From positions 1 to 64,000 of the forward strand of contig JAOMEO010000005.1 of assembly GCA_028345955.1 (NCBI GenBank): DNA of 64,000 nucleotides. Reading direction: 5' to 3'. The notes under the pieces were generated by a model, which saw nothing but the letters and a program-made list of their open reading frames with translations, had not been told where the DNA came from and made no database searches. Positions 1 through 64,000 of this stretch are shown here, piece after piece. The position numbers and the translations under genes were made by a program. Origin of the DNA: Candidatus Thioglobus sp. (lineage in GTDB: Bacteria; Pseudomonadota; Gammaproteobacteria; PS1; Pseudothioglobaceae). Every line of letters starts with the position of its first letter. Positions within the stretch are counted from its first letter, which is position 1.

Positions 1-438
1 GCTATAAACATTACCAGGAAGCGCCGCTCCTTCACCACAGCCACTCTCACAATCATCATATACACTATCAGTTGAGATATAAACCAGCCTTATACTTTTA
101 TTTTGTTTCAAAATCCAATCAACTATATATCGAGTTGCTTGGACATTTAATTGAAATGCACTCTTCAGATTTTTTTCACAACTATCAACATCAGTTAAGG
201 CAGCTGCATGAATAATGACATCAGGATAAACCTTATTTAAAATACTATTGCTTTCATTCTTATCGGTTAAATCAACCCTCGCCCCATTATCAGGGATTGA
301 GTTTTTTGCTAACGGAATACAATCATACAAACAATCCAATTCTTCAGCTAAAGCACTACCTAATACACCTGTGCCGCCAGTAATGAGTAATTTTGGTTTT
401 TGTGTGCTCTTTCTGTCATTATTAATATAATTACTCAC
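1..438 (-). CDS. RmlD-like SDR oxidoreductase (3' end outside window)
   Basis: The reverse strand reads from a GTG at 438 into a Rossmann start (KLLITGGTGVLGSALAEEL), then HAAALTDVDSCEKN and YISTDSVYDD, the pattern of dTDP-4-dehydrorhamnose reductase (RmlD)-type extended SDRs. The frame is open to the window edge, so about 146 codons are visible and the YxxxK region is missing. The GTG start overlaps the end of the upstream pseB-like gene by 8 bases, which implies translational coupling. RmlD-like enzymes usually reduce a 4-keto nucleotide sugar, and the PseB product next door is such a sugar. Whether this is rhamnose, FucNAc-type or pseudaminic-type chemistry cannot be decided from the fragment. 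Confidence 0.8.
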   Translation of the reverse strand, partial: MSNYINNDRKSTQKPKLLITGGTGVLGSALAEELDCLYDCIPLAKNSIPDNGARVDLTDKNESNSILNKVYPDVIIHAAALTDVDSCEKNLKSAFQLNVQATRYIVDWILKQNKSIRLVYISTDSVYDDCESGCGEGAALPGNVYS

Positions 439-1429
439 CCTTAACTTGACCCATACTTTGATTAATCCAGTCTTCTAATTCATTAATTGACATCCAATCT
501 AAATTTAGATCTGAAGAATACCGAAAATCATCCTTTACTTTTACGCCATCCTTTATTCTATTTGGATCCTTACTCCAGTCATATATTACTGGCAAAATTT
601 TAAAATAATCGTCGTATTCATATGTATACATTGCATCTTCCTCTCCAATCATTTGCTCATGAAGTTTTTCACCTGGCCTAATGCCTATGATTTTTTGCAA
701 AGCGTTAGGCTTGCAAGCATTAGCAATATCAACCAGTTTCATAGATGGGATCTTCTTAACATATATTTCACCACCAACCATATCATCAAAAGCATGCCAA
801 ACTAATTCAACCGCCTCTTCAAGAGTAATCATAAAGCGTGTCATTCTTTTATCAGTAATAGGAAGGCTTTCATTTTTTCCTTTTTTTAAAAAAAAGGGTA
901 TTACAGACCCTCTCGAACCCATAACGTTGCCATATCGAACAACTGAGAATCGAGTTTTATGTCCATTAGTATTTGAATTTCCGGCAACAAATAGCTTGTC
1001 AGATACTAGCTTTGTTGCACCATATAAACTTGCTGGGGCGCTAGCCTTGTCGGTTGATAAGGCTACCACATTTTTAATTTTAGTGTCAATGCATGCATTA
1101 ATTAAATTCATTGCACCATTAATATTTGTTTTAATGCACTCAAATGGGTTGCATTCAGCAGTAGGGACAATTTTTGTTGCAGCGGCATGAATCACATTAT
1201 CAATACCATCAAGCGCACGAGTTAATTGCTCTTTATCTCGTACATCGCCAATTATAAAATGAACTCTAGGATCATTCACAAATAGTTTGGCCATTTCCCA
1301 CTGCTTCATTTCATCACGTGAATAGATAACGATTCGCTCTGGACTATACTTTTCAAGTGTCATTGAAACAGCTTTGTTACCAAATGAACCTGTCCCGCCA
1401 GTAATAAGAATAGAAGAGTTTCTTAACAT
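431..1429 (-). CDS. pseB: UDP-N-acetylglucosamine 4,6-dehydratase (inverting), PseB type
   Basis: This is a 332-residue extended SDR, close to the usual PseB length. NAD-binding GGTGSFG is at residues 11-17, IVIYSRDEMKQWEM at 33-46, the HAAATK stretch with Lys86, STDK at 125-128 and YGATK at 136-140. The C-terminal IPSMKLVDIA and IIGIRPGEKLHE blocks are typical of PseB rather than of the CapE/FnlA relatives, which have MGISK at the active site. PseB converts UDP-GlcNAc to a 4-keto-6-deoxy-AltNAc sugar, the first step of pseudaminic acid synthesis, in the cytoplasm. No pseC, pseH or pseI is visible in the window, so the sugar made here stays open; the pathway may continue past the left edge. 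Confidence 0.88.
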   Translation of the reverse strand: MLRNSSILITGGTGSFGNKAVSMTLEKYSPERIVIYSRDEMKQWEMAKLFVNDPRVHFIIGDVRDKEQLTRALDGIDNVIHAAATKIVPTAECNPFECIKTNINGAMNLINACIDTKIKNVVALSTDKASAPASLYGATKLVSDKLFVAGNSNTNGHKTRFSVVRYGNVMGSRGSVIPFFLKKGKNESLPITDKRMTRFMITLEEAVELVWHAFDDMVGGEIYVKKIPSMKLVDIANACKPNALQKIIGIRPGEKLHEQMIGEEDAMYTYEYDDYFKILPVIYDWSKDPNRIKDGVKVKDDFRYSSDLNLDWMSINELEDWINQSMGQVKGE

Positions 1430-1562
1430 GAATTATTAGAACTATTAGAATTATTTGAATAAAAAAATTATACTTTAGGAAAGGTGCGGATTGTTCTAAT
1501 ATTTAGCCGATTTCAATAAGCAAATTTGAACAATATTCAATATATTTTATACTGTTTAAAAC

Positions 1563-2696
1563 TCACACAGCATCAGTTGAGCCTAAGTAAAAATCAAAAT
1601 TAGTATCTCTTTTATCAAGAGATCTATTGAAATCTGTATCTGTAAAAATAATACTAACTTGCTTTCTAGGAAAAAACAAACAACCAAAAGAATTTATTAA
1701 ACTTATATCAGATTCTTGTGAAATAAAATGAAATGAGTCAATATTTTTTTTCTTATAAAAATCTAGCACTTCTAAAATACAGTAATTTAAACTAATATTT
1801 TTATCTAGCATCCATTCAGCTATATACACACTTTTTAAATTACTGGTGGTTCTCCTTATACGACTAACAATAATTCCAGCCATTAAGCCATGCCTATATA
1901 TAGAGTGAAAAGTATACTCAGATATAGGGTTTTTTTTGTACCTATATTCCCAGTATTTTGAATCTCTAATCAATGAAAAACCACTTGCTGGCTTAACTTT
2001 ATCCCAAAAAATATCAATATCATCTAGACTTGGAATGTTATGATCAATATCAATACCCTTTCCAATCAAAACATGGCTTAAAAGATTATTACAACCAATA
2101 AGAATATTCTTGTTAAAATCTACAAATATGCCTGACTTTTTACCAAAAAAGGAATATTTTTTTTGAAAAAACGATGCCGTATAATGAGAATAAGTTCTAT
2201 ATTTTATATTTTCAATATTAATATAACCTAAACGTTTTATATATCCTGGATAAGAGTTTTTATTTGGAGTACCATATATACAGTTAATGCCGTCACTCTC
2301 AGCTCTCTGTTGAACTTCTGAAACCAATCTAACAAAAATACTTCTATTCAAAAAACTTCTCGGATTAGAATTGATCGAGCTCATTTCAGCTGGTGTGCCT
2401 CTTCTTGCTTTTGGCAGTGAGTAAGAATCACCCACCTCACCACCAATAACATTAACCCCGTCAATTAATAATCTTTTCTTTGTAATTGAAATAGACCCGA
2501 CTACTTTATTTTTACTTAAAGCAACTGACATATATCCACTACCGGCCGGATTATTTTGACCGAGCTTCCATAGAAAATATTCAGTCGACCATATATTATC
2601 AGCCCCAAGAGGGCAAAATTCTTTTTGTAGAAAATGCACTGTCTTGTCAACTAACAAAAGACCATCATCATTGACAGTTTTCCATATAACTGACAT
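1563..2696 (-). CDS. GNAT-fold acyltransferase-like protein of the polysaccharide island
   Basis: This is a 377-residue protein. The ATG is preceded by a good GAGGTG ribosome site five bases away. The first half has GNAT-like elements: a GEVGDSYSLPKARRG stretch (around residues 86-100) resembling the acetyl-CoA-binding motif A, and YGTPNKNSYPGYIKRLGY, resembling the C-terminal 'N..yY.klGF' block. The remainder may be a second GNAT-like half. No signal peptide or membrane segment is evident. It sits between pseB and a putative glycosyltransferase, so N-acylation of an amino sugar is a reasonable guess, but the substrate is unknown. It is about twice the length of PseH. Confidence 0.6.
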   Translation of the reverse strand: MSVIWKTVNDDGLLLVDKTVHFLQKEFCPLGADNIWSTEYFLWKLGQNNPAGSGYMSVALSKNKVVGSISITKKRLLIDGVNVIGGEVGDSYSLPKARRGTPAEMSSINSNPRSFLNRSIFVRLVSEVQQRAESDGINCIYGTPNKNSYPGYIKRLGYINIENIKYRTYSHYTASFFQKKYSFFGKKSGIFVDFNKNILIGCNNLLSHVLIGKGIDIDHNIPSLDDIDIFWDKVKPASGFSLIRDSKYWEYRYKKNPISEYTFHSIYRHGLMAGIIVSRIRRTTSNLKSVYIAEWMLDKNISLNYCILEVLDFYKKKNIDSFHFISQESDISLINSFGCLFFPRKQVSIIFTDTDFNRSLDKRDTNFDFYLGSTDAV

Positions 2697-2753
2697 TTTT
2701 CACCTCTTTTATTTAATTAATATTAATGATAATATCGAAAATCCAATCAAGAA

Positions 2754-4214
2754 TTATCTATTTATTATTTTTTGAAAAATTGAATAATCGAATGCCATAA
2801 AGTAATTTTCACAATAATTAATTATATTATTGCTATCCCATGGCGTATCGTCCTCAATTACCCCCTTAAACTCTTTAACACTGCTTACAATCTTTCTATC
2901 TTTGCCAACACTATGTAGAAAATCAATTGTTAAATCACTATCATCTGATAAATATATTGGAATAAGATTCCCATAGATAGCCTCAATTATTGCAGTTGTT
3001 CCCCTATAAAGTGCAAAGCTTGACCTAGAAATATCTTCTGATAATGATAGGTTAGAAATTATAATATTATTGGGCAAATCTTCCGCCTTAATTGACATAT
3101 ATGCTAAAACTTTCTCAAAAGAGATTACTGGATGCAGCCTCCATATAAAGTTAATATCTGGCAAGACGTTGGCACACATAATGGAAAAATTAAATAACAT
3201 GTCGCACTCTTCAACAACACCCTCTGGTATTACAAGGCAAATTTTATCTTTTTTTCTATTTTTAACTTTAAGTTGAGATAATGATTTACTAGAGCCTAGA
3301 ACTAACAATTCTGTATGGGATTTTTCCAACGCTTTTTGTAATAAAGCATGAGTTATCGTTCCAGAACACAATATTAAATCCGGATCATATTTTTTTCCAA
3401 GTGGCCTGGCAATTGAATGTGCCATTTTTGTTATGACTGAATGTTGATAACCAATACGCAATAAATCTGGGTCATACTGATATACAACTCCATATATCAC
3501 TCTTTCCCATGAATGACCCTCATAAGTTGTTATCACCGCCTTTGGTTTAAAAGAGTTTAATATTGTATTAACTTGCTTACCAAGCCTTAAAGCAAATAGA
3601 GCGCCACTAAATCCACTAGGCTTAGAAGAGAATTTTAAAACTTGCCTCAATAAGCCTTTCTCTCTATAAGAAGAAATTCTTATTAAAATTAGTTCCTTAA
3701 TCAAGCCAAGAATAATTTTAGCCTCACCACTAAAATTTAACTTTTTTGGAAGAATAACTTTAAAAACCTTAGAGTTATCTAACTTCTTTGATAAAACTTC
3801 AGAATCCTTGTTGGTGTGATTAATTAACACAACTAATGGATTAATCTTATGATTTAAATAACTAGGTATATCATAAAAATAAAAATCGTTATTATTTAAA
3901 TGGTCAGCGTTAACTAAATGCGAAATAATAATCGTATCAAAATTTTTGCAATAAGGTAAATCTAGTTTCTGAGAAGAGTTAAATGAAAGGATATTTAATA
4001 TTTTCTGAAATAGTCCACTTTTTTCTGATGATTTCTTTAATTGTACAGATGCATTACCAAAAACATTTTCAAATAAAGTCTGGTACTGCTTCAACAATAC
4101 AGGATGCTCTTTCATTACATGTAGCTTAGGAATTGAGACTCTATAAAAATTCTTATCTTTGTTTATAGCTTCATCGCATGCCTTACATAATAATTTATAT
4201 TGACTACTATCCAC
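2754..4214 (-). CDS. putative surface-carbohydrate biosynthesis protein, GT-B-like
   Basis: This is a 486-residue protein that I do not recognise with certainty. It starts at a GTG; no ATG occurs until about codon 34. The middle holds AVITTYEGHSWERVIYG, IGYQHSVITKMAH and PDLILCSGTITHALL, and the C-terminal half has FIWRLHPVISFEKVLAY and SSFALYRGTTAIIEAIYG. Those blocks recall the nucleotide-binding half of GT-B transferases and sialyl/Kdo-transferase-like 'surface carbohydrate biosynthesis' families. It directly precedes pseB's neighbour and follows the kdsB-like gene, so a transferase for the CMP-sugar made upstream is plausible. No transmembrane segment is seen. Confidence 0.5.
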   Translation of the reverse strand: MDSSQYKLLCKACDEAINKDKNFYRVSIPKLHVMKEHPVLLKQYQTLFENVFGNASVQLKKSSEKSGLFQKILNILSFNSSQKLDLPYCKNFDTIIISHLVNADHLNNNDFYFYDIPSYLNHKINPLVVLINHTNKDSEVLSKKLDNSKVFKVILPKKLNFSGEAKIILGLIKELILIRISSYREKGLLRQVLKFSSKPSGFSGALFALRLGKQVNTILNSFKPKAVITTYEGHSWERVIYGVVYQYDPDLLRIGYQHSVITKMAHSIARPLGKKYDPDLILCSGTITHALLQKALEKSHTELLVLGSSKSLSQLKVKNRKKDKICLVIPEGVVEECDMLFNFSIMCANVLPDINFIWRLHPVISFEKVLAYMSIKAEDLPNNIIISNLSLSEDISRSSFALYRGTTAIIEAIYGNLIPIYLSDDSDLTIDFLHSVGKDRKIVSSVKEFKGVIEDDTPWDSNNIINYCENYFMAFDYSIFQKIINR

Positions 4215-4249
4215 CTAACTCAATAAACCCTTTCTTTGAAAAAGCCATA

Positions 4250-5014
4250 CTACAATAAAATTTGTTTCAGAATATAACTTTGTTCTGGATCACTCATCAA
4301 GCGCTCCAAAACAATATCAACTTCATGAGGTTCATTAATCGAAGGAAGGCTTGGAGTAACAGGAACAGAATATAAATCATATCCACTTTCAATAATTCTC
4401 ATCTGTTCAATAAACTCAGCAGATTCAATTTCTGATTCTGACAATTGATTAAGCTTTAGTAAAAAATCTTTTCTATAAGCTATAACACCTAAAATTTTAC
4501 GAACAAATTTTTGCTGGATTTTTATATCGCTAAAATATGGCGTTTTTCGAAAACAATGCATAATTTTATTATCTTTTGTAACAGCACATTTTACAAAAGA
4601 ATACAAATCTAATTCATCTTCTATATTGATACTGCCAGTAGCATTCCACGCATCTTTTTCGGGATTTTTCTTGATACTGTGGATTATGCTATCAATATGT
4701 TGAGGCAATAATAGAGGCTCATCCCCTTGCAATAATAATGCATGACTACAATCATAATTGTTAACTACTTCAGCAACACGACTGGTGCCGTTTTTATGAC
4801 TATTGTTTGTCATGATAACCTTTCCGTCATAAAACTCTATAGCATCTGCAATTTCAACATCGCAAGTGGCAACGAGCACATCATCCAACTCTTTAGATAA
4901 TAATGCTCTACGTCGCACATGTTCGATCATTGGCAAGCCATGTATATCAAATAGAATTTTTTTTGGAAAACGAATAGACGCCATATGAGCAGGTATTATG
5001 CCGACAATCTTCAC
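4250..5014 (-). CDS. kdsB: CMP-Kdo synthetase-like cytidylyltransferase (KdsB family, divergent)
   Basis: This protein has 254 residues when started at the GTG at 5014, whose GTGA overlaps the TGA of the upstream SDR. A TTG 18 bases further upstream is also open but less likely. IIPAHMASIRFPKK (residues 6-19) matches the nucleotide-binding start of KdsB (usually IPARyaStRlPgK), SHKNGTSRVAE (72-82) matches the DHxSGTDRxAE block, and QGDEP (96-100) is intact. The Arg of the IPAR motif is His here and the following Gly is Lys, so it is not a textbook KdsB. It should transfer CMP to a 3-deoxy-ulosonic acid. As the last gene of the kdsA-like/CBS/aldolase/SDR set, its substrate may differ from Kdo. 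Confidence 0.75.
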   Translation of the reverse strand: MKIVGIIPAHMASIRFPKKILFDIHGLPMIEHVRRRALLSKELDDVLVATCDVEIADAIEFYDGKVIMTNNSHKNGTSRVAEVVNNYDCSHALLLQGDEPLLLPQHIDSIIHSIKKNPEKDAWNATGSINIEDELDLYSFVKCAVTKDNKIMHCFRKTPYFSDIKIQQKFVRKILGVIAYRKDFLLKLNQLSESEIESAEFIEQMRIIESGYDLYSVPVTPSLPSINEPHEVDIVLERLMSDPEQSYILKQILL

Positions 5015-5757
5015 TGAGGAAATACTCCACAATCAACATTAATACACTGCCCCGTAATTGCAGAAGATGCGTCAGAAGCTAAAAATAAGCACGCTTTGCC
5101 AATCTGCCCACCTTGTGGCAATTCGGGCAATGCTGCTTGCGTCTTACGGAAGTTATCGATAAACCCCTCTATATTGCCGTATGCAGGAGATTCAGGTTCG
5201 TCTAATGCCTCTATTAAGCCATCTGTTGGTACAATAACTGGACAAACAGCATTAACTCTAATATTTTTCTTGCCAACTTCTTTTGACAATGACTGAGTAA
5301 TAGCATTAACACCAAATTTAGATGCGCAGTAAGCCGAGTTATTGCTACTACCTCGTTTACCTGCAATACTAGAAATATTAACAATATTTGCACCTGACTC
5401 CATTATCGCTAATGCCGATTTACAGCCCCAAAAAACACCTTTAAGGTTTGTATCTAATACATTGCTTAGGAATTCCTCATCAATGTTGCCAATGCTGCGC
5501 CACGCTGAAAACCCTGCATTATTAATATAAGTATCCAATCTTCCAGTTTTTTCTAAAGCAGCTTTAACTAAATTTTGATGATCTTTTTCAAACTTAACAT
5601 TGGTTTTAATAAAATGTACACTGTCGCCAAGCTCCGCTAAAGTCCTAGTTTTCTCTCTAGCACCTACAAATACTTCGTAACCTGCTTTGGCAAACACTCT
5701 AGTAATATCCAAGCCAATACCCTTGTTACCGCCTGTAATAATAACTGTTTTTTTCAT
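5011..5757 (-). CDS. SDR family oxidoreductase (classical)
   Basis: This is a 248-residue classical short-chain dehydrogenase: cofactor motif TGGNKGIG at residues 8-15, NNAG at 79-82, catalytic Ser around 129-130 and YCASK at 143-147, ending in the usual ITGQCINVDCG strand. It overlaps the kdsB-like gene by GTGA and lies 13 bases after another SDR. In legionaminic-acid loci of Campylobacter an SDR (PtmA) accompanies the synthase genes, but its step is not settled. Here the neighbours are an aldolase and a Kdo-synthase-like gene, so oxidation or reduction of a sugar acid or aldehyde precursor is an inference only. Confidence 0.78.
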   Translation of the reverse strand: MKKTVIITGGNKGIGLDITRVFAKAGYEVFVGAREKTRTLAELGDSVHFIKTNVKFEKDHQNLVKAALEKTGRLDTYINNAGFSAWRSIGNIDEEFLSNVLDTNLKGVFWGCKSALAIMESGANIVNISSIAGKRGSSNNSAYCASKFGVNAITQSLSKEVGKKNIRVNAVCPVIVPTDGLIEALDEPESPAYGNIEGFIDNFRKTQAALPELPQGGQIGKACLFLASDASSAITGQCINVDCGVFPQ

Positions 5758-5770
5758 TTTTTAAATATCC

Positions 5771-6547
5771 TTAAATTGTCATACAACTAAAACCGCCATC
5801 AATTGCAATCTCGGCACCTGTTACAAAACTAGAAGCGTCAGAAGCCAACCAAATTATTGCGCCAATTAACTCATCAGGAGTGCCGTATCTATTCATTGGC
5901 GTATGTCCTAAAATTGACTTCTCTCTTTCTTTAGTAATAAAATTTTTCTGGTTCCATTCTGTTGGTAAAAATCCAGGGCGAATAGCATTAACACGCACTC
6001 CATCTGTCGCCCATTCTCTAGCTAAATTTTGAGTCAAATTTTTAATGCCTGCCTTAGCAACAGAATAAGTAAATGCTTTCGATAAAGGAGGGTCCGCAGA
6101 AGCAGAAGATATGTTAATAATAGAGCCAGATTGCTCCTTAACCATATACTCACCAAATACTTGACACCCTAAAAAAGTGCCAGTTATTTGTGATTCCATC
6201 ACGCCTTGCCACTCTTCTAAACTCAAATCAAAAAATGGCGTAGGGCAATTAGTTCCTGCACCATTTACCAATATATTAGCACCACCAAACTTATCTAAAA
6301 CAGCATTAAGCGATTCAATGTGTTGTTGCTTACTGGTAACATCAATAGCCAACGCAATCGCCTCACCACCAGCGCTGATAATCTCATCAGCTACAAACTG
6401 TGCCTTTTCTAACCTTAGATCTAATACAGCAACTTTTACACCAGCATTAGCTAAACCAATTGCCATAGCGCTACACAAATATCCTCCTCCACCAGTAACC
6501 ACTGCTACTTGACCTTGTATATCAAATAATTTATCCGTATAACTCAT
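5771..6547 (-). CDS. SDR family oxidoreductase (classical)
   Basis: This protein has 258 residues from the ATG at 6547, chosen because its ATGA overlaps the stop of the upstream aldolase; a longer open frame to 6595 would run deep into that gene. TGGGGYLC (18-25) is an SDR cofactor motif with an unusual YLC in place of the common GIG. NGAG is at 95-98, SS at 147-148 and YSVAK at 161-165, and the end reads SFVTGAEIAIDGG. It resembles gluconate 5-dehydrogenase-type SDRs, which act on keto/hydroxy sugar acids. Coupling to an HpcH/HpaI aldolase suggests the two act on the same deoxy-keto-acid pathway. Confidence 0.78.
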   Translation of the reverse strand: MSYTDKLFDIQGQVAVVTGGGGYLCSAMAIGLANAGVKVAVLDLRLEKAQFVADEIISAGGEAIALAIDVTSKQQHIESLNAVLDKFGGANILVNGAGTNCPTPFFDLSLEEWQGVMESQITGTFLGCQVFGEYMVKEQSGSIINISSASADPPLSKAFTYSVAKAGIKNLTQNLAREWATDGVRVNAIRPGFLPTEWNQKNFITKEREKSILGHTPMNRYGTPDELIGAIIWLASDASSFVTGAEIAIDGGFSCMTI

Positions 6548-7332
6548 TGTTTCAATTTCTCCATAATGTTCTTCATTTTTTCTGCCCAACGCCATAATAC
6601 AAATAAATCAGATCCAAGAATCGCAAAAGTGTAGCCCAAATCAAATAAATCCTCAATTGCCTTTTCAGTTGTATCAGAAACTTGAGTACCACAACTTTTT
6701 TGATATTTCTCACATGCCTTAATCACTTTCTTTGAAGCCTCGATTACACTAGGATGATTGGTTTGTCCTGGAATACCTAACGAACCTGACAAATCCATTG
6801 GTCCAATCATTACACCATCTACCTCATCAAACTCAAGTAAATCATCGATGTTGTTAACTGCCTCTATAGACTCAATTTGAATAATAAAACTTGTAGATTC
6901 ATTCCATTCACTAAAATATTCATTCAATGAGAAGCCATAATCATGCGCACGATTAACTCCATAACTCCTATTTCCAATTGGAGGGTAGTAAATATTCTGA
7001 ATTATATTTTGCAATTCTTCTTTATTATTAACCATCTGAATTAACATGCCATCAGCGCCAGACTCCAGTAAAGGTTTTATCCAGTCGTTAGAGTGGGAGA
7101 CGGGTCTAGGCAGGCATGGTACACCTTGTGCTTGAGAAGCGGCAATAATTCTCTGTGCCTGCTCTGTCGTTATGGTTGAATGTTCCATATCAATAGCAAT
7201 AAAATCAAAGCCAGCCAATGCAAATGTTTCGGTAATCGATGGGTGGGCGTAGGATACCCATCCTGCAAACATTTTTTCACGGTTTTTCATTTTTTTCTTT
7301 AAAGTAATTCTTTGTTCAGTATTTTTATTCAT
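6544..7332 (-). CDS. HpcH/HpaI family 2-keto-3-deoxy-acid aldolase
   Basis: This is a 262-residue class II (metal-dependent) aldolase of the HpcH/HpaI/citrate-lyase-beta fold. The DMEH block (48-51, metal/base His), Arg76 in PRP, the Glu in IQIES (about 154) and IGPMDLSGSLG with Asp180 match the catalytic residues of this family. Such enzymes join or split pyruvate and an aldehyde to give 2-keto-3-deoxy acids. It is the first of three genes linked by 4-base overlaps (aldolase, SDR, and then a second SDR and kdsB-like gene close behind). It is odd to find a catabolic-type aldolase in a polysaccharide operon, and it may supply or remodel an ulosonic acid. Confidence 0.8.
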   Translation of the reverse strand: MNKNTEQRITLKKKMKNREKMFAGWVSYAHPSITETFALAGFDFIAIDMEHSTITTEQAQRIIAASQAQGVPCLPRPVSHSNDWIKPLLESGADGMLIQMVNNKEELQNIIQNIYYPPIGNRSYGVNRAHDYGFSLNEYFSEWNESTSFIIQIESIEAVNNIDDLLEFDEVDGVMIGPMDLSGSLGIPGQTNHPSVIEASKKVIKACEKYQKSCGTQVSDTTEKAIEDLFDLGYTFAILGSDLFVLWRWAEKMKNIMEKLKQ

Positions 7333-7406
7333 TTATTTTGTTAAATTTTTAGTTAAAAAAAGTCTGTATTTTTTAATCGGAAGTTCAACCAGATAATATA
7401 AGTTTT

Positions 7407-8192
7407 TTATCCATGAAATACATCCATATTATCATTATTAAAACAAAACACCACAGGACGGGCCATAATCATTTTGCTTTTGATAATCAATCGACTGACG
7501 ATTGATAAATCCTCAATAGAAAATACGAAAACTTGCTTAGGCTTTAGTGTAGTACACTTTTCTATTTGTTTTATACCATTATAATCCACTACTTGAAATA
7601 TAGTTTTTTTATTGACTGAACTGGCATTAGTCAATGCAATTTCATAGGATTTATTTGGTTCTAATAAATATTGTAGATTATATAAACGACCCAATAAACT
7701 ACTACCACACAGAGGCATCAAACTATCATCAATCGCATCTAAATTTCCATGTACATAAGAGCGTAATGGTGTATTTTTATACTGATAACTCACGTAACCA
7801 CGCTCTGCGATGAATGACTCCAGACTCAATACACTATCCGGGACTTTCTGATGAAAAATACTGAAAGTTCCATAATCGCAAGGCAATTGGTCTAATGCTG
7901 ATAATAATTTAGAAATTTCCAAAACCTGCCTATGCAAACCATTTAACTCAACAGATTGCTGATGAAATTGATTACCATTATCATCAAAAAAAACAATGTC
8001 AACTTGATGCTCATCATTATCGCCAAATAAACTCGAAAGATCTAGCAATTCAAAATATGTATTCCATTCTTGATGATCTCGCCAAATAAACAAATCGCTA
8101 ATTACTGCTAGGGGATCGCTTGGTTTGTTTGTCAATGGTTGACTCAAAACCCATGGCGCTTTTTTTGCTTTTCTTAATAAATTACTTATCAT
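7407..8192 (-). CDS. hypothetical protein of polysaccharide island (pair member B)
   Basis: This is a 261-residue protein without a signal peptide or membrane span. I cannot assign a family. The composition looks beta-rich and soluble, with stretches such as FELLDLSSLFG, HQVDIVFFDDNGNQ and RSYVHGNLDAI. The start ATG overlaps the end of the upstream unknown gene by 11 bases, so the two are probably translated together and may act as a pair. The flanking genes (an FkbM-type methyltransferase upstream, a deoxy-acid aldolase downstream) place it in surface-glycan synthesis, but no catalytic motif can be named. Confidence 0.62.
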   Translation of the reverse strand: MISNLLRKAKKAPWVLSQPLTNKPSDPLAVISDLFIWRDHQEWNTYFELLDLSSLFGDNDEHQVDIVFFDDNGNQFHQQSVELNGLHRQVLEISKLLSALDQLPCDYGTFSIFHQKVPDSVLSLESFIAERGYVSYQYKNTPLRSYVHGNLDAIDDSLMPLCGSSLLGRLYNLQYLLEPNKSYEIALTNASSVNKKTIFQVVDYNGIKQIEKCTTLKPKQVFVFSIEDLSIVSRLIIKSKMIMARPVVFCFNNDNMDVFHG

Positions 8193-8973
8193 TTCTAAGT
8201 TGTGAAAACCAATATTGTTTTAACTGTTTTTGTACATCAAAACGATTCCCGTGTACTACAAATGAAGCGGGTGGATGGGTATGTTCTAAACTCAATAATT
8301 TGCCCTTCTTGTAGCTTGAAAAATATAAAGGTATTGCTGCCATTTCACGACATATAACAACTGGTAAGCTTTGCTCGTCAAACTCTGCATCACCCAGTGA
8401 GATAATGTTGACTCTGTTACTATAGGCATCTTGTTTCTTTTTCATCAACTTGCTATGTGCATCGTAAATTTCCACCTCTACCATTCTATTTTGCGGTAAC
8501 TTTTCCAAATTCAAAAGCAACAAGTAGTTTTCAATATCTACACCGAATTGCAAAAACGGCGAGAATGTTAATAATGATGCTTGTGGTGGAAAAGGGTTTA
8601 CTTCTCCTTGGTAACTGGTTGTGGCAGAATCAGACTTTAAACTCAGTGTTGAACGGTACGCTGGCACAACTGTATGGTTGCAATTCAGAACAGGCAATTC
8701 CTTACTAGTTCTTGGCAACATAGATTTACTGAGTGACAATAACGGTAAAGCACCTTCAGGAATTAAATTAGTAACGTCATTATTGTCAATTTTTTTATAT
8801 GCCTGGTAATCCAGATTACCTAAAGTCAAGCTACGCCATATACCATCTTGAGTAAAAGTTAAATTTACATATTGATTAACCTTGTCCGCAGGTTCCCAAT
8901 TATTTGGCGGGAAATTATAGAGTGTAGTTTCTCCTGAACAGTATGGTGCATTTAAAATGGGATAATAAGACAT
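8182..8973 (-). CDS. hypothetical protein of polysaccharide island (pair member A)
   Basis: This is a 263-residue protein of unknown function. Conserved-looking blocks are TTSYQGEVNPFPPQASLL, PFLQFGVDIENYLLLLNLE and SLEHTHPPASFVVHGNRF near the C-terminus. It has no membrane span and no signal peptide. Its ATG overlaps the TAA of the upstream FkbM gene (TAATG), and its own end overlaps the next unknown gene by 11 bases. That tight packing makes it a real gene. I have an impression of similar sequences next to glycan loci of marine bacteria, but this is recollection, not a database result. Confidence 0.65.
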   Translation of the reverse strand: MSYYPILNAPYCSGETTLYNFPPNNWEPADKVNQYVNLTFTQDGIWRSLTLGNLDYQAYKKIDNNDVTNLIPEGALPLLSLSKSMLPRTSKELPVLNCNHTVVPAYRSTLSLKSDSATTSYQGEVNPFPPQASLLTFSPFLQFGVDIENYLLLLNLEKLPQNRMVEVEIYDAHSKLMKKKQDAYSNRVNIISLGDAEFDEQSLPVVICREMAAIPLYFSSYKKGKLLSLEHTHPPASFVVHGNRFDVQKQLKQYWFSQLRNDK

Positions 8974-9755
8974 TAGCCTTCCCTAACCCAAAGCTGGTTG
9001 TAATGATTTCCAGAGCCAAGATAAAATTTGTCTCTTAGCACTAAACCGGCTTGAAGTAAATGTTTTTTTGAGTCATGAGATTGCTTCTCAAAATCATCAT
9101 TGATCTCTATGAGTACACTTTTAACAACTTTTAAAATATTGCCACAACCTTCTAAAACTAAATGTTCAATCCCATCTACATCTATCTTTAAATAATCTGG
9201 CTTTGGTACAAAAAGTAATTCTACTACTTTATCAGCAGTTACACCTGGGAATATATATTCAAATGTTGTGTTAAAGCTTTTTCCATGCTGATCATAGTCT
9301 TCACCAAAAGTTGATAGAGCTCCACCCCATACTGGATTATTCATCCTAAACAAATTAAAACCCGAATGACTAGTTAAGGCTATAGGTAAAATTCTAACTT
9401 TCTCTGAAAGGGTGTTGCAATGAATATTCTTTGCTAGTAGCTCTAAATTAAATACTGACGGTTCAAAAGCATATACTTGCGCATTGTTATATTTGGCAGC
9501 ATAAATAGAATAAAGGCCAATATTAGCGCCAATATCCCAAAATACAGATTCTTTATCAAATGATTCAATCCAAGTTAATGTCTCAGGTTCTTTACTTGAA
9601 AAAGTTTTTACACGGTACCTATTTAGAGCATTGGGTATGAAAAATTGCATTGCGACACCATTGTGACTAATTTTACGACTTTGACTCAAAAACATATTTA
9701 ATAGTTTTTGATGAAATGTTCCAACTTTATAAAAAATTTTATTTATAAAGTTCAT
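8973..9755 (-). CDS. FkbM-family methyltransferase
   Basis: I start it at the ATG at 9755 (MNFINKIFYK); a TTG 12 bases upstream is also in frame. The core is a class I SAM fold: DIGANIGLYSIYAAKY binds SAM, YAFEPSVFN follows beta-2, and PDYLKIDVDGIEHLVLEG is the hallmark FkbM block. FkbM-like enzymes O-methylate sugars or related hydroxyls. The gene lies 12 bases after a second FkbM-type gene, and its stop forms TAATG with the start of an unknown gene. The acceptor is unknown, probably a sugar of the surface polymer. Confidence 0.82.
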   Translation of the reverse strand: MNFINKIFYKVGTFHQKLLNMFLSQSRKISHNGVAMQFFIPNALNRYRVKTFSSKEPETLTWIESFDKESVFWDIGANIGLYSIYAAKYNNAQVYAFEPSVFNLELLAKNIHCNTLSEKVRILPIALTSHSGFNLFRMNNPVWGGALSTFGEDYDQHGKSFNTTFEYIFPGVTADKVVELLFVPKPDYLKIDVDGIEHLVLEGCGNILKVVKSVLIEINDDFEKQSHDSKKHLLQAGLVLRDKFYLGSGNHYNQLWVREG

Positions 9756-9767
9756 AAAAACTAGCAA

Positions 9768-10781
9768 TTAAGACCACCAAAAAAATAATGTCTTTTTGGA
9801 ACCAATACGCGACTCACCATTAGCCCAGCCTTCATGTGTAGGTTTGAAACTATACATCAGAATGTTTAGTATGTGGGATAACAATCCACTCCCGTTCTTA
9901 AAAGGGTAAACACTACTAGATATTTTTCTAAGGTGTTTAGCAATAATTTCTTCTTCTTTTTTGCTTAGGTATTCTTTAGAAAAAGAAGTATTAATAATGG
10001 CAAATGTATAATCCAAAAAACCATAAGCAATTGTGGTAGCAATCAATGCATGCAATTTTTCTGACGCTATTTCCTTGTCCATTGCAGAAAGCCATTCATT
10101 AAGAGTTGATATGGGTCTTAGATAGAGCGCATCACCAAAAATCAACCTACCCTTTAAGGGTGTCTTATAATTTTTCTGCTGATACTTCCAATGAACCTTA
10201 CTTATATCCCACAATTCTAAACCTAATTTTTCGCGTGCAAAGACATCTATATCGCTAAATAAAGGTTGGTCTTTGTACATCGGTGCAAATTCTACCTCGG
10301 CCTCTAACCCTACTATATTTTTCTTAAAAAATTTTTCGCCACCTTGTAATATTGCAAGCTCACCACCTTGTACATCAATCTTGACAAAATCTACCAAATC
10401 AATCTCATTATTTTTTGCCAAGTTGTCTATAGTTTTTGTTTTTAAGGTGATTTTATCCTTTACTTCAAAACGCTGCGAATCATCAAATTGTTGTAAGAAT
10501 GGCATATTCGCTTCAAACACGGACGAAGTCCCTGGAGAATTATTAATATTAAGTGTTAATGTAGTTTCTCCATTCCATAATGCATAAGGCAAAATACGAC
10601 CATGTCCCTGATCTTTTAGCGCCTTAGCCTCAACTGGATCAGGTTCTACTAAAATCACATCCAGCGTATCTTCTTGCATCGTATTCCAAGGCCAACCAAT
10701 ACCATCTCTAGCACCTACATCTAATAAATTCACCTTCTTATTCAGAGGCATTTTTATTACTTTAGAAGAAAAAATACCCAC
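9768..10781 (-). CDS. FkbM-family methyltransferase with C-terminal extension
   Basis: This protein has 337 residues from a GTG at 10781; an ATG at 10751 is an alternative, and neither has a strong ribosome site. NLLDVGARDGIGWPW (about 18-32) is the SAM-binding turn, VILVEPDPVEA follows, and VDFVKIDVQGGELAILQGG is the FkbM signature. After about residue 230 a helical segment of roughly 100 residues has no recognised domain (SEKLHALIATTIAYGFLDYT onward). This makes it longer than the neighbouring FkbM protein. It is likely to methylate a glycan hydroxyl; the extension could bind the acceptor. Confidence 0.8.
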   Translation of the reverse strand: MGIFSSKVIKMPLNKKVNLLDVGARDGIGWPWNTMQEDTLDVILVEPDPVEAKALKDQGHGRILPYALWNGETTLTLNINNSPGTSSVFEANMPFLQQFDDSQRFEVKDKITLKTKTIDNLAKNNEIDLVDFVKIDVQGGELAILQGGEKFFKKNIVGLEAEVEFAPMYKDQPLFSDIDVFAREKLGLELWDISKVHWKYQQKNYKTPLKGRLIFGDALYLRPISTLNEWLSAMDKEIASEKLHALIATTIAYGFLDYTFAIINTSFSKEYLSKKEEEIIAKHLRKISSSVYPFKNGSGLLSHILNILMYSFKPTHEGWANGESRIGSKKTLFFWWS

Positions 10782-10783
10782 AA

Positions 10784-11197
10784 TTAACTTTCTAATAATG
10801 CCTTAACTGCAGGGTGAAGGTGTAATAGACCGATTAATTTATCGTTATCAACAACCGGCAAGTCCCAAACTTGCTTCTTTTCCATCAAATCAACTGCATC
10901 AATCAAAGTTACATCACTTGAAATGGTAATCGGATTTTTGATTGCCTGATTAATCGCATCATCAATGAAAAAGGCGGACAAAGGTTTCTGCACAGAAAGT
11001 AGTTTGCGCCTAACATCGCCATCAGTGATAATTCCTAGCAATTGATCTTCATTATCCGTAATACATGCAATACCTAAGCGAAAGTCATCCATTTTTTCTA
11101 ATGCCGCTTTTAAAATGGTAGTTTTTGTCACAATGGGAAAGCTATTGGTATCTAACATCACCTCACTAACAATCATTTTTTTATTCTGGATGTACAT
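10784..11197 (-). CDS. stand-alone CBS-pair protein resembling the C-terminus of KdsD
   Basis: This protein has 137 residues from the ATG at 11197, chosen for its GGAG site seven bases upstream; the coding region then overlaps the end of the kdsA-like gene by 17 bases. It holds two CBS motifs: GIACITDNEDQLLGIITDGD with VRRKL following, and DLPVVDNDKLIGLLHLH. These resemble the regulatory half of arabinose-5-phosphate isomerase (KdsD/KpsF), but the N-terminal SIS isomerase domain is absent. CBS pairs bind adenosine or CMP-type ligands and regulate partner enzymes. It may regulate the adjacent synthase or activation step, or it may be a remnant that gained a separate role. Confidence 0.78.
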   Translation of the reverse strand: MYIQNKKMIVSEVMLDTNSFPIVTKTTILKAALEKMDDFRLGIACITDNEDQLLGIITDGDVRRKLLSVQKPLSAFFIDDAINQAIKNPITISSDVTLIDAVDLMEKKQVWDLPVVDNDKLIGLLHLHPAVKALLES

Positions 11198-12059
11198 TAT
11201 CTTCTCCAAATTTTTCCAATAATTCTAGGCGGGTTTCATGCACTATTTTTGCCTGATGCAAAACATTTTCTAAATATTGTAAATCTAATACAGTGTTGGC
11301 ATCTGACAGAGCGGCTTTTGGATTGTTGTGCACTTCCATAAATAGTGCATTAACACCACAACCCACTGCAGCACGAACTAAATATGGAATAAACTCTCTT
11401 TGACCCCCAGATATATTGCCCATTGAAGTTGGCAACTGAACAGAGTGTGTTGCATCAAAGCACACAGGATATCCAATTTTCTGCATAATTGGGAAACTAG
11501 TCATGTCATTAACCAACGCACCATAGCCCAAAAAAGTACCTCTATCTGTTAGAATTATTTGCTTGCACCCATGAGCCTCTAACTTTCTGACCGAATTTTT
11601 CATATTCCATGGACTCATAAACTGGCCTTTTTTCAAATGCACGGGCCTACCAGTTTCTGCTGCCGCTCGCAATATCGAAGTTTGCCTGCACAAATAAGCT
11701 GGCACTTGAACCATATCACAAACTTCACCCGTAGATTTAGCCCATGCAGCATCCGAAAAATCAGAAACCACAGGTACTCTAAACTCATCTCTAACATCAG
11801 ATAATATCTGTAATCCACTCTCTAAGCCTGTACCATGAAAACTTTCAGGTGACGATCTACAATCTTTATCATAACAAGACTTATATACCCAAGGTACATT
11901 TAATTTCTCGCATATTTCCCCAATAGAATCAGCCATGAAAAATGCATGATCTTTCGACTCAATAGCGCAAGGTCCTCCAAAAAAAGCTAACGGCAGATTA
12001 TCGCCCACTTCAACTTTGTTCACTTTATCATAACCAATAGTAATAAATTTATTTTTCAT
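11181..12059 (-). CDS. kdsA: 3-deoxy-8-phosphooctulonate synthase-like enzyme (KdsA family, variant motif)
   Basis: This is a 292-residue TIM-barrel synthase. GGPCAIES (28-35) carries the Cys found in metal-dependent KDO8P synthases, and QVPAYLCRQTSILRAA, KKGQFMSPWNM, ILTDRGTFLGYG and CFDATHSVQLP match the family throughout. The block normally written KANRSS is KDCRSS here (residues 65-70), so the Asn that distinguishes KDO8P synthase from DAHP synthase is Cys. The family condenses PEP with arabinose-5-phosphate, and the change may mean a different aldose-phosphate. Its end overlaps a CBS-pair gene, and its start overlaps the preceding methyltransferase by 11 bases. It probably is not the housekeeping kdsA. 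Confidence 0.85.
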   Translation of the reverse strand: MKNKFITIGYDKVNKVEVGDNLPLAFFGGPCAIESKDHAFFMADSIGEICEKLNVPWVYKSCYDKDCRSSPESFHGTGLESGLQILSDVRDEFRVPVVSDFSDAAWAKSTGEVCDMVQVPAYLCRQTSILRAAAETGRPVHLKKGQFMSPWNMKNSVRKLEAHGCKQIILTDRGTFLGYGALVNDMTSFPIMQKIGYPVCFDATHSVQLPTSMGNISGGQREFIPYLVRAAVGCGVNALFMEVHNNPKAALSDANTVLDLQYLENVLHQAKIVHETRLELLEKFGEDNVHPE

Positions 12060-13119
12060 TTTTCTGCCCTTGATTAATAATCACCTCAAAATAAGGCGAA
12101 CTAACATTTCTAAATTCAATTCTACCTAATACCTTTCTCTTTAATAGCATATAGTGGTGTATGGGAAACATATCAAAATAAGTCACATTACTCTCATACA
12201 GTTTATAGTCCAGTATATTAAGATCAGTGTCATACGTTTGCTCAAAAAAAGGTGCACTAACAAAACGATTTATTAAGTATAAATTTGTAGCCTGTTGATA
12301 TAGAGGGCTATTAACATATGAATTAAAAACCTCTCTTCGCATTTCACCAAGACTAAAAGAGTTAGTAAAAAAGTCCACTTGATTGTCTTGAATAGAATCG
12401 TATTCAGAGACTGGGACATACATAATAGACCCATTCGGTATATCCTTAAAGTTTTTATATTGTGTAATACTGTCTGGAAATATATGTTCAACCTCCGGGT
12501 ACAACTCAGATAGGTACAAATAACTACGGCACAACTGGTGATGAAAATCAACCAAAATAATTCTAATATCTGAAAAATATTTTTTAACTAAACCGGCAAG
12601 GCCACCATAATAACTACCAACATCAACCCATATTTGATTATCATTCAACAGTTTATTTGACTTAATCTGTTGTAATTGATATACATACCTTAACCAACGA
12701 CCATTTACAGTTGTGCCTTCATGCTGATAAAATATATTCGAACCTGGAGTAAGGTGTACTGGATTATCTGCCAACAATTTAGACCCATTTTCTTTACTTT
12801 TGATAACCGCTATATCATCTAAAAGTGTTGATTTTAGAAGTTTATATTCCTCTCTCCGCAATATTAATTTTGCAAAATAAATAACAATAACTTTAAATAT
12901 TCCTCTATGCTTAAATTGCAAGAAAGATAATTGAGGTGGTACAGTCATATCAGACTGGCCAGCCCAATTTTTTAGATTTGCTAAATTAACACTTTCAGAA
13001 AATTGCTTATAAGCCTTTTCAATAATACCCTTGTGCTTATTATCAATATTGTCTAGCTCATCATCTTTATAAAAAGATGATGAGTTCTTAATAAATAAAT
13101 CTATTTTTTCTTGCGTCAT
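12049..13119 (-). CDS. putative sugar O-methyltransferase
   Basis: This is a 356-residue protein with WVDVGSYYGGLAGLVKKYF (about 164-182) as its SAM-binding loop, ILVDFHHQLCRSYLYLSELY after beta-2, and a long helical N-terminus containing SFLQFKHRGIF. This organisation fits the 'putative sugar O-methyltransferase' family found in Leptospira and marine polysaccharide loci. The TGA of the CmoA-like gene immediately precedes the ATG. The acceptor sugar cannot be read from the sequence. Confidence 0.75.
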   Translation of the reverse strand: MTQEKIDLFIKNSSSFYKDDELDNIDNKHKGIIEKAYKQFSESVNLANLKNWAGQSDMTVPPQLSFLQFKHRGIFKVIVIYFAKLILRREEYKLLKSTLLDDIAVIKSKENGSKLLADNPVHLTPGSNIFYQHEGTTVNGRWLRYVYQLQQIKSNKLLNDNQIWVDVGSYYGGLAGLVKKYFSDIRIILVDFHHQLCRSYLYLSELYPEVEHIFPDSITQYKNFKDIPNGSIMYVPVSEYDSIQDNQVDFFTNSFSLGEMRREVFNSYVNSPLYQQATNLYLINRFVSAPFFEQTYDTDLNILDYKLYESNVTYFDMFPIHHYMLLKRKVLGRIEFRNVSSPYFEVIINQGQKNEK

Positions 13120-13848
13120 TCACTTGACAGCTAAAAAGCCTTCAAAAGACAAATACTTTTGCACTGACATAATATCGACAAACCCTGCTCTTTTTAATAT
13201 GTCAATATTTCCTTGCGTTGAAAAAGGCTCTAAGACGCCCTTCAAACTCATCATTTTACTGATAATATTTTCTTCACTATAGCCTTGCTCTAATTTGTAA
13301 TCTAAATATATCGTGTTAATAATGTCTTGGAATCTGGCATCTGGAGCTCTGACTTTTTCAAACATTATAAGAGCACCACCCCAATTTAGAGATTGGTACA
13401 ATTTTTCAATAACTTTTTGCCTTACCGAGGGTGGAATGAACTGTATGGTGTAATAACAAACAATGAGATCAGATTTCTCTAACTCAGTTGAAATAATGTC
13501 AGCATGTTCAAAACTTACATTATCGATATCTGTTTTACCTAAACTCTGGTTAGCATAATCCACCATATCTTTCTCAATATCAAATCCAATAAAACGAGCA
13601 CCAATCTTAGTTGCATTAGATTCTGATAACTTCATTGATAAAACACCTGTAGAGCAACCTATTTCATATACAACCGAATCATCTTTAACAAAAAACTTAC
13701 TCAAATCACAAGTTATCTGGTGCCCTTCTAAATATAGTGGCACTGATTTTTTAACATGCTCATCAAAATTATTTACAACGTCACCAGAAAATCGCCAATT
13801 GCTGTCTTCTGTTTTTATTTTGTCGCCTGCAGGATGTTTGTTTTTCAT
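13120..13848 (-). CDS. CmoA-like class I SAM methyltransferase
   Basis: This is a 242-residue protein that aligns by eye with CmoA over its whole length: NNFDEHVKKSVPLY near the start, VYEIGCSTGVLS (60-71), YYTIQFIPPSVRQKVIEKLY, NWGGALIMFEK, YSEENIISKMMSL and a final LSFEGFLAVK. CmoA makes carboxy-SAM from SAM and prephenate for tRNA wobble modification. A copy inside a glycan island, next to a sugar methyltransferase, more likely methylates or alkylates a sugar. Housekeeping cmoA is usually paired with cmoB, which is absent here. Confidence 0.72.
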   Translation of the reverse strand: MKNKHPAGDKIKTEDSNWRFSGDVVNNFDEHVKKSVPLYLEGHQITCDLSKFFVKDDSVVYEIGCSTGVLSMKLSESNATKIGARFIGFDIEKDMVDYANQSLGKTDIDNVSFEHADIISTELEKSDLIVCYYTIQFIPPSVRQKVIEKLYQSLNWGGALIMFEKVRAPDARFQDIINTIYLDYKLEQGYSEENIISKMMSLKGVLEPFSTQGNIDILKRAGFVDIMSVQKYLSFEGFLAVK

Positions 13849-13979
13849 AATTTAATAGTTAATAAGTTAAAACAATGCCATTCATAAAATTTAATTTTAT
13901 CATCATTAAAAACAACAACCCACTCTTTTATATAGAACGTGTATATTGTAAAAAAACAACTAGTCAATACTAAAATTAA

Positions 13980-14918
13980 TTAGGATCTTAGTCCGGCTTT
14001 CTTCATAATAATAGAGTGATCCTCCCTTGGAAATTCCAATAAAGACAAGGGTTTGGGTTGTGACATATTTGAACGAAAGCCTAAATTCACTCCTAAGTTA
14101 TTTAACACTTCAAGGGTGTCCTTATTATAGGAATTACAAGGATGGGAGACTGATGTTGGATTAACGCCTAGAAGTCTACTAATATGTGTGTAATTTTGAC
14201 TATATTCTTCATATTGTTCATTTATACTTAAATCGCTTAATCTAGTCGGATGAGAGTAGGAGTGTAGTCCAATTATATGCTCAATTGTGTGCAAATCTCT
14301 AATACAATCATTGTCCATCCATAGATGTTTAAATAATAAATCTGCATTAATATCGCTATCAGAAATCATACTATCCATCACTTGCTCATATCTCTGAGAA
14401 CCCAAAGCGATATCACGAATAAAACGAAACCTTCTATCCTGATCAGTATAAATCGAGTGCTCAATTAAATATTCTGAAGCATTAAACTTTTGCAACTTAA
14501 TTTCTACTTCTTTATAAAAGTTAAATTTCTTAAGTCGAACTTCAAAAGCCTCATAAAACTCGAAAATATCTTTGAATTTTACGGTGCGATAGTACCTATA
14601 CAGTTCTATCTTGCCTATAGATCCTTCAAAAACCGATGAATAAATAAACCAAAATGCTGTTAGGCCTCTTTTATTCAAAATAGGTAGGGCGATATCATAT
14701 TGACACCTTAAACCATCATCAAAACTTAGACAAACATCATCTTTATCAAGGCTCCCATCTAATGCAAGATTCATCCAATCTTTGGCATTGAGCAAACTAT
14801 AATTATTTGTCATATAATCTAATAAACATTCAAAATCATCCCCTGAAATAGCACCCTGACCTTTCGGGTGATTTTTATGGTCATAAAAATGATGCAACAT
14901 TAAACTGAATGGTGGCAT
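13980..14918 (-). CDS. polysaccharide deacetylase family protein (NodB/CE4 type)
   Basis: This is a 312-residue protein. SFDDGL (65-70) is the metal/catalytic Asp motif and HSYSHP (about 218-223) supplies the two metal-binding His residues of the NodB homology domain. MLHHFYDHKNHP at the start fits family members acting on small activated or lipid-linked sugars. There is no signal peptide, so it would act in the cytoplasm. A variable helical insert occupies about residues 110-210. It is likely to remove an acetyl or formyl group from an amino sugar of the glycan. Confidence 0.78.
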   Translation of the reverse strand: MPPFSLMLHHFYDHKNHPKGQGAISGDDFECLLDYMTNNYSLLNAKDWMNLALDGSLDKDDVCLSFDDGLRCQYDIALPILNKRGLTAFWFIYSSVFEGSIGKIELYRYYRTVKFKDIFEFYEAFEVRLKKFNFYKEVEIKLQKFNASEYLIEHSIYTDQDRRFRFIRDIALGSQRYEQVMDSMISDSDINADLLFKHLWMDNDCIRDLHTIEHIIGLHSYSHPTRLSDLSINEQYEEYSQNYTHISRLLGVNPTSVSHPCNSYNKDTLEVLNNLGVNLGFRSNMSQPKPLSLLEFPREDHSIIMKKAGLRS

Positions 14919-14948
14919 GTATTAACCTAGAAAAAATAAATTTAATAA

Positions 14949-14970
14949 TTTTAGCCGACGTCGACTAAAA
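14949..14970 (-). terminator. 22-base near-perfect palindrome between two genes
   Basis: TTTTAGCCGACGTCGACTAAAA is its own reverse complement apart from one mismatched pair and is strikingly GC-rich at the centre compared with its surroundings. It lies between the sulfotransferase stop and the deacetylase start. Read on the minus strand it is followed by a T-rich stretch (TTATTAAATTTATTTTTT). It could be a weak terminator or attenuator, or a dimeric regulator site. Confidence 0.4.
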
Positions 14971-14983
14971 CTCTTTATAGAAA

Positions 14984-16084
14984 TCATCCGTACTTTTTAT
15001 TCAAATATATTTCTAATTCTTTCATATCACTCATATATTTTCCATATGCTGGACTATCAATGAATTTATTATAGCCACTATCGGGGGCGCTCCAATTCAT
15101 TGGGTCAACTGAATCTACCGGATGACAATCAACACCTTCGCCAGTTTTTAAAAAATGCTCTAAGGTCTTACAAAGATACGGTTGTCTATATAATAAATTC
15201 AACCCATACTCAATATCACTACCTGTAAATGACTCATTGGTTCGCTTATAACCCATCTTATCCATCAAATTACCGGCCAAAAAATCACACAACGCCAACT
15301 CCCAAGGCTTCAACTCGCCCACCCAAGTTTCATTGCGTTTTTTATCAAATCCGTACACTTTTTTATTGGTATATACTGAAATGTTAACCTTTGTTACTTT
15401 TTCATCAATAAGATCTTTCCACTTATCCCCTTGAATCATAATCTCCTCAAAAGGTTCCTCTAAAAAATCACATATTTCACGAATTGTCTCTTCTGGATTT
15501 GTATGAATGTCTTCGAATTTAACAAACATATAATTTTTTGACGAGATATTATTTTTATACTTTTCTATATAATTAACTGAGTCAATCCAATTAAATATTG
15601 CATTTAAGTATAGATTGTCGGGCATATAGCTAATCTTTCCAAATGATGCAAGCACACCACGCAAATCACGACAAATGTGAATAACTTTTCCATTTGGAAA
15701 CATGTCTAAAAAACTAGGAATATATCTCCAAGACAAATTAGCATACTCACCCCAAAGCTCTTTGCCAGTTGGTCTGATTAAATCTTGCATTAACTCATTG
15801 TACAGTACTGAGTTATCTATACTTTTATGCTGCTTGATTGATTTAAATACGGTGTCTAAATTATAAGTAATGTTTGATCTATGCTGCAAACGAATCTTGT
15901 AATGATTAATCATTCTTTCGGCATTTTCTAATGAGAACGAATTATTTTTATTATAAAAAAAACGAAAATAATTAACCCTTTCATTAAACATTGCTATTTT
16001 TGAATGCACTGATAGCAAATTTAGAAGAAGCGTACCACCAGTCCTCATTGTTCCGGTTGAAAAAATTCTCTTATTTGAAATCAT
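14984..16084 (-). CDS. sulfotransferase family protein
   Basis: This is a 366-residue protein. TGTMRTGGTLLLNLL (10-24) is the 5'-phosphosulfate-binding loop, with Arg-Thr-Gly-Gly-Thr in place of the usual SGT. VIHICRDLRGVLASF (about 174-188) is the 3'-phosphate-binding motif, and FVKFEDIHTNPEETIREI is the following family block. It would move sulfate from PAPS to a sugar or lipid hydroxyl in the cytoplasm. The same island also encodes a CysC-like kinase. That kinase sits in a phosphoramidate cassette and may not make PAPS, so the donor supply probably comes from elsewhere. Donor use other than PAPS cannot be excluded. Confidence 0.78.
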   Translation of the reverse strand: MISNKRIFSTGTMRTGGTLLLNLLSVHSKIAMFNERVNYFRFFYNKNNSFSLENAERMINHYKIRLQHRSNITYNLDTVFKSIKQHKSIDNSVLYNELMQDLIRPTGKELWGEYANLSWRYIPSFLDMFPNGKVIHICRDLRGVLASFGKISYMPDNLYLNAIFNWIDSVNYIEKYKNNISSKNYMFVKFEDIHTNPEETIREICDFLEEPFEEIMIQGDKWKDLIDEKVTKVNISVYTNKKVYGFDKKRNETWVGELKPWELALCDFLAGNLMDKMGYKRTNESFTGSDIEYGLNLLYRQPYLCKTLEHFLKTGEGVDCHPVDSVDPMNWSAPDSGYNKFIDSPAYGKYMSDMKELEIYLNKKYG

Positions 16085-16159
16085 ATTTCCTTAATATGTG
16101 AAAAAAATAATAGATTTAGGCCTATTTAATAACGATGATTAATTTGGTCCGTTATTAGA

Positions 16160-17518
16160 TTAAATCCAATCATTTTGATGCCATATTTTTTCATCCCACT
16201 GCTTAGTTTTAAAACTATATACATTAACTACGGTATTGCCAATATCATCATTGCATGCAACGCCCAAATGACTTAATGCCTTTTTGTTAATGGTATGTGC
16301 ATCAAAAACATATGTCCATTGATTGCCTTCGTCATTAATAAAGTCATCTCGATAATATCTGCCCTCTAAAGTGCGTAATGCTAAAAACGGTTGGGGACCC
16401 CATATATCAACATCAGTTGTTACTCGTAAATATTCATCATTGAACTTAAAAGTAAATTTAGGAGGTTGTTTTTTCTCCATATTGAGAGCAGCCCTAAAAC
16501 CCTCAACTACATTTACCCAACGAAAATCAATATCATTATATTTTTTTTGAGTCTTCTTAACTAGATCAACAAACTCTTCAATTTCTGGAACCATGTCTCT
16601 AAAATCATGATTTGTAACTCCGACCAATACATTTTTACCGCTCTCTGCATCACTAAAAGCGGCATCTAATTCTTTCTCGTTAATGTTGTTATATCGTGTC
16701 CTCAAGTTCAGACATCGTCCAATCATACGTTTAAGTCCACCTTCTTTTCGATGATCATAAAAGTCTGGGTTATATATCCGCCAATCAGTTGGTGCGCCAC
16801 GCCAATCAACAAAACGCCCTGGTATTGGATATATTTTCTTAATGTCTTCAGGCTCGTCTGTAAACTGATGCGCTAGATCGAATGGCATCCAAGCCTCTAG
16901 CCACAAATTGATATCGTAAGTCTCATAATGCCCACCAGGTCGATTGGCAACTGGAAACCATTTGTGGTCTATGATCCTTCTAGCAATTATTTCATTGTGT
17001 AGCAAGTCTAAGTTATAACCGCATGATTGCCTATGGGCATCACGTGAAAGACTAGGCGGATGAAAATGCCAGTTTATTTGATCACGAGGAACATTGTTAT
17101 CAATCAATAATTGTTCATAATGTTCGTAAACAGCATGAAAACCCATTGCTCTTCGACGGGGGTTGTTTTCATAATTAACATGGTCCATACAATGCCAAGA
17201 TAAAATATAGGGTTGGCCATCGCTATCAGACAAGTTACTACGCCAATCATCAGACATAATTGTATCGTGCATTTTATCAATCCTGTCCCAAGTCCCTAAA
17301 TATTGGTCCACCATGTCTTCACGAACAATTTCGGCAACTAATCTTTCTTTTCCTTTTAGGTCAATTTCATGATTTCTTAATTTTTTTAGCGTTGCTATTG
17401 ATGGCTCTAATTGAATGCCATAATGATCATATATTCTCTCAAAAGTGGCCTTTAAACTCTCAAACATAGGCCCTTCCGTATCAACAGCATGTGCTATATA
17501 AACAGTCCCTTTAGTCAC
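16160..17518 (-). CDS. polysaccharide-deacetylase-like barrel protein, function unknown
   Basis: This protein has 452 residues from a GTG with a strong AAGGAG site seven bases upstream. YIAHAVDTEGPMFE (7-20) places an Asp-Thr-Glu motif at the end of the first strand, as in distant NodB/glycoside-hydrolase barrels. Further blocks are SWHCMDHVNY, NWHFHPPSLSRDAHRQSCGY and GVTNHDFRDM, with His residues that could bind metal. There is no signal peptide. The neighbours are a sulfotransferase and a zinc-ribbon methyltransferase. I infer a sugar-modifying hydrolase or deacetylase and do not know the substrate. Confidence 0.6.
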   Translation of the reverse strand: MTKGTVYIAHAVDTEGPMFESLKATFERIYDHYGIQLEPSIATLKKLRNHEIDLKGKERLVAEIVREDMVDQYLGTWDRIDKMHDTIMSDDWRSNLSDSDGQPYILSWHCMDHVNYENNPRRRAMGFHAVYEHYEQLLIDNNVPRDQINWHFHPPSLSRDAHRQSCGYNLDLLHNEIIARRIIDHKWFPVANRPGGHYETYDINLWLEAWMPFDLAHQFTDEPEDIKKIYPIPGRFVDWRGAPTDWRIYNPDFYDHRKEGGLKRMIGRCLNLRTRYNNINEKELDAAFSDAESGKNVLVGVTNHDFRDMVPEIEEFVDLVKKTQKKYNDIDFRWVNVVEGFRAALNMEKKQPPKFTFKFNDEYLRVTTDVDIWGPQPFLALRTLEGRYYRDDFINDEGNQWTYVFDAHTINKKALSHLGVACNDDIGNTVVNVYSFKTKQWDEKIWHQNDWI

Positions 17519-17545
17519 AATAAATCTCCTTAATAATTAATAAAT

Positions 17546-18676
17546 TTATAGCTTCTTTGCGTGAACAACCATAAATGCAGGATCTTTAGTTTTAATGTCG
17601 TTCTTCAATACTTTATATAAAAAGTTAATTAAAAAATTAATAATCGCGCTCTTTAATTCGTAGCGACTATTATTGCTCACACTTTCTAAAAATCTTGCCA
17701 ATAGAGGTGTATATGGACGAAGTCCCGTATCCCAAAGATTTGTCAATTGCTTTCCAGCAAAAGGATATGTATCTAAAATCTCAAACCCATGTCTTTCTAG
17801 AATCTTACCCCAATCATCAATTGAAATCTGCTGCGAGCAATATTCAGAACGACCTCTATCCAGCATCAGGTGATATTTTGCCCCATCCAAATCTCCCTTA
17901 TTTTCCAATTCTTTTGCTTTAGAATAATAATATAATTTATCGCGATATGTTTCTGTTGGTGTAGAAAAGATTAACACCCCATTAGATTGAAGAAGTCTAT
18001 TACACTCGCTTAACGCATTATGCAACACCTCACCTTTAAAATCACGAAGAACATTTGAATATACAGCGCCAATAATTCCATCGTCAATAGGGATATCAGC
18101 AACATCTGCTTGCAATACTTGGTTAAAAGACCCTAAAGACTGAGATCTTTGCACCATGCTCCTTTTAATATCTACGCCATAATCTATCACTCTTCCTTTT
18201 TTATAGAATTCAACTGAATTCACCTTATTTAACGGATTGTCATAGATATCATCCAAATCCAGACCTAAATTAGAAAACACATCAAAATCTGGTGGAAACC
18301 TCCATCCTGCAATAAGCGATGTATTTACACCGTTCCCACATCCAATGTCGAGAATAATTTCGTTCTCATACTGAGATAAAAGAGGGGACACAATACGAGC
18401 CTCTGCAGTCTGATATAAAGCAGTTTCAGGACGTAACCAAAATGCAGATAAATAACTTGCAAGAATTTCATTATCAGTATTCGTGACCACATCACTAAAA
18501 TCTGTTGATTGATTTATGCTGTTGATTAGGCCAATTGTAGATGCTATTAAATCATCAGCTGTTAAGTCTGATAATTTTTTAACATTTAAAGCAGAAATAC
18601 ACTTTGAACAAAATAAAGAATCTCTTATATTTAATTCGCCACAGGTGCCGCACTTAATGCTATTTTTTTGAATCAT
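17546..18676 (-). CDS. SAM methyltransferase with N-terminal zinc ribbon
   Basis: This is a 376-residue protein. The N-terminus holds Cys9, Cys12, Cys23 and Cys26 in a CxxC-x10-CxxC zinc-ribbon pattern. LDIGCGNGVNTSLIAG (about 109-124) is the class I SAM loop, QADVADIPIDDGIIGAVYSN follows, and LLQSNGVLIFSTP is the beta-5 region. The C-terminal 60 residues are helical. The organisation is like C-methyltransferases acting on nucleotide sugars, where a zinc ribbon precedes the catalytic domain, but the assignment is an inference. Confidence 0.72.
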   Translation of the reverse strand: MIQKNSIKCGTCGELNIRDSLFCSKCISALNVKKLSDLTADDLIASTIGLINSINQSTDFSDVVTNTDNEILASYLSAFWLRPETALYQTAEARIVSPLLSQYENEIILDIGCGNGVNTSLIAGWRFPPDFDVFSNLGLDLDDIYDNPLNKVNSVEFYKKGRVIDYGVDIKRSMVQRSQSLGSFNQVLQADVADIPIDDGIIGAVYSNVLRDFKGEVLHNALSECNRLLQSNGVLIFSTPTETYRDKLYYYSKAKELENKGDLDGAKYHLMLDRGRSEYCSQQISIDDWGKILERHGFEILDTYPFAGKQLTNLWDTGLRPYTPLLARFLESVSNNSRYELKSAIINFLINFLYKVLKNDIKTKDPAFMVVHAKKL

Positions 18677-18726
18677 ACCTTTGCTTTAACCTAACTATAT
18701 GTCTTGCAACCATACGCCTGAAAAGA

Positions 18727-20646
18727 TTATAGTCTTAGCCCAAGAAGTTTAACAAATATTTTTACAAAATCTTTGTCTACTGACTCATTATTAATAACTC
18801 TTGAATCAACGATACTTTTATCATCAGTCCAACGTTCAATTTTTTCAAAAAGAGATTTTTTCTCACTTATTTGCAATTTTTTATACTCTAATGGATAGCA
18901 ATTATCATACATATTCAATGGATCATAATAAGCTCCAGGCCTATGAACCAAATTTGATAATAATACGCCGGATGTATATGGAGCACCAATACAACAATCT
19001 GCCATGGCTATAGGAATATATGGGTCAATATTATATTTAGTAAGTATTACTTTTCCTCCCTTTACGTATTTCCCATCTGGATTGATTAATTCAAGCATTT
19101 CATTACTAATAACAAATTTTTCCGCCGCCACACGTCTTTTAGGTTTATATATAATTCTCAAGTTAGGAAAAGTGTTGATTGCCTCGCATAAATGACTAAA
19201 GAAGGCCTTTTGCATCTCCAGAGTAAATCGATTAGGTCCCGACCTAATGCCAGAAATTAGATTGGCATGTTTAGTATCCATATCAAAAACCCCAAGCCAT
19301 AACAAATCTTTGTTACTACATTCTAAAAGTTGCATATCTTCCCGTGCTTTAATCGGAGACTTAAAAATCCAATCAGAATTACCTGGCATAATAGGTCCAG
19401 TTACACGGAAAACTGGAGCGTATTCTGGTGGCTGTAAACACCTATCTCTATATAATTTTATGTCTTCATGGTACCAAGCCCATTGTTCATCGCATAAAAA
19501 TATTGATTGAACCAACCTCTTTCTGTCTGTAACACCTTGTAAATTACTCTTCTTTACAGGAATCACTCCGGCCTGGGAGTATTGCCATATAATGGTTCGA
19601 ATATTTGATGACTTTGCAATTGCATTAAGTGGACCGCAACTACTAAGTCCACTAGTTGTGCCAATTATAGTATCAATACCATAAGTTTTTGCAATACAAT
19701 ATAGTGGAGCCCCTTTTGCGATATAACTTGGTATTTTCCTGCGAATAACTGATGAACCAATAAATATTCCTGTTCTAATAAAAGTGAAAACAATATCTCT
19801 CACCATATTCCATCTTATAGAATATGGTATTAAGTGCATGTATTTTCCATCCACTATCCAATTTATATCCTTACTTTCTAACCACTTACAAACTTCATAT
19901 GAAGGCTCCACAGGAAGAACATATAAAATCTTACCAATATCAACTGAAATATGATGCGCCAAAAAAGCAAAATTACATTCTAATAAATTATTCGTTATTT
20001 CATTTACACTTATATCCTTCCATAAAATTCGGAAAGCCTTTTTATTTATTGCTTTAGTCTTCCTATAATAAAAAAAAGATTTAATAATAGGTTTTATTAA
20101 AATAAATAAATTTTCTGATAAGAAATTAATCTTATCCATAAATGTAAAAATATTAAATACTTTATTAATTTTTATTTTCCTATGGCATTCTCCCATACCC
20201 TTCATAGTATTCTTGTATACATTTTCAACAATGGTAACATTTGAAACCTCTGAATTAGATTTCTGCCATTCATCAACCATATATGTAAATTGATAATAAG
20301 CCTCAAAATCTTCAGCCATTTCAGCCAGTGCTACCGATGTAAAATCAACGGTTAAATTATCGAATCTTTCTATAACATCAAAGTCTTTCCAAGAATGGTT
20401 TTTAAGTATGGAAGAGAACTTATCGTATGCATCTGATGATATAAAGTTCCATTCCATTTGTCCTGACTTAAAGATTTTCTCAGGCTCTAGAAGATGAAAA
20501 AAATATAGGAAAGATTTGGGTATCTTGCTACTCTTCCAATATGCAACTGGTTTGAAAAAATTAACAAAAAAAACTATTGGAAGGTTGAATATATTTATCT
20601 CAAAAAAAACTAGCCAGTTTTTATTGTGTCGATTAAATACTGTCAT
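18727..20646 (-). CDS. large putative surface-polysaccharide transferase (GT-B-like C-terminus)
   Basis: This protein has 639 residues from the ATG at 20646, one base after the legF stop; an in-frame TTG at 20688 would overlap legF and is less likely. I do not recognise the family firmly. The C-terminal half contains DTIIGTTSGLSSCGPLNAIA, IIWQYSQAGVIP, FRVTGPIMPG, LRIIYKPKRR and CIGAPYTSGVLLSNLVHRPG. These recall GT-B or CDP-glycerol-phosphotransferase-like folds. The N-terminal 300 residues are helix-rich and basic. It is the last gene of the legionaminate/phosphoramidate block, so a transferase that uses one of those activated donors is a reasonable guess. Confidence 0.55.
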   Translation of the reverse strand: MTVFNRHNKNWLVFFEINIFNLPIVFFVNFFKPVAYWKSSKIPKSFLYFFHLLEPEKIFKSGQMEWNFISSDAYDKFSSILKNHSWKDFDVIERFDNLTVDFTSVALAEMAEDFEAYYQFTYMVDEWQKSNSEVSNVTIVENVYKNTMKGMGECHRKIKINKVFNIFTFMDKINFLSENLFILIKPIIKSFFYYRKTKAINKKAFRILWKDISVNEITNNLLECNFAFLAHHISVDIGKILYVLPVEPSYEVCKWLESKDINWIVDGKYMHLIPYSIRWNMVRDIVFTFIRTGIFIGSSVIRRKIPSYIAKGAPLYCIAKTYGIDTIIGTTSGLSSCGPLNAIAKSSNIRTIIWQYSQAGVIPVKKSNLQGVTDRKRLVQSIFLCDEQWAWYHEDIKLYRDRCLQPPEYAPVFRVTGPIMPGNSDWIFKSPIKAREDMQLLECSNKDLLWLGVFDMDTKHANLISGIRSGPNRFTLEMQKAFFSHLCEAINTFPNLRIIYKPKRRVAAEKFVISNEMLELINPDGKYVKGGKVILTKYNIDPYIPIAMADCCIGAPYTSGVLLSNLVHRPGAYYDPLNMYDNCYPLEYKKLQISEKKSLFEKIERWTDDKSIVDSRVINNESVDKDFVKIFVKLLGLRL

Positions 20647-20647
20647 A

Positions 20648-21361
20648 TTATTCTTTGTTAAGAATTTTACTTTTAAGAATTTCTTCAATTATTAAGAAGT
20701 CTGTCATTGTGTCTAAATCTAATGAACTTTCTTGATCCATTAGAAACACTCCACAATTTTCTATACTTATAACTGAAGAATTATTCTGAAGAAACCTTCG
20801 ATCTGTTATATATATTGCTCCATTAATCTCATAAGCGGAAGGAAGTTGTTGCCTACTCAAGTTAAAAGGATTAACTGAGCTTTCAAGATTTAATAAAGGC
20901 TTTGCTCTGCCTTTTTCAACTTTAAGCATCCACCATGGTGGGTATCCTTTTCTTACACTAACTAAAGAGTCATATTTACCCTTAAAGAACTGTTTTAATG
21001 ATTGCTCAATATGAGAACTTTCTCTTAAAGGTGATGTTGGTTGTAAAGTAACAACAACATCCACTTTTTTTCCTTCTTGGATCTCGATGTAACTGACAGC
21101 GTGCTCAATAACAGGGGGGGTTTTTGTTATATCTGTAGATAAATATTCCGGCCTTAGAAAAGGAACTTCAGCACCCTCATTTTGTGCAATTTCAGCAATT
21201 TCCTCATTATCTGTAGAACAAATAACCCTAACTATTGAATCGCACTTTAATGCAGCATCTATAGTATATGAAATTAATGGCCTCCCATTTAATCTCTTGA
21301 TATTTTTGCCATGGAGACGTTTTGACCCCCCTCTAGCAGGTATTATGGCAACAATATTCAC
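20648..21361 (-). CDS. legF: CMP-N,N'-diacetyllegionaminic acid synthase (CMP-nonulosonate cytidylyltransferase)
   Basis: This is a 237-residue NeuA-type enzyme. IIPARGGSKRLHGKNIKRL (6-24) is the CTP-binding signature, STDNEEIA and VVTLQPTSPLR are the conserved nucleotide and sugar blocks, and LDLDTMTDF closes the fold. It activates legionaminic acid (or another nonulosonate) with CTP. It starts with GTG at 21361, whose GTGA overlaps the stop of a 40-codon ORF upstream. It is separated from the other leg genes by the phosphoramidate-type cassette. A run of seven C on the coding strand (21114-21120) lies in codons for KTPPV and could be slippage-prone. Confidence 0.85.
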   Translation of the reverse strand: MNIVAIIPARGGSKRLHGKNIKRLNGRPLISYTIDAALKCDSIVRVICSTDNEEIAEIAQNEGAEVPFLRPEYLSTDITKTPPVIEHAVSYIEIQEGKKVDVVVTLQPTSPLRESSHIEQSLKQFFKGKYDSLVSVRKGYPPWWMLKVEKGRAKPLLNLESSVNPFNLSRQQLPSAYEINGAIYITDRRFLQNNSSVISIENCGVFLMDQESSLDLDTMTDFLIIEEILKSKILNKE

Positions 21362-21480
21362 TTTATTAATCTTAATTCTTCAAGAGAATTATTAGCTTTT
21401 TTAAAGCCTTTAACAATATCTTTAATGTTTTCAAAACCTCCAGTAATTCTCCAGCAATCAATTATTCGAACTTTTAACAT
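21358..21480 (-). CDS. small ORF (40 codons) coupled to methyltransferase and legF
   Basis: An ATG at 21480 opens a 40-codon frame ending in a TGA that shares bases with the GTG start of legF (GTGA). The ATG itself lies inside the last codons of the upstream methyltransferase gene (ATGTTAA arrangement), so it overlaps coding DNA on both sides. The peptide begins MLKVRIIDCWRITGGF and ends NNSLEELRLIK, with lysine-rich helical character. No known family is recognised. The double coupling suggests it is translated. It could be a small partner protein or the remnant of a larger gene. Confidence 0.5.
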   Translation of the reverse strand: MLKVRIIDCWRITGGFENIKDIVKGFKKANNSLEELRLIK

Positions 21481-22400
21481 TTTTCTATCTTAGACACAAA
21501 AGCAGAGCCAATAATAGCTCCTATCGGGGTATACCCTAAAGGCTGCATAAGAACACCTATTTTATTAAAAAGCTGCGGAAATTCTATTCCATATCTAGGC
21601 GCAAAAGGATGGCAATGGTAATATACAACCTCTTTCATTTTTAAATTCGCTTCTTTACATAAATCTACAAACTCTAACGGGGTATATTGTGGCAACTCAA
21701 ATGGATATTTTTTAAATGATTTCTTTTTAATATCTGAATCTAAATCCTTCCTACTTAGTCCATTCGCAATTTCAGACATCGTCTCAAGAACAACTGCATC
21801 AGTAGAATTTGATTGTATTGGACTAAATTTCTTTACAAGATCCAACTCTCTGATCAAATTAGGCATATCTTTTATATTGGATGTATATTCATTAGCAGAG
21901 AAAATATTGAACAATTTATTTCTGGATTCTATAAATGCAATACCATTGTGCTTCAATAAATCGTATACTTTAGAGATAAACAAATTAATATCTTTCACAT
22001 ATTCAATCAGGCCTATAGCTGTAATAACATCAAAATTTTCATCTAACACTATTCCATCTGCATCTGCAACAAAAAAAATATCATCTGGATTAAGATTTGG
22101 ATAATCTTTTTTTAGAATCCTTTTTGCTTCAGATATCATATCGGGGGAATTGTCTACACCCTTAACATAAGTAAAACCAGCATCTAACATTTCTCGAATT
22201 AGCTTTCCATCAGCACAGCCTATATCAAGGATTTTCTTATCTTTTTTCATTTTTGACAGTTCACTTATTACTATCCCATTTCTGATTTGAGACGAAGGAA
22301 AAACTGTTAGATTTCCATCCGGACTATATGCTATATTCTTCCATGTTCCAGAGGAACTATTCCAATAATCTATGGATTTTGATTTGTTTTTATCTAGCAT
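21474..22400 (-). CDS. class I SAM methyltransferase (candidate for phosphoramidate O-methylation)
   Basis: This is a 308-residue protein. KILDIGCADGKLIREMLDAG (57-76) is the SAM-binding loop, FFVADADGIVLDENFDVITA the second and third strands, and VYDLLKHNGIAFIESRNK the beta-5 region. AGAGAGGTG lies ahead of the ATG as a ribosome site. It is the first gene after a 187-base gap in the block. It directly follows the four phosphoramidate-type genes, the position that methyltransferases hold in the C. jejuni capsule locus (Cj1419/Cj1420). Its substrate is inferred from position alone; a sugar methyltransferase is equally possible. Confidence 0.75.
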   Translation of the reverse strand: MLDKNKSKSIDYWNSSSGTWKNIAYSPDGNLTVFPSSQIRNGIVISELSKMKKDKKILDIGCADGKLIREMLDAGFTYVKGVDNSPDMISEAKRILKKDYPNLNPDDIFFVADADGIVLDENFDVITAIGLIEYVKDINLFISKVYDLLKHNGIAFIESRNKLFNIFSANEYTSNIKDMPNLIRELDLVKKFSPIQSNSTDAVVLETMSEIANGLSRKDLDSDIKKKSFKKYPFELPQYTPLEFVDLCKEANLKMKEVVYYHCHPFAPRYGIEFPQLFNKIGVLMQPLGYTPIGAIIGSAFVSKIEKC

Positions 22401-22587
22401 TTGACTAACACCTCTCTGTTTACCATTGAATTAATAATCAAGGAAGGTATTTTACAACTTAATTATTATCGATAAACCTCATATTTTAAGCATTAAAAGA
22501 TGATTATTATTTTTGTTAAATTATAGAGAAAATAAAAAACTATTTAATGTCACTGATATATAAGTACGTTAATTTGTATAAGGCGAC

Positions 22588-23352
22588 TTATATTATCCTT
22601 TGCAATCTATTTTTAGTAACTTTAGATTGCATATCTTCAACTGTGTCCACTTCAACCCAGTCTCCATTAACCGGCACTGACATTACAAGAATATTGGAAT
22701 TAATTGCTGCCTGCAATAAGTCTGTCATATAAGCATTTTCAATTGGTTTATTTAGTAAATTTCCACTATCTAAAGCCGCATGAAAAATGCTTTTTATTTG
22801 AGTTAATCCTTTGGATGAAAACTTCATAAGCCCCATGTATTGCCCATCTATTTCACTAATTTTTTTAGGCTTCTGTCCAATTTCACTAATTGTGCCATCT
22901 TCTCTCAATCTCAATGTTTCAGCATCATCTAAAGGGTTTTCATTTCTTTCTCTCCAATAACTCTCCCATTCTTTATCTATTGTTACAGCTATATCTGCAT
23001 CAGAGTTTAAAAGTGCTTTCAAGATTGTTTGTGAATAAACAATATCACCATAACTAATAATTAAATCACCTTCTAATTCTTCCTCTGCAGAAAACAATGT
23101 CCATACCATATTAGTTTCGTAAAAACGTGGATTAACTTTTAGCCTGATTCCTTCTCTTTTTAACATTTCGGCCTTATAGCCACCTATCATAACAATATCG
23201 TCTACGCCTTCACTTTTAAGGATTGATAGCTGTCTATCAATTAAGCTCACTCCACCAATCTCAACCATGCATTTTGGGCGGTCTAAAGTATATGGACGTA
23301 ATCTTTTGCCTTCGCCAGCAACCAAAAGGACTGCTTTAATTTTATTAGTCAT
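22588..23352 (-). CDS. nucleotidyltransferase; candidate CTP:phosphoglutamine cytidylyltransferase
   Basis: This is a 254-residue LicC/RfbA-like nucleotidyltransferase: VAGEGKRLRPYTLDRPKCMV (11-30) is the NTP-binding signature with Lys27, ISYGDIVYS holds the metal-binding Asp, and VPVNGDWVEVDTVEDM is the C-terminal metal/product block. In C. jejuni the equivalent protein (Cj1416) links CMP to phosphoglutamine. The gene overlaps the amidohydrolase gene by 8 bases, as expected for consecutive pathway steps. Taken alone it could equally be a phosphocholine cytidylyltransferase; the neighbouring kinase and hydrolase decide the call. Confidence 0.75.
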   Translation of the reverse strand: MTNKIKAVLLVAGEGKRLRPYTLDRPKCMVEIGGVSLIDRQLSILKSEGVDDIVMIGGYKAEMLKREGIRLKVNPRFYETNMVWTLFSAEEELEGDLIISYGDIVYSQTILKALLNSDADIAVTIDKEWESYWRERNENPLDDAETLRLREDGTISEIGQKPKKISEIDGQYMGLMKFSSKGLTQIKSIFHAALDSGNLLNKPIENAYMTDLLQAAINSNILVMSVPVNGDWVEVDTVEDMQSKVTKNRLQRII

Positions 23353-23992
23353 TACTCTTCATCAATTTTTTCAATCTTTTTATATCGATACTTGAGAAAA
23401 TAGGCTCTCTTTCTGGATGCCACATCCATGCTTCCCAAGGTAATTTCTTATGTGCCATCGCCTCTAAGTGACCATCCTCTGATTTTGCCAATACCTCGAA
23501 TGATTCTGGGCAATCCTTTAAAACATAATTATGATAACTATTTACCAAGTATGGAAACTCTCTATGGTTGTTTTTATTAGTCTGCAATGAATGGTGTGTG
23601 TTTACATGTCCTTCTGCTTTTATTAATTTTCCACCTGTATGAACCCCCATCATTTGCATCCCACGACAGATACCCAATACTGGCTTATTATTCTTTTCTG
23701 CCCATATTAGTAGACAAGTTTCAGTCAAATCTCTTTGTGGAACATTCCCAATATCATCACCTCCTGATAGAATAACAGCATCAATATTTAATAATTTTAA
23801 CCACTCATCAAGAACCAACTGTCTAGATTCCAATATAGAAGTATCTACTAAATTATTTGGAATTGTAACAGGGATGAATCCTGCTTCTATAACCCAAGAA
23901 ATCATTCTTTCGTCAATCGCATCCCTGCTTTCGTTGTAAGAATTGACTTTATCCACACGTTGAGTTATTCCGATTATATTTTTATTTTTCAT
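23345..23992 (-). CDS. class I glutamine-amidotransferase-like hydrolase; candidate gamma-glutamyl-CDP-amidate hydrolase
   Basis: This is a 215-residue peptidase C26-type protein. AVILSGGDDIGNVP, then PVLGICRGMQMM with the nucleophile Cys109, and WHPERE with His192 and Glu194 complete the catalytic triad. Members of this family hydrolyse gamma-glutamyl amides (PuuD, GATase1). Cj1417 of C. jejuni belongs here and releases cytidine diphosphoramidate and glutamate from CDP-glutamine. The gene is coupled to the nucleotidyltransferase by an 8-base overlap, in agreement with that role. Confidence 0.8.
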   Translation of the reverse strand: MKNKNIIGITQRVDKVNSYNESRDAIDERMISWVIEAGFIPVTIPNNLVDTSILESRQLVLDEWLKLLNIDAVILSGGDDIGNVPQRDLTETCLLIWAEKNNKPVLGICRGMQMMGVHTGGKLIKAEGHVNTHHSLQTNKNNHREFPYLVNSYHNYVLKDCPESFEVLAKSEDGHLEAMAHKKLPWEAWMWHPEREPIFSSIDIKRLKKLMKSND

Positions 23993-24032
23993 GCAATATT
24001 TAGAATTGTACGTATGTTAATTTATTGAGTAG

Positions 24033-25244
24033 TTAATAAACATTATTTAAAAATTTAGCGATTTGACTTGCAACCATTTTATTACCAATCTCTGAAAAAT
24101 GTCCTCCGTAACCATCTTCAATATAAATTTCATCCATACTTAGATAGTTAATATGTTCAGTCATATCCAAGACAGGAATTTTTTCATTCAATCGTCTATA
24201 AAAATCTCTATAAGGTGAGGAGTTAGATTCATTCATTATCTGAATATCAATCAATTGAGGCATGAGCAGAATTATTGGTTTTTGATTTCGCCTATGTGCT
24301 TCATCCCTGAATTCTAATATAATTTTTTCTAAAAGATTGCAAGCATAGTCATCTTGATACATCATGTGTGCATCTTGCACATTACTTTTCATAATTTTTG
24401 CAAATGGTGCATTTTCATAAAACTCGTTATTAATTTTTAATATATTAAAAATTTTTCTTCTTATTAATAAATACAATAGAATTGTATTTCTCTTAAAATT
24501 ATTAAAATAACTGAGTAAGTAAGATCCTCTAAATTGAAGAGATTTAAACTTACGTTTGTAAAATACGTCATGCTTCTGTACAGCTTTTATTGTGCTATGT
24601 ATGTTGTCTAAATCCTTCAAACCTTCCGATAGACATCTGTGTAATAATAATTTTTCATTTTTCAGTGAAAATCTAGGCTTAAATGCAAATATATTTCCAA
24701 ATTCTAAATAATGTTTCCAATAAGATTGAATCCTGCATATTGTTTCTGGTACAAATCCTAAAATCACAATTTTTGTAGTTAGCAACTCCATTCTTTTATA
24801 GTATAGAAGAGCTTGATCAATGCCATAATTACCCACACCAAAATTTAAAACATGTTCATTTAATTCTTTACCTAAATAAGACTGCCATGTCTGATCATCC
24901 TCAACTTGCCTGCAAAATGTATATGAATCACCAAATGTAGATATCGATGGCTCTCCATTTTTGAAGCTATATCTTGACCCAATTGAATCTATATGATACT
25001 TAATCTCTCCATTTTTACCTAGCTCAATACCAGTCGTATTAGGCTTTCTAACCCAACCTAATTCTTTATCAAAACTATTATTAAAAAATGATTCTAATGC
25101 GCCTTTATTAAAATTTGGCAAATCATCTTCCTCTGTTATTATCCATTGGAACTCATTACGAAAATGTCTGACAATTCCTCGAAGGACAAACTCAATAATA
25201 ACAAAAAATAAAAATAAAAATAAAAATAAAAATACAATAAACAT
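24033..25244 (-). CDS. membrane-anchored SGNH/GDSL-type hydrolase-like protein
   Basis: This is a 403-residue protein. Residues 2-22 form one hydrophobic span made largely of alternating Phe and Leu, encoded by a hexanucleotide repeat. STFGDSYTF (102-110) gives the GDS nucleophile block, NFGVGNYGIDQALLY the Gly/Asn block, and DGYGGHFSEIGN (377-388) the Asp/His end of the triad. It lies after the CysC-like kinase gene (TAATG overlap) and before the hydrolase gene, so it is inside the phosphoramidate-type cassette, yet C. jejuni has no obvious counterpart. It may add or remove acyl or phosphoryl groups on the glycan at the membrane. Confidence 0.68.
   Translation of the reverse strand: MFIVFLFLFLFLFFVIIEFVLRGIVRHFRNEFQWIITEEDDLPNFNKGALESFFNNSFDKELGWVRKPNTTGIELGKNGEIKYHIDSIGSRYSFKNGEPSISTFGDSYTFCRQVEDDQTWQSYLGKELNEHVLNFGVGNYGIDQALLYYKRMELLTTKIVILGFVPETICRIQSYWKHYLEFGNIFAFKPRFSLKNEKLLLHRCLSEGLKDLDNIHSTIKAVQKHDVFYKRKFKSLQFRGSYLLSYFNNFKRNTILLYLLIRRKIFNILKINNEFYENAPFAKIMKSNVQDAHMMYQDDYACNLLEKIILEFRDEAHRRNQKPIILLMPQLIDIQIMNESNSSPYRDFYRRLNEKIPVLDMTEHINYLSMDEIYIEDGYGGHFSEIGNKMVASQIAKFLNNVY
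25204..25233. repeat. tandem hexanucleotide repeat, five copies of AAAAAT
   Basis: Five exact AAAAAT units stand in a row. On the coding (minus) strand they read (ATTTTT)n and encode Leu-Phe alternations in the membrane anchor of the SGNH protein. Loss or gain of a unit would keep the frame and change the span by two residues. Confidence 0.85.
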
Positions 25245-25765
25245 TATTTCAGTATTCTATCTATACCCTTTAGTGCCAATATCTCCTCTAGCATTAAATC
25301 AAAATTTTCCGTTTCTATATTATTTTCAATCACAAGATCGGGATTCTCTGGCTCTAGAAAAGGTATATCAACACCGACAACATTTTTCAATTTTCCTGCC
25401 TTTGCTTGAGAGTATAAATTATTTACATCTCTTTTTTCAAGAGCGTCAATTGATGCTTTTAGATAAACTTCTTGATAATCAATTATATTTTCCCTGTTCC
25501 ATGCCTGCCACTGTGGAAAAATAGATAGAACAGCCGCAATTACATGAATGTCTTGATCAGATAAAAATTTTGACAGATGGGACAATCTTTCAGCATTTAT
25601 CCTCCTCCCTTCGATTGTGTGATCAACATCATTTCCAAAAAGCTCTCTTAGAATGTCGCCATCCAATAATACCAAATTATTTATTTTTGGCTTCAATTTG
25701 TTATAAAGTAATTTACTTAAAGTTGTTTTTCCTGCCCTTGAAAGGCCTATTATCCAAGTTACCAT
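25244..25765 (-). CDS. APS-kinase-like protein (CysC family); candidate CDP-amidate 3'-kinase
   Basis: This protein has 173 residues from the ATG at 25765, ten bases after the glutamine-kinase stop; an open extension to 25861 runs into that gene and is rejected. GLSRAGKTT (7-15) is the P-loop, which in true APS kinases is usually GLSGSGKST. LLDGDILRELFG matches the DGD block, VYLKASIDALEKRDVNNLY the family's VYVxxpLxxxExRD region. In C. jejuni the CysC-like Cj1415 phosphorylates the 3'-hydroxyl of cytidine diphosphoramidate. The neighbours argue for that activity over PAPS synthesis, although a sulfotransferase does lie 9 kb downstream. Confidence 0.75.
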   Translation of the reverse strand: MVTWIIGLSRAGKTTLSKLLYNKLKPKINNLVLLDGDILRELFGNDVDHTIEGRRINAERLSHLSKFLSDQDIHVIAAVLSIFPQWQAWNRENIIDYQEVYLKASIDALEKRDVNNLYSQAKAGKLKNVVGVDIPFLEPENPDLVIENNIETENFDLMLEEILALKGIDRILK

Positions 25766-25775
25766 AGTTTTATCC

Positions 25776-28151
25776 TTAATGTATCGGGTTAATAAGTCCA
25801 GCTGCACAATCAAGATGTACCTGGTTAGATTTAAGTATTTGTTCGTAATGCTGCTCTCCACAACCTATTGCTGCAGGAATCCCAAACTCCGCACAACGGA
25901 TTGCCATATGTGAGTTTACCCCACCATATTTAGTAATTAGCCCTACAATTTTTTGTGAAAATATCCAATCAAATCCAGGATCTGCCCCCTCAATAATTAC
26001 CACTTTACCTTCCAATGACACTTTATTAATCTCTGTATTTAGAACCTCACAAGGTGCGGTAATTTTTTTATGAGTAATAAAATTTGGATGACTAACTTGA
26101 AAAGGGACAATATACACACCTGCTTGATCTACTAATAACTGAGGTAGTCGAATTGCAACACTAATATTATGCTTATCCATCTCCTTTTCAGATATTGCTC
26201 TTAATTGTTCTTTAATACTTTCTTTGTTGATATTCTTTATCACATTTAATAGAGAATCAAGTGGGACGTGAGATACTTCATCTCGGCTTAGGCCATTTTT
26301 TTCAGAAAATTTTGCAATCAACTCTAGTATATCGCTAATTGACTTGCTAAAGATAAATTTACCATACTCTCTACCAATAATAGCATTACGAATATAGCTC
26401 AAAAGATTGTCTGCATTAAATTCTGCAAAACCTTCTTCAATTAGCAAGGCTTCAACTTGTTGATGTTGATGTTGTGAAAATGAAAATGGTTCTGTATATC
26501 CATTTGACTGAAATGATTTTGTGCCGCTAAATAACCTTTTCATCTGATCATATCGTGGCGATCTAATATCGTAGGTTCCGGGACGCAAATGACCATAGAT
26601 TTGCATAAACTTGGCACTAGACATGTCACCATCTTGAAAGGCGCTCATATCATCTACTAACTCACTGGCTACAGTCTGCACACTCTGTTGAATTTTATCA
26701 ACCTCAGCATTAGTTATAATACCCCTATGTTTGAGTGACAAAAGTAGCGTTTTAGCAATAAATCCATGTCTAGCTAAAATAGAGAATGGTGTTGTCCCTA
26801 GTTTTATACAATCGTCAATCATCGTAAAGAGTATTGACATCTTATTATTAAAACAGGTTTCGTCTGTCAACTCCACCTGTTTTGTTTTCAACTCATTAAT
26901 CTTATTGAGGGCATTATTAATTGAGCCACCGCCCCCTTCTAAAAGCAACTGTTTAGTCTGTCGACGATGTGCCTCTCTGAATTGATCTTTTTCAGTATCA
27001 TTCAATACATCGCCGATAAGCATCTCTATCTTATAGTCAATATCAAAACTGTAGGTAGTAATTGCAATTTCAAATTCTATCTTATCATGCAGTTCTGGTG
27101 ATGATTTCAGTCTATCAATCCAATGGTTGACTAATTTTTCTGCAATATTATTCGAAATAGTGCTGGGTAGAAAAGAGTGGAAACTAAGACGGGTATCAAT
27201 AAATGGCTGTCCTGCAAGAGAAATCATCAACGGTTGGTCTGTTGGAACCATATATCCCATAATAGCCCTTGCAGTTTGCCATACTTTATCTGTTATCAAA
27301 GCTTGATAAAGTGATAGTGCTAAAGCACGTGGCGCCCTACCAATCATCTCTACTGGATTCCAATCTGGCATCTGCCCCAAAACTGTAGTTTTACCGTAAC
27401 TGTTGCTACATTTTTTAAAGCGATCCGCAACAAGCATCTCTACTTCACTTAAGGTTGTGTCAATTCTAGTTGCAACTCTACTGTTCCAATTAGGTTGAGT
27501 GGTAATTGCTCGAACTTGTAATAAATATGGCGTTAAATCTTCACCCAATGCAAATTCTATATCTAAAAAGTTACTCTCCATAATTGACTCTAGTTCTTGA
27601 ATAGCTTGTAGTAAGCTTTTAAAGCGTTCTGAATGAAGTCTATCAGTTGAATTTCTATGGATATAAAGGGTGCGGTTTGAATATTTCCCCTCGCCTGAAG
27701 TTACGGTATCAGTGAGTCCTGATTGGTCATCATAGTTAATAACATAATAAGGAGCGCCTGTATTTAAGTCGTGAGTGAAAATAACGCCACTCATACTGGT
27801 ATTTTTCACCATTTCTTGAATAATTACCCTATCATCTGTCAGAATTGGGCGTTTTTTTCTATAACTAGAAATTACAACATTTATTGCAGCCGTTATGCTT
27901 TGTGAATCATCTGAAGCAACATTCAATACTGAATCATATTCACCTGCCGCCGAACTTGATTGGGTATCTTCATCTGCTGCAGCTGATCTGATTGCTATTA
28001 ATTTCGATTTAATAGATTTTTTTAAATTTTTATGCTCTATTCCGTCTATCGAAATAAACTTTTTGGCACTTACTGACAAAAAATTAGGAATGAAAAAAAT
28101 ACGTAACTTAGATCTTAGATTTTCTAGTGTTTGTAATTTTGAGCTAATCAC
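25776..28151 (-). CDS. PEP-synthase-like ATP-grasp/phosphohistidine kinase; candidate L-glutamine kinase
   Basis: This protein has 791 residues from a GTG (the next Met is far downstream). The N-terminal ATP-grasp part shows IAIRSAAADEDTQSSSAAGE and VIIQEMVKNTSMSGVIFTHD, as in PEP synthase/PPDK. The C-terminal mobile domain reads GLITKYGGVNSHMAIRCAEF with catalytic His748, followed by GIPAAIGCG. There is no PEP-binding barrel. This two-domain layout with a large middle region is that of Cj1418, which phosphorylates the amide nitrogen of L-glutamine as the first step of capsular phosphoramidate synthesis. The following genes encode the CysC-like, hydrolase and nucleotidyltransferase partners. 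Confidence 0.82.
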   Translation of the reverse strand: MISSKLQTLENLRSKLRIFFIPNFLSVSAKKFISIDGIEHKNLKKSIKSKLIAIRSAAADEDTQSSSAAGEYDSVLNVASDDSQSITAAINVVISSYRKKRPILTDDRVIIQEMVKNTSMSGVIFTHDLNTGAPYYVINYDDQSGLTDTVTSGEGKYSNRTLYIHRNSTDRLHSERFKSLLQAIQELESIMESNFLDIEFALGEDLTPYLLQVRAITTQPNWNSRVATRIDTTLSEVEMLVADRFKKCSNSYGKTTVLGQMPDWNPVEMIGRAPRALALSLYQALITDKVWQTARAIMGYMVPTDQPLMISLAGQPFIDTRLSFHSFLPSTISNNIAEKLVNHWIDRLKSSPELHDKIEFEIAITTYSFDIDYKIEMLIGDVLNDTEKDQFREAHRRQTKQLLLEGGGGSINNALNKINELKTKQVELTDETCFNNKMSILFTMIDDCIKLGTTPFSILARHGFIAKTLLLSLKHRGIITNAEVDKIQQSVQTVASELVDDMSAFQDGDMSSAKFMQIYGHLRPGTYDIRSPRYDQMKRLFSGTKSFQSNGYTEPFSFSQHQHQQVEALLIEEGFAEFNADNLLSYIRNAIIGREYGKFIFSKSISDILELIAKFSEKNGLSRDEVSHVPLDSLLNVIKNINKESIKEQLRAISEKEMDKHNISVAIRLPQLLVDQAGVYIVPFQVSHPNFITHKKITAPCEVLNTEINKVSLEGKVVIIEGADPGFDWIFSQKIVGLITKYGGVNSHMAIRCAEFGIPAAIGCGEQHYEQILKSNQVHLDCAAGLINPIH

Positions 28152-28218
28152 TTAGCTAATCCTAGCATTGATAAATAATTATTAACTTCATGAACAAACT
28201 GATATCAGGATTCTTCCT

Positions 28219-29271
28219 TTATATATTAAATACTTTGTTATATTCATGATTGGCTTTTTCATACTCGGTCATGCGACCAATATCTAGCCAATACTCCTTC
28301 ATAGGAAAAGAAACAATTTTCTCCTTTAGGAAGAGCAATTTTTCAAAAAGCATAGGCATATCATAAAACTCATTATTTGGAATTAAATCAATACACTCTG
28401 GCTCCAATAAATAAATGCCAGCATTAACAAAAAAACTGTGTAATGGTTTTTCTTCAATAGAGACAATGTTCTCATGATTTACACTCACTACGCCATAAGG
28501 AACTTCAATTTCGTATTCACTAACACACATAGTTGCTTTAGAATTGTTTGACTTATGGAAATCAAATACTTGCTCATAATTAACATTTGTAAGGAGGTCA
28601 CCATTCATCACAAAGAAAGGTTCACTTATTTTCTCCTTTAACAATGTCAACGCCCCTGCCGTACCCATTGGTTTGTCCTCAATAATATACTCTATACTAA
28701 CTCCTAATTCATTCCCATCTTGAAAGTAATCTTGAATCACATCTGATTTATAGCCCAAGCACATAATAAAATTTGTAAATCCATACTTGGAAAAGCCCTT
28801 AATAATGGTATGCAAAATCGGTGTTTTCCCAATTTTTAACATGGGCTTTGGTGTGTTTTTAGTCAATGGCCTCATGCGCTTACCTAAACCACCAACCATT
28901 AGTACTACTGAATTATTGTATTGCTTTCTTACAAGCAACTCATCCAAAATAAATATATCAACTACACGGCTATCTTTATTAAGAATTGGAATCTGGCTAA
29001 CATGATTCTTTGAACATAAATTTAACAACGCTTCTTTAGATGTATGCTTATCTGCAAATATAGCATTAGAATTATATATATCATTAATAATATCAGTTAA
29101 TACTTTCCCTCTTAATATTGCACGCCGAATGTCTCCATCATTCAAAGTGCCAAGAAACTTATTGTCACCATCAACTACAAATACAATCTTTATATTTCCG
29201 TGGTCAATGGAATTCATTGCTTCTTCAATGGTTGAATTTAAGCCTATGCAAAAATCTGATAAATTATTCAT
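28219..29271 (-). CDS. ptmE: glucosamine-1-phosphate guanylyltransferase-like (CBS pair plus nucleotidyltransferase)
   Basis: This is a 350-residue fusion. Residues 1-115 are two CBS motifs (FLGTLNDGDIRRAIL; VSQIPILNKDSRVVDIFILD), and residues 121-350 a sugar-nucleotide pyrophosphorylase with VGGLGKRMRPLTKNTPKP and VMNGDLLTN. PtmE of C. jejuni has the same two-part build and makes GDP-glucosamine for legionaminic acid. It lies 2 bases after legG, so it is cotranscribed with the leg genes. Mannose-1-phosphate guanylyltransferase is the other reading, but the context fits GDP-GlcN. Confidence 0.8.
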   Translation of the reverse strand: MNNLSDFCIGLNSTIEEAMNSIDHGNIKIVFVVDGDNKFLGTLNDGDIRRAILRGKVLTDIINDIYNSNAIFADKHTSKEALLNLCSKNHVSQIPILNKDSRVVDIFILDELLVRKQYNNSVVLMVGGLGKRMRPLTKNTPKPMLKIGKTPILHTIIKGFSKYGFTNFIMCLGYKSDVIQDYFQDGNELGVSIEYIIEDKPMGTAGALTLLKEKISEPFFVMNGDLLTNVNYEQVFDFHKSNNSKATMCVSEYEIEVPYGVVSVNHENIVSIEEKPLHSFFVNAGIYLLEPECIDLIPNNEFYDMPMLFEKLLFLKEKIVSFPMKEYWLDIGRMTEYEKANHEYNKVFNI

Positions 29272-29273
29272 AG

Positions 29274-30446
29274 TTATTGTTGACTAATTGTTAAATCATA
29301 AAAAGATTTTTTGAGAATGTTATTTACATTAACCTTCTTGATAATACTAATAATCTTTTTACTAGCGCCACCGTCTCCATATGGATTATTAACATTCTTA
29401 ATCTTGTTTTGAAAATCTTCAGAATATAATTTTTTTAAAGCTTTATCAATAGATTTTATTTCTGGTAAACAATCTATTACACTATCAGCCTTTATCCTTC
29501 CTTTTTGTCTGTCGCCAATATTAATTGTACCAATTTTAAAACTTGGCGCTTCAAGAAGTCCGCTTGAACTATTACCTATAACAACATCCATAAGCTGTAA
29601 AGCACTAAGATAGTTTAACTGACCCATTGATACAAAAGCAATAGTATTTTCGTGATTGGCAACATAGTCGTCTATCATAGTATTTATTACCCTGCCATCA
29701 GTATCGCTATTGGCTTTTGTAAATATTATTTTTGTATTTTTCAGCTTTGCAAGAGAATCTAGCAGTGCTTGGAAATTCACCTTAGATGTAGATTTTTCAA
29801 GTGTAACTGGATGGAATGTTACTATAATATTTTTCTCTCCAAGTTTAAAATTAATTGATTTTTCAAGATTAGCCTTGGACAATAGTTTTAATTTATTAAT
29901 GCTGTCAACACCTAATCCGCCAACATTAAAAACTTTATTCGGATGCTCGCCTAATTGAATAATTCTATCCCTATACTTTTCCATCGCCACAAAATGCAAA
30001 TGGCTCATTTTAGTTATTGAATGTCTAATATACTCATCAAATACACCTTCTGTGGTCTCTCCACCATGCAAGTGCGCCACAGGTATTTTTGCAATCATCG
30101 CTGCACTCACAGCAGAAAAAATCTCAAAACGGTCCCCTAAGACTAACAATAAATCTGGCTTTAATTCTTGAAATGTTTCTGAAAATCCAATAATGCCCAA
30201 GCCCATAGATCTACTAATTGCCAACTCGGTGTCAGATGAAAGCGATATGTCTACTTTACTATCAATAGTAAAACCATCTTTTTCAATCTGTTGATAAGTG
30301 TTACCAAACTCTTCAGACAGATGCATACCAGTTGCAAAAATTTGCAACTCCAAAAACTTATCAGAATCAATTTCTTTCATCAGCCAATAAAGCAGACCAT
30401 ATTCTGCCCTTGTACCAGTAACAACACCGATTTTTCTTCTAGTCAT
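29274..30446 (-). CDS. legG: hydrolysing GDP/UDP-N,N'-diacetylbacillosamine 2-epimerase (NeuC/LegG family)
   Basis: This is a 390-residue GT-B-fold epimerase. VVTGTRAEYGLLYWL (8-22), ATGMHLSEEFG, LVLGDRFEIFSA, HLHGGETTEGVFDEYIRHS and GNSSSGLLEAP are the NeuC/LegG landmarks. It releases the nucleotide and inverts C2 to give the hexose fed to the synthase (2,4-diacetamido-2,4,6-trideoxymannose in the legionaminate route). The ATG overlaps the legI stop by 4 bases. The presence of legB and legC makes LegG the better call than sialic-acid NeuC. Confidence 0.85.
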   Translation of the reverse strand: MTRRKIGVVTGTRAEYGLLYWLMKEIDSDKFLELQIFATGMHLSEEFGNTYQQIEKDGFTIDSKVDISLSSDTELAISRSMGLGIIGFSETFQELKPDLLLVLGDRFEIFSAVSAAMIAKIPVAHLHGGETTEGVFDEYIRHSITKMSHLHFVAMEKYRDRIIQLGEHPNKVFNVGGLGVDSINKLKLLSKANLEKSINFKLGEKNIIVTFHPVTLEKSTSKVNFQALLDSLAKLKNTKIIFTKANSDTDGRVINTMIDDYVANHENTIAFVSMGQLNYLSALQLMDVVIGNSSSGLLEAPSFKIGTINIGDRQKGRIKADSVIDCLPEIKSIDKALKKLYSEDFQNKIKNVNNPYGDGGASKKIISIIKKVNVNNILKKSFYDLTISQQ

Positions 30447-31438
30447 ATTAATTCATCTGCATTGTAGTCTTTAGAAGCAGTCAACCCTATGATCTCGTCC
30501 CACTTCATCGGACTAATACCATCTCCTGGCCTTTTAACAGTAATATTTGCTTCAGTCAATAAATCATCTTTTTTAATGTTTTGACTGGCAACGATAGATT
30601 TTCTAACAATCTCAATATTAACGCTTTCACTTGGTGAAGGCTTCTTTTCTTTGCTACCTAAGGCTTTTTCAATATTTCTAATCGCTAACACCATTTTTTT
30701 CAATTCTTTAGGTTCCAATGATGTCTTGTGATCTGGTCCTTCCATATCCTTATCTAAAGTAAAATGCTTTTCGATAACGCTCGCCCCCATTGCAACAGCA
30801 GCAATACCAACCTCAACACCCAATGTATGGTCACTGTACCCCACAGCAATATCAAACTCTTTTTGTATTGCCAACATAGCCCTAAGGTTTACATCGCTCA
30901 TAGACGTTGGGTACATTGTATTTGCATGTAGCACTGTGATATCTTCTTTGTTCGTTCCAGCCCTTATCAAAATAGATAAAGCCTCACCAACTTCATCAAG
31001 CGTTGACATGCCTGTTGATAAAATAACCTTTTTTCCTAATGATCCAATATGCCTAAGATAAGGTAAGTTAGTAATTTCACCACTTGGTATTTTTAGAATT
31101 TTAAGACCTAATTTATTTAACAAATCAATACTATCATGGTCGAATGGGGAAGATAGAAATATAATATTTTTTTTATTACAATATTCAATAAGTTTAATGT
31201 GTGCATCAATATTTAACTCTAGCTTTTTAATCATCTCAAATTGAGACTCCAATTTTTTAGAGTTTTGTTTCTGATAGTTGGCTTTAATAGCATTTTTTGT
31301 TACAAAACATTCTGCCTTAAATGTTTGAAATTTAACCGCGTCAGCACCGGTTTTTTTTGCTATATCAATCAATTGCTTAGCTAGTTCAACTGAACCATTG
31401 TGATTTACACCAGCTTCAGCGATGATAAAAACACTCAT
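30443..31438 (-). CDS. legI: N,N'-diacetyllegionaminate synthase (NeuB family)
   Basis: This is a 331-residue NeuB-type synthase. FIIAEAGVNHNGSVELAKQL (4-23), DAVKFQTFKAE, KIPSGEITNLPYLRHIG, ILSTGMSTLDEV, VGYSDHTLGVEVGIAAVAMG and IEKHFTLDKDMEGPDHKTSL cover the PEP/sugar barrel, and the last 55 residues (RKSIVASQNIKKDD onward) are the SAF/antifreeze-like cap. It condenses PEP with the 6-deoxy-mannose derivative. It is linked to legG and legH by 4-base overlaps on both sides. Confidence 0.88.
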   Translation of the reverse strand: MSVFIIAEAGVNHNGSVELAKQLIDIAKKTGADAVKFQTFKAECFVTKNAIKANYQKQNSKKLESQFEMIKKLELNIDAHIKLIEYCNKKNIIFLSSPFDHDSIDLLNKLGLKILKIPSGEITNLPYLRHIGSLGKKVILSTGMSTLDEVGEALSILIRAGTNKEDITVLHANTMYPTSMSDVNLRAMLAIQKEFDIAVGYSDHTLGVEVGIAAVAMGASVIEKHFTLDKDMEGPDHKTSLEPKELKKMVLAIRNIEKALGSKEKKPSPSESVNIEIVRKSIVASQNIKKDDLLTEANITVKRPGDGISPMKWDEIIGLTASKDYNADELI

Positions 31439-32013
31439 TTAACAACACTCCCAGCTTTTATAAAACTATCCTTTGCAATAGAAACTCCTTGCTTAGTTGT
31501 TGAATTACTACCAACAAAACTACGTTCGCCAATCAAAACACTACCATTAATTATTGCCTGTGTTGAGATATGACAATGAGATGAAATTGTGCAATCGTGT
31601 TCAATCAAAGCCTTAGAATTAATAATACAATTTTCTCCTACTATTGTGTTCGCATTAATCAGCGCATCATGCATTACAACACTGCCTTTACCAACCTTAG
31701 AATGTTTTGAAACATAAGCTCTTGGTGAAATAATTATTGGTATTTTGAATCCAGCTTTAATAGCTAAATTAAATAATTCTATTCTAGGATGAGGAGAATC
31801 AATATGTCCTAGTGTAACAATAGCATTACCATATTGTTTGGCCAGATATGTTAATTCACTATCATTCCCTATTACCTTATACCCTAAAATTTCTTGACCA
31901 AAAAGTTCGGGCTTGTCAATGATACCAGCAATTTTGTATTTACCCTGCTGTTCAATAACATCAATAACTGACCTACAATGCCCGCCACCACCAATTAGCA
32001 CAATAGTATTCAT
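31435..32013 (-). CDS. legH: NeuD/PglD-type N-acetyltransferase (LegH candidate)
   Basis: This is a 192-residue protein. IVLIGGGGHCRSVIDVIEQQ (4-23) is the nucleotide-sugar-binding Rossmann start of the PglD/NeuD family. Hexapeptide repeats (KVGKGSVVMHDALINANTIV, then NCIINSKALIEHDC) form a left-handed beta-helix, with the catalytic His in IEHD. In this pathway it would N-acetylate the 4-amino group made by LegC. It overlaps both neighbours by 4 bases (ATGA). Confidence 0.82.
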   Translation of the reverse strand: MNTIVLIGGGGHCRSVIDVIEQQGKYKIAGIIDKPELFGQEILGYKVIGNDSELTYLAKQYGNAIVTLGHIDSPHPRIELFNLAIKAGFKIPIIISPRAYVSKHSKVGKGSVVMHDALINANTIVGENCIINSKALIEHDCTISSHCHISTQAIINGSVLIGERSFVGSNSTTKQGVSIAKDSFIKAGSVVK

Positions 32014-33149
32014 AAAGTAACACTACTAGGTATATTTACAATTCTCTGTTCAAGCCACTTAGCATTTGTTAAATCACCACATTGAAAATCTTTAAACATA
32101 GTTAATTTATTCATTAAAGTCCAGATTGGGCGAGTCATCACTCCTTTTGAGTTTGTTGCATCTAAAAATAAATCTCGTTGCGCTTTATCTTTCAAAATAA
32201 CTGCGTTTAGCCAATAATTTGATACAGAGTCTTCTAATTCCGTTACAAATTTAATATTACTATTTTGAAAAAATTCTTTATAGCTATTAGCTAACAGCCT
32301 CTTATTCTTAAGAAACCCATCTAATTGCTCTAATTGAGCAACAATTAAAGCTGCATTTAAATTAGGCATGCGATAATTGTAACCAATCATATCATGAACA
32401 AATTCCCACTTGTGTGGCTCCTTGGCTGTTGTAGTTATGTGCTTTGCTTTCCTTGCTAAATCCTCATTATTAGTCAAAATACAACCACCACCACCTGATG
32501 TTATTACTTTATTTCCATTAAAACTTAAAATACCAAAGTCTCCAAACGTTCCTGTATGTTGCTTCTTATAATAACTGCCTAATGACTCAGCAGAGTCTTC
32601 AACTAAAGCAATGCACCATTCTTTACATATATTGCTAATATAGTCGATACGACAAGGGTGTCCAAATGTGTGTATTGGAGCGCACGCCTTAATAACTTTT
32701 CCAGTGACTTTATTTATACATTGTTGATTTTCAATGATGGCATTTTCCTTTAAAAAGTCCTCTAATGATATTGGTGACATTCCCATTGTATCTTTGTCGA
32801 CATCAACAAAAATAGGACTTGCATTACAATAACTGATTGCATTGCAGGTAGCAACAAAGGCAAGAGGTTGTGTAATAACCTCATCATTCTCCATAACATT
32901 AGCTAACAATAAAGCAGTATGAAAGGCTGAGGTGCCATTATTAGTAGTTATGGCATACTTTGCACCAGTATAATGTGCGATTCTTTCTTCAAACCCATCA
33001 ACAAACTTACCAACAGATGAAACAAAAGTAGAGTCTATACATTCGTTTAGATATTTCTTTTCATTGCCAGAAAACCTAGGCTCATGCAAAGGTATGGATT
33101 TATTTTCTGGATAGAGATCTTGGATAAAATCAATTACATCATCAAACAT
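32010..33149 (-). CDS. legC: PLP-dependent aminotransferase, LegC type (DegT/DnrJ/EryC1 family)
   Basis: This protein has 379 residues from the ATG at 33149; an upstream in-frame start would run 54 bases deeper into legB, whereas this one overlaps it by 8. HEPRFSGNEKKYLNECIDST is the family N-terminus and GTSAFHTALLLANV the phosphate-binding region. DSAESLGSYY holds the PLP-binding Asp, and ILSFNGNKVITSGGGG carries the Schiff-base Lys (about 214). It aminates the 4-keto sugar from LegB. The His-Glu-Pro start is typical of the LegC subgroup. Confidence 0.85.
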   Translation of the reverse strand: MFDDVIDFIQDLYPENKSIPLHEPRFSGNEKKYLNECIDSTFVSSVGKFVDGFEERIAHYTGAKYAITTNNGTSAFHTALLLANVMENDEVITQPLAFVATCNAISYCNASPIFVDVDKDTMGMSPISLEDFLKENAIIENQQCINKVTGKVIKACAPIHTFGHPCRIDYISNICKEWCIALVEDSAESLGSYYKKQHTGTFGDFGILSFNGNKVITSGGGGCILTNNEDLARKAKHITTTAKEPHKWEFVHDMIGYNYRMPNLNAALIVAQLEQLDGFLKNKRLLANSYKEFFQNSNIKFVTELEDSVSNYWLNAVILKDKAQRDLFLDATNSKGVMTRPIWTLMNKLTMFKDFQCGDLTNAKWLEQRIVNIPSSVTL

Positions 33150-34119
33150 TGTATATTTCTGACTTGTAACTATTAAGATTGTGCGACTGAGTAATCCAAT
33201 CAATAGTTTTTTGCAATCCTTGTCGAATATCTACTTCTGGTTTAAACCCAGTTAATTTTTCTATTTTTGAATTATCACACCAAAGTCGAAAAACCTCTGA
33301 TTTAGCTGGTCTTATGCGATTCTCATCAAGAATAAATTCGATATCACTATTCATTAATTCTTTAACTATATTAAACGTCTCTTCTATACTTATTTCAAAA
33401 TTAGAGCCAATATTAATTGTTTGCCCTATAGCCTCATTACACTCTGCAAGTGCAACAAATCCACGACACGTATCTTCTACATAGCTGAAGTCTCTTGTTG
33501 GAGTCACATCACCTAGTTTAATTTCTTTTACTCCATTGGCTATTTGGGTAATTATTGTCGGAATTATTGCTCTGGCAGATTGCCTAGGACCATATGTATT
33601 AAATGGCCTTGCAATAGTTACAGGAAGGTCAAAAGCATTATAAAAGCTCATTGCCATGGCATCAGCAGCAATCTTTGTTGCACTATAAGGTGACTGCGGC
33701 TGCATAGGGTGGCTTTCATCAATTGGAACATATTGCGCTGTACCATATACTTCACTTGTTGAAGTATGAATCACACGTATATTGCCATTTTCTTTCGCTG
33801 CTTGGCATATATTCAAAGTGCCTTTGATATTTGTATCTATATAACTATCAGGGGCTACATAGGAATATGGAATTGCGATAAGTGCTGCTAGATGAAATAT
33901 AATATCAATATCTTTGATGATATGTTTGCAATAATGTGGATCTCTAATATCCCCCGCTAATATTTCAACCTTATCCTTGCATTCTATATCTTCAAGCCAA
34001 CCCCAATTATTGAATGAATTATATTGCGAAAGTGCTTTAACCTGATGACCTTGAGCTACAAGCATTTCTGTAAGATGTGAACCAATGAAACCATCGGCAC
34101 CGGTAACTATAATATTCAT
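33142..34119 (-). CDS. legB: GDP-GlcNAc 4,6-dehydratase, LegB type (extended SDR)
   Basis: This is a 325-residue extended SDR: TGADGFIGSHL (6-16), IFHLAALIAIPYSYVAPDSY, STSE (120-123), YSATK (145-149) and ARPFNTYGPRQSARAIIPTI, a pattern characteristic of LegB/PglF-like dehydratases acting on GDP-GlcNAc. Its stop overlaps legC. It is the promoter-proximal gene of the leg block and is preceded by about 350 bases of decayed DNA. Confidence 0.86.
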   Translation of the reverse strand: MNIIVTGADGFIGSHLTEMLVAQGHQVKALSQYNSFNNWGWLEDIECKDKVEILAGDIRDPHYCKHIIKDIDIIFHLAALIAIPYSYVAPDSYIDTNIKGTLNICQAAKENGNIRVIHTSTSEVYGTAQYVPIDESHPMQPQSPYSATKIAADAMAMSFYNAFDLPVTIARPFNTYGPRQSARAIIPTIITQIANGVKEIKLGDVTPTRDFSYVEDTCRGFVALAECNEAIGQTINIGSNFEISIEETFNIVKELMNSDIEFILDENRIRPAKSEVFRLWCDNSKIEKLTGFKPEVDIRQGLQKTIDWITQSHNLNSYKSEIYNV

Positions 34120-34400
34120 TTATAAAGATACATATAATTTTGTTAGGAGTACGAACAAACTTAATATACTGACATATTATAGGGTCTAGTAGAAAAAAAT
34201 CTACTAATAAAATTAAAAGTAAACTATTCAATAAAATATTCCTCCACAATTGCTCGATAACAAATGCATAATTACTAAAAAAAGCACTTAGCATAGTTTT
34301 AGCATCGATAAATAGCGCCTTATTAGTGAAGAAAAATCATGGTTTGTAAAATCTCCGTATCTACATTCTATATATTTCCAATCTATGGATCGTGTTGAAA

Positions 34401-34469
34401 TTATGCAATATGCTTCTGAACATATACTTCGCCAAGATATTTAGAGCGAGCATAATGGCCTAAAGAGTT
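34401..34469 (-). pseudogene. remnant of an RmlD-like extended SDR in the 34120-34472 gap
   Basis: The 353-base gap between the ABC exporter stop and legB has no intact gene. Just after the exporter stop, one frame reads NSLGHYARSKYLGEVYVQKH before a stop; HYARSK fits the catalytic YxxxK block of RmlD-type SDRs (usually xxYGRSKxxGE). About 40 bases on, another frame reads SEAYCIISTRSIDWKYIE and RYGDFTNHDFSSLIRRYL, which may continue it after a frameshift. The piece is short, so this is a tentative call. The rest of the gap is AT-rich with nothing else visible. Confidence 0.4.
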
Positions 34470-34472
34470 TCA

Positions 34473-36230
34473 TTATTTTTTGTTCAAAACGGATTCTGGA
34501 TTGTTATTCAACTCAGCGTATGACCCATTTTCTATAATTCTTCCATTTTGCATTACATAAACTTGGTCAGCATTCTTAATTGTTGACAAACGATGAGCCA
34601 CTATTAGAATAGTGGTATTCTCAGATAAGCTATCAATTGATTCTTGTATTAATCTTTCAGATTCATTATCTAGAGCACTGGTAGCCTCATCTAAAATTAA
34701 CAAATCTGGCTTTCTTAATAATGCTCTTGCCAAGGCAATTCTTTGTCTTTGGCCACCTGACATTCTAGTTCCGCGATCACCCACTATGGTGTCTATCCCT
34801 TGTGGCAATTGTTTAACAAACAATGTGGCATTAGCAACATCTAGAGCAGTCCATAGTTCTTCTTCACTAGATGACCCACTGGACCATAACAAGTTATCAC
34901 GTATTGAAGAATGAAACAGTATTGGCTCCTGTGGCACGTATCCAACCCTTTTTCTATAGGACTGTTGTTTATAATCGCTTAATGGAATTTCATCAATCAG
35001 AACCGATCCTTCATAAGGTATTTGTAAACCAAGCAGCAAATCAGCAATAGTTGACTTTCCTGACCCAGACTCTCCAACTAATGCGGTCATCTTCCCTTTT
35101 GCAATATACAAATCTAGATTAGATATTGTAGTCTTGCGATCAGGATATGAAAAACAAACATTATTAAATCTTATACCTTTTACCAACTCTTTAAAAATTG
35201 TATTACCGTCAATTTGTTTATGTTCAGTTGCCTTTTTTCGCAAAAGTAATAGCTGCTCATAACTGGGAACAAAATTATTAATACTTACTTGTGTTCTTAA
35301 CAAGGTGGAAAGTATAGGCATTGTGGATAATAAGCTCCATAATACCGCGGTTAATTCAGAAATATGATGACCTTGATGTAATGAAATTCCAAATGCTATA
35401 ACTGTAGCTAATATACCTAAAGGCATAAAAAAGTTTGGCAATACATTTAATAAAACTTCGGTTTTTATTGTTACTTTCATATAGTCGTCAAATGCCTTTA
35501 TATATCTTGATTTAGCGTCATTTTGTTTACCAAATCCCAATATAATACGTGCTGCCTGCAGTATCTCACTTAACACTCCAAGGGCAATATTTGAAAAGGA
35601 AGTAGCCATCTGACCAAACTTATAGCTTAATTTATTTAAGCGCAAAAATAATATACCAAATACAGTTACAATAACTAATGCTATTATTGTCATTGACGCA
35701 TTTAGCCATAATGGAATAGAAAGATATATAAATAATTGGACTACTTGTGCAAATTGCGTAGTAATATGACCTATCGCTGCACCAACCCTTACCAACTCTT
35801 TATTCATTGTATTTAGTAGCTTTCCATGACTTGCTTCGCTAAAAAAACTCCATTTTGTATTAAAGAATCTTTCCAATGTGTCACTATAAAGACTGCGCAA
35901 AATCGAGTATTTGATATTCAATATTGCGTAACGAACAAATACTTTAAATACCCCATTTAGTAGGTTAAGTGAGGCGAAAAATATACCAAATGCCCAAAAA
36001 TTAATTGGTATACCAAGTATTAAGAATTTATCTACAATAAACAATGTAACGTTGCTAGGGTTTTTCAGTTTTGAATCGAATAGGAAATCAGCCAATGGAA
36101 TCACTGCTAAAACAGAGCTGGCTGCAACAATACCTTCTAATAGAAGTAGAAAAAATAGTAATAAAAAACTCTTAGGGTGCTTCTCAACAAACTCTTTAAA
36201 TATTTTTGATATTTTTCGTAGTTGTGACAT
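34473..36230 (-). CDS. ABC transporter (fused permease/ATPase), lipid-linked glycan flippase type
   Basis: This is a 585-residue half-transporter. Five or six hydrophobic spans in residues 18-310 form the permease. The ATPase has Walker A GESGSGKST (386-394), YVPQEPILFHSSIRDNLLW, signature MSGGQRQR (490-497), Walker B LLILDEAT (510-517) and the switch His in AHR. It resembles MsbA and PglK/WlaB, so it probably flips a lipid-linked oligosaccharide or lipid across the inner membrane. It comes second in the island, between a UDP-sugar dehydrogenase and the leg genes, which suits export of the island's glycan. Confidence 0.82.
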   Translation of the reverse strand: MSQLRKISKIFKEFVEKHPKSFLLLFFLLLLEGIVAASSVLAVIPLADFLFDSKLKNPSNVTLFIVDKFLILGIPINFWAFGIFFASLNLLNGVFKVFVRYAILNIKYSILRSLYSDTLERFFNTKWSFFSEASHGKLLNTMNKELVRVGAAIGHITTQFAQVVQLFIYLSIPLWLNASMTIIALVIVTVFGILFLRLNKLSYKFGQMATSFSNIALGVLSEILQAARIILGFGKQNDAKSRYIKAFDDYMKVTIKTEVLLNVLPNFFMPLGILATVIAFGISLHQGHHISELTAVLWSLLSTMPILSTLLRTQVSINNFVPSYEQLLLLRKKATEHKQIDGNTIFKELVKGIRFNNVCFSYPDRKTTISNLDLYIAKGKMTALVGESGSGKSTIADLLLGLQIPYEGSVLIDEIPLSDYKQQSYRKRVGYVPQEPILFHSSIRDNLLWSSGSSSEEELWTALDVANATLFVKQLPQGIDTIVGDRGTRMSGGQRQRIALARALLRKPDLLILDEATSALDNESERLIQESIDSLSENTTILIVAHRLSTIKNADQVYVMQNGRIIENGSYAELNNNPESVLNKK

Positions 36231-36373
36231 AACTAGATTATTTTAACCACCAATAGTTATGCCAAAAAAAATTAGACCCGTATGTCATTCTTATTTCACC
36301 TTGGAGAATTACACCATTTATAGGTTTAGTATTTGGAAAGATATCCCAAAATTCAGATTGCAACATACTTTCA

Positions 36374-36511
36374 ATACTCATCAGCGTCCTACTCATAATA
36401 TTTTGTTGCTAACTCATCTGGAAATACTATTTTTCTTAGTTCTGCAAAGTAAATAAGCTTAACAACATGCGGTGGCTTAACATCTAGTTTAACAATAATT
36501 CTCGTGCTCAT
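36374..36511 (-). pseudogene. truncated hisF-like cyclase gene (polysaccharide-locus type)
   Basis: In the 349-base gap between the UDP-sugar dehydrogenase and the ABC exporter, an ATG at 36511 opens MSTRIIVKLDVKPPHVVK, then LRKIVFPDELATKYYE, followed by a TAG where the family has Gln and by DADEY before another stop. This is the N-terminus of the HisF-like subunit that, with a HisH-like partner, supplies ammonia in some O-antigen loci. About 45 of some 250 codons survive. The remaining 36238-36373 has a 52-codon frame in another phase that I do not recognise. Confidence 0.68.
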
Positions 36512-36579
36512 TTTTGACTCTCATATCTTACGGTATGTTATTTATTTGTCTCACAAACAATTTTGATAATAAATAATCT

Positions 36580-37848
36580 TTACAATCTGCCATCTGCTTC
36601 ACTTTCATTTAAAACACATTTGACATCATAAAGAACGTGCTGATCTTTACCTAAATCTCTAAACATTTTGGCCGTCATTTCTAAAAACTCATTATGAGCA
36701 ACCGCTATAATGATTGCATCGTAGTGGCCAGATCTTAATTCGTCAATAATATCAATGTTGAAATTTTTTTCGGCGTCCTCTTTTATTACCCATGGGTCAT
36801 AAATATCAACATTACAGTTAAAACTTTTAAACTCTTCTATTAAGTCTATAACACGAGTATTTCTGAGATCTGTGCAATTCTCTTTAAATGTAAAGCCCAT
36901 AATAAGAATATTAGAATCAACTACATGGATTTGTTTTTTTGTCATTAATTTTATAACTTGATCTGCTATATAAATTCCCATATTGTCGTTTAATCTTCGC
37001 CCAGCAAGAATCACCTCAGGATGATATCCCACCTCGATTGCTTTATAAGTAAGATAATAGGGATCAACCCCGATACAGTGACCGCCCACAAGACCAGGAC
37101 GAAAAGAATGGAAGTTCCACTTTGTCTCTGCCGCTTTTAAAACCTCTTCAGTATCGATATTGAGCTTATTAAAAATAAGAGCAAGTTCATTAACTAGGGC
37201 TATGTTTACATCTCTTTGAGTATTTTCAATCACTTTTGCAGCTTCGGCCACTCTAATACTGCTAGCTTTATGAGTGCCCACTTCAATAATACTGCTATAT
37301 AAATAATCTACTTTTTCTGCAGTATCCAAAGTAGAACCGGATGTAATTTTTTTAATATCCGTTAAACGATTCTTTTTATCACCCGGATTTATTCTCTCAG
37401 GACTATATCCACAATAGAACTCCTTGTTATATTTTAAACCTGATTGTTGTTCCAAGATTGGAACACACACTTCTTCAGTAGCGCCTGGATAAACAGTTGA
37501 TTCATAAATAACAATATCGTCTTTATTAAGGAGCTTCCCTACTGTTGCACTAGCTTTCATTAGAGGTAACAGGTTTGGGCGTTTATTTATGTCAATGGGT
37601 GTTGGAACAGTTACAATGTATATATTACATTCACTAATATTTGCTTCATTATCTGTAAAGCTGAGTCTAGAAGCCTTTTGAAGGTCCTTCGAATCAATTT
37701 CCAAAGTAAAATCATTACAACTTTTAAGTGCCTGAATACGTTCTGGATCAATATCAAATCCTATTGTGTCAAAAATTTTTCCAAACTCAACCGCTAGAGG
37801 AAGACCAACATATCCAAGGCCAATTATTGCTATTTTTTTGTTATTCAT
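36580..37848 (-). CDS. UDP-N-acetylhexosamine 6-dehydrogenase (WbpA/WbpO/TviB family)
   Basis: This is a 422-residue protein. [19 protein letters not shown] (6-24) is the NAD site, VTVPTPID and [13 protein letters not shown] are family blocks, and [19 protein letters not shown] carries the catalytic Cys. [13 protein letters not shown] lies in the C-terminal domain. TviB/WbpO enzymes oxidise UDP-GalNAc or UDP-GlcNAc to the uronic acid. It is the first minus-strand gene of the island, with its promoter probably in the divergent region facing hldD. The exact hexosamine is not decided by sequence alone. Confidence 0.85.
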
Positions 37849-38225
37849 TGATGCTATTTTAGTATTAAAGAAAAAATATTCAATTAATATTTTGTTTCAA
37901 TAATTAAATTTTGGAAAAAGATTAACTATAAAAGATTTACATTTAAACACATAAAAACAAATAACAATTCATCGTTATCGTGAAACTCAAATGTTTTTAA
38001 AAAAAATATTTTAAAATAGTTAAGTTATTATTAATCTTATAGTATTTCTCATAAAATCTAATTATGTTAATACCAATAAAATGTTAGCTTTATTCTAAGT
38101 GACTTAAATTAACAAATTTAACTAAATACTGTAGGTACTCTGGATGAAACTGACAATTATACAAACTTTATATTAAAATCCATTTAATATAATCTTGAAA
38201 TTATCAAATCAAAATATGACCTATA
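37849..38225. promoter_or_regulatory. divergent intergenic region with candidate promoters
   Basis: This 377-base AT-rich gap separates the leftward island from rightward hldD. On the minus strand, TTGAAA (37895-37900), a 16-base spacer and TATTTT (37873-37878) make a possible promoter for the dehydrogenase gene. On the plus strand, TATAAT at 38188-38193 is a good -10 box, with only a weak TTTATA 15 bases upstream. No ops element (GGCGGTAGC) was found. No coding remnant is visible. Confidence 0.4.
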
Positions 38226-38253
38226 GTGAAAAAAACTATGGCCTATAGTGAAA
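38220..38253 (+). repeat. 12-base direct repeat around the hldD start
   Basis: CCTATAGTGAAA occurs at 38220-38231 and again at 38242-38253. The first copy contains a GTG and the second follows the ATG at 38238, all in one frame, so the 5' end of hldD seems to contain a small duplication that creates a second possible start. Confidence 0.6.
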
Positions 38254-39242
38254 CTAACTTCAATAATAAAACTATTTTAATTACTGGTGGCGCAGGTTTT
38301 ATTGGTAGTAATTTAGTTTTTTATTTTCAAAAAAATTATCCTGACTCCAAAATAGTTGTATTTGACTGCTTCAGAAATGGTGCAACTTTTACCAATGAGA
38401 ATCTACATAGCTTCGGACACTATAAAAATTTAGTTGGCTTTAATGGCGACATAATATGTGGGAATATTAATCGAAAATCTGATATAGCATTACTTGACAA
38501 GTATAAGTTTGATTACATATTTCATCAAGCAGCAATTTCAGATACCAGAGTGAACAATCAAGAAACTGTTATGCAGACTAATGTAAATACATTTGATGAT
38601 CTTCTAGAAATAGCAAAAACAGATGGTTCAGTAATAGTTTATGCAAGTTCTGCCGCTGTCTATGGTAACCTTCCTTCTCCACAAACTGTTGGCAAGGAGA
38701 ATCCTGAAAACATTTATGGATATAGTAAATACATGATGGAGCAAATTGCACACCAATATGAAAAGGAAAACCCAGATATGGTTATAGTAGGTCTAAGGTT
38801 TTTTAATGTATATGGACCTGGAGAATACTATAAAGCCAAAACCGCGTCGATGGTAATTCAGTTAGGACATCAAATACTAAATGGAACAGCACCCAGGTTA
38901 TTTAAAGGTTCTAATAAAATAATGCGTGACTTTATCAATATTGATGATGTTATTCAAGCCAATATTAGAGCGTGTAACACTACGCAAAGTGGTGTCTATA
39001 ATGTAGGTACAGGCAAAGCAAGAAGTTTTCAAGATATTGCTGACCTCTTACAAAAAGAACTTGGAACTAATCTCGGTACCGAATACTTTCCTAACCCTTA
39101 TGATGGCTATCAAATGGACACACAAGCTGATATTCGCGACACCCAAGCCAATTTAAACTTTGAACCAAAAGTTTCTCTAGAGGCCGGTATTAAAGCTTAT
39201 ATTCCTGAGATTAGACGTTTATATAATGAAAATATTTCATGA
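38238..39242 (+). CDS. hldD: ADP-L-glycero-D-manno-heptose-6-epimerase
   Basis: This protein has 334 residues from the ATG at 38238; a GTG at 38226 in a duplicated stretch would add four residues. ILITGGAGFIGSNLVFYFQ is the NADP fold, YIFHQAAISDTRV and YASSAAVYG hold the Ser/Thr region, and YGYSKYMMEQ the YxxxK. LRFFNVYGPGEYYKAKTAS is the HldD-specific block. It inverts C6 of ADP-heptose for the LPS inner core. Its TGA overlaps the hldE ATG by 4 bases. Confidence 0.9.
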   Translation: MAYSETNFNNKTILITGGAGFIGSNLVFYFQKNYPDSKIVVFDCFRNGATFTNENLHSFGHYKNLVGFNGDIICGNINRKSDIALLDKYKFDYIFHQAAISDTRVNNQETVMQTNVNTFDDLLEIAKTDGSVIVYASSAAVYGNLPSPQTVGKENPENIYGYSKYMMEQIAHQYEKENPDMVIVGLRFFNVYGPGEYYKAKTASMVIQLGHQILNGTAPRLFKGSNKIMRDFINIDDVIQANIRACNTTQSGVYNVGTGKARSFQDIADLLQKELGTNLGTEYFPNPYDGYQMDTQADIRDTQANLNFEPKVSLEAGIKAYIPEIRRLYNENIS

Positions 39243-40666
39243 TTAATCTACAAGCTAAATCGCCCAAACTATTAGTCATTGGTGATTTGATGATTGATCA
39301 CTACCTTTGGGGAGTATGTGAGAGAGTCTCTCCTGAAGCTCCAGTTCAAGTAGTTAATATTGAAAATGAAAGTACATTGCTTGGTGGTGCAGGAAATGTT
39401 ATCAATAATCTTAAGGCCTTAGGTGCAAATGTAGATGTTATTGGTATAGTAGGCGGATGTAAAATTTCTGATGAGCTAAAGGAGTTATTAGATGATATTG
39501 AGGTCGATACTAAATTTCTATTTATAGAGCAAGATCGAATTACCTCTAAAAAAAGTAGAATTATTGCCTCTCAACAACAAGTTGTTCGATATGATCGTGA
39601 AAGTACTGATGAAATTAATAATAAATCAAAAAATCATATTCTTGATACTTTTAAAAAAGTTATTGGAAACTATGAACTTGTGCTACTGTCAGACTATGGC
39701 AAAGGCACGCTTAGCAATAAATTAACTCAATCTTTAATTAATGTTGCTAACAAATACGGCAAAAAAGTTCTAATTGACCCTAAAGGTCCCGATTATTCAA
39801 AATATAAAGGTGCATATTTACTTACACCAAACGTAAAAGAGGCAAGTGAAGCAACAAAAATCAACATTGTAGATGATGCCAGTTTGAACCAAGCAATTAT
39901 CCAGCTTAAATCTCAATGTAATCTAGATGTATCTCTAATTACTCTTAGTGATAAAGGTGTAGCGGTTTATGATGATAAATTTCGTATTCACCCAACATTT
40001 GCAAGAGAAGTTTTTGATGTGACAGGTGCCGGTGATACAGTACTAGCATCACTTGGTTTTGCATTAGCCTGTGATTTAAATATTGATAAAGCAATTGAGT
40101 TTTCTAATTTTGCAGCTGGTGTTGTGGTTGGCAAAATTGGTAGCGCCACTGCAACGCTAAATGAAATTATTGAATATGAATCAAGCCTTAACAAATCTTT
40201 CAGTGAAGAACATATTAAATCACTTCATGAGATTGTTGCGCTATGCAATGAGCTAAAGGCTAGAGGAAAAAGAGTTGTATTCACTAATGGCTGCTTTGAC
40301 TTACTTCATGCTGGACATGTGAAGTATCTAGAAACTGCCAAAAGTTTTGGTGATGTTTTGATAATTGGCCTCAATTCTGACAGATCAGTAACTGCTCTAA
40401 AAGGAGAAGGTCGTCCTATTAATATGCAAATGGATAGGGCATACATACTGGCTGCCCTAGAAGTGGTAGACTATGTCGTAATTTTCGATGAAGATACACC
40501 GTATAAATTAATTAAAGCAATCAAACCTCATACTCTAGTCAAGGGTGGAGACTACGAAGGCAAAGAAGTTATAGGACAAGATATCGCTGATGAATTAAAA
40601 TTGGTCGAATTTGTAGATGGTAAAAGTTCAACTCAAACTATTGAGAAAATTCAAAAAGGTAATTAA
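39239..40666 (+). CDS. hldE: bifunctional heptose-7-phosphate kinase / heptose-1-phosphate adenylyltransferase
   Basis: This is a 475-residue fusion. The N-terminal PfkB-type kinase has VIGDLMIDHYLWG, LGGAGNVINNLKALG and the DVTGAGDTVLASLG anion hole (about residue 260). The C-terminal cytidylyltransferase-like domain starts near 345 with VVFTNGCFDLLHAGHVKYL and GLNSDRSVTALKG. Together they phosphorylate C1 of heptose-7-phosphate and, after GmhB acts, add AMP. It is in operon with hldD and gmhA, and gmhB lies about 9 kb away. Length and order of domains are normal. Confidence 0.93.
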   Translation: MINLQAKSPKLLVIGDLMIDHYLWGVCERVSPEAPVQVVNIENESTLLGGAGNVINNLKALGANVDVIGIVGGCKISDELKELLDDIEVDTKFLFIEQDRITSKKSRIIASQQQVVRYDRESTDEINNKSKNHILDTFKKVIGNYELVLLSDYGKGTLSNKLTQSLINVANKYGKKVLIDPKGPDYSKYKGAYLLTPNVKEASEATKINIVDDASLNQAIIQLKSQCNLDVSLITLSDKGVAVYDDKFRIHPTFAREVFDVTGAGDTVLASLGFALACDLNIDKAIEFSNFAAGVVVGKIGSATATLNEIIEYESSLNKSFSEEHIKSLHEIVALCNELKARGKRVVFTNGCFDLLHAGHVKYLETAKSFGDVLIIGLNSDRSVTALKGEGRPINMQMDRAYILAALEVVDYVVIFDEDTPYKLIKAIKPHTLVKGGDYEGKEVIGQDIADELKLVEFVDGKSSTQTIEKIQKGN

Positions 40667-40668
40667 CT

Positions 40669-41244
40669 ATGCAGTCAACCATTAAAGAGGAATTTAGTGA
40701 ACATTTAAAAGTCAGCAAAAAGACAATGGAATCTATTTGCAAATCAATTGAAATAGCAGCAAAACTTTGCATAGATAGCCTAAAAAACGGTAATAAAATC
40801 TTAATATTTGGCAATGGTGGAAGTGCAGCAGATGCTCAACATATTGCTGCTGAGATAGTTGGCAGATATAAAACTGAAAGAAAAGGTTTATCTGCCATAG
40901 CATTAACTACTGACACCTCAATACTGACTTCAATTAGCAATGACTATGGCTACTCATACATATTTAAACGTCAAGTTGAGGCACTAGCAAATAACGGGGA
41001 TGTCTTGATTGGTATTAGTACTGGAGGAACCAGTGCCAATGTTGTTAGCGCACTAAAAATTGCTAAAAAACTTGGTTGTCAAAGCATTGGATTTAGTGGT
41101 AGAGACGGTGGAGAATTTAACAGTGTATGTGATGTCAACCTAAAAGCGATATCTGAAGACACACCAAGAATTCAAGAAATGCATATTTTATTTGGTCATA
41201 TAATCTGTCATTTGATTGATCAAGCTTTTAATAAATCTAATTGA
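40669..41244 (+). CDS. gmhA: sedoheptulose-7-phosphate isomerase
   Basis: This is a 191-residue SIS-domain protein with KILIFGNGGSAADAQHIAAE (phosphosugar loop), GISTGGTSANVVSALKIAK and EDTPRIQEMHILFGHIICHL, which carries the catalytic Glu/His of GmhA. It makes heptose-7-phosphate, the first step of ADP-heptose synthesis. AAAGGT eight bases before the ATG serves as the ribosome site, two bases after the hldE stop. The 3' end overlaps the convergent waaF by 8 bases. Confidence 0.92.
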   Translation: MQSTIKEEFSEHLKVSKKTMESICKSIEIAAKLCIDSLKNGNKILIFGNGGSAADAQHIAAEIVGRYKTERKGLSAIALTTDTSILTSISNDYGYSYIFKRQVEALANNGDVLIGISTGGTSANVVSALKIAKKLGCQSIGFSGRDGGEFNSVCDVNLKAISEDTPRIQEMHILFGHIICHLIDQAFNKSN

Positions 41245-42181
41245 GGGTTTTAGTAGCATTTAAAACATCCACTGATTTAATATATTTCATACAATTATGG
41301 TGCTTTAAAGGACAAACAGGTTTCATACATGGTTGACAGTCTAAATCTTTTTTGACAATCAAGCTTTTTTTATTCATCCACTGTGATGTTTCTTGAGTTT
41401 TAGTGGGACCAAATATAGCAACTGTAGGCACTTGGAAAGCAGCAGCAATATGCATAGGACCACTATCACCAGTAATAAATAAATCTAAATTTGATATATG
41501 TTCAACTAGTTCTGAAATTTCCGTATTACCCGCCAGATTATGATAATTTAAAACGCCTTTTTTGATTAATAGCTTCTCAATATCTGTAGCTATATCTTTT
41601 TCACCAGATCCACCAAAAATAATAATATTATATTTTTTAGATAATTTAGCTGCTACTTCTGCAAACTCATCTGGATACCAACGTTTTGCACTTCCATAGG
41701 ATGCGCCTGGATTAATTCCTAACGTTAAATGTTGACTTTTATATAAATTTGAAATTTCTTGTGTTGAATTGGTACGATAGATAATTAGTCCTTTTGGAGC
41801 ATTATTAATATTAAGACTATCATTAATAAAATCATTATACTTTTTGACTTGATGCCGGCCTTGATACTTATTATTGATAAACTGATATTTTGTATAACTC
41901 GATATAAAAAATTTAAGGTACTTTGCTCGTAATGAACTCCTAAAAGAAAAATACACATCAAAATTCCCTAGATCTTTTGCTATTTTGTATAGAGAAAAAT
42001 ATCCTCTATTTAAAACACGGACATTAACAACGTTTGGATGATTTTTTAACAATTCAACCGAAATAAATGAACCAATCAAAGTAATTTCAGGTTTGTCATA
42101 ATAACTTGATAAATTCTCAATAGCGGGCGTTGTCATTACAGCATCACCCAACCAAGTAGGTAGTTCAATTAGAATTTTCAT
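41237..42181 (-). CDS. waaF: ADP-heptose:LPS heptosyltransferase II (GT9)
   Basis: This is a 314-residue GT9 enzyme. ILIELPTWLGDAVMTTPAI matches the WaaF start, LGINPGASYGSAKRWYPDEF is the donor site, and LFITGDSGPMHIAAAF with VAIFGPTKTQETSQW forms the ADP-heptose pocket. The C-terminal CQPCMKPVCPLKHHNCM cluster of Cys is as in WaaF. It adds the second heptose to the inner core on the cytoplasmic face. Its ATG overlaps the stop of the methyltransferase gene (TAATG). Confidence 0.88.
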   Translation of the reverse strand: MKILIELPTWLGDAVMTTPAIENLSSYYDKPEITLIGSFISVELLKNHPNVVNVRVLNRGYFSLYKIAKDLGNFDVYFSFRSSLRAKYLKFFISSYTKYQFINNKYQGRHQVKKYNDFINDSLNINNAPKGLIIYRTNSTQEISNLYKSQHLTLGINPGASYGSAKRWYPDEFAEVAAKLSKKYNIIIFGGSGEKDIATDIEKLLIKKGVLNYHNLAGNTEISELVEHISNLDLFITGDSGPMHIAAAFQVPTVAIFGPTKTQETSQWMNKKSLIVKKDLDCQPCMKPVCPLKHHNCMKYIKSVDVLNATKTLN

Positions 42182-42975
42182 TACTTGTCCATATTCTTGA
42201 CAAAAACTGTTGTATACCCCGTAGTAAGGATCTTTTGTCTATCAAGATGATCTAGCCAATAAAAAAAGGGCCTAATTATATAAGCTGCAGGCAAATAAAA
42301 AATAAACCAAGTTGGCAATAACAAGAAACTAATTAGTATAGAAAATACAATATTCTGACCACGTTTTTTTGCACGAAATGGATCATACTGCTTAAGAAGC
42401 TGGCTAAAAGCAATAGGAAGCCTTTTGCCAATAAACCAAAATGCACCACCAACTTTTTCTATCTCATTGATATGAAAGCCAGTGTTTAATGCTAATTGAT
42501 TTAGGCCATAATGGGTGAATTGAAAAAAATGCCAAGGTTCGCCATGGAGTGGTCCATTAAGTGGGACATATATTAGTAGTTTGCCATTAGGTTTAAGCAC
42601 TCTATAAATTTCAGACAATGTTGCTTGAGGATCAGGCACATGTTCAAGCACAAATGTTAATAGAACTACATCGTAGTGGTCATTAGGTTTAGGGATATCA
42701 TGAAGTTCACATTCAAAATCATGTTTCTTTGTATAGAAACCTCCAGGCATATCAGTCGATTCATAATTTAATCCATCAAAAATACGCTTGTAGGGTTGTT
42801 TACCAGCACCAGCATCTAACACAGAACTATGATCAACAATTTTCTTTCTTTGCTCGACTAAAAATTCAAAAACTCTTGCATTTTCAGGATCAAAAATTGA
42901 TTTAATTCCAGTTCTAGGCCACCATCCAAGCCAACCATGGCGACTATTTAATGAAATTTCTTGATTATTTTGCAT
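42181..42975 (-). CDS. class I SAM methyltransferase with C-terminal hydrophobic segment
   Basis: This is a 264-residue protein. VLDAGAGKQPYKRIF (about 56-70) is the SAM loop and VVLLTFVLEHVPDPQATLSE, then IYRVLKPNGKLLIYVP, fit the Methyltransf_11 type. Near the C-terminus two hydrophobic stretches (IVFSILISFLLLPTWFIFYL and a following AAYIIRPFFYWL) suggest a membrane hairpin. It lies between waaL-like and waaF genes with overlaps at both ends, so it probably modifies the LPS core or a lipid-linked glycan. Confidence 0.75.
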   Translation of the reverse strand: MQNNQEISLNSRHGWLGWWPRTGIKSIFDPENARVFEFLVEQRKKIVDHSSVLDAGAGKQPYKRIFDGLNYESTDMPGGFYTKKHDFECELHDIPKPNDHYDVVLLTFVLEHVPDPQATLSEIYRVLKPNGKLLIYVPLNGPLHGEPWHFFQFTHYGLNQLALNTGFHINEIEKVGGAFWFIGKRLPIAFSQLLKQYDPFRAKKRGQNIVFSILISFLLLPTWFIFYLPAAYIIRPFFYWLDHLDRQKILTTGYTTVFVKNMDK

Positions 42976-44242
42976 TAATTTCCCTATCTTTTGAAATCAA
43001 CAACCCTAACACAAACATTGACAATATTGCATGTTCATGATTAAGAGTTGTATTTACAAAGCCTATGCTCAGAACAATCAAAACAACCATACTTGAACTT
43101 AGTATTAAAAATCTGTCATCTCTATATTCAATAACTTCAACGTTATCTATGTATCGTAATTCCTTACGATTATTTTGTTTTCTAACCTTCCAGATAGATA
43201 TAATTATTTGAGCAAAGAACCATAAGAACGCAGAAAACATAACAATACCACCACTAACCAAAAAATTATAATAGACGTTATGAGTGTGCACATAAGGCGC
43301 ATACTTTTCTTTTTCATAAATGCCTAAATCTTCAATAACTTTATCTTTAATATGTTCATGTCCGAGATTATTAAAATTACCAAAACCAACGCCCAACATA
43401 GGATAAGTTTTGAAAGCGTAATAGGAAAAATTTCTAATATTTTTCCTTCCAGGAACATCAGATAGTGACTGGCTAGTTTTAAATGTTTTAATTAAGTCAT
43501 CTGTGAATTTTGGAACATCCGTTAAATAAGAACCAAGAATCAAAATAAGTACTGTCATTAAACCAAAACGCCAATTTTTATAATGAACAACTGCATAAAA
43601 AAAGCCTAATAAAGTAACAAAAAAGAATAAGCCCGAAGCAGCCCTACTATGTGCATCTACAGTTGCATATGCTATAAATAAAGTCGACAAGATTAACAGT
43701 GTTTTTTGATAATTCGGCAAAACAAAGAAATTTATTAGTAATAGTGATAATGCAATAGAGTATGCAATAACCAAATATATAGCTGAATGGTTGACATGAC
43801 CTACTGAATTGAGCTCAAGGCAAATTCCACCTTGTGGGCACATTATAAAAGAATAAATTAGAGAAATAGCTGTTGAAAAAACAGCAACCATACAAAGTAT
43901 GGTAATCTGCTTGTTTGTCAAAATATGTCTCGATAGTACCCAGAAGATTAATAAATATCTAATTAAATCCGTTATACCTTTTGCCGAAAAATCATGAATA
44001 ATAACAGCGTTAATACTTACAACAATACTTCCAAACAATAAGAAAGAGATTATAGTATCAATAAGCCTCCATTTACCTCCCCAGTTTTTTTCTCTATAGG
44101 CAATAAATAGCCAGGAAAAAACATAGAGCAATGCGAATAGATTTTTTGGTGCTTCAAATGACGGTAGAACTACTAACAAGAGTAGTAAAAAAATATAACG
44201 CGAATCTTGAACATTTAACCAATTTGTTACTCTGCTAATCAT
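42965..44242 (-). CDS. waaL: O-antigen ligase-like membrane protein (WaaL family)
   Basis: This is a 425-residue protein with about ten or eleven hydrophobic spans. A large periplasmic loop with MLGVGFGNFNNLGHEH and YAPYVHTHNVYYNFLVSGG carries the conserved His-Asn-Xaa region of the O-antigen ligase/polymerase superfamily. It would join the polymer to lipid A-core in the periplasm. Position among core transferases supports ligase over Wzy polymerase, but sequence alone cannot separate the two. Overlaps of 8 and 11 bases link it to both neighbours. Confidence 0.78.
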   Translation of the reverse strand: MISRVTNWLNVQDSRYIFLLLLLVVLPSFEAPKNLFALLYVFSWLFIAYREKNWGGKWRLIDTIISFLLFGSIVVSINAVIIHDFSAKGITDLIRYLLIFWVLSRHILTNKQITILCMVAVFSTAISLIYSFIMCPQGGICLELNSVGHVNHSAIYLVIAYSIALSLLLINFFVLPNYQKTLLILSTLFIAYATVDAHSRAASGLFFFVTLLGFFYAVVHYKNWRFGLMTVLILILGSYLTDVPKFTDDLIKTFKTSQSLSDVPGRKNIRNFSYYAFKTYPMLGVGFGNFNNLGHEHIKDKVIEDLGIYEKEKYAPYVHTHNVYYNFLVSGGIVMFSAFLWFFAQIIISIWKVRKQNNRKELRYIDNVEVIEYRDDRFLILSSSMVVLIVLSIGFVNTTLNHEHAILSMFVLGLLISKDREINAK

Positions 44243-45278
44243 TGAAGTGCCTATTGATAAGTTCTAACGTTTTTTCACAATTTTTTGCAACAGAATAATC
44301 CAAAGATATTTGTTTATTTCTTTGTTTTTTTTCTTCCAAAAGACTGGGGTTATTCAATAAATTATCAATCTTTTTTATGACAGAAGAGTCTTTCGGATTT
44401 GACATTATAAACTCTTTATCAATAATTTCAGATGCGCCTGTTTGCTTGGTTGTAAATACTACACTACCATAGCACATTGCTTCAAGAACGACATTACCAA
44501 ATGGTTCATAATGTGAAGGAAAAAGAAAAATGTCACAAATATTAAAAAAATCAGATATATCTCTCCTTAGGCCAACTATTGTCACCCGATTTTCTAATGA
44601 TAAATCTTTGATTAATTTTTCATAATATCTAAAATTTTTTTCTTTACCAACTATAAATGCAACAAAATTCTTGTTATTTAATTGAGATAAAATTTGCAAA
44701 AATTCATCAACACCTTTTCTTTTATATCCGCTTCCTGCAAAAAGAATGATTGGTTGACCGGTCTTAATCTTAAATTCTTTAGTTAATTTAGAAAAAGAAC
44801 TTTGATAAGATTGTTTTTCCAAAATCTGAAAACCGTTATATATAATCTCTATTTTCGCTGGATCAATACCATAAGTCTTGACAATGTCTTGTCGAACCAT
44901 TTTTGAGTTAGCAATAATTACTTTGGCATTATTAAGGCAACGCCTTTCAATAAATAATAAAATTTTATGCAGAAGATTGAACTTTGATTTACTTACAATT
45001 TCCAAAAAAACTTTATGCACACCATCGCCAGCTCGATAAATATCAGGGCACAAAATTCGCTCTAAAGAAAAATATAATTTATTACCCTTAATAAAGGTGA
45101 CTTGTAAATTAAACAAAATAAGACGTAACCAAGATGGTAAAAAATTTGGGAAAATTGAATGAATTAATTGAAATTCTATTTTTAATTTTTTCAATTCATT
45201 TGTTAGTCTTGTCAGGTAAACCTCTGCCCCTCCGTAATAAATTGTCTTTTCACGAATAAAATATATTTTTTTCATCAT
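44235..45278 (-). CDS. GT4 LPS core glycosyltransferase, WaaG-like
   Basis: This is a 347-residue GT-B protein. YGGAEVYLTRLTNELKK is the GT4 N-terminus and CPDIYRAGDGVHKVFLE is the WaaG hallmark (YRAGDGVH). IIYNGFQ, FAGSGYKRKGVDEFLQIL and FLFPSHYEPFGNVVLEAMCY with the donor-binding Glu complete the fold. WaaG adds the first outer-core glucose. It starts with two Met codons, and the gene after it begins inside its last codons. Confidence 0.8.
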   Translation of the reverse strand: MMKKIYFIREKTIYYGGAEVYLTRLTNELKKLKIEFQLIHSIFPNFLPSWLRLILFNLQVTFIKGNKLYFSLERILCPDIYRAGDGVHKVFLEIVSKSKFNLLHKILLFIERRCLNNAKVIIANSKMVRQDIVKTYGIDPAKIEIIYNGFQILEKQSYQSSFSKLTKEFKIKTGQPIILFAGSGYKRKGVDEFLQILSQLNNKNFVAFIVGKEKNFRYYEKLIKDLSLENRVTIVGLRRDISDFFNICDIFLFPSHYEPFGNVVLEAMCYGSVVFTTKQTGASEIIDKEFIMSNPKDSSVIKKIDNLLNNPSLLEEKKQRNKQISLDYSVAKNCEKTLELINRHFND

Positions 45279-45285
45279 TTATTAC

Positions 45286-46350
45286 TCAAAGCATTGAGTC
45301 TAAAGCAAATCTAACTTTGTCATAGTCAATCAAGACCATACCTTTTGATTTCTTAACAGACTCTTCATAAAAAATATCATGATTCATCTTGGAGACCATA
45401 CAATGCGCTCCATTCATTTGAATCCCATCGATATCAAGGAATAGTTGTTTATTACTAGCATTGTTCCAAGGGCCCCATAACACTGGAAAACTAGCGCCAA
45501 AAATAGTTAAAACTGGTGTATTAACAGCAGCAGCAATATGCATAGGAGCAGTATCAATCCCAAAAAATAATTTTGACCTTGAGGATAAGCATGCTAAATG
45601 TTTTAATGTTAATTTACCAGATAAATTAATGGGTTTTATTTTACAAAGAGAAATGATTCGGTCAATCCTATCTAATTCTTTTTGAATGAAACCTCCTGTA
45701 ATGATGACTTTAAGGTTTTTTTCTTCTTCAAAATAATCAATAATTTTCGCCATTCTATCATCTTCCCAACATTTAAACATCCATCTAGACACGGGATGAA
45801 TATGAACAAAATCTTCAACACTATTTTCTCTTAAAATTTGATCGACTTCTTGATCGATATCGCTGGTCCAATGAATACTAACATCCTTACTGATAACTTC
45901 TTTTCCTAGGAGATTTACAAATTGCAGGTCTTTTTCAACGGTGTGCTGTATTTTTTTATCATTACCAAGATAATCAAAAATTTTAATTTTGGAAAGAATT
46001 CCCTTTCTAACAGGAAAACCTAATTTAATTTTAGCTTGACTTATCAATGCTAGAAAAGCACCTCTATCGCCTTCAGTTAAATTAATTACCATATCGTAAT
46101 GATGACGTATTTTACTGATAAATTTTATCTCTTCCCTCAATCGATCAATAATCCCGAGTTTTTTTATTCCGGATCTATCGTATTCGATGATTTTGTTAAT
46201 ATTGGGATTAAATGAAAGCATATGTACACACTCTTTATTTAATGCATAATCAATTGTTGAATCTGGATAATAATGCTTTAAATTATCAACCAAAGGAGTT
46301 GAGAGTAGAACATCTCCTATATGCCTAAATTTAATTATCAAAATTTTCAT
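45286..46350 (-). CDS. GT9 heptosyltransferase, WaaQ-like
   Basis: This is a 354-residue protein. MKILIIKFRHIGDVLLSTPL is a WaaQ-type start. FVHIHPVSRWMFKCWEDDRM and LFFGIDTAPMHIAAAVN with LTIFGASFPVLWGPW make the donor pocket. WaaQ adds the branch heptose III to the inner core. The window thus holds three GT9 genes (waaC, waaF and this one). The start lies inside the last codons of the upstream GT4 gene (20-base overlap). Confidence 0.82.
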   Translation of the reverse strand: MKILIIKFRHIGDVLLSTPLVDNLKHYYPDSTIDYALNKECVHMLSFNPNINKIIEYDRSGIKKLGIIDRLREEIKFISKIRHHYDMVINLTEGDRGAFLALISQAKIKLGFPVRKGILSKIKIFDYLGNDKKIQHTVEKDLQFVNLLGKEVISKDVSIHWTSDIDQEVDQILRENSVEDFVHIHPVSRWMFKCWEDDRMAKIIDYFEEEKNLKVIITGGFIQKELDRIDRIISLCKIKPINLSGKLTLKHLACLSSRSKLFFGIDTAPMHIAAAVNTPVLTIFGASFPVLWGPWNNASNKQLFLDIDGIQMNGAHCMVSKMNHDIFYEESVKKSKGMVLIDYDKVRFALDSML

Positions 46351-47614
46351 TTAGAAATTCTTTAAACTTGATAGCTCTAGCTTTCCAAGTATATTGTTTA
46401 GCAAAATCCTTCACATATTCACTATCAAAATTAACATCATCCAGAGCTTTAATAATAGCTTGAGCAAAAGATTTGGAATTTTCTGGAGAGGCATAGTAAA
46501 CTAAAGATTTGTCAATATTACTTTCTATTGAAGGAAGTTTAGAAACCACAACCTTTAATCCTGCACCCAAATATTCATAAAGTTTTAAAGGTGAAGTAAA
46601 TAACTCGCCATCAGCGTCATACTTATTAGAGAGTACTCCAATTTTAGAATTAGAAATATAATCATAAATTTTTTTATGTTCCACTCTATTAACAATTGTA
46701 ATACTACTAAAAACCTTTAGCTTTTTAGCTAAATCTCCATAATGTTTTTTCGTTTCTTCATTAGAACCAATTAAGACAGCATTAACATTACAATGATATT
46801 TGTGCTTAATAATTGATATAGCTTCAATAAGAATTTCTAAACCTTTCCATTTACTAAAATTACCGCTGTATATAATGTCATACTTTTCAACAAGATCTTG
46901 AGCTGGATAATTCCCAGCAATAATAATTTTAATTTTATCGCTAGATTCCTTATCAAACTTTGATACAGCCTCAACTAATAACTGCCAGCCCTTATGAACA
47001 TAAGTGCCAGCTATTGATACTAATACTAAATCACTTTTTGATATTCCAAATTTATTAATCAATTCATTCGATTTTGCTCTTGGCTGATAATATTGCAAAT
47101 CAATACCATTAATAATAACTGTGGTTTTTCTTTGCAATTTTCGATTTAATAATTTCTTATATTGGTAGTTTGATACAACAATAAGGTGGTCTGTGTACTT
47201 ATCATAAAGATTTTTAGTAAACCAATTCTGTTTAATTGGCAATGAATCATGCTTAGTCCTAACTATCTTATAATCAAAATTATAGAACCATTTGGATAGC
47301 ATAACAATCTTATGATCTGGCGTACCATTAGTATGAACAATATCAATTTGATTCTGCTTAATTAACTTTGCAAAAACTTTAACGTTTTTTAGAATATGGA
47401 AGAAATTCTTAGGCTTTGCGGGAAAGTCCACATCAAAGACCCTAGGTGAGAATTTCTTTTTTAAATCTTGATTTAGCTTGCTATTTTTCGGTACAGCAAT
47501 GAAAATATTTAAACTAGAACTATGCAACTTAGAAAGATTATTAAATAAATAAGTTAGATAAGTTGTGTGTCCACCTCCATTTCCAGGGTGAAAATTAGTA
47601 TATAGAATATTCAT
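46331..47614 (-). CDS. GT4 glycosyltransferase with apparent internal duplication
   Basis: This is a 427-residue GT-B protein, about 50-60 residues longer than usual for GT4. The N-terminal domain is normal (NGGGHTTYLTYLF, IVHTNGTPDH, VIINGIDL). Then two donor-domain starts appear in succession: LVSIAGTYVHKGWQLLVEAV and, 55 residues later, IIYSGNFSKWKGLEILIEAI. In a normal GT4 only one 'G...KG...L..A' block occurs. The C-terminus (SPLKLYEYLGAGLKVVVSKL) is complete, so it is probably active. It shares a TAATG junction with the next upstream GT4. Confidence 0.78.
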   Translation of the reverse strand: MNILYTNFHPGNGGGHTTYLTYLFNNLSKLHSSSLNIFIAVPKNSKLNQDLKKKFSPRVFDVDFPAKPKNFFHILKNVKVFAKLIKQNQIDIVHTNGTPDHKIVMLSKWFYNFDYKIVRTKHDSLPIKQNWFTKNLYDKYTDHLIVVSNYQYKKLLNRKLQRKTTVIINGIDLQYYQPRAKSNELINKFGISKSDLVLVSIAGTYVHKGWQLLVEAVSKFDKESSDKIKIIIAGNYPAQDLVEKYDIIYSGNFSKWKGLEILIEAISIIKHKYHCNVNAVLIGSNEETKKHYGDLAKKLKVFSSITIVNRVEHKKIYDYISNSKIGVLSNKYDADGELFTSPLKLYEYLGAGLKVVVSKLPSIESNIDKSLVYYASPENSKSFAQAIIKALDDVNFDSEYVKDFAKQYTWKARAIKFKEFLNENFDN

Positions 47615-48717
47615 TATTGATTCAGATAGAAATATACTTTCATTAATTTTTCAACCATTTTTTCTTTAGAAAAGTTTCGTAAAATAAACTCTCTTGAGTT
47701 TTTCTGATATTTTTCTCGCAAATTATTGTTATTAATTAATTGATTACAAGCAATATTTAGTTGATCCTGACTATCCTTATCCACAAGCATAAAATTATCC
47801 TCAGAATACAAATCCCTTATACTGCCAGCATCAGTAGATAGAACCGCAACCTCCATAAGTAAAGCTTGCATCACAGACTGAGGAACTCCTTCACCACTAT
47901 CTGACGCAAGTATAAAAATATCCAAGGCCTTAATCAATTCAGGCACATTATCGATATGACCAAGCATGGAAATATTTTCATTCAATCCAAAATTTGTAAT
48001 CATTTCAGAAATCATTTCTCTTTGTGGCCCCTCTCCTGCAATTAGAATTTTGATTTTTATAGCAGGATTTTCGTTAATTACATAACGTATCATTTTGATA
48101 AACCTGTCATACCTCTTGAAGCGACGTAAAACAGCCACCGTACCAATAACAATTTGGTCCTCATTCAAATTAAATAAATCACGGCAAACCTTCCTATTGT
48201 ATTTATATGGATCATAGATATCGCAGTTAATACCAGTTGGTATAGATTCAATTTTTTCAGGCTTAATTCTGTTGAACTTAATCATTTCTGATCTAATACT
48301 TTCACCTGTTGTAATGATATAATCTGCTAGTTCGTTAATAAAATTAGTACGAGATGAATTTATGCGATTAGATAAATGTCTTGTTCTAATAAATTTTATG
48401 CCAGCTAATTTTGCTGCTAAACCACCAACCCAAGTATCTTTTCCACTGTGAGTATTCACAAAATTAATATCATTGTCTCTAATAATTTTCCTAAGGTTAA
48501 ATAAGGTTTTAATATCAGTATTTCCTTTGAAAGAGAGGGTAAAAACTTTAATTTCATTTTCTTGAGCTTTTTGTTTAATAATCGAGTGATCGCGACAAGC
48601 AAGAAAAACTTCTATCCCTGTCTTACGAACTGCAATCATTTCAGTAATAATACGAATTTCTTGACCACCCCAACCATCAGACCATTCAGTATGGAGTACT
48701 CTCATTGTTTTACTCAT
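47614..48717 (-). CDS. GT4 glycosyltransferase of the LPS core cluster
   Basis: This is a 367-residue protein; an internal Met at codon 5 (MRVLHTEWSDG) could be the true start. GWGGQEIRIITEMIAVR binds acceptor and donor phosphate, SIPTGINCDIYDP precedes the donor domain, and IGTVAVLRRFKRYDRFIKMI with ILASDSGEGVPQSVMQALLM carries the E-x7-E motif (Glu in GEGV). The acceptor sugar is unknown. It is in tandem with another GT4 and a waaE-like GT2, so an outer-core hexose transfer is likely. Confidence 0.8.
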   Translation of the reverse strand: MSKTMRVLHTEWSDGWGGQEIRIITEMIAVRKTGIEVFLACRDHSIIKQKAQENEIKVFTLSFKGNTDIKTLFNLRKIIRDNDINFVNTHSGKDTWVGGLAAKLAGIKFIRTRHLSNRINSSRTNFINELADYIITTGESIRSEMIKFNRIKPEKIESIPTGINCDIYDPYKYNRKVCRDLFNLNEDQIVIGTVAVLRRFKRYDRFIKMIRYVINENPAIKIKILIAGEGPQREMISEMITNFGLNENISMLGHIDNVPELIKALDIFILASDSGEGVPQSVMQALLMEVAVLSTDAGSIRDLYSEDNFMLVDKDSQDQLNIACNQLINNNNLREKYQKNSREFILRNFSKEKMVEKLMKVYFYLNQ

Positions 48718-48736
48718 TTATCAAAAGGAGGAATTT

Positions 48737-49441
48737 TCACTTACTATATTTCCAAAAAGTATACTTTGCATAAATTTTAGCAATAATATAGCCATGCCAA
48801 CCATCTAGAAAGCCTAGTTTTATAAAGTAGAGCTTAAAAAATGTCCAACATGGATTAGCAACAGCTTTTACAATATTTTTTTTCTTATTGCTGAGTGTCG
48901 AATAATATCTTTGTTTATTAATAAATTCATCAACATTGTTATAAGCTAAATGAATCATGTGATTTTTTAATTTAGCAACCTTGCCTTCTATTTGAACACT
49001 CTCATGAACTGGGGCATTATTAAATCTTCCTTTAGTTCGATTAAATAATCGGATACTATAGTCTGGATAAAGACCGCAAGTTTTTATATCTTTACCAAAA
49101 AAATTATTTAATCTACCCACAAAATAACCATCAAAAGCAGGTGCTTTCAATATATCTATAATTTCTGAACACAATTTAGGAGGAATTCTCTCGTCAGAAT
49201 CTAGAACAAATACCCAATCATTAGTTGCTAAATCAACGGCACTATTTTTTTGAGGACCAAAACCTAACCAAGCTTGATTTTCGACTCTAACACCTAATTT
49301 TTTTGCAATTTTACAGGTAGCATCAGTAGAACCACTATCAAGCAATAAAACCTCATCTGCAAAATCAGCAGACTTGATAGCGTCTTCAATAAATTTCTCT
49401 TCATTTTTTGCAATGATTACAACGGAAAGTGGATTACTCAT
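48737..49441 (-). CDS. GT2 LPS core glucosyltransferase, WaaE/KdtX-like
   Basis: This is a 234-residue GT-A protein. LSVVIIAKNEEKFIEDAIKS is the UDP-sugar-binding start, LLLDSGSTDATCKIA and WVFVLDSDERIPPKL provide the DxD-like metal site, and APVHESVQIEGKV fits the WaaE group. WaaE adds a beta-1,4-glucose to heptose I. The final 40 residues are aromatic and hydrophobic, for membrane contact. It is first in the minus-strand core-transferase run and diverges from gmhB. Confidence 0.82.
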   Translation of the reverse strand: MSNPLSVVIIAKNEEKFIEDAIKSADFADEVLLLDSGSTDATCKIAKKLGVRVENQAWLGFGPQKNSAVDLATNDWVFVLDSDERIPPKLCSEIIDILKAPAFDGYFVGRLNNFFGKDIKTCGLYPDYSIRLFNRTKGRFNNAPVHESVQIEGKVAKLKNHMIHLAYNNVDEFINKQRYYSTLSNKKKNIVKAVANPCWTFFKLYFIKLGFLDGWHGYIIAKIYAKYTFWKYSK

Positions 49442-49472
49442 CTAAAATAAAAATAAATGCATTTAAATTGAT

Positions 49473-49478
49473 TATACT
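49473..49478 (+). promoter_or_regulatory. possible -10 box for gmhB
   Basis: TATACT lies 12 bases before the gmhB ATG in the 48-base divergent gap. No convincing -35 box is visible, so the call is weak. Confidence 0.25.
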
Positions 49479-49489
49479 CACCTTGTTTT

Positions 49490-50017
49490 ATGACTATAAA
49501 AACAATTTTTTTAGACCGTGACGGAGTAATAAACAAAGAAGTTGGATACCTTTATAGAGTAACTGACTTTATATTTATTCAAGGTGTTTTTGATGCTTGT
49601 CTATATTTTCAGAATTTAAATTACAAAATCATAATTATTTCAAACCAATCGGGAATTGCTAGAGGGTTTTTCAATGAAAATGACTACCTTAAGCTCACTG
49701 AATGGATGTTAGGTCAATTTAATAATAATGGTATAAAAATCCTTGATACATTTTATTGTCCACATAGTCCAAAGTCTCATTGTGAATGCAGAAAACCTAA
49801 ACCTGGTATGCTTATTGAAGCTAAAAATAAATATAATATTAGTATGAAGGACTCTTGGATGATAGGCGACAAAGAGACAGATCTAGAAGCAGCAAATCTT
49901 GCGGGAATTACTAATACAATATTAGTTAGAAGTGGTCATCTAATTGATGAATCTAATTCTAACTCAATGTTTACAATTGATTCAATCAGACAATCAAAAG
50001 AAGTAATCAAAACCTAA
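49490..50017 (+). CDS. gmhB: D-glycero-beta-D-manno-heptose-1,7-bisphosphate 7-phosphatase
   Basis: This is a 175-residue HAD phosphatase. [17 protein letters not shown] has the catalytic Dx[15 protein letters not shown] is motif II, and [19 protein letters not shown] has the zinc-binding Cys/His cluster and motif III Lys typical of Gmh[13 protein letters not shown] is motif IV. It completes the ADP-heptose route with hldE, hldD and gmhA, although it lies 8 kb from them on its own. The 3' end overlaps the convergent epimerase gene by 4 bases. Confidence 0.9.
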
Positions 50018-51021
50018 GTATTATAATAATCCTTATACCATTCAACAAATTTTGCTACCCCTTGATTAATAGTTGTTGATGGTTTGTAGTCAAAGTCTCT
50101 AACTAAATCCGCTACGTCTGCATAGGTATCAGGAACATCTCCAAGTTGAAGTGGCAATAGTTCTTTATCTGCCTTAATTCCTAGAGCATCCTCAATAGCT
50201 TTAATATAATCCAATAGTTCTACAGGTGAATTGTTTCCTATATTATAAATTCGCCAAGGAGCAACGGAAGAGCCAGAATCTGGATAATCACTATCCCAAT
50301 TTGGATTTGGCATTGCAGGTTGATCCAATACGCGTATAACACCCTCTACGATATCATCAATGTATGTAAAATCTCTTCGATGCTTTCCATAATTAAATAC
50401 TTGAATTTTTTCTCCCGCCAAAATTGATTTTGTAAATTTTTGCAAAGCCATATCTGGCCTATCCCACGGACCATAAACAGTAAAAAATCTTAAACCCGTT
50501 GTTGGTAAATTAAACAAATGGCTATAGGTATGAGCCATAAGTTCATTGGACTTTTTACTAGCTGCATATAAGCTAATAGGATGGTCAACATTGTCATGTA
50601 CAGAAAAGGGGATTTTAGTGTTCGAACCATAAACTGAGCTACTCGATGCATAAACGAGATGACGTACATTGCCATATCTACAACCCTCTAGAATATGTCC
50701 AAAACCAACCATATTTGTCTTAATATATTTTAGTGGATTTTCGATAGAATAACGAATACCAGCCTGAGCTGCTAGATTTACTACACTATCAAACTGATGT
50801 TCATTAAATAGCTCCTCAACAGCTTTTTGATCCTCAATATCCATATTAATATGGCTATAGTTCTGATGTTTGATATGACGAGAAAGTCTAGATTCTTTAA
50901 GTCTAGGATCATAATAGTCATTATGATTATCGATTCCAATTACTTTATCACCCCTATCCAATAGCTTTAGTGAAAGAGCAGAACCAATAAAACCAGCAGA
51001 ACCTGTTACTAATGTTTTCAT
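50014..51021 (-). CDS. UDP-glucuronate 4-epimerase-like SDR
   Basis: This is a 335-residue extended [22 protein letters not shown] (4-22), [19 protein letters not shown], which is a hallmark of UDP-GlcA 4-epimerases, [46 protein letters not shown] and [14 protein letters not shown] are all present. It would interconvert UDP-GlcA and UDP-GalA. UDP-GlcA is the product of the next upstream gene, ugd. Both supply uronic acid for LPS or capsule. Confidence 0.86.
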
Positions 51022-51030
51022 ATAATTATC

Positions 51031-52194
51031 TTAATCAGAGTGAAATATATCACGTGTATAAACTTTACTTTGGACATCTCTTATTTCATCGGTCATTCTA
51101 TTAGCAATAATAAGATCAGATAGTGTTTTAAACCTTTTTAAATCATCAATCACTTTTGAATTAAAGAACTCTTCCTCAAGTAAGGGCTCATAAACTATAA
51201 CTTCTATACCCTTTGCCTTAATACGCTTCATAATTCCTTGAACAGACGATGATCTTAAATTGTCAGAACCACTTTTCATAACCAATCGATAAATGCCAAC
51301 GACTTTAGGATTTTTCTTAATTATTGAATTTGCAATAAAATTCTTTCTAGTAGAGTTTGCATCTACAATTGAATGAATTAGATTGTTAGGTACATCCTTA
51401 TAGTTTGCCAGTAACTGCTTTGTATCTTTTGGCAAACAATAACCGCCATAACCAAAGGAAGGGTTATTGTAATGGGAACCAATACGCGGATCCATACCAA
51501 CACCTTTAATGATTTGTTTACTATCTAAACCATGAACTTCTGCAAAAGAATCTAATTCATTAAAATAAGCTATCCGCATTGCTAGATAGGTATTCGAGAA
51601 TAACTTAACTGCCTCGGCTTCAGTTGAACTTGTTATTAGTACATCAATATCCTCTTTTAGTGAGCCTTCTATCATTAATTTGGCTAAGGCCTTTCCTTGT
51701 TTAGACTTTTTACCAATAATGATCCGAGAAGGATAAAGATTATCATAAAGAGCATTTCCTTCTCTTAAAAATTCGGGTGAGAAGATAATATTTTCATAAT
51801 TCAATTGCTTCCTTATACTCTTGGTATAACCAACGGGAACGGTTGATTTAATAACAATGACTGCTCTTGAATTGATCCTGATAGCATCTTTAATAACTGA
51901 TTCAACTGATTTTGTATTAAAGTAGTTGGTTTCGGGGTCATAATTAGTCGGCGTTGCTACAAACACATAATCTGCATTTAAATACGCTTCTTCTTTACTT
52001 AAAGTTGCTGTTAAGTTGAGATTTTTACTTGATAAATAATCTTCAATTTCATTATCTAGTATAGGTGAAATTCTTTTGTTTATTTGAGTAACTCTTGTAG
52101 GGATAATATCGAGTGCAATCACTTCATGATTTTGAGATAACAAAATAGCATTAGAAAGACCTACATAACCAACCCCTACTACGGCAATTTTCAT
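51031..52194 (-). CDS. ugd: UDP-glucose 6-dehydrogenase
   Basis: This is a 387-residue protein of the short Ugd class. [19 protein letters not shown] is the NAD site, [20 protein letters not shown] and [15 protein letters not shown] are family motifs, [21 protein letters not shown] is the hinge. [19 protein letters not shown] carries the catalytic Cys. It oxidises UDP-glucose to UDP-glucuronate. Its ATG overlaps the waaC stop by 4 bases, and the 4-epimerase gene follows 9 bases on. Confidence 0.9.
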
Positions 52195-53180
52195 ATATTT
52201 TTCCTCAGTAAAACATTAGCTATTTTAATGATATCATTTACCTTTATTTCTTGAATTGAAAAGTCATTTTTATCTAATTTAAAGTGATTAACTTTCGAAC
52301 TTGATTTGAGTACTTTGTTAATTGGAGTTTGGTACACTCTGGTAATTGGTGTTGGCCCAAAAAGCGTAATCGAAGGCTTATTTAATGCCCAAGCCATATG
52401 CGTTGGTCCAGTATCGTTTCCAATCACAAGGCTAGAATTCAAAACAACATGTTTTAAATCATCTATAGTTAATTTGGGCATTACCTCAATAAAATTTGAT
52501 TGAACACTCATCCAATTAGCTTTTTTTCTCTCTAGTTCATTACCCCATAAAACTAGGCAAATCTTATTTAATGATTGAGCAACTTTAATAAATTTTTCTT
52601 TAGGATAGTTTCTATTCTCCCAAGTTGAACCAATTACAAATACAACATAGGGCTTATCTGGAATTCTAACTTTAGATGAAGAAAACAAAAATATATTCTT
52701 ATTAATAAGCTCATCCCCTAATACCTTTATATTTAAAGCGTGATAAATTAACGAAATATATCTTTCGATAGTATTTTCATCATAACCAATAGAAACTTTT
52801 TGACTATATAAATAAGATGCTAATGGTTCTCTTATCGAATTTTTGTCAAATCCAACCGTCTTAACACCCTTCATTAATTTTGTCACAATAGCTGACTTAA
52901 CTAGGCCTTGGGCATCGATTATTAAATCATATTTTCCGTATTTTCTTACTTTTATTAATTCTTTCAAAAAAATTTTTAGAGATTTTTGTTTTTTTGCTGC
53001 ATTAAGGTTGACAGCGTGAATTTGATTAATATGAGGATTATTCTCTAGAACACTTTGAAATCTCTTGTCTACAATCCAATCTATTTCTGAATCAGGATAA
53101 TGTTTTTTAACAAATTGTAGAACAACCATAGCATGAACTATATCACCTAACGCCGATAGTTTAACTATTGCTATTTTCAT
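52191..53180 (-). CDS. waaC: ADP-heptose:LPS heptosyltransferase I (GT9)
   Basis: This is a 329-residue GT9 enzyme. [20 protein letters not shown] is the WaaC signature (SxLGDvvHa). [36 protein letters not shown] and [19 protein letters not shown] with [12 protein letters not shown] form the active site. It adds heptose I to Kdo2-lipid A. It begins the minus-strand run waaC-ugd-epimerase and diverges from glnS. Confidence 0.88.
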
Positions 53181-53241
53181 GAAAAACTATTTTACTATGG
53201 CATTTACAATCAAAGCTCTTGATATTAAATTCAAGGATTAA

Positions 53242-53250
53242 TGATATAAT
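53242..53250 (+). promoter_or_regulatory. extended -10 promoter for glnS
   Basis: TGATATAAT is an extended -10 box (TGnTATAAT), 36 bases before the glnS ATG. TTGATA at 53219-53224 is too far (20 bases) for a standard -35. A small inverted repeat, CTTGA/TCAAG, lies just upstream. Confidence 0.5.
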
Positions 53251-53286
53251 TTATATCGCTTTTATTACTGCCAGAAATAAACCAAA

Positions 53287-54954
53287 ATGAATTCAGAAGA
53301 CGCAGATAAAAAATCAACAAATTTTATCCGTAATATTATTAACGAAGATTTATCTTCTGGTAAACATAAATCTGTTATAACTCGCTTTCCACCCGAACCA
53401 AATGGTTATCTTCATATCGGACATGCAAAGTCAATTTGCCTTAATTTCGGAACAGCAAAAAATTATGGTGGTTTTTGTAATCTTAGGTTTGATGACACCA
53501 ATCCTGCTAAAGAAGATGTGGAATATGTAGATTCTATAAAAAAAGATGTAAGTTGGTTAGGTTTTGAGTGGCATGGTAAAGTTAAATACAGCTCAGACTA
53601 TTTCGAAAAATTTTATAAATACGCAACAGAACTTGTTAGTAAAGGCTTAGCCTATGTTTGTTTTTTAAGTTATGATGAATCGAGAGAGTATCGCGGTACT
53701 CTTACAAAATCTGGGAAAAATAGTCCATATCGTGACACTCCAATTGAAAAAAACTTAGATCTTTTTAAGCAAATGAAAGAAGGTGGATTCAAAGAGGGTG
53801 AATGCGTCCTTCGAGGAAAGATTGATATGTCCTCAAGTTTCATGTGTATGCGAGACCCTGTATTTTATCGTGTTCGCTTTGATAGCCACCATCAGACAGA
53901 CAACCAGTGGTGTATTTACCCAATGTATGACTTTGCCCACTGCCTTGGGGATGCTATTGAAGGAGTAACACATTCTCTATGTACTTTAGAATTTCAAGAT
54001 AACCGCAGAATTTATGATTGGATATTGAATAATTTAGATGAATTTAATATACCAAATAGACCTCAACAGTATGAGTTTTCACGTCTAAATCTTGAATATA
54101 CAATTATGTCAAAAAGAAAACTTCAAAAACTAGTTGAAAATAAGCTTGTATCAGGCTGGAATGACCCAAGAATGCCAACTCTATCAGGCTTGCGTCGTCG
54201 TGGCTATACACCTGCTTCAATCAGAAATTTTGCACAACGTATTGGAATTTCAAAAGTTGATAGTGTTATTGATGTTGGAATTCTTGAAGCTTCAATTAGA
54301 GATGATCTTAATGTTGTTGCTCCTAGAACAATGGCTGTATTAAATCCGATTAAATTAGTGATTGAAAACTATCCTGAAAATAAATTAGAAACTCTTCAAG
54401 CACTAATTCACCCTCAAAATGAAGAAATGGGTAAACGAGATATTTTCTTTAGTCGTGAGTTATATATCGATAAAGAGGACTTCTTGGAAAAATCACCTAA
54501 CAATAAATATAAACGTTTAACATTGGATAAAGAGGTACGTTTAAGAAATTCTTATGTAATTAAAGCTAATCGTATTGAATACGATGAAAATGCTGATGTG
54601 TCTACCGTATATTGCACTTACGACCCTGAAACACTTGGTAAAAACCCCCCTGATGGACGTAAAATTAAAGGTGTCATTCACTTTGTTGAAGCGAGTAAAT
54701 CAATAGAAGCTGAGTTTAGAATTTATGACCGACTATTTTTAAATCCTAATCCAGGAAGTTTCGAAAATCTATCTTCTGCCATAAATCCTAAATCTATTAA
54801 AATTAGAAAAGGGTTTGTTGAACCAGATATGCTTCATGCAAAGCCTGAAATATCTTATCAATTTGAACGAGAAGGTTATTTTTGTCGCGACAATCAATCC
54901 GACGGTCTAGTTTTTAACAAAACAGTTGGACTCAGGGATACTTGGAATCAATAG
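53287..54954 (+). CDS. glnS: glutaminyl-tRNA synthetase
   Basis: This is a 555-residue class I synthetase. [16 protein letters not shown] contains the HIGH motif, [19 protein letters not shown] the ATP/Gln site, and [14 protein letters not shown] the MSK loop. The two C-terminal beta-barrels that read the anticodon end at [15 protein letters not shown], as in E. coli GlnS. It charges tRNA-Gln. Presence of glnS fits a gamma- or betaproteobacterium. It converges on surE with a 7-base overlap. Confidence 0.95.
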
Positions 54955-55694
54955 TCTAAATCTTTGAGCCAATCAGAGACTTGCTTCACTTCAGAATACT
55001 TTGTTAAATCGATCTGTAGTGGTGTCACGGAAACAAAATTGTTAGCAATGGCATGGAAGTCCGTTCCTTCGCCGTTGTCAGCCTCTTGACCGTTTTCACC
55101 AATCCAAAATAGAGAAGGATTATTTTCGTCCTGAATACTGGGATCAGATTTATGTCGATTCCCTAAGCGAGTACTTTTAATACCCTTAATATTGCTAAGA
55201 GGTACATCTGGAACATTAACATTAATAATAGTATTGTAAGATAGTGGGGCCTTATCAATCTGCGCCACTAACTGCTTGGCAATTGCACCTGCGGTTTCAA
55301 AGTGTTCACATTCATAACTAGCCAAAGATATAGCGATTGATGGCAAGCCTATAAAGCGACCCTCTATCGCACCAGCTACGGTGCCTGAATAGATTACATC
55401 ATCTCCTAAATTAGCACCAAAATTAATGCCAGTTACTACAAGGTCAATCGATTCTTTGATAAAGCCACATAATGCCAAATGTACGCAGTCACTTGGGGTT
55501 GCATCAATTGCATAAATATTATGCTCTATTTGAATGGGTTTTAATGGCTTGCCAATTGTTAATGAGCTACTAGCTGCAGACTTGTTTTCATTAGGCGCAA
55601 CAATAATAATATCTGCGATTTCACTGAGAGACTCTGCAAGCTGCTTAATTCCTTTGGCCTGATAGCCATCATCATTGCTGATTAGTATCCTCAT
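54948..55694 (-). CDS. surE: 5'-nucleotidase/survival protein SurE
   Basis: This is a 248-residue protein. [16 protein letters not shown] holds the metal-binding Asp pair, [17 protein letters not shown] the Asn/Ser site, and [19 protein letters not shown], followed by AGAIEGR, is diagnostic of SurE. It dephosphorylates nucleoside monophosphates. The TAATG junction shows it is coupled to clpA upstream; in many proteobacteria surE instead precedes pcm/rpoS, neither of which is here. Confidence 0.93.
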
Positions 55695-57913
55695 TAAGAG
55701 ATAGTTAAAGCAATTTTGTCTTTGTTAACTCCTACTCTGACAGTACCACCTTCACTCAACTGACCAAAAAGTAATTCGTCCGCAAGAGGCTTTCTGACCT
55801 TTTTTTCAATTAGTCGTACCATTGGACGAGCACCCATCTTAGAATCATAACCATTTTTTGCAAACCACTTCCGAGCAGCATCAGAAATAATGAGGGAAAC
55901 ATTTTTCTGTTCAAGTAAATCTTCAAGCTCGAAGAGGAATTTATTAACTACATAAACAACAACTTCTTCACTTAGAGTATTGAAGTAAATGATCTCTGAG
56001 AGACGATTTCTAAATTCTGGGGTAAAAATCTTTTTAAGTTCACCTTCATAATCAAGAGAATGATCTTGCTCATTGAATCCTATAGAAGCACGTTGAACGC
56101 TATGAGCTCCAACATTTGAAGTCATTACTAGAATAACATTTCTAAAGTCTACTTCTCGACCGTTTGCATCTGTTAATATGCCATAGTCCATTACTTGTAA
56201 GAGAAGATTAAAAATATCCGGATGAGCCTTCTCAATTTCGTCTAATAGGAGTACAGCATAAGGATTACTATTTACTGCTTCTGTTAATAAACCACCTTCA
56301 TCGTAACCTACATAGCCTGGAGGTGAACCTATTAGTTTAGAAATTGAATGTCTTTCCATGTACTCAGACATATCAAAGCGCAACAATTTAACTCCCATAA
56401 TGCGAGAAAGTTGCTTACAAATTTCTGTTTTCCCAACTCCCGTAGGACCAGCAAACAAAAATGAACCCATCGGTTGTTCAATTGGAGAAAGACCAGAACG
56501 AGCTAGCTTTATCGCAGATGAAAGTGATTCGACAGCATTATCTTGACCAAACACACCTAATTTGAGTTCTTCCTCAAGGTTTTTAAGTTGTGATTTATCA
56601 TCACTATTAACCTGACGTGAAGGAATGCGCGCTAGTTTAGCGACAATATTTTCTATATCTGAAACACCAATATTAATTTTACGTTTTGACTTTGGTAAGA
56701 TCTGTTGAAGGGCTCCGACTTCATCAATCACATCAATTGCTTTGTCAGGCAAACGCCTATCCCCAATATGTCGGTGTGTTAATTCTGCAGCGGAAGCTAA
56801 AGCGGCAGAAGAAAACTTAACATTATGATGAGTTTGGTAATATTTTTTTAGTCCATGAAGGATTTTAACTGTGTCTTCTACAGATGGTTCTTCAATATCA
56901 ATTTTTTGAAAACGACGTGCTAATGCATGATCTTTTTCAAAAACTTTTCTGAACTCTTCATAAGTCGTAGATCCAATGCATTTCAGTGTTCCATCAGCTA
57001 ACGCTGGTTTAAGTATATTTGATGCATCTAAAGAGCCACCAGAGACACTACCTGCACCAATCAAAGTATGAACTTCATCAATAAAAAGTATTGAGTTTTT
57101 ATTTTCCTGAAGATCTACGAGTACTGACTTTAAGCGCTTCTCAAAGTCACCACGGTACTTTGTACCAGCAATTAAAACACCCACGTCTAAAGAATATATT
57201 GTAGTGTCCTTGAGAACATCAGGTACTTTACCATCCACAATCTTCTTCGCTAAACCTTGAGCAATAGCAGTTTTACCAACTCCAGCTTGGCCAACCAATA
57301 ATGGATTGTTTTTGCGGCGCCTAGATAAAACTTGTACTGTTCTTAAGACTTCATCCTCTCTGCCAAGAAGTGGATCAATCTCACCAAGACGTGCTTTTTC
57401 GCAAAGATTTGTTGTAAAAGATTCTAGAGAGGATGGTTTTGTTTGTTTTTCAGCGCCAACTTTTTTTGTTTCCTCAACTGGCGCATCAGCTAACTGAGAA
57501 GAAATACCTTCCATAACATCCAGTCTAGAGATATTATTTAGCTTTAACATATAAACTGCATGAGATTCTTTTTCAGAAAAAATACTAACAAAGACATTCA
57601 TTGCATTAACAGAGTTTTTCTGAGCAGATTGTGCTTGATAAACGCTGCGCTGGAGAACCCTTTGAAAACCTACTGTTGGAACAATATCAATTTCAGCATC
57701 TTCGGAAATTATTGGGGTATGTGAATCAATATACTGCTCAAGTTCAGCCCGCAATTCATCAATATTGATGCGCTTACCACGAAGGAAACTAACCACTTCA
57801 TCCATATTAAGTAACGCTAACAATAAGTGTTCAACAGTCACAAACTCAAGACGACGATTTCTCGCTTCAGTCATTACCAAATTAATTTCTTGTTGTAATC
57901 CTTGCTCTATCAT
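55694..57913 (-). CDS. clpA: ATP-dependent Clp protease ATP-binding subunit ClpA
   Basis: This is a 739-residue Hsp100 protein: N-terminal Clp repeat domain (1-145, LVMTEARNRRLEFVTVEHLL), first AAA domain with GQAGVGKTA and SILFIDEVHTLIGAG, second AAA domain with GPTGVGKTE and AVLLLDEIEKAHPD. Near residue 607, RASIGFNEQD is the IGF/IGL loop that docks on ClpP. It unfolds substrates, including those delivered by ClpS. The clpS gene is in the same direction but separated from it by a dioxygenase gene. Confidence 0.94.
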   Translation of the reverse strand: MIEQGLQQEINLVMTEARNRRLEFVTVEHLLLALLNMDEVVSFLRGKRINIDELRAELEQYIDSHTPIISEDAEIDIVPTVGFQRVLQRSVYQAQSAQKNSVNAMNVFVSIFSEKESHAVYMLKLNNISRLDVMEGISSQLADAPVEETKKVGAEKQTKPSSLESFTTNLCEKARLGEIDPLLGREDEVLRTVQVLSRRRKNNPLLVGQAGVGKTAIAQGLAKKIVDGKVPDVLKDTTIYSLDVGVLIAGTKYRGDFEKRLKSVLVDLQENKNSILFIDEVHTLIGAGSVSGGSLDASNILKPALADGTLKCIGSTTYEEFRKVFEKDHALARRFQKIDIEEPSVEDTVKILHGLKKYYQTHHNVKFSSAALASAAELTHRHIGDRRLPDKAIDVIDEVGALQQILPKSKRKINIGVSDIENIVAKLARIPSRQVNSDDKSQLKNLEEELKLGVFGQDNAVESLSSAIKLARSGLSPIEQPMGSFLFAGPTGVGKTEICKQLSRIMGVKLLRFDMSEYMERHSISKLIGSPPGYVGYDEGGLLTEAVNSNPYAVLLLDEIEKAHPDIFNLLLQVMDYGILTDANGREVDFRNVILVMTSNVGAHSVQRASIGFNEQDHSLDYEGELKKIFTPEFRNRLSEIIYFNTLSEEVVVYVVNKFLFELEDLLEQKNVSLIISDAARKWFAKNGYDSKMGARPMVRLIEKKVRKPLADELLFGQLSEGGTVRVGVNKDKIALTIS

Positions 57914-58018
57914 AAAAAAATACTGTTTTAATTATTTTTATTTTATTCATATTAATTTTAACATCACTCAATAAAAAAATTACTCAAAAACACACCATTA
58001 AATAATGTAATAGAATAT

Positions 58019-59122
58019 TTATATAGCTCTTAGTCTACTTTCAAAATCTTCACGATTATGGTATCCACCACAAAGCTGGCGATAACCAGTCAACGCTGAG
58101 CGGGCATGTAATAAACGCCAATTATCAAAAGTTATGACTGTTCCTGGCTCTAAACAAATTTCAAATTGACGATTTGTCTGATTAGCCAAGTTATGAAAAA
58201 TTCCATAAGCCTCATAAAAACGAACCATCTCATCATTTTCTAATCTAAAAGGTGCACGATCATGATTATTAAAACTGATCTGTATAACTTCACCATCATC
58301 GTTAACACGAAATACAGGTCGATAAGCTTGTAAATAAGTGTCAGTCTTAATATAACGACCAGGAACTTTAATATTACATAAAATTTCAAAAGCTCCAGGA
58401 TATTGTTTTCGCATTGTCTCAGCGATTGCTAAACCATCAATCAGCTGATTATTACCTCCTTCGGCCTCTCTTTTTATACAGTGCAATGTTTGTAAACCAG
58501 GCGCATCATGAAGATAAGTGCCATCAGTATGTGGCTCTATAGCCAATGAAGTATATGCGGTATCATCAGGAGTCTCTAATTTATTATCCCAAACAGAAAA
58601 TTCTCCAAAAATAGAGCTCCTAATATATGCAATTCTCTCCATAAGTTCTTTCGTTGCCTCTGCAGTTACTGGAGTGTTTATTACCAAAACAAAACCAATT
58701 CTTTGAATATTTTCAAGCCAATTTTTAATTCCATCATTGCTTAAAAGTTCTTTGTAAGTCATTTTAGGAAAGATTTTTATTTCACTTGAACTATTCCAGG
58801 GATCCGAAGATTGAAAAACATTTAACTGAGGTAGAGAAGGAGTCGCCATACACTCTAGTAGTCCATAAGAAAGACAGCTTTCAGATTGATCTGCCCATTT
58901 GACATAAAGATTATGAGCATTTTCATCTAGCCAAACTTTATTGACAGTATTATCAAGAGGGGTACTAAAAGAATCAATTTGGCGTTGTTTTGTATCTGGA
59001 TGAAGGTCCACCAAACTTTCACTATGATCGCGTAGCCAAAACCACGGAAAACAACTAGTAGTAGTATCACTCCAAAAAATCTCTAAGCCTTCATCTGTCG
59101 AATTAATAGACTTTATTTTCAT
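58019..59122 (-). CDS. gamma-butyrobetaine hydroxylase-like 2-oxoglutarate/Fe(II) dioxygenase
   Basis: This is a 367-residue two-domain protein. The N-terminal 90 residues form the GBBH-like domain (FPWFWLRDHSESLVDLHP); the Cys residues that bind zinc in human BBOX1 are missing here. The catalytic TauD/TfdA fold has EPHTDGTYLHDAPGLQTLHC with the HxD iron ligands and ITFDNWRLLHARSAL with the distal His, followed by Arg for 2-oxoglutarate. Likely substrates are gamma-butyrobetaine or a related betaine (carnitine route); this is not proven. It is placed between clpS and clpA. Confidence 0.8.
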   Translation of the reverse strand: MKIKSINSTDEGLEIFWSDTTTSCFPWFWLRDHSESLVDLHPDTKQRQIDSFSTPLDNTVNKVWLDENAHNLYVKWADQSESCLSYGLLECMATPSLPQLNVFQSSDPWNSSSEIKIFPKMTYKELLSNDGIKNWLENIQRIGFVLVINTPVTAEATKELMERIAYIRSSIFGEFSVWDNKLETPDDTAYTSLAIEPHTDGTYLHDAPGLQTLHCIKREAEGGNNQLIDGLAIAETMRKQYPGAFEILCNIKVPGRYIKTDTYLQAYRPVFRVNDDGEVIQISFNNHDRAPFRLENDEMVRFYEAYGIFHNLANQTNRQFEICLEPGTVITFDNWRLLHARSALTGYRQLCGGYHNREDFESRLRAI

Positions 59123-59195
59123 CCTAAATTCCTCTTAATACTGTATAACAGCAGAAATTTTATCACTAGATAATATTATTTAATTTTATATATAA

Positions 59196-59498
59196 CTAAT
59201 TGATCAGTTCACGTAAAACACACATTAAAGGTTGCTCGTTATGCCTCGAATAATCAATCACTTGAGTAACTTTCGTCTGTGCTACATCATATGAATAAGT
59301 TCCACATACTGCTTCACCATCAATATGAATTTTAAGCATAATTGCTTCTGCAGCTTGGAATTCTTTATGAAAGAATTGTCGTAATACTTTGACAACAAAT
59401 TCCATTGTAGTATAGTCATCATTAAGCAAAATAACTTCAAATTGATTTGGTGTTTTTATCTTTTGCTTAGAGGTTTTTGATTCAACTTTGGACATCAT
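59196..59498 (-). CDS. clpS: ATP-dependent Clp protease adaptor ClpS
   Basis: This is a 100-residue protein. PNQFEVILLNDDYTTMEFVV has the NDD and Met that recognise N-degron residues, HKEFQAAEAIMLKIHIDGEA carries the conserved His, and CGTYSYDVAQTKVTQV is the ClpA-contact end. It delivers N-end-rule substrates to ClpAP. It lies two bases after lptG, so it may be cotranscribed with that gene. Confidence 0.92.
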   Translation of the reverse strand: MMSKVESKTSKQKIKTPNQFEVILLNDDYTTMEFVVKVLRQFFHKEFQAAEAIMLKIHIDGEAVCGTYSYDVAQTKVTQVIDYSRHNEQPLMCVLRELIN

Positions 59499-59500
59499 AA

Positions 59501-60592
59501 TTAAGTTACCGATTTTCTAATTAGTAAAGTTATTGCTATCACCAAAACTACAATAGTCGGCAAAACATTGCTCATCACTGGATTGAAATCCAAACTTAAT
59601 GCTATAGCTCCACCAATTCTAGATAACATTTCGAATGACAGACCAAGAGAAACACCAAAAAATATTTTCCTTCCTAACGTAACATCTCGTGTTGAACCAA
59701 AAATGAAAAGCATTGCTAATAAAATCATCGCAATAAGTGTTATTGGTTTAATTAGTCGTTTGTATAACTCAACTTCAAAAATTCCTGACCTTAACTTATT
59801 GTCCGACAAAAATTGGATTTGTTTAATAATATTCCACGTCGTTAGCTCTTCTGGTTCTTTTTTTAGACTATCAATCAGATCTTGGTCAAATGACACTATC
59901 TTATTATAAGAATTCCTTTCTTTAAAAGAAATATCATCAATATCCTTGGAGCCATCAATAGAAAAAATCTCAGCATTGTTCATCTTTAATGATTTACCAT
60001 CAAATAAAGCATTATCAGATGTTGTAACTGTTGAAACTGTTGGAATATTATTTGATGAGTTGACTTCAATGATGGTTAGGCCACTAAATAGCTTTCCATC
60101 GATATTCTTTTGAACATTTATAAAATTTTCACCATCTCGAATCCAAAAACCTTCTTGACTTTGAGATGCAATTGAAAGATCTAGCGCTTTAGAACGACCT
60201 CTTTCTGCCTCTTCACTTGCTATTGGAGCAAATATTTCACCAATAATAATAATTGCAATAACAAAAGTTAGTGCAGATTTCATAGTAAGAAGTGTTAATT
60301 TAAAAATGGACATTCCTGATATTCTCAAGACAATTAATTGATTTGTTGTTGCCAAATTACCCATACCTAATACACAACCTAAAAGTATCACAGGTGATGC
60401 GTGCTTATAAGCGACTTCTGGCATTAAAAGAGCGATATATCTAAAAGCTTCAAGATTTGTGTAGTTAACTTGGCCAATACTACTAAATTCTGATAGAAAA
60501 TTAAAAAAACTATATATACCTAACCAAATCACTAGAACCACCAATGTGAAACTCAAAAGTGTTTTTCTAATGTAGCGTTCTCTGATTTTCAT
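59501..60592 (-). CDS. lptG: LPS export ABC transporter permease LptG
   Basis: This is a 363-residue protein with three membrane spans near the N-terminus (about 10-32, 60-85, 100-125), a periplasmic beta-jellyroll (130-260), and three C-terminal spans. LLGCVLGMGNLATTNQLIVLRISGMS (split here as two adjoining blocks) holds the coupling helix region. LKPITLIAMILL-type text near the end supports LptG/LptF. It helps extract LPS from the inner membrane with LptB/F/C. lptF, usually its neighbour, is not present. It diverges from guaA. Confidence 0.85.
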   Translation of the reverse strand: MKIRERYIRKTLLSFTLVVLVIWLGIYSFFNFLSEFSSIGQVNYTNLEAFRYIALLMPEVAYKHASPVILLGCVLGMGNLATTNQLIVLRISGMSIFKLTLLTMKSALTFVIAIIIIGEIFAPIASEEAERGRSKALDLSIASQSQEGFWIRDGENFINVQKNIDGKLFSGLTIIEVNSSNNIPTVSTVTTSDNALFDGKSLKMNNAEIFSIDGSKDIDDISFKERNSYNKIVSFDQDLIDSLKKEPEELTTWNIIKQIQFLSDNKLRSGIFEVELYKRLIKPITLIAMILLAMLFIFGSTRDVTLGRKIFFGVSLGLSFEMLSRIGGAIALSLDFNPVMSNVLPTIVVLVIAITLLIRKSVT

Positions 60593-60635
60593 TAAAATAC
60601 TATCTCTTTGAAATTGTTTTTAAAACACACTTTTT

Positions 60636-62210
60636 ATGCCAAACATTCACAACAATAAAATCTTAATTCTTGATTTTGGCTCTCAATACACCCAACTCAT
60701 TGCTAGACGAATTAGAGAAATTGGCGTTTACTGCGAATTACTTCCTTATGACGTTAGTTCTCATTTTATTGAAAAATTTAAACCGAATGGCATTATTCTA
60801 TCTGGTGGTCCAGACACAGTAAACCAGACTAACTCAGCAAGAGCACCAGATATTGTTTTTAAATTGAATGTACCTCTGCTTGGAATCTGCTACGGCATGC
60901 AAACTATGGCAGTTCAACTTGGTGGTAAAGCAAATTCTGCTGAAAAAGCAGAATTTGGTTTTGCCCAAGTGCGAGCCCGACACCACTCTGAACTTTTAAA
61001 TAATATTAGTGATGAAATCAATTCAGCTGGTCACGGTTTGTTAGATGTATGGATGAGTCACGGTATTGAAGTTATTAAACTTCCAACAGATTTTAATTTA
61101 ATAGCATCGACACGTAACTGCCCAATTGCTGGCTTTGGAAATGAGGAAAAGCATTATTATGGGCTACAATTTCATCCAGAGGTAACACATACAAAACAAG
61201 GGAAAGCCATACTTGAACGTTTCGTAACAAATATCTGCAAGTGCCAAAAGAACTGGACTACCGAAAATATCATTAATGACCTTTTGATGAAAATAAAATA
61301 TCAAGTTGGAGATAATAAGGTTCTTTTAGGATTATCTGGTGGAGTAGATTCCTCAGTCGTGGCTGCGTTGCTACACAAAGCAATAGACGATAAACTCACT
61401 TGTATTTTTGTAGATAATGGTTTATTACGCCTTAATGAGAGTGACGAAGTTATGAAAACTTTTGCTGAAAATATGGGTGTAAAAGTTATCAAAACAGATG
61501 CCCAGAACTATTTCTATGAAAAACTCTCTAATAAGAATGACCCAGAAAATAAACGTAAGATTATTGGTCGAGTCTTTATTGAAATTTTTGAGCAAGAAGC
61601 ACAAAAGCTAAAAAACATTAAATTCTTAGCTCAGGGAACAATATATCCAGACGTCATTGAATCTGCAGTTTCAACCTCAAGCAAGGCAAAAGTTATAAAG
61701 TCACATCATAATGTTGGTGGATTACCTGATAAGATGCAATTTGAATTAGTTGAGCCTCTTAAAGAGTTGTTTAAAGATGAAGTTAGACAAATTGGTAAGA
61801 AACTTGGATTACCAGAAAAAATGCTCTATCGACATCCATTCCCTGGACCTGGATTAGCCGTTAGGATACTTGGTCAAGTAAAAAAAGAGTACGCTGACAT
61901 ACTTCGAAGAGCAGATCAAATCTTTATAGAAGAGCTAAATAATCATGACTTATATGATAAAGTTAACCAAGCTTTTGCTGTTTTTCTACCTATAAAATCA
62001 GTTGGTGTTACTGGTGACGAACGTCGGTATGATTATGTTATTGCACTTCGAGCAGTAGAGACTATTGACTTTATGACTGCACGTTGGGCTAGATTACCCC
62101 ATGATTTTTTAGAACTTGTTTCAAACCGTATTATGAATGAAATATCTCGAGTTTCAAGAGTTGTTTATGATATTTCTGGAAAACCACCTGCAACAATTGA
62201 GTGGGAGTAA
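60636..62210 (+). CDS. guaA: GMP synthase (glutamine-hydrolysing)
   Basis: This is a 524-residue protein. The class I glutamine amidotransferase half has [27 protein letters not shown] with the nucleophile Cys, and [10 protein letters not shown]. The ATP pyrophosphatase half starts at [20 protein letters not shown], and the dimerisation end has [15 protein letters not shown] and ends TIEWE. It converts XMP to GMP. Length and domain order are normal. Confidence 0.96.
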
Positions 62211-62211
62211 T

Positions 62212-62237
62212 AAGTCTATAATTTAACAAATAGACTT
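62212..62237 (+). terminator. hairpin after guaA
   Basis: AAGTCTAT and ATAGACTT form a perfect 8-base stem around a 10-base loop, starting one base after the guaA stop, followed by TATTAATT rather than a clean T-run. It could terminate guaA transcription weakly. Confidence 0.45.
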
Positions 62238-62418
62238 TATTAATTAAAAATTAAGAGTGTAGTTCAACTCCTTATTTATCCAAAATATAAAAATTCATAT
62301 TGCTTCTCATATAGATACAAATATCATATATACTTCTCTTTTATAGGATTTTTAGAGATTATATTTCATAATATATATTATTAATTCTTTTGACATTAAA
62401 TATATTGAGAGTAGAATT

Positions 62419-62463
62419 GTGAGTAGATATTTAATATATTTAATTTTATATTAATCTACTCAC
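62419..62463. repeat. 45-base inverted repeat upstream of the LysE-type gene
   Basis: GTGAGTAGAT (62419-62428) and ATCTACTCAC (62454-62463) are exact inverted copies, and the AT-rich interior continues the pairing (TTAATAT with ATATTAA), so nearly the whole 45 bases can fold. It ends 61 bases before the exporter ATG. It is a candidate operator or RNA structure in the 314-base guaA-lysE gap; the rest of that gap is AT-rich with no coding sign. Confidence 0.55.
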
Positions 62464-62524
62464 ATTATTTTAATTAAACAAGTGTTAGAAACTTTAGACT
62501 CAAATGTATAACTTATAATAGTAT

Positions 62525-63145
62525 ATGCTGTCAGCTTTTTTAACAGGCTTTGTTCTTGGTCTTTCATTAATATTAGTTATTGGTGCACAAAACTCGTTTG
62601 TTCTTAGACAAGGACTTATTGGACAGCATGTCTTTTTTGTTGCTTTATTTTGTTCACTTTCTGATGCCTTATTAATTTCTTTTGGCGTTGTTGGAATATC
62701 AATATTTCTTAGTAGCTATATTGAATTTGTTTCAAATTGGTTATTTGTTATTTCTTCTATTTGGCTTGCAAGTTATGGTTTATTTAGACTTAGAGATGCA
62801 ATTAATGGAAAGTCTGTTTTAATTCCTGAAAATACTTCTGTAAATGGATTGGCTTCTACTTTATCTCTTTTGTTTATTTTAACTTTTGCCAATCCTCATG
62901 TTTATTTAGATACTGTAGTTCTTATAGGTTCAGTTTCACAACAATTTCCTGCTAATACTAAGATTGCTTATGTACTGGGCGCCTCAATAGCTAGTTTTGT
63001 GTTTTTCTTTAGTCTTGCTTATGGTGCAAAGTTTTTATCACCAATAATGCAAAGACCTATAGCTTGGCGACTTCTTGATAGCTTTATAGCTTTTGTTATG
63101 TTTATTTTAGCTATAAGAATGGCACAAGATGCTGAATGGTTCTAA
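62525..63145 (+). CDS. LysE/ArgO-family amino-acid exporter
   Basis: This is a 206-residue protein with six hydrophobic spans. FVLGLSLILVIGAQNSFVLR is the LysE/ArgO signature (GAQNxFVLRQG) and FILTFANPHVYLDTVVLIG the second conserved block with NPHxYLD. It exports basic amino acids such as arginine or lysine. A TATAAT box at 62514-62519 ends only five bases before the ATG and no Shine-Dalgarno is seen, so the message may be leaderless. No ArgP/LysG regulator gene is adjacent. Confidence 0.88.
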   Translation: MLSAFLTGFVLGLSLILVIGAQNSFVLRQGLIGQHVFFVALFCSLSDALLISFGVVGISIFLSSYIEFVSNWLFVISSIWLASYGLFRLRDAINGKSVLIPENTSVNGLASTLSLLFILTFANPHVYLDTVVLIGSVSQQFPANTKIAYVLGASIASFVFFFSLAYGAKFLSPIMQRPIAWRLLDSFIAFVMFILAIRMAQDAEWF

Positions 63146-63220
63146 TGAAACTTATTTTCAGGAAAGGTAAAATTCTAAATTATATAAATGTTTTTATATA
63201 TATACAGTTAAGATTGGCTT

Positions 63221-63679
63221 ATGAATAATGATGAAAAATGGATGGCCCTTGCAATAAAGCAGGCAGTTAAGGCAAATATTGAAGGAGAAGTACCTGTTGG
63301 TGCAGTACTAATTAAAGATGGACAACTTATTGCTCAAGCTCATAACCAACCCATTTCAACAAATGACGCAACTGCTCACGCAGAAATTCAATTACTGCGT
63401 GCTGCGGGTAAAAATCAAAAAAACTACCGTCTAATTGACACTACAATATACGTTACATTAGAGCCTTGTGCTATGTGTTTAGGAGCTATGATGCATGCTC
63501 GCATTGCAAAAATGGTTTTTGGTGCTTCCGATCTTAAAACTGGAGTCTGTGGATCTCGTGCAGATTTAACCACTGAAAGCTTCTTCAATCACGAGATGGA
63601 AATTAGTGGGGGCGTTTTAGAAAAAGAGTGTAAAGAACTATTACAATCTTTTTTCAAACCACGTCGAAAAGATAATTGA
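63221..63679 (+). CDS. tadA: tRNA-specific adenosine deaminase
   Basis: This is a 152-residue cytidine-deaminase-fold protein. TAHAEIQLLRAAG has the zinc-binding His and catalytic Glu, and LEPCAMCLGAMMHARI the two zinc-binding Cys. FGASDLKTGVCGSR matches TadA. It makes inosine at the wobble position of tRNA-Arg(ACG). It lies 75 bases after the exporter gene and converges on fabG. Confidence 0.93.
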   Translation: MNNDEKWMALAIKQAVKANIEGEVPVGAVLIKDGQLIAQAHNQPISTNDATAHAEIQLLRAAGKNQKNYRLIDTTIYVTLEPCAMCLGAMMHARIAKMVFGASDLKTGVCGSRADLTTESFFNHEMEISGGVLEKECKELLQSFFKPRRKDN

Positions 63680-63694
63680 AACGTATAAAACTAA

Positions 63695-64000
63695 CTAGAC
63701 AGTATACATACCACCATTGACATGTAGTGTTTGCGCTGTAATATAGGCACCACTTTCACTTGCTAGAAATAAGACTGCTTGTGCAACTTCATTCACTGTT
63801 CCTAATCGACCCAGTGGAATCTGTGCAGCCAATTCATCTTTTTGACTTTCATTAAGAGCATCTGTCATATCTGTTTGAATAAATCCTGGTGCAACAGCAT
63901 TGACTGTAATTCCTCTAACACCAACCTCACGTGCCAATGATTTAGTAAAACCCATAATGCCTGCCTTGGATGTGGCATAATTTGTTTGTCCTGCATTACC
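63695..64000 (-). CDS. fabG: 3-oxoacyl-ACP reductase (5' part outside window)
   Basis: Only the C-terminal 101 codons are visible. Reading in from the right edge: [18 protein letters not shown], which holds the catalytic YxxxK, then [49 protein letters not shown] and the end [11 protein letters not shown]. These are classic FabG blocks. It reduces beta-ketoacyl-ACP in fatty acid elongation. The start lies beyond position 64000; fabD/acpP are probably adjacent there. Confidence 0.92.

Follow-up and report, generated by a model that had tools for sequence, protein, structure and literature searches.

KDCRSS-bearing KdsA-like synthases, an apparently overlooked branch of a sugar-acid-making enzyme

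The KdsA-like synthase encoded in a 64,000-nucleotide stretch of Candidatus Thioglobus DNA (hereafter the window) probably belongs to a separate, horizontally spreading branch of KdsA in which the sugar acceptor has changed, and which would supply surface glycans with a 3-deoxy-2-ulosonic acid rather than lipid A with Kdo. A different sugar acid is the probable product because the branch dispenses with the usual source enzyme for the sugar partner. This KDC type, named for the altered residues of its active-site motif, appears to be an overlooked branch of a sugar-acid-making enzyme. In the literature searched, mostly non-subscription, the text strings KANRSS and KDCRSS are absent, and titles and abstract openings yielded no description of the branch; an earlier description is possible.

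The synthase and its signature

The synthase is read from an open reading frame whose translation includes ...WVYKSCYDKDCRSSPESFHGTG...:

11181..12059, minus strand: KDC-type KdsA-like synthase of 292 aa, with an ATG start and KDCRSS at 11850-11867

The sequence-only reading placed KDCRSS at residues 65-70 of a KdsA-like protein, and the motif is present there in the 292-aa frame; the span it assigned (11850-11885) contains the motif but also takes in YKSCYD. Its observation that GGPCAIES is retained holds as well, the metal Cys being residue 31. KDO8P synthase equivalog models from NCBIfam accept the protein (NF003543, 336 bits against a cut-off of 242; TIGR01362, 317.3 against 314). An AlphaFold2 model (mean pLDDT 91.5, pTM 0.91) has KDO8P synthases as its closest solved folds in Foldseek, at 46% identity and a TM score of 0.94 by target length, and the best 50 matches are all KDO8P synthase or 2-dehydro-3-deoxyphosphooctonate aldolase entries. 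Comparison with DAHP and NeuB-type synthases, both named in the same reading, proved uninformative. The nearest DAHP model gives 123.3 bits against a cut-off of 335 and the KPRTS motif is absent; no NeuB or PseI model matched at E 0.001. Membership of either family was rejected. NeuB-type nonulosonate synthases, which also join PEP to an aldose, form a separate family, one member of which is encoded in the window locus (30443-31438).

To place the motif, 77 KDC sequences (the window's, 75 from loci and one further Prochlorococcus sequence) were aligned with 33 canonical KdsA sequences (four from the initial loci, 22 second copies, six from the Prochlorococcus genus and E. coli K-12). The KDC type forms a single clade (FastTree support 0.85, stem 0.475). 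Residue 66 is Asp in 77/77 KDC sequences and Ala in 32/33 canonical ones; residue 67 is Cys in 72/77 (Ser in four, Gly in one) against Asn in 33/33. These positions are Ala47 and Asn48 in A. aeolicus numbering. In this comparison set the near-invariance ascribed to the Ala-Asn pair is borne out, the one exception being a KDNRSS sequence (L138), and the KANR motif with its invariant Asn is absent from the KDC type. Residue 102 (His83 in A. aeolicus) is Ser in 77/77 against His in 33/33, residue 62 (Ser43) is Cys in 77/77 against Ser in 33/33, and the loop after His185 carries T211 and S212 in 76/77 KDC sequences each, where canonical sequences mostly have GG. These counts omit L070, L081 and L082, whose synthase reading is broken or partial. 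The motif, which had been singled out as the site of change, is therefore part of it, but the change is wider and takes in residues 43 and 83 (now Cys and Ser), the GG to TS loop and other positions.

The KDNRSS exception (L138:1153-1977) comes from genome G012, where it is a second KdsA copy. It has Asp47 but retains Asn48 and His83, so Asp alone is not diagnostic of the branch.

The catalytic residues C31, K60, K65, R68, S69, R125, K143, R173, H205, E242 and D253 are unchanged in 76/76 KDC sequences. Their A. aeolicus equivalents are C11, K41, K46, R49, S50, R106, K124, R154, H185, E222 and D233, which we take to be the metal, PEP and acceptor-phosphate residues; the numbering of C11, R106 and H185 agrees with PDB titles. 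All three sets are intact across the branch. The arabinose 5-phosphate (A5P) site is presumably lined by Asn48, Arg49, Ser50, Asp81, His83, Phe103 and Arg106, and from structures we take Ala47-Asn48 and His83 to be the residues that face the middle of the acceptor. A modelling study of the N. meningitidis enzyme describes contacts of Asn57 and Arg58 with the phosphate and hydroxyls of the ligand (PMC6650799), and we take this pair to be the Asn-Arg of the KAN(R) motif.

Among the 80 related loci listed, 78 carry KD[CSG]RS[SA] (75 full-length, three fragments); the remaining two, L079 and L080, have the canonical KAN. Enrichment of the motif by ascertainment was rejected, since the search patterns excluded residues 65-70 and only three loci matched the pattern directly upstream in the protein (WVYKSCYD). 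A single-genome mutation or pseudogene was likewise dropped, as the motif is conserved in 77 sequences. Judged from the alignments, KDCRSS is conserved far beyond chance and marks a monophyletic KdsA subfamily rather than a private mutation.

Cassette partners and distribution

The other cassette genes of the window lie on the same strand:

10784..11209, minus strand: stand-alone CBS pair resembling the C-terminal half of KdsD, with no SIS domain; the gene begins within the end of the synthase gene
7407..8973, minus strand: two proteins without a Pfam match (7407-8192 and 8182-8973), whose relatives lie close to the cassette in 9 loci and 13 loci respectively
6544..7332, minus strand: HpcH/HpaI-type pyruvate aldolase of 262 aa that retains its catalytic and metal residues; present in 43/80 loci listed
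5771..6595, minus strand: SDR oxidoreductase near D-mannonate oxidoreductase models (274.8 bits against a cut-off of 281)
5011..5757, minus strand: second SDR oxidoreductase, by model matches
4250..5032, minus strand: divergent KdsB-like CMP transferase that reaches none of the KdsB cut-offs
2754..4214, minus strand: protein without a Pfam or NCBIfam match, often after the cassette (27 loci, any score); perhaps the cassette's glycosyltransferase

A CBS-only protein of about 141 aa accompanies the synthase in 76/80 loci listed, and its gene starts no more than 120 bases from the synthase stop in 62 of these 76. It lies 1.3-4.5 kb away in L077 and L078, and none was seen in L055 and L082 (contig end or fragment). 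Its best match is the two CBS domains of KdsD/KpsF: the KdsD model TIGR00393 matches at positions 157-268 only and Pfam finds CBS alone, so that the C-terminal CBS pair is present and the SIS isomerase domain missing. The structural model is a plain CBS pair closest to those of arabinose-5-phosphate isomerases (4o9k, 3k2v and 3fna; Z 18.5, 18.2 and 17.8), a small lead over AcuB and others (Z at most 17.2). The 4o9k CBS pair is reported to have been solved with CMP-Kdo.

KdsB-like genes occur in 65/80 loci listed and KdsC-like phosphatase genes in 16/80, both counts including the canonical locus L080. All cassette gene counts are lower bounds, as many contigs end early; clustering of genes (Louvain) and picking of reading frames were mechanical, and SDR counts, which include a few weak matches below 100 bits, are not used as numbers. 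The smallest cassette, in Prochlorococcus (L027), reads KdsC-KdsA-CBS-KdsB. The window's CMP transferase belongs to the same cytidylyltransferase family as KdsB, with 1gq9 as its best PDB match, but has GTSR where ordinary-looking KdsB has GTDR or GTER. Across loci with the aldolase, the KdsB-like motif is GT[STY]R in 34/37 (GTDR in one, unread in two), and in loci without it GTDR or GTER in 15/28. Residues that we take to be catalytic, H51, R76, E154 and D180 of the aldolase and Ser-Tyr-Lys of the SDRs, are kept at 97% or more of their alignments. Within one subclade of 51 tips, parsimony needs eight changes to account for where the HpaI aldolase is present; the two types of cassette are thus intermixed rather than two clean lineages. 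In the Rhodospirillales and Magnetococcales part of the branch, the synthase stands beside an ordinary-looking KdsB with GTDR. In eight loci from these groups (L032, L039, L046, L053, L059, L060, L061 and L063) a radical-SAM protein comes after the synthase, often with a TPR protein as well.

Scanning a species-genome collection with the window protein gave these 80 listed loci, out of 89 stretches matching a pattern. Full-length KDC members among them are 56-76% identical and located in surface-glycan loci of distant bacteria; by record title, the hosts include Alpha-, Beta-, Gamma- and Deltaproteobacteria, Bacteroidetes, Balneolaceae, Prochlorococcus, Leptospiraceae, Nitrospirae, Magnetococcales, Pelagibacter and others.

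The window's own genome (1.25 Mb, 81% complete) encodes a second KdsA (C38:6883-7662) with KANRTS, 42% identical to the window synthase and flanked by genes that by eye resemble dapB and trpC. KDCRSS was also looked for in housekeeping Kdo synthases, a finding that would have spoken against the sequence-only reading, and was not found: of the second KdsA copies in 22 genomes, 21 have KAN and one has KDN. In 369 genomes drawn from the class, KdsA is found at E 1e-40 in 344, the KDC type in none of the 368 others (next best match 49% identity), and the cassette aldolase at E 1e-60 in the window's genome only. Because this genome alone in its class sample has the KDC type, and because the type is scattered over phyla, the distribution speaks for horizontal spread of the branch between distant bacteria. 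Viral contigs hold no close relative of the window synthase; plasmid and phage collections gave only matches below 60% identity, and judged by identity the branch was not found at that depth.

Co-occurrence with KdsD and WaaA

An enzyme that uses A5P should travel with KdsD or live beside it. Forty genomes were taken from the 80 listed loci, mostly draft assemblies without stated completeness; 22 have a canonical KdsA and 18 have the KDC type only. Full-length KdsD is present in 19/22 of the former and 0/18 of the latter (Fisher p 1.2e-8, or 4e-6 leaving out eight Prochlorococcus, values that overstate independence since the genomes are related to differing degrees). The 19 include one KdsD that scores below its curated cut-off (186.6 bits) and spans positions 1-257 (G031), and leave out a twentieth that is a fragment at a contig edge (G028).

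The same pattern appears within a single genus. Across 41 Prochlorococcus-genus genomes, four carry the KDC type and six a canonical KdsA, with four further matches weak; a full KdsD lies near kdsA in 6/6 canonical genomes, and 0/4 KDC genomes have one, the CBS protein alone being present. One of these four (G044) is a single 1.92-Mb contig that holds the KDC synthase and the CBS-only protein and in which no KdsD, canonical KdsA or WaaA was found. The canonical kdsD, kdsA, kdsC and kdsB-like gene groups (L139-L144, in 6/41 genomes of the genus) include two KdsA copies that look metal-independent (GGxNVIES). In a control of canonical-only genomes from the window's class, chosen by the authors as mostly near-complete plus three of the window's family, full KdsD is found in 30/30, which brings KdsD to 55/58 genomes with canonical KdsA (19/22, 6/6 and 30/30). 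KdsD was not found in the window's 81%-complete assembly; its three family members have it.

WaaA, which attaches Kdo to lipid A, follows the same division: PF04413 matches in 21/22 genomes with canonical KdsA, in 2/18 KDC-only genomes and in the window's genome. The two KDC-only cases, G018 and G020, are Bacteroidetes assemblies, in which the KDC enzymes could feed Kdo to WaaA or the assemblies could be incomplete. From the KdsD and WaaA counts, canonical KdsA, KdsD and WaaA behave as one module and the KDC cassette as independent of it. We infer that KDC enzymes work without the KdsD arabinose-5-phosphate isomerase. GmhA-sized SIS proteins (193-211 aa) do occur in some KDC-only genomes, with many in G016, but apart from GlmS the set of SIS proteins varies from one such genome to the next.

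Predicted product and alternative explanations

The KDC type shares with KdsA (A. aeolicus 1fwn and 2nxg; NF003543; TIGR01362) the fold, the metal Cys, His, Glu and Asp, the PEP and acceptor-phosphate residues, and KdsB- and KdsC-like partners. It differs in being accessory, horizontally spread, coupled to a CBS-only protein and apparently free of KdsD. With metal, PEP and phosphate residues intact, it would still join PEP to a phosphorylated aldose, presumably one drawn from central metabolism rather than the D-arabinose 5-phosphate made by KdsD. A five-carbon aldose phosphate of another configuration fits best, because the phosphate is gripped as before and the differences are confined to residues that face the sugar's middle; D-ribose 5-phosphate, which would yield the C5 epimer of Kdo, is a first guess and erythrose 4-phosphate a second. 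A four-carbon or larger acceptor is possible, and replacing Asn by Cys and His by Ser would also leave more space. The product may then be dephosphorylated by a KdsC-like phosphatase and CMP-activated by the KdsB-like enzyme. In cassettes of the window's type, the aldolase and two SDRs would remodel it further. Speculatively, the aldolase could invert C4 by cleaving and re-making the C3-C4 bond, and the SDRs could change stereochemistry by oxidising and then reducing one carbon. The CBS-only protein may be a remnant of KdsD, left after loss of the isomerase, that senses the CMP-activated product. Chances are about even for this fuller picture, in which a mobile cassette (found in Prochlorococcus, Bacteroidetes, Leptospiraceae, Nitrospirae and Pelagibacter) makes a non-Kdo 3-deoxy-ulosonic sugar without the isomerase, from a common pentose or tetrose phosphate bound in a reshaped acceptor pocket of the KdsA branch, with the regulatory half of KdsD as a CMP-sugar sensor.

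Several observations count against a changed acceptor and suit instead a role in making Kdo 8-phosphate from A5P, destined for surface glycans that contain Kdo, with A5P from the host KdsD or an unrecognised source and a motif that is neutral or tunes CBS regulation. All catalytic residues are kept, the equivalog models still accept the window synthase, the partners are KdsC- and KdsB-like, with an ordinary KdsB (GTDR) beside part of the branch, and WaaA is present in G018 and G020. A5P would be available in many hosts, as 22/40 genomes have a canonical KdsA and 19 of these KdsD. This alternative is nevertheless rather unlikely given the presence of KdsD in 0/18 KDC-only genomes and 0/4 within the genus, against 55/58 with canonical KdsA, and the replacement in 77/77 KDC sequences of Asn48 and His83, which are universal in the 33 canonical ones. 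The acceptor could also be A5P if the CBS-only protein, a fixed partner of the synthase, or another SIS protein replaced KdsD as isomerase, and the SIS proteins of KDC-only genomes could in principle make an aldose phosphate. We regard such a substitute as improbable: the CBS protein, of about 141 aa, is modelled as a plain CBS pair, SIS proteins other than GlmS are inconstant, and the matches listed for the 18 KDC-only genomes include none that covers the SIS part of the KdsD model.

Supply of erythrose 4-phosphate does not depend on KdsD, and a PDB title records it bound to A. aeolicus KDO8PS (1fwt). A DAHP-type synthase serving the shikimate pathway is still very improbable, given the low DAHP-model score, the missing KPRTS and partners that are KdsB- and KdsC-like and glycan genes rather than shikimate genes; erythrose 4-phosphate as the acceptor for a glycan sugar is compatible with the preferred explanation and is left open. 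It is scarcely credible that the protein is a housekeeping KdsA with a private change or in decay, or a regulatory copy without activity. The departure from the textbook motif is the sole support for this, and against it stand 77 conserved sequences, an intact active site and the separate KANRTS enzyme of the same genome. The earlier suggestion of altered acceptor choice, which the preferred explanation of a changed acceptor in a glycan-directed branch takes up, has indirect support from an independent direction, in that KDC genes occur in genomes without the A5P isomerase and canonical KdsA almost never does, while the identity of the acceptor stays conjectural.

Databases label KDC proteins as Kdo synthases and so attribute Kdo to many genomes from ocean and soil, Prochlorococcus among them, in which it is perhaps not made. 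Should the acceptor indeed differ, the branch would be a natural example of few residues setting acceptor choice in a much-studied family, and would point to a surface sugar that is widely traded and lies open to phages and grazers.

The window locus separately encodes a legionaminic-type nonulosonate pathway (20648-21361 and 28219-34119, minus strand) with LegB, LegC, acetyltransferase-like, NeuB-type, NeuC-type and CBS-plus-nucleotidyltransferase genes and a PseF-like CMP transferase that scores below its cut-off; two ulosonic acids may therefore enter the same glycan. Glycan-locus reading frames without a Pfam match, all on the minus strand, lie at 1563-2696, 2754-4214, 7407-8973, 16160-17518 and 18727-20688, and relatives of the proteins starting at 2754, 7407 and 8182 adjoin KDC cassettes in other bacteria. 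A PEP-synthase-like gene (25776-28151, minus strand, 791 aa), which matches the uncharacterised NCBIfam model PRK05849 at 831 against 501 bits, overlaps an adenylyl-sulfate-kinase-like gene (25244-25861).
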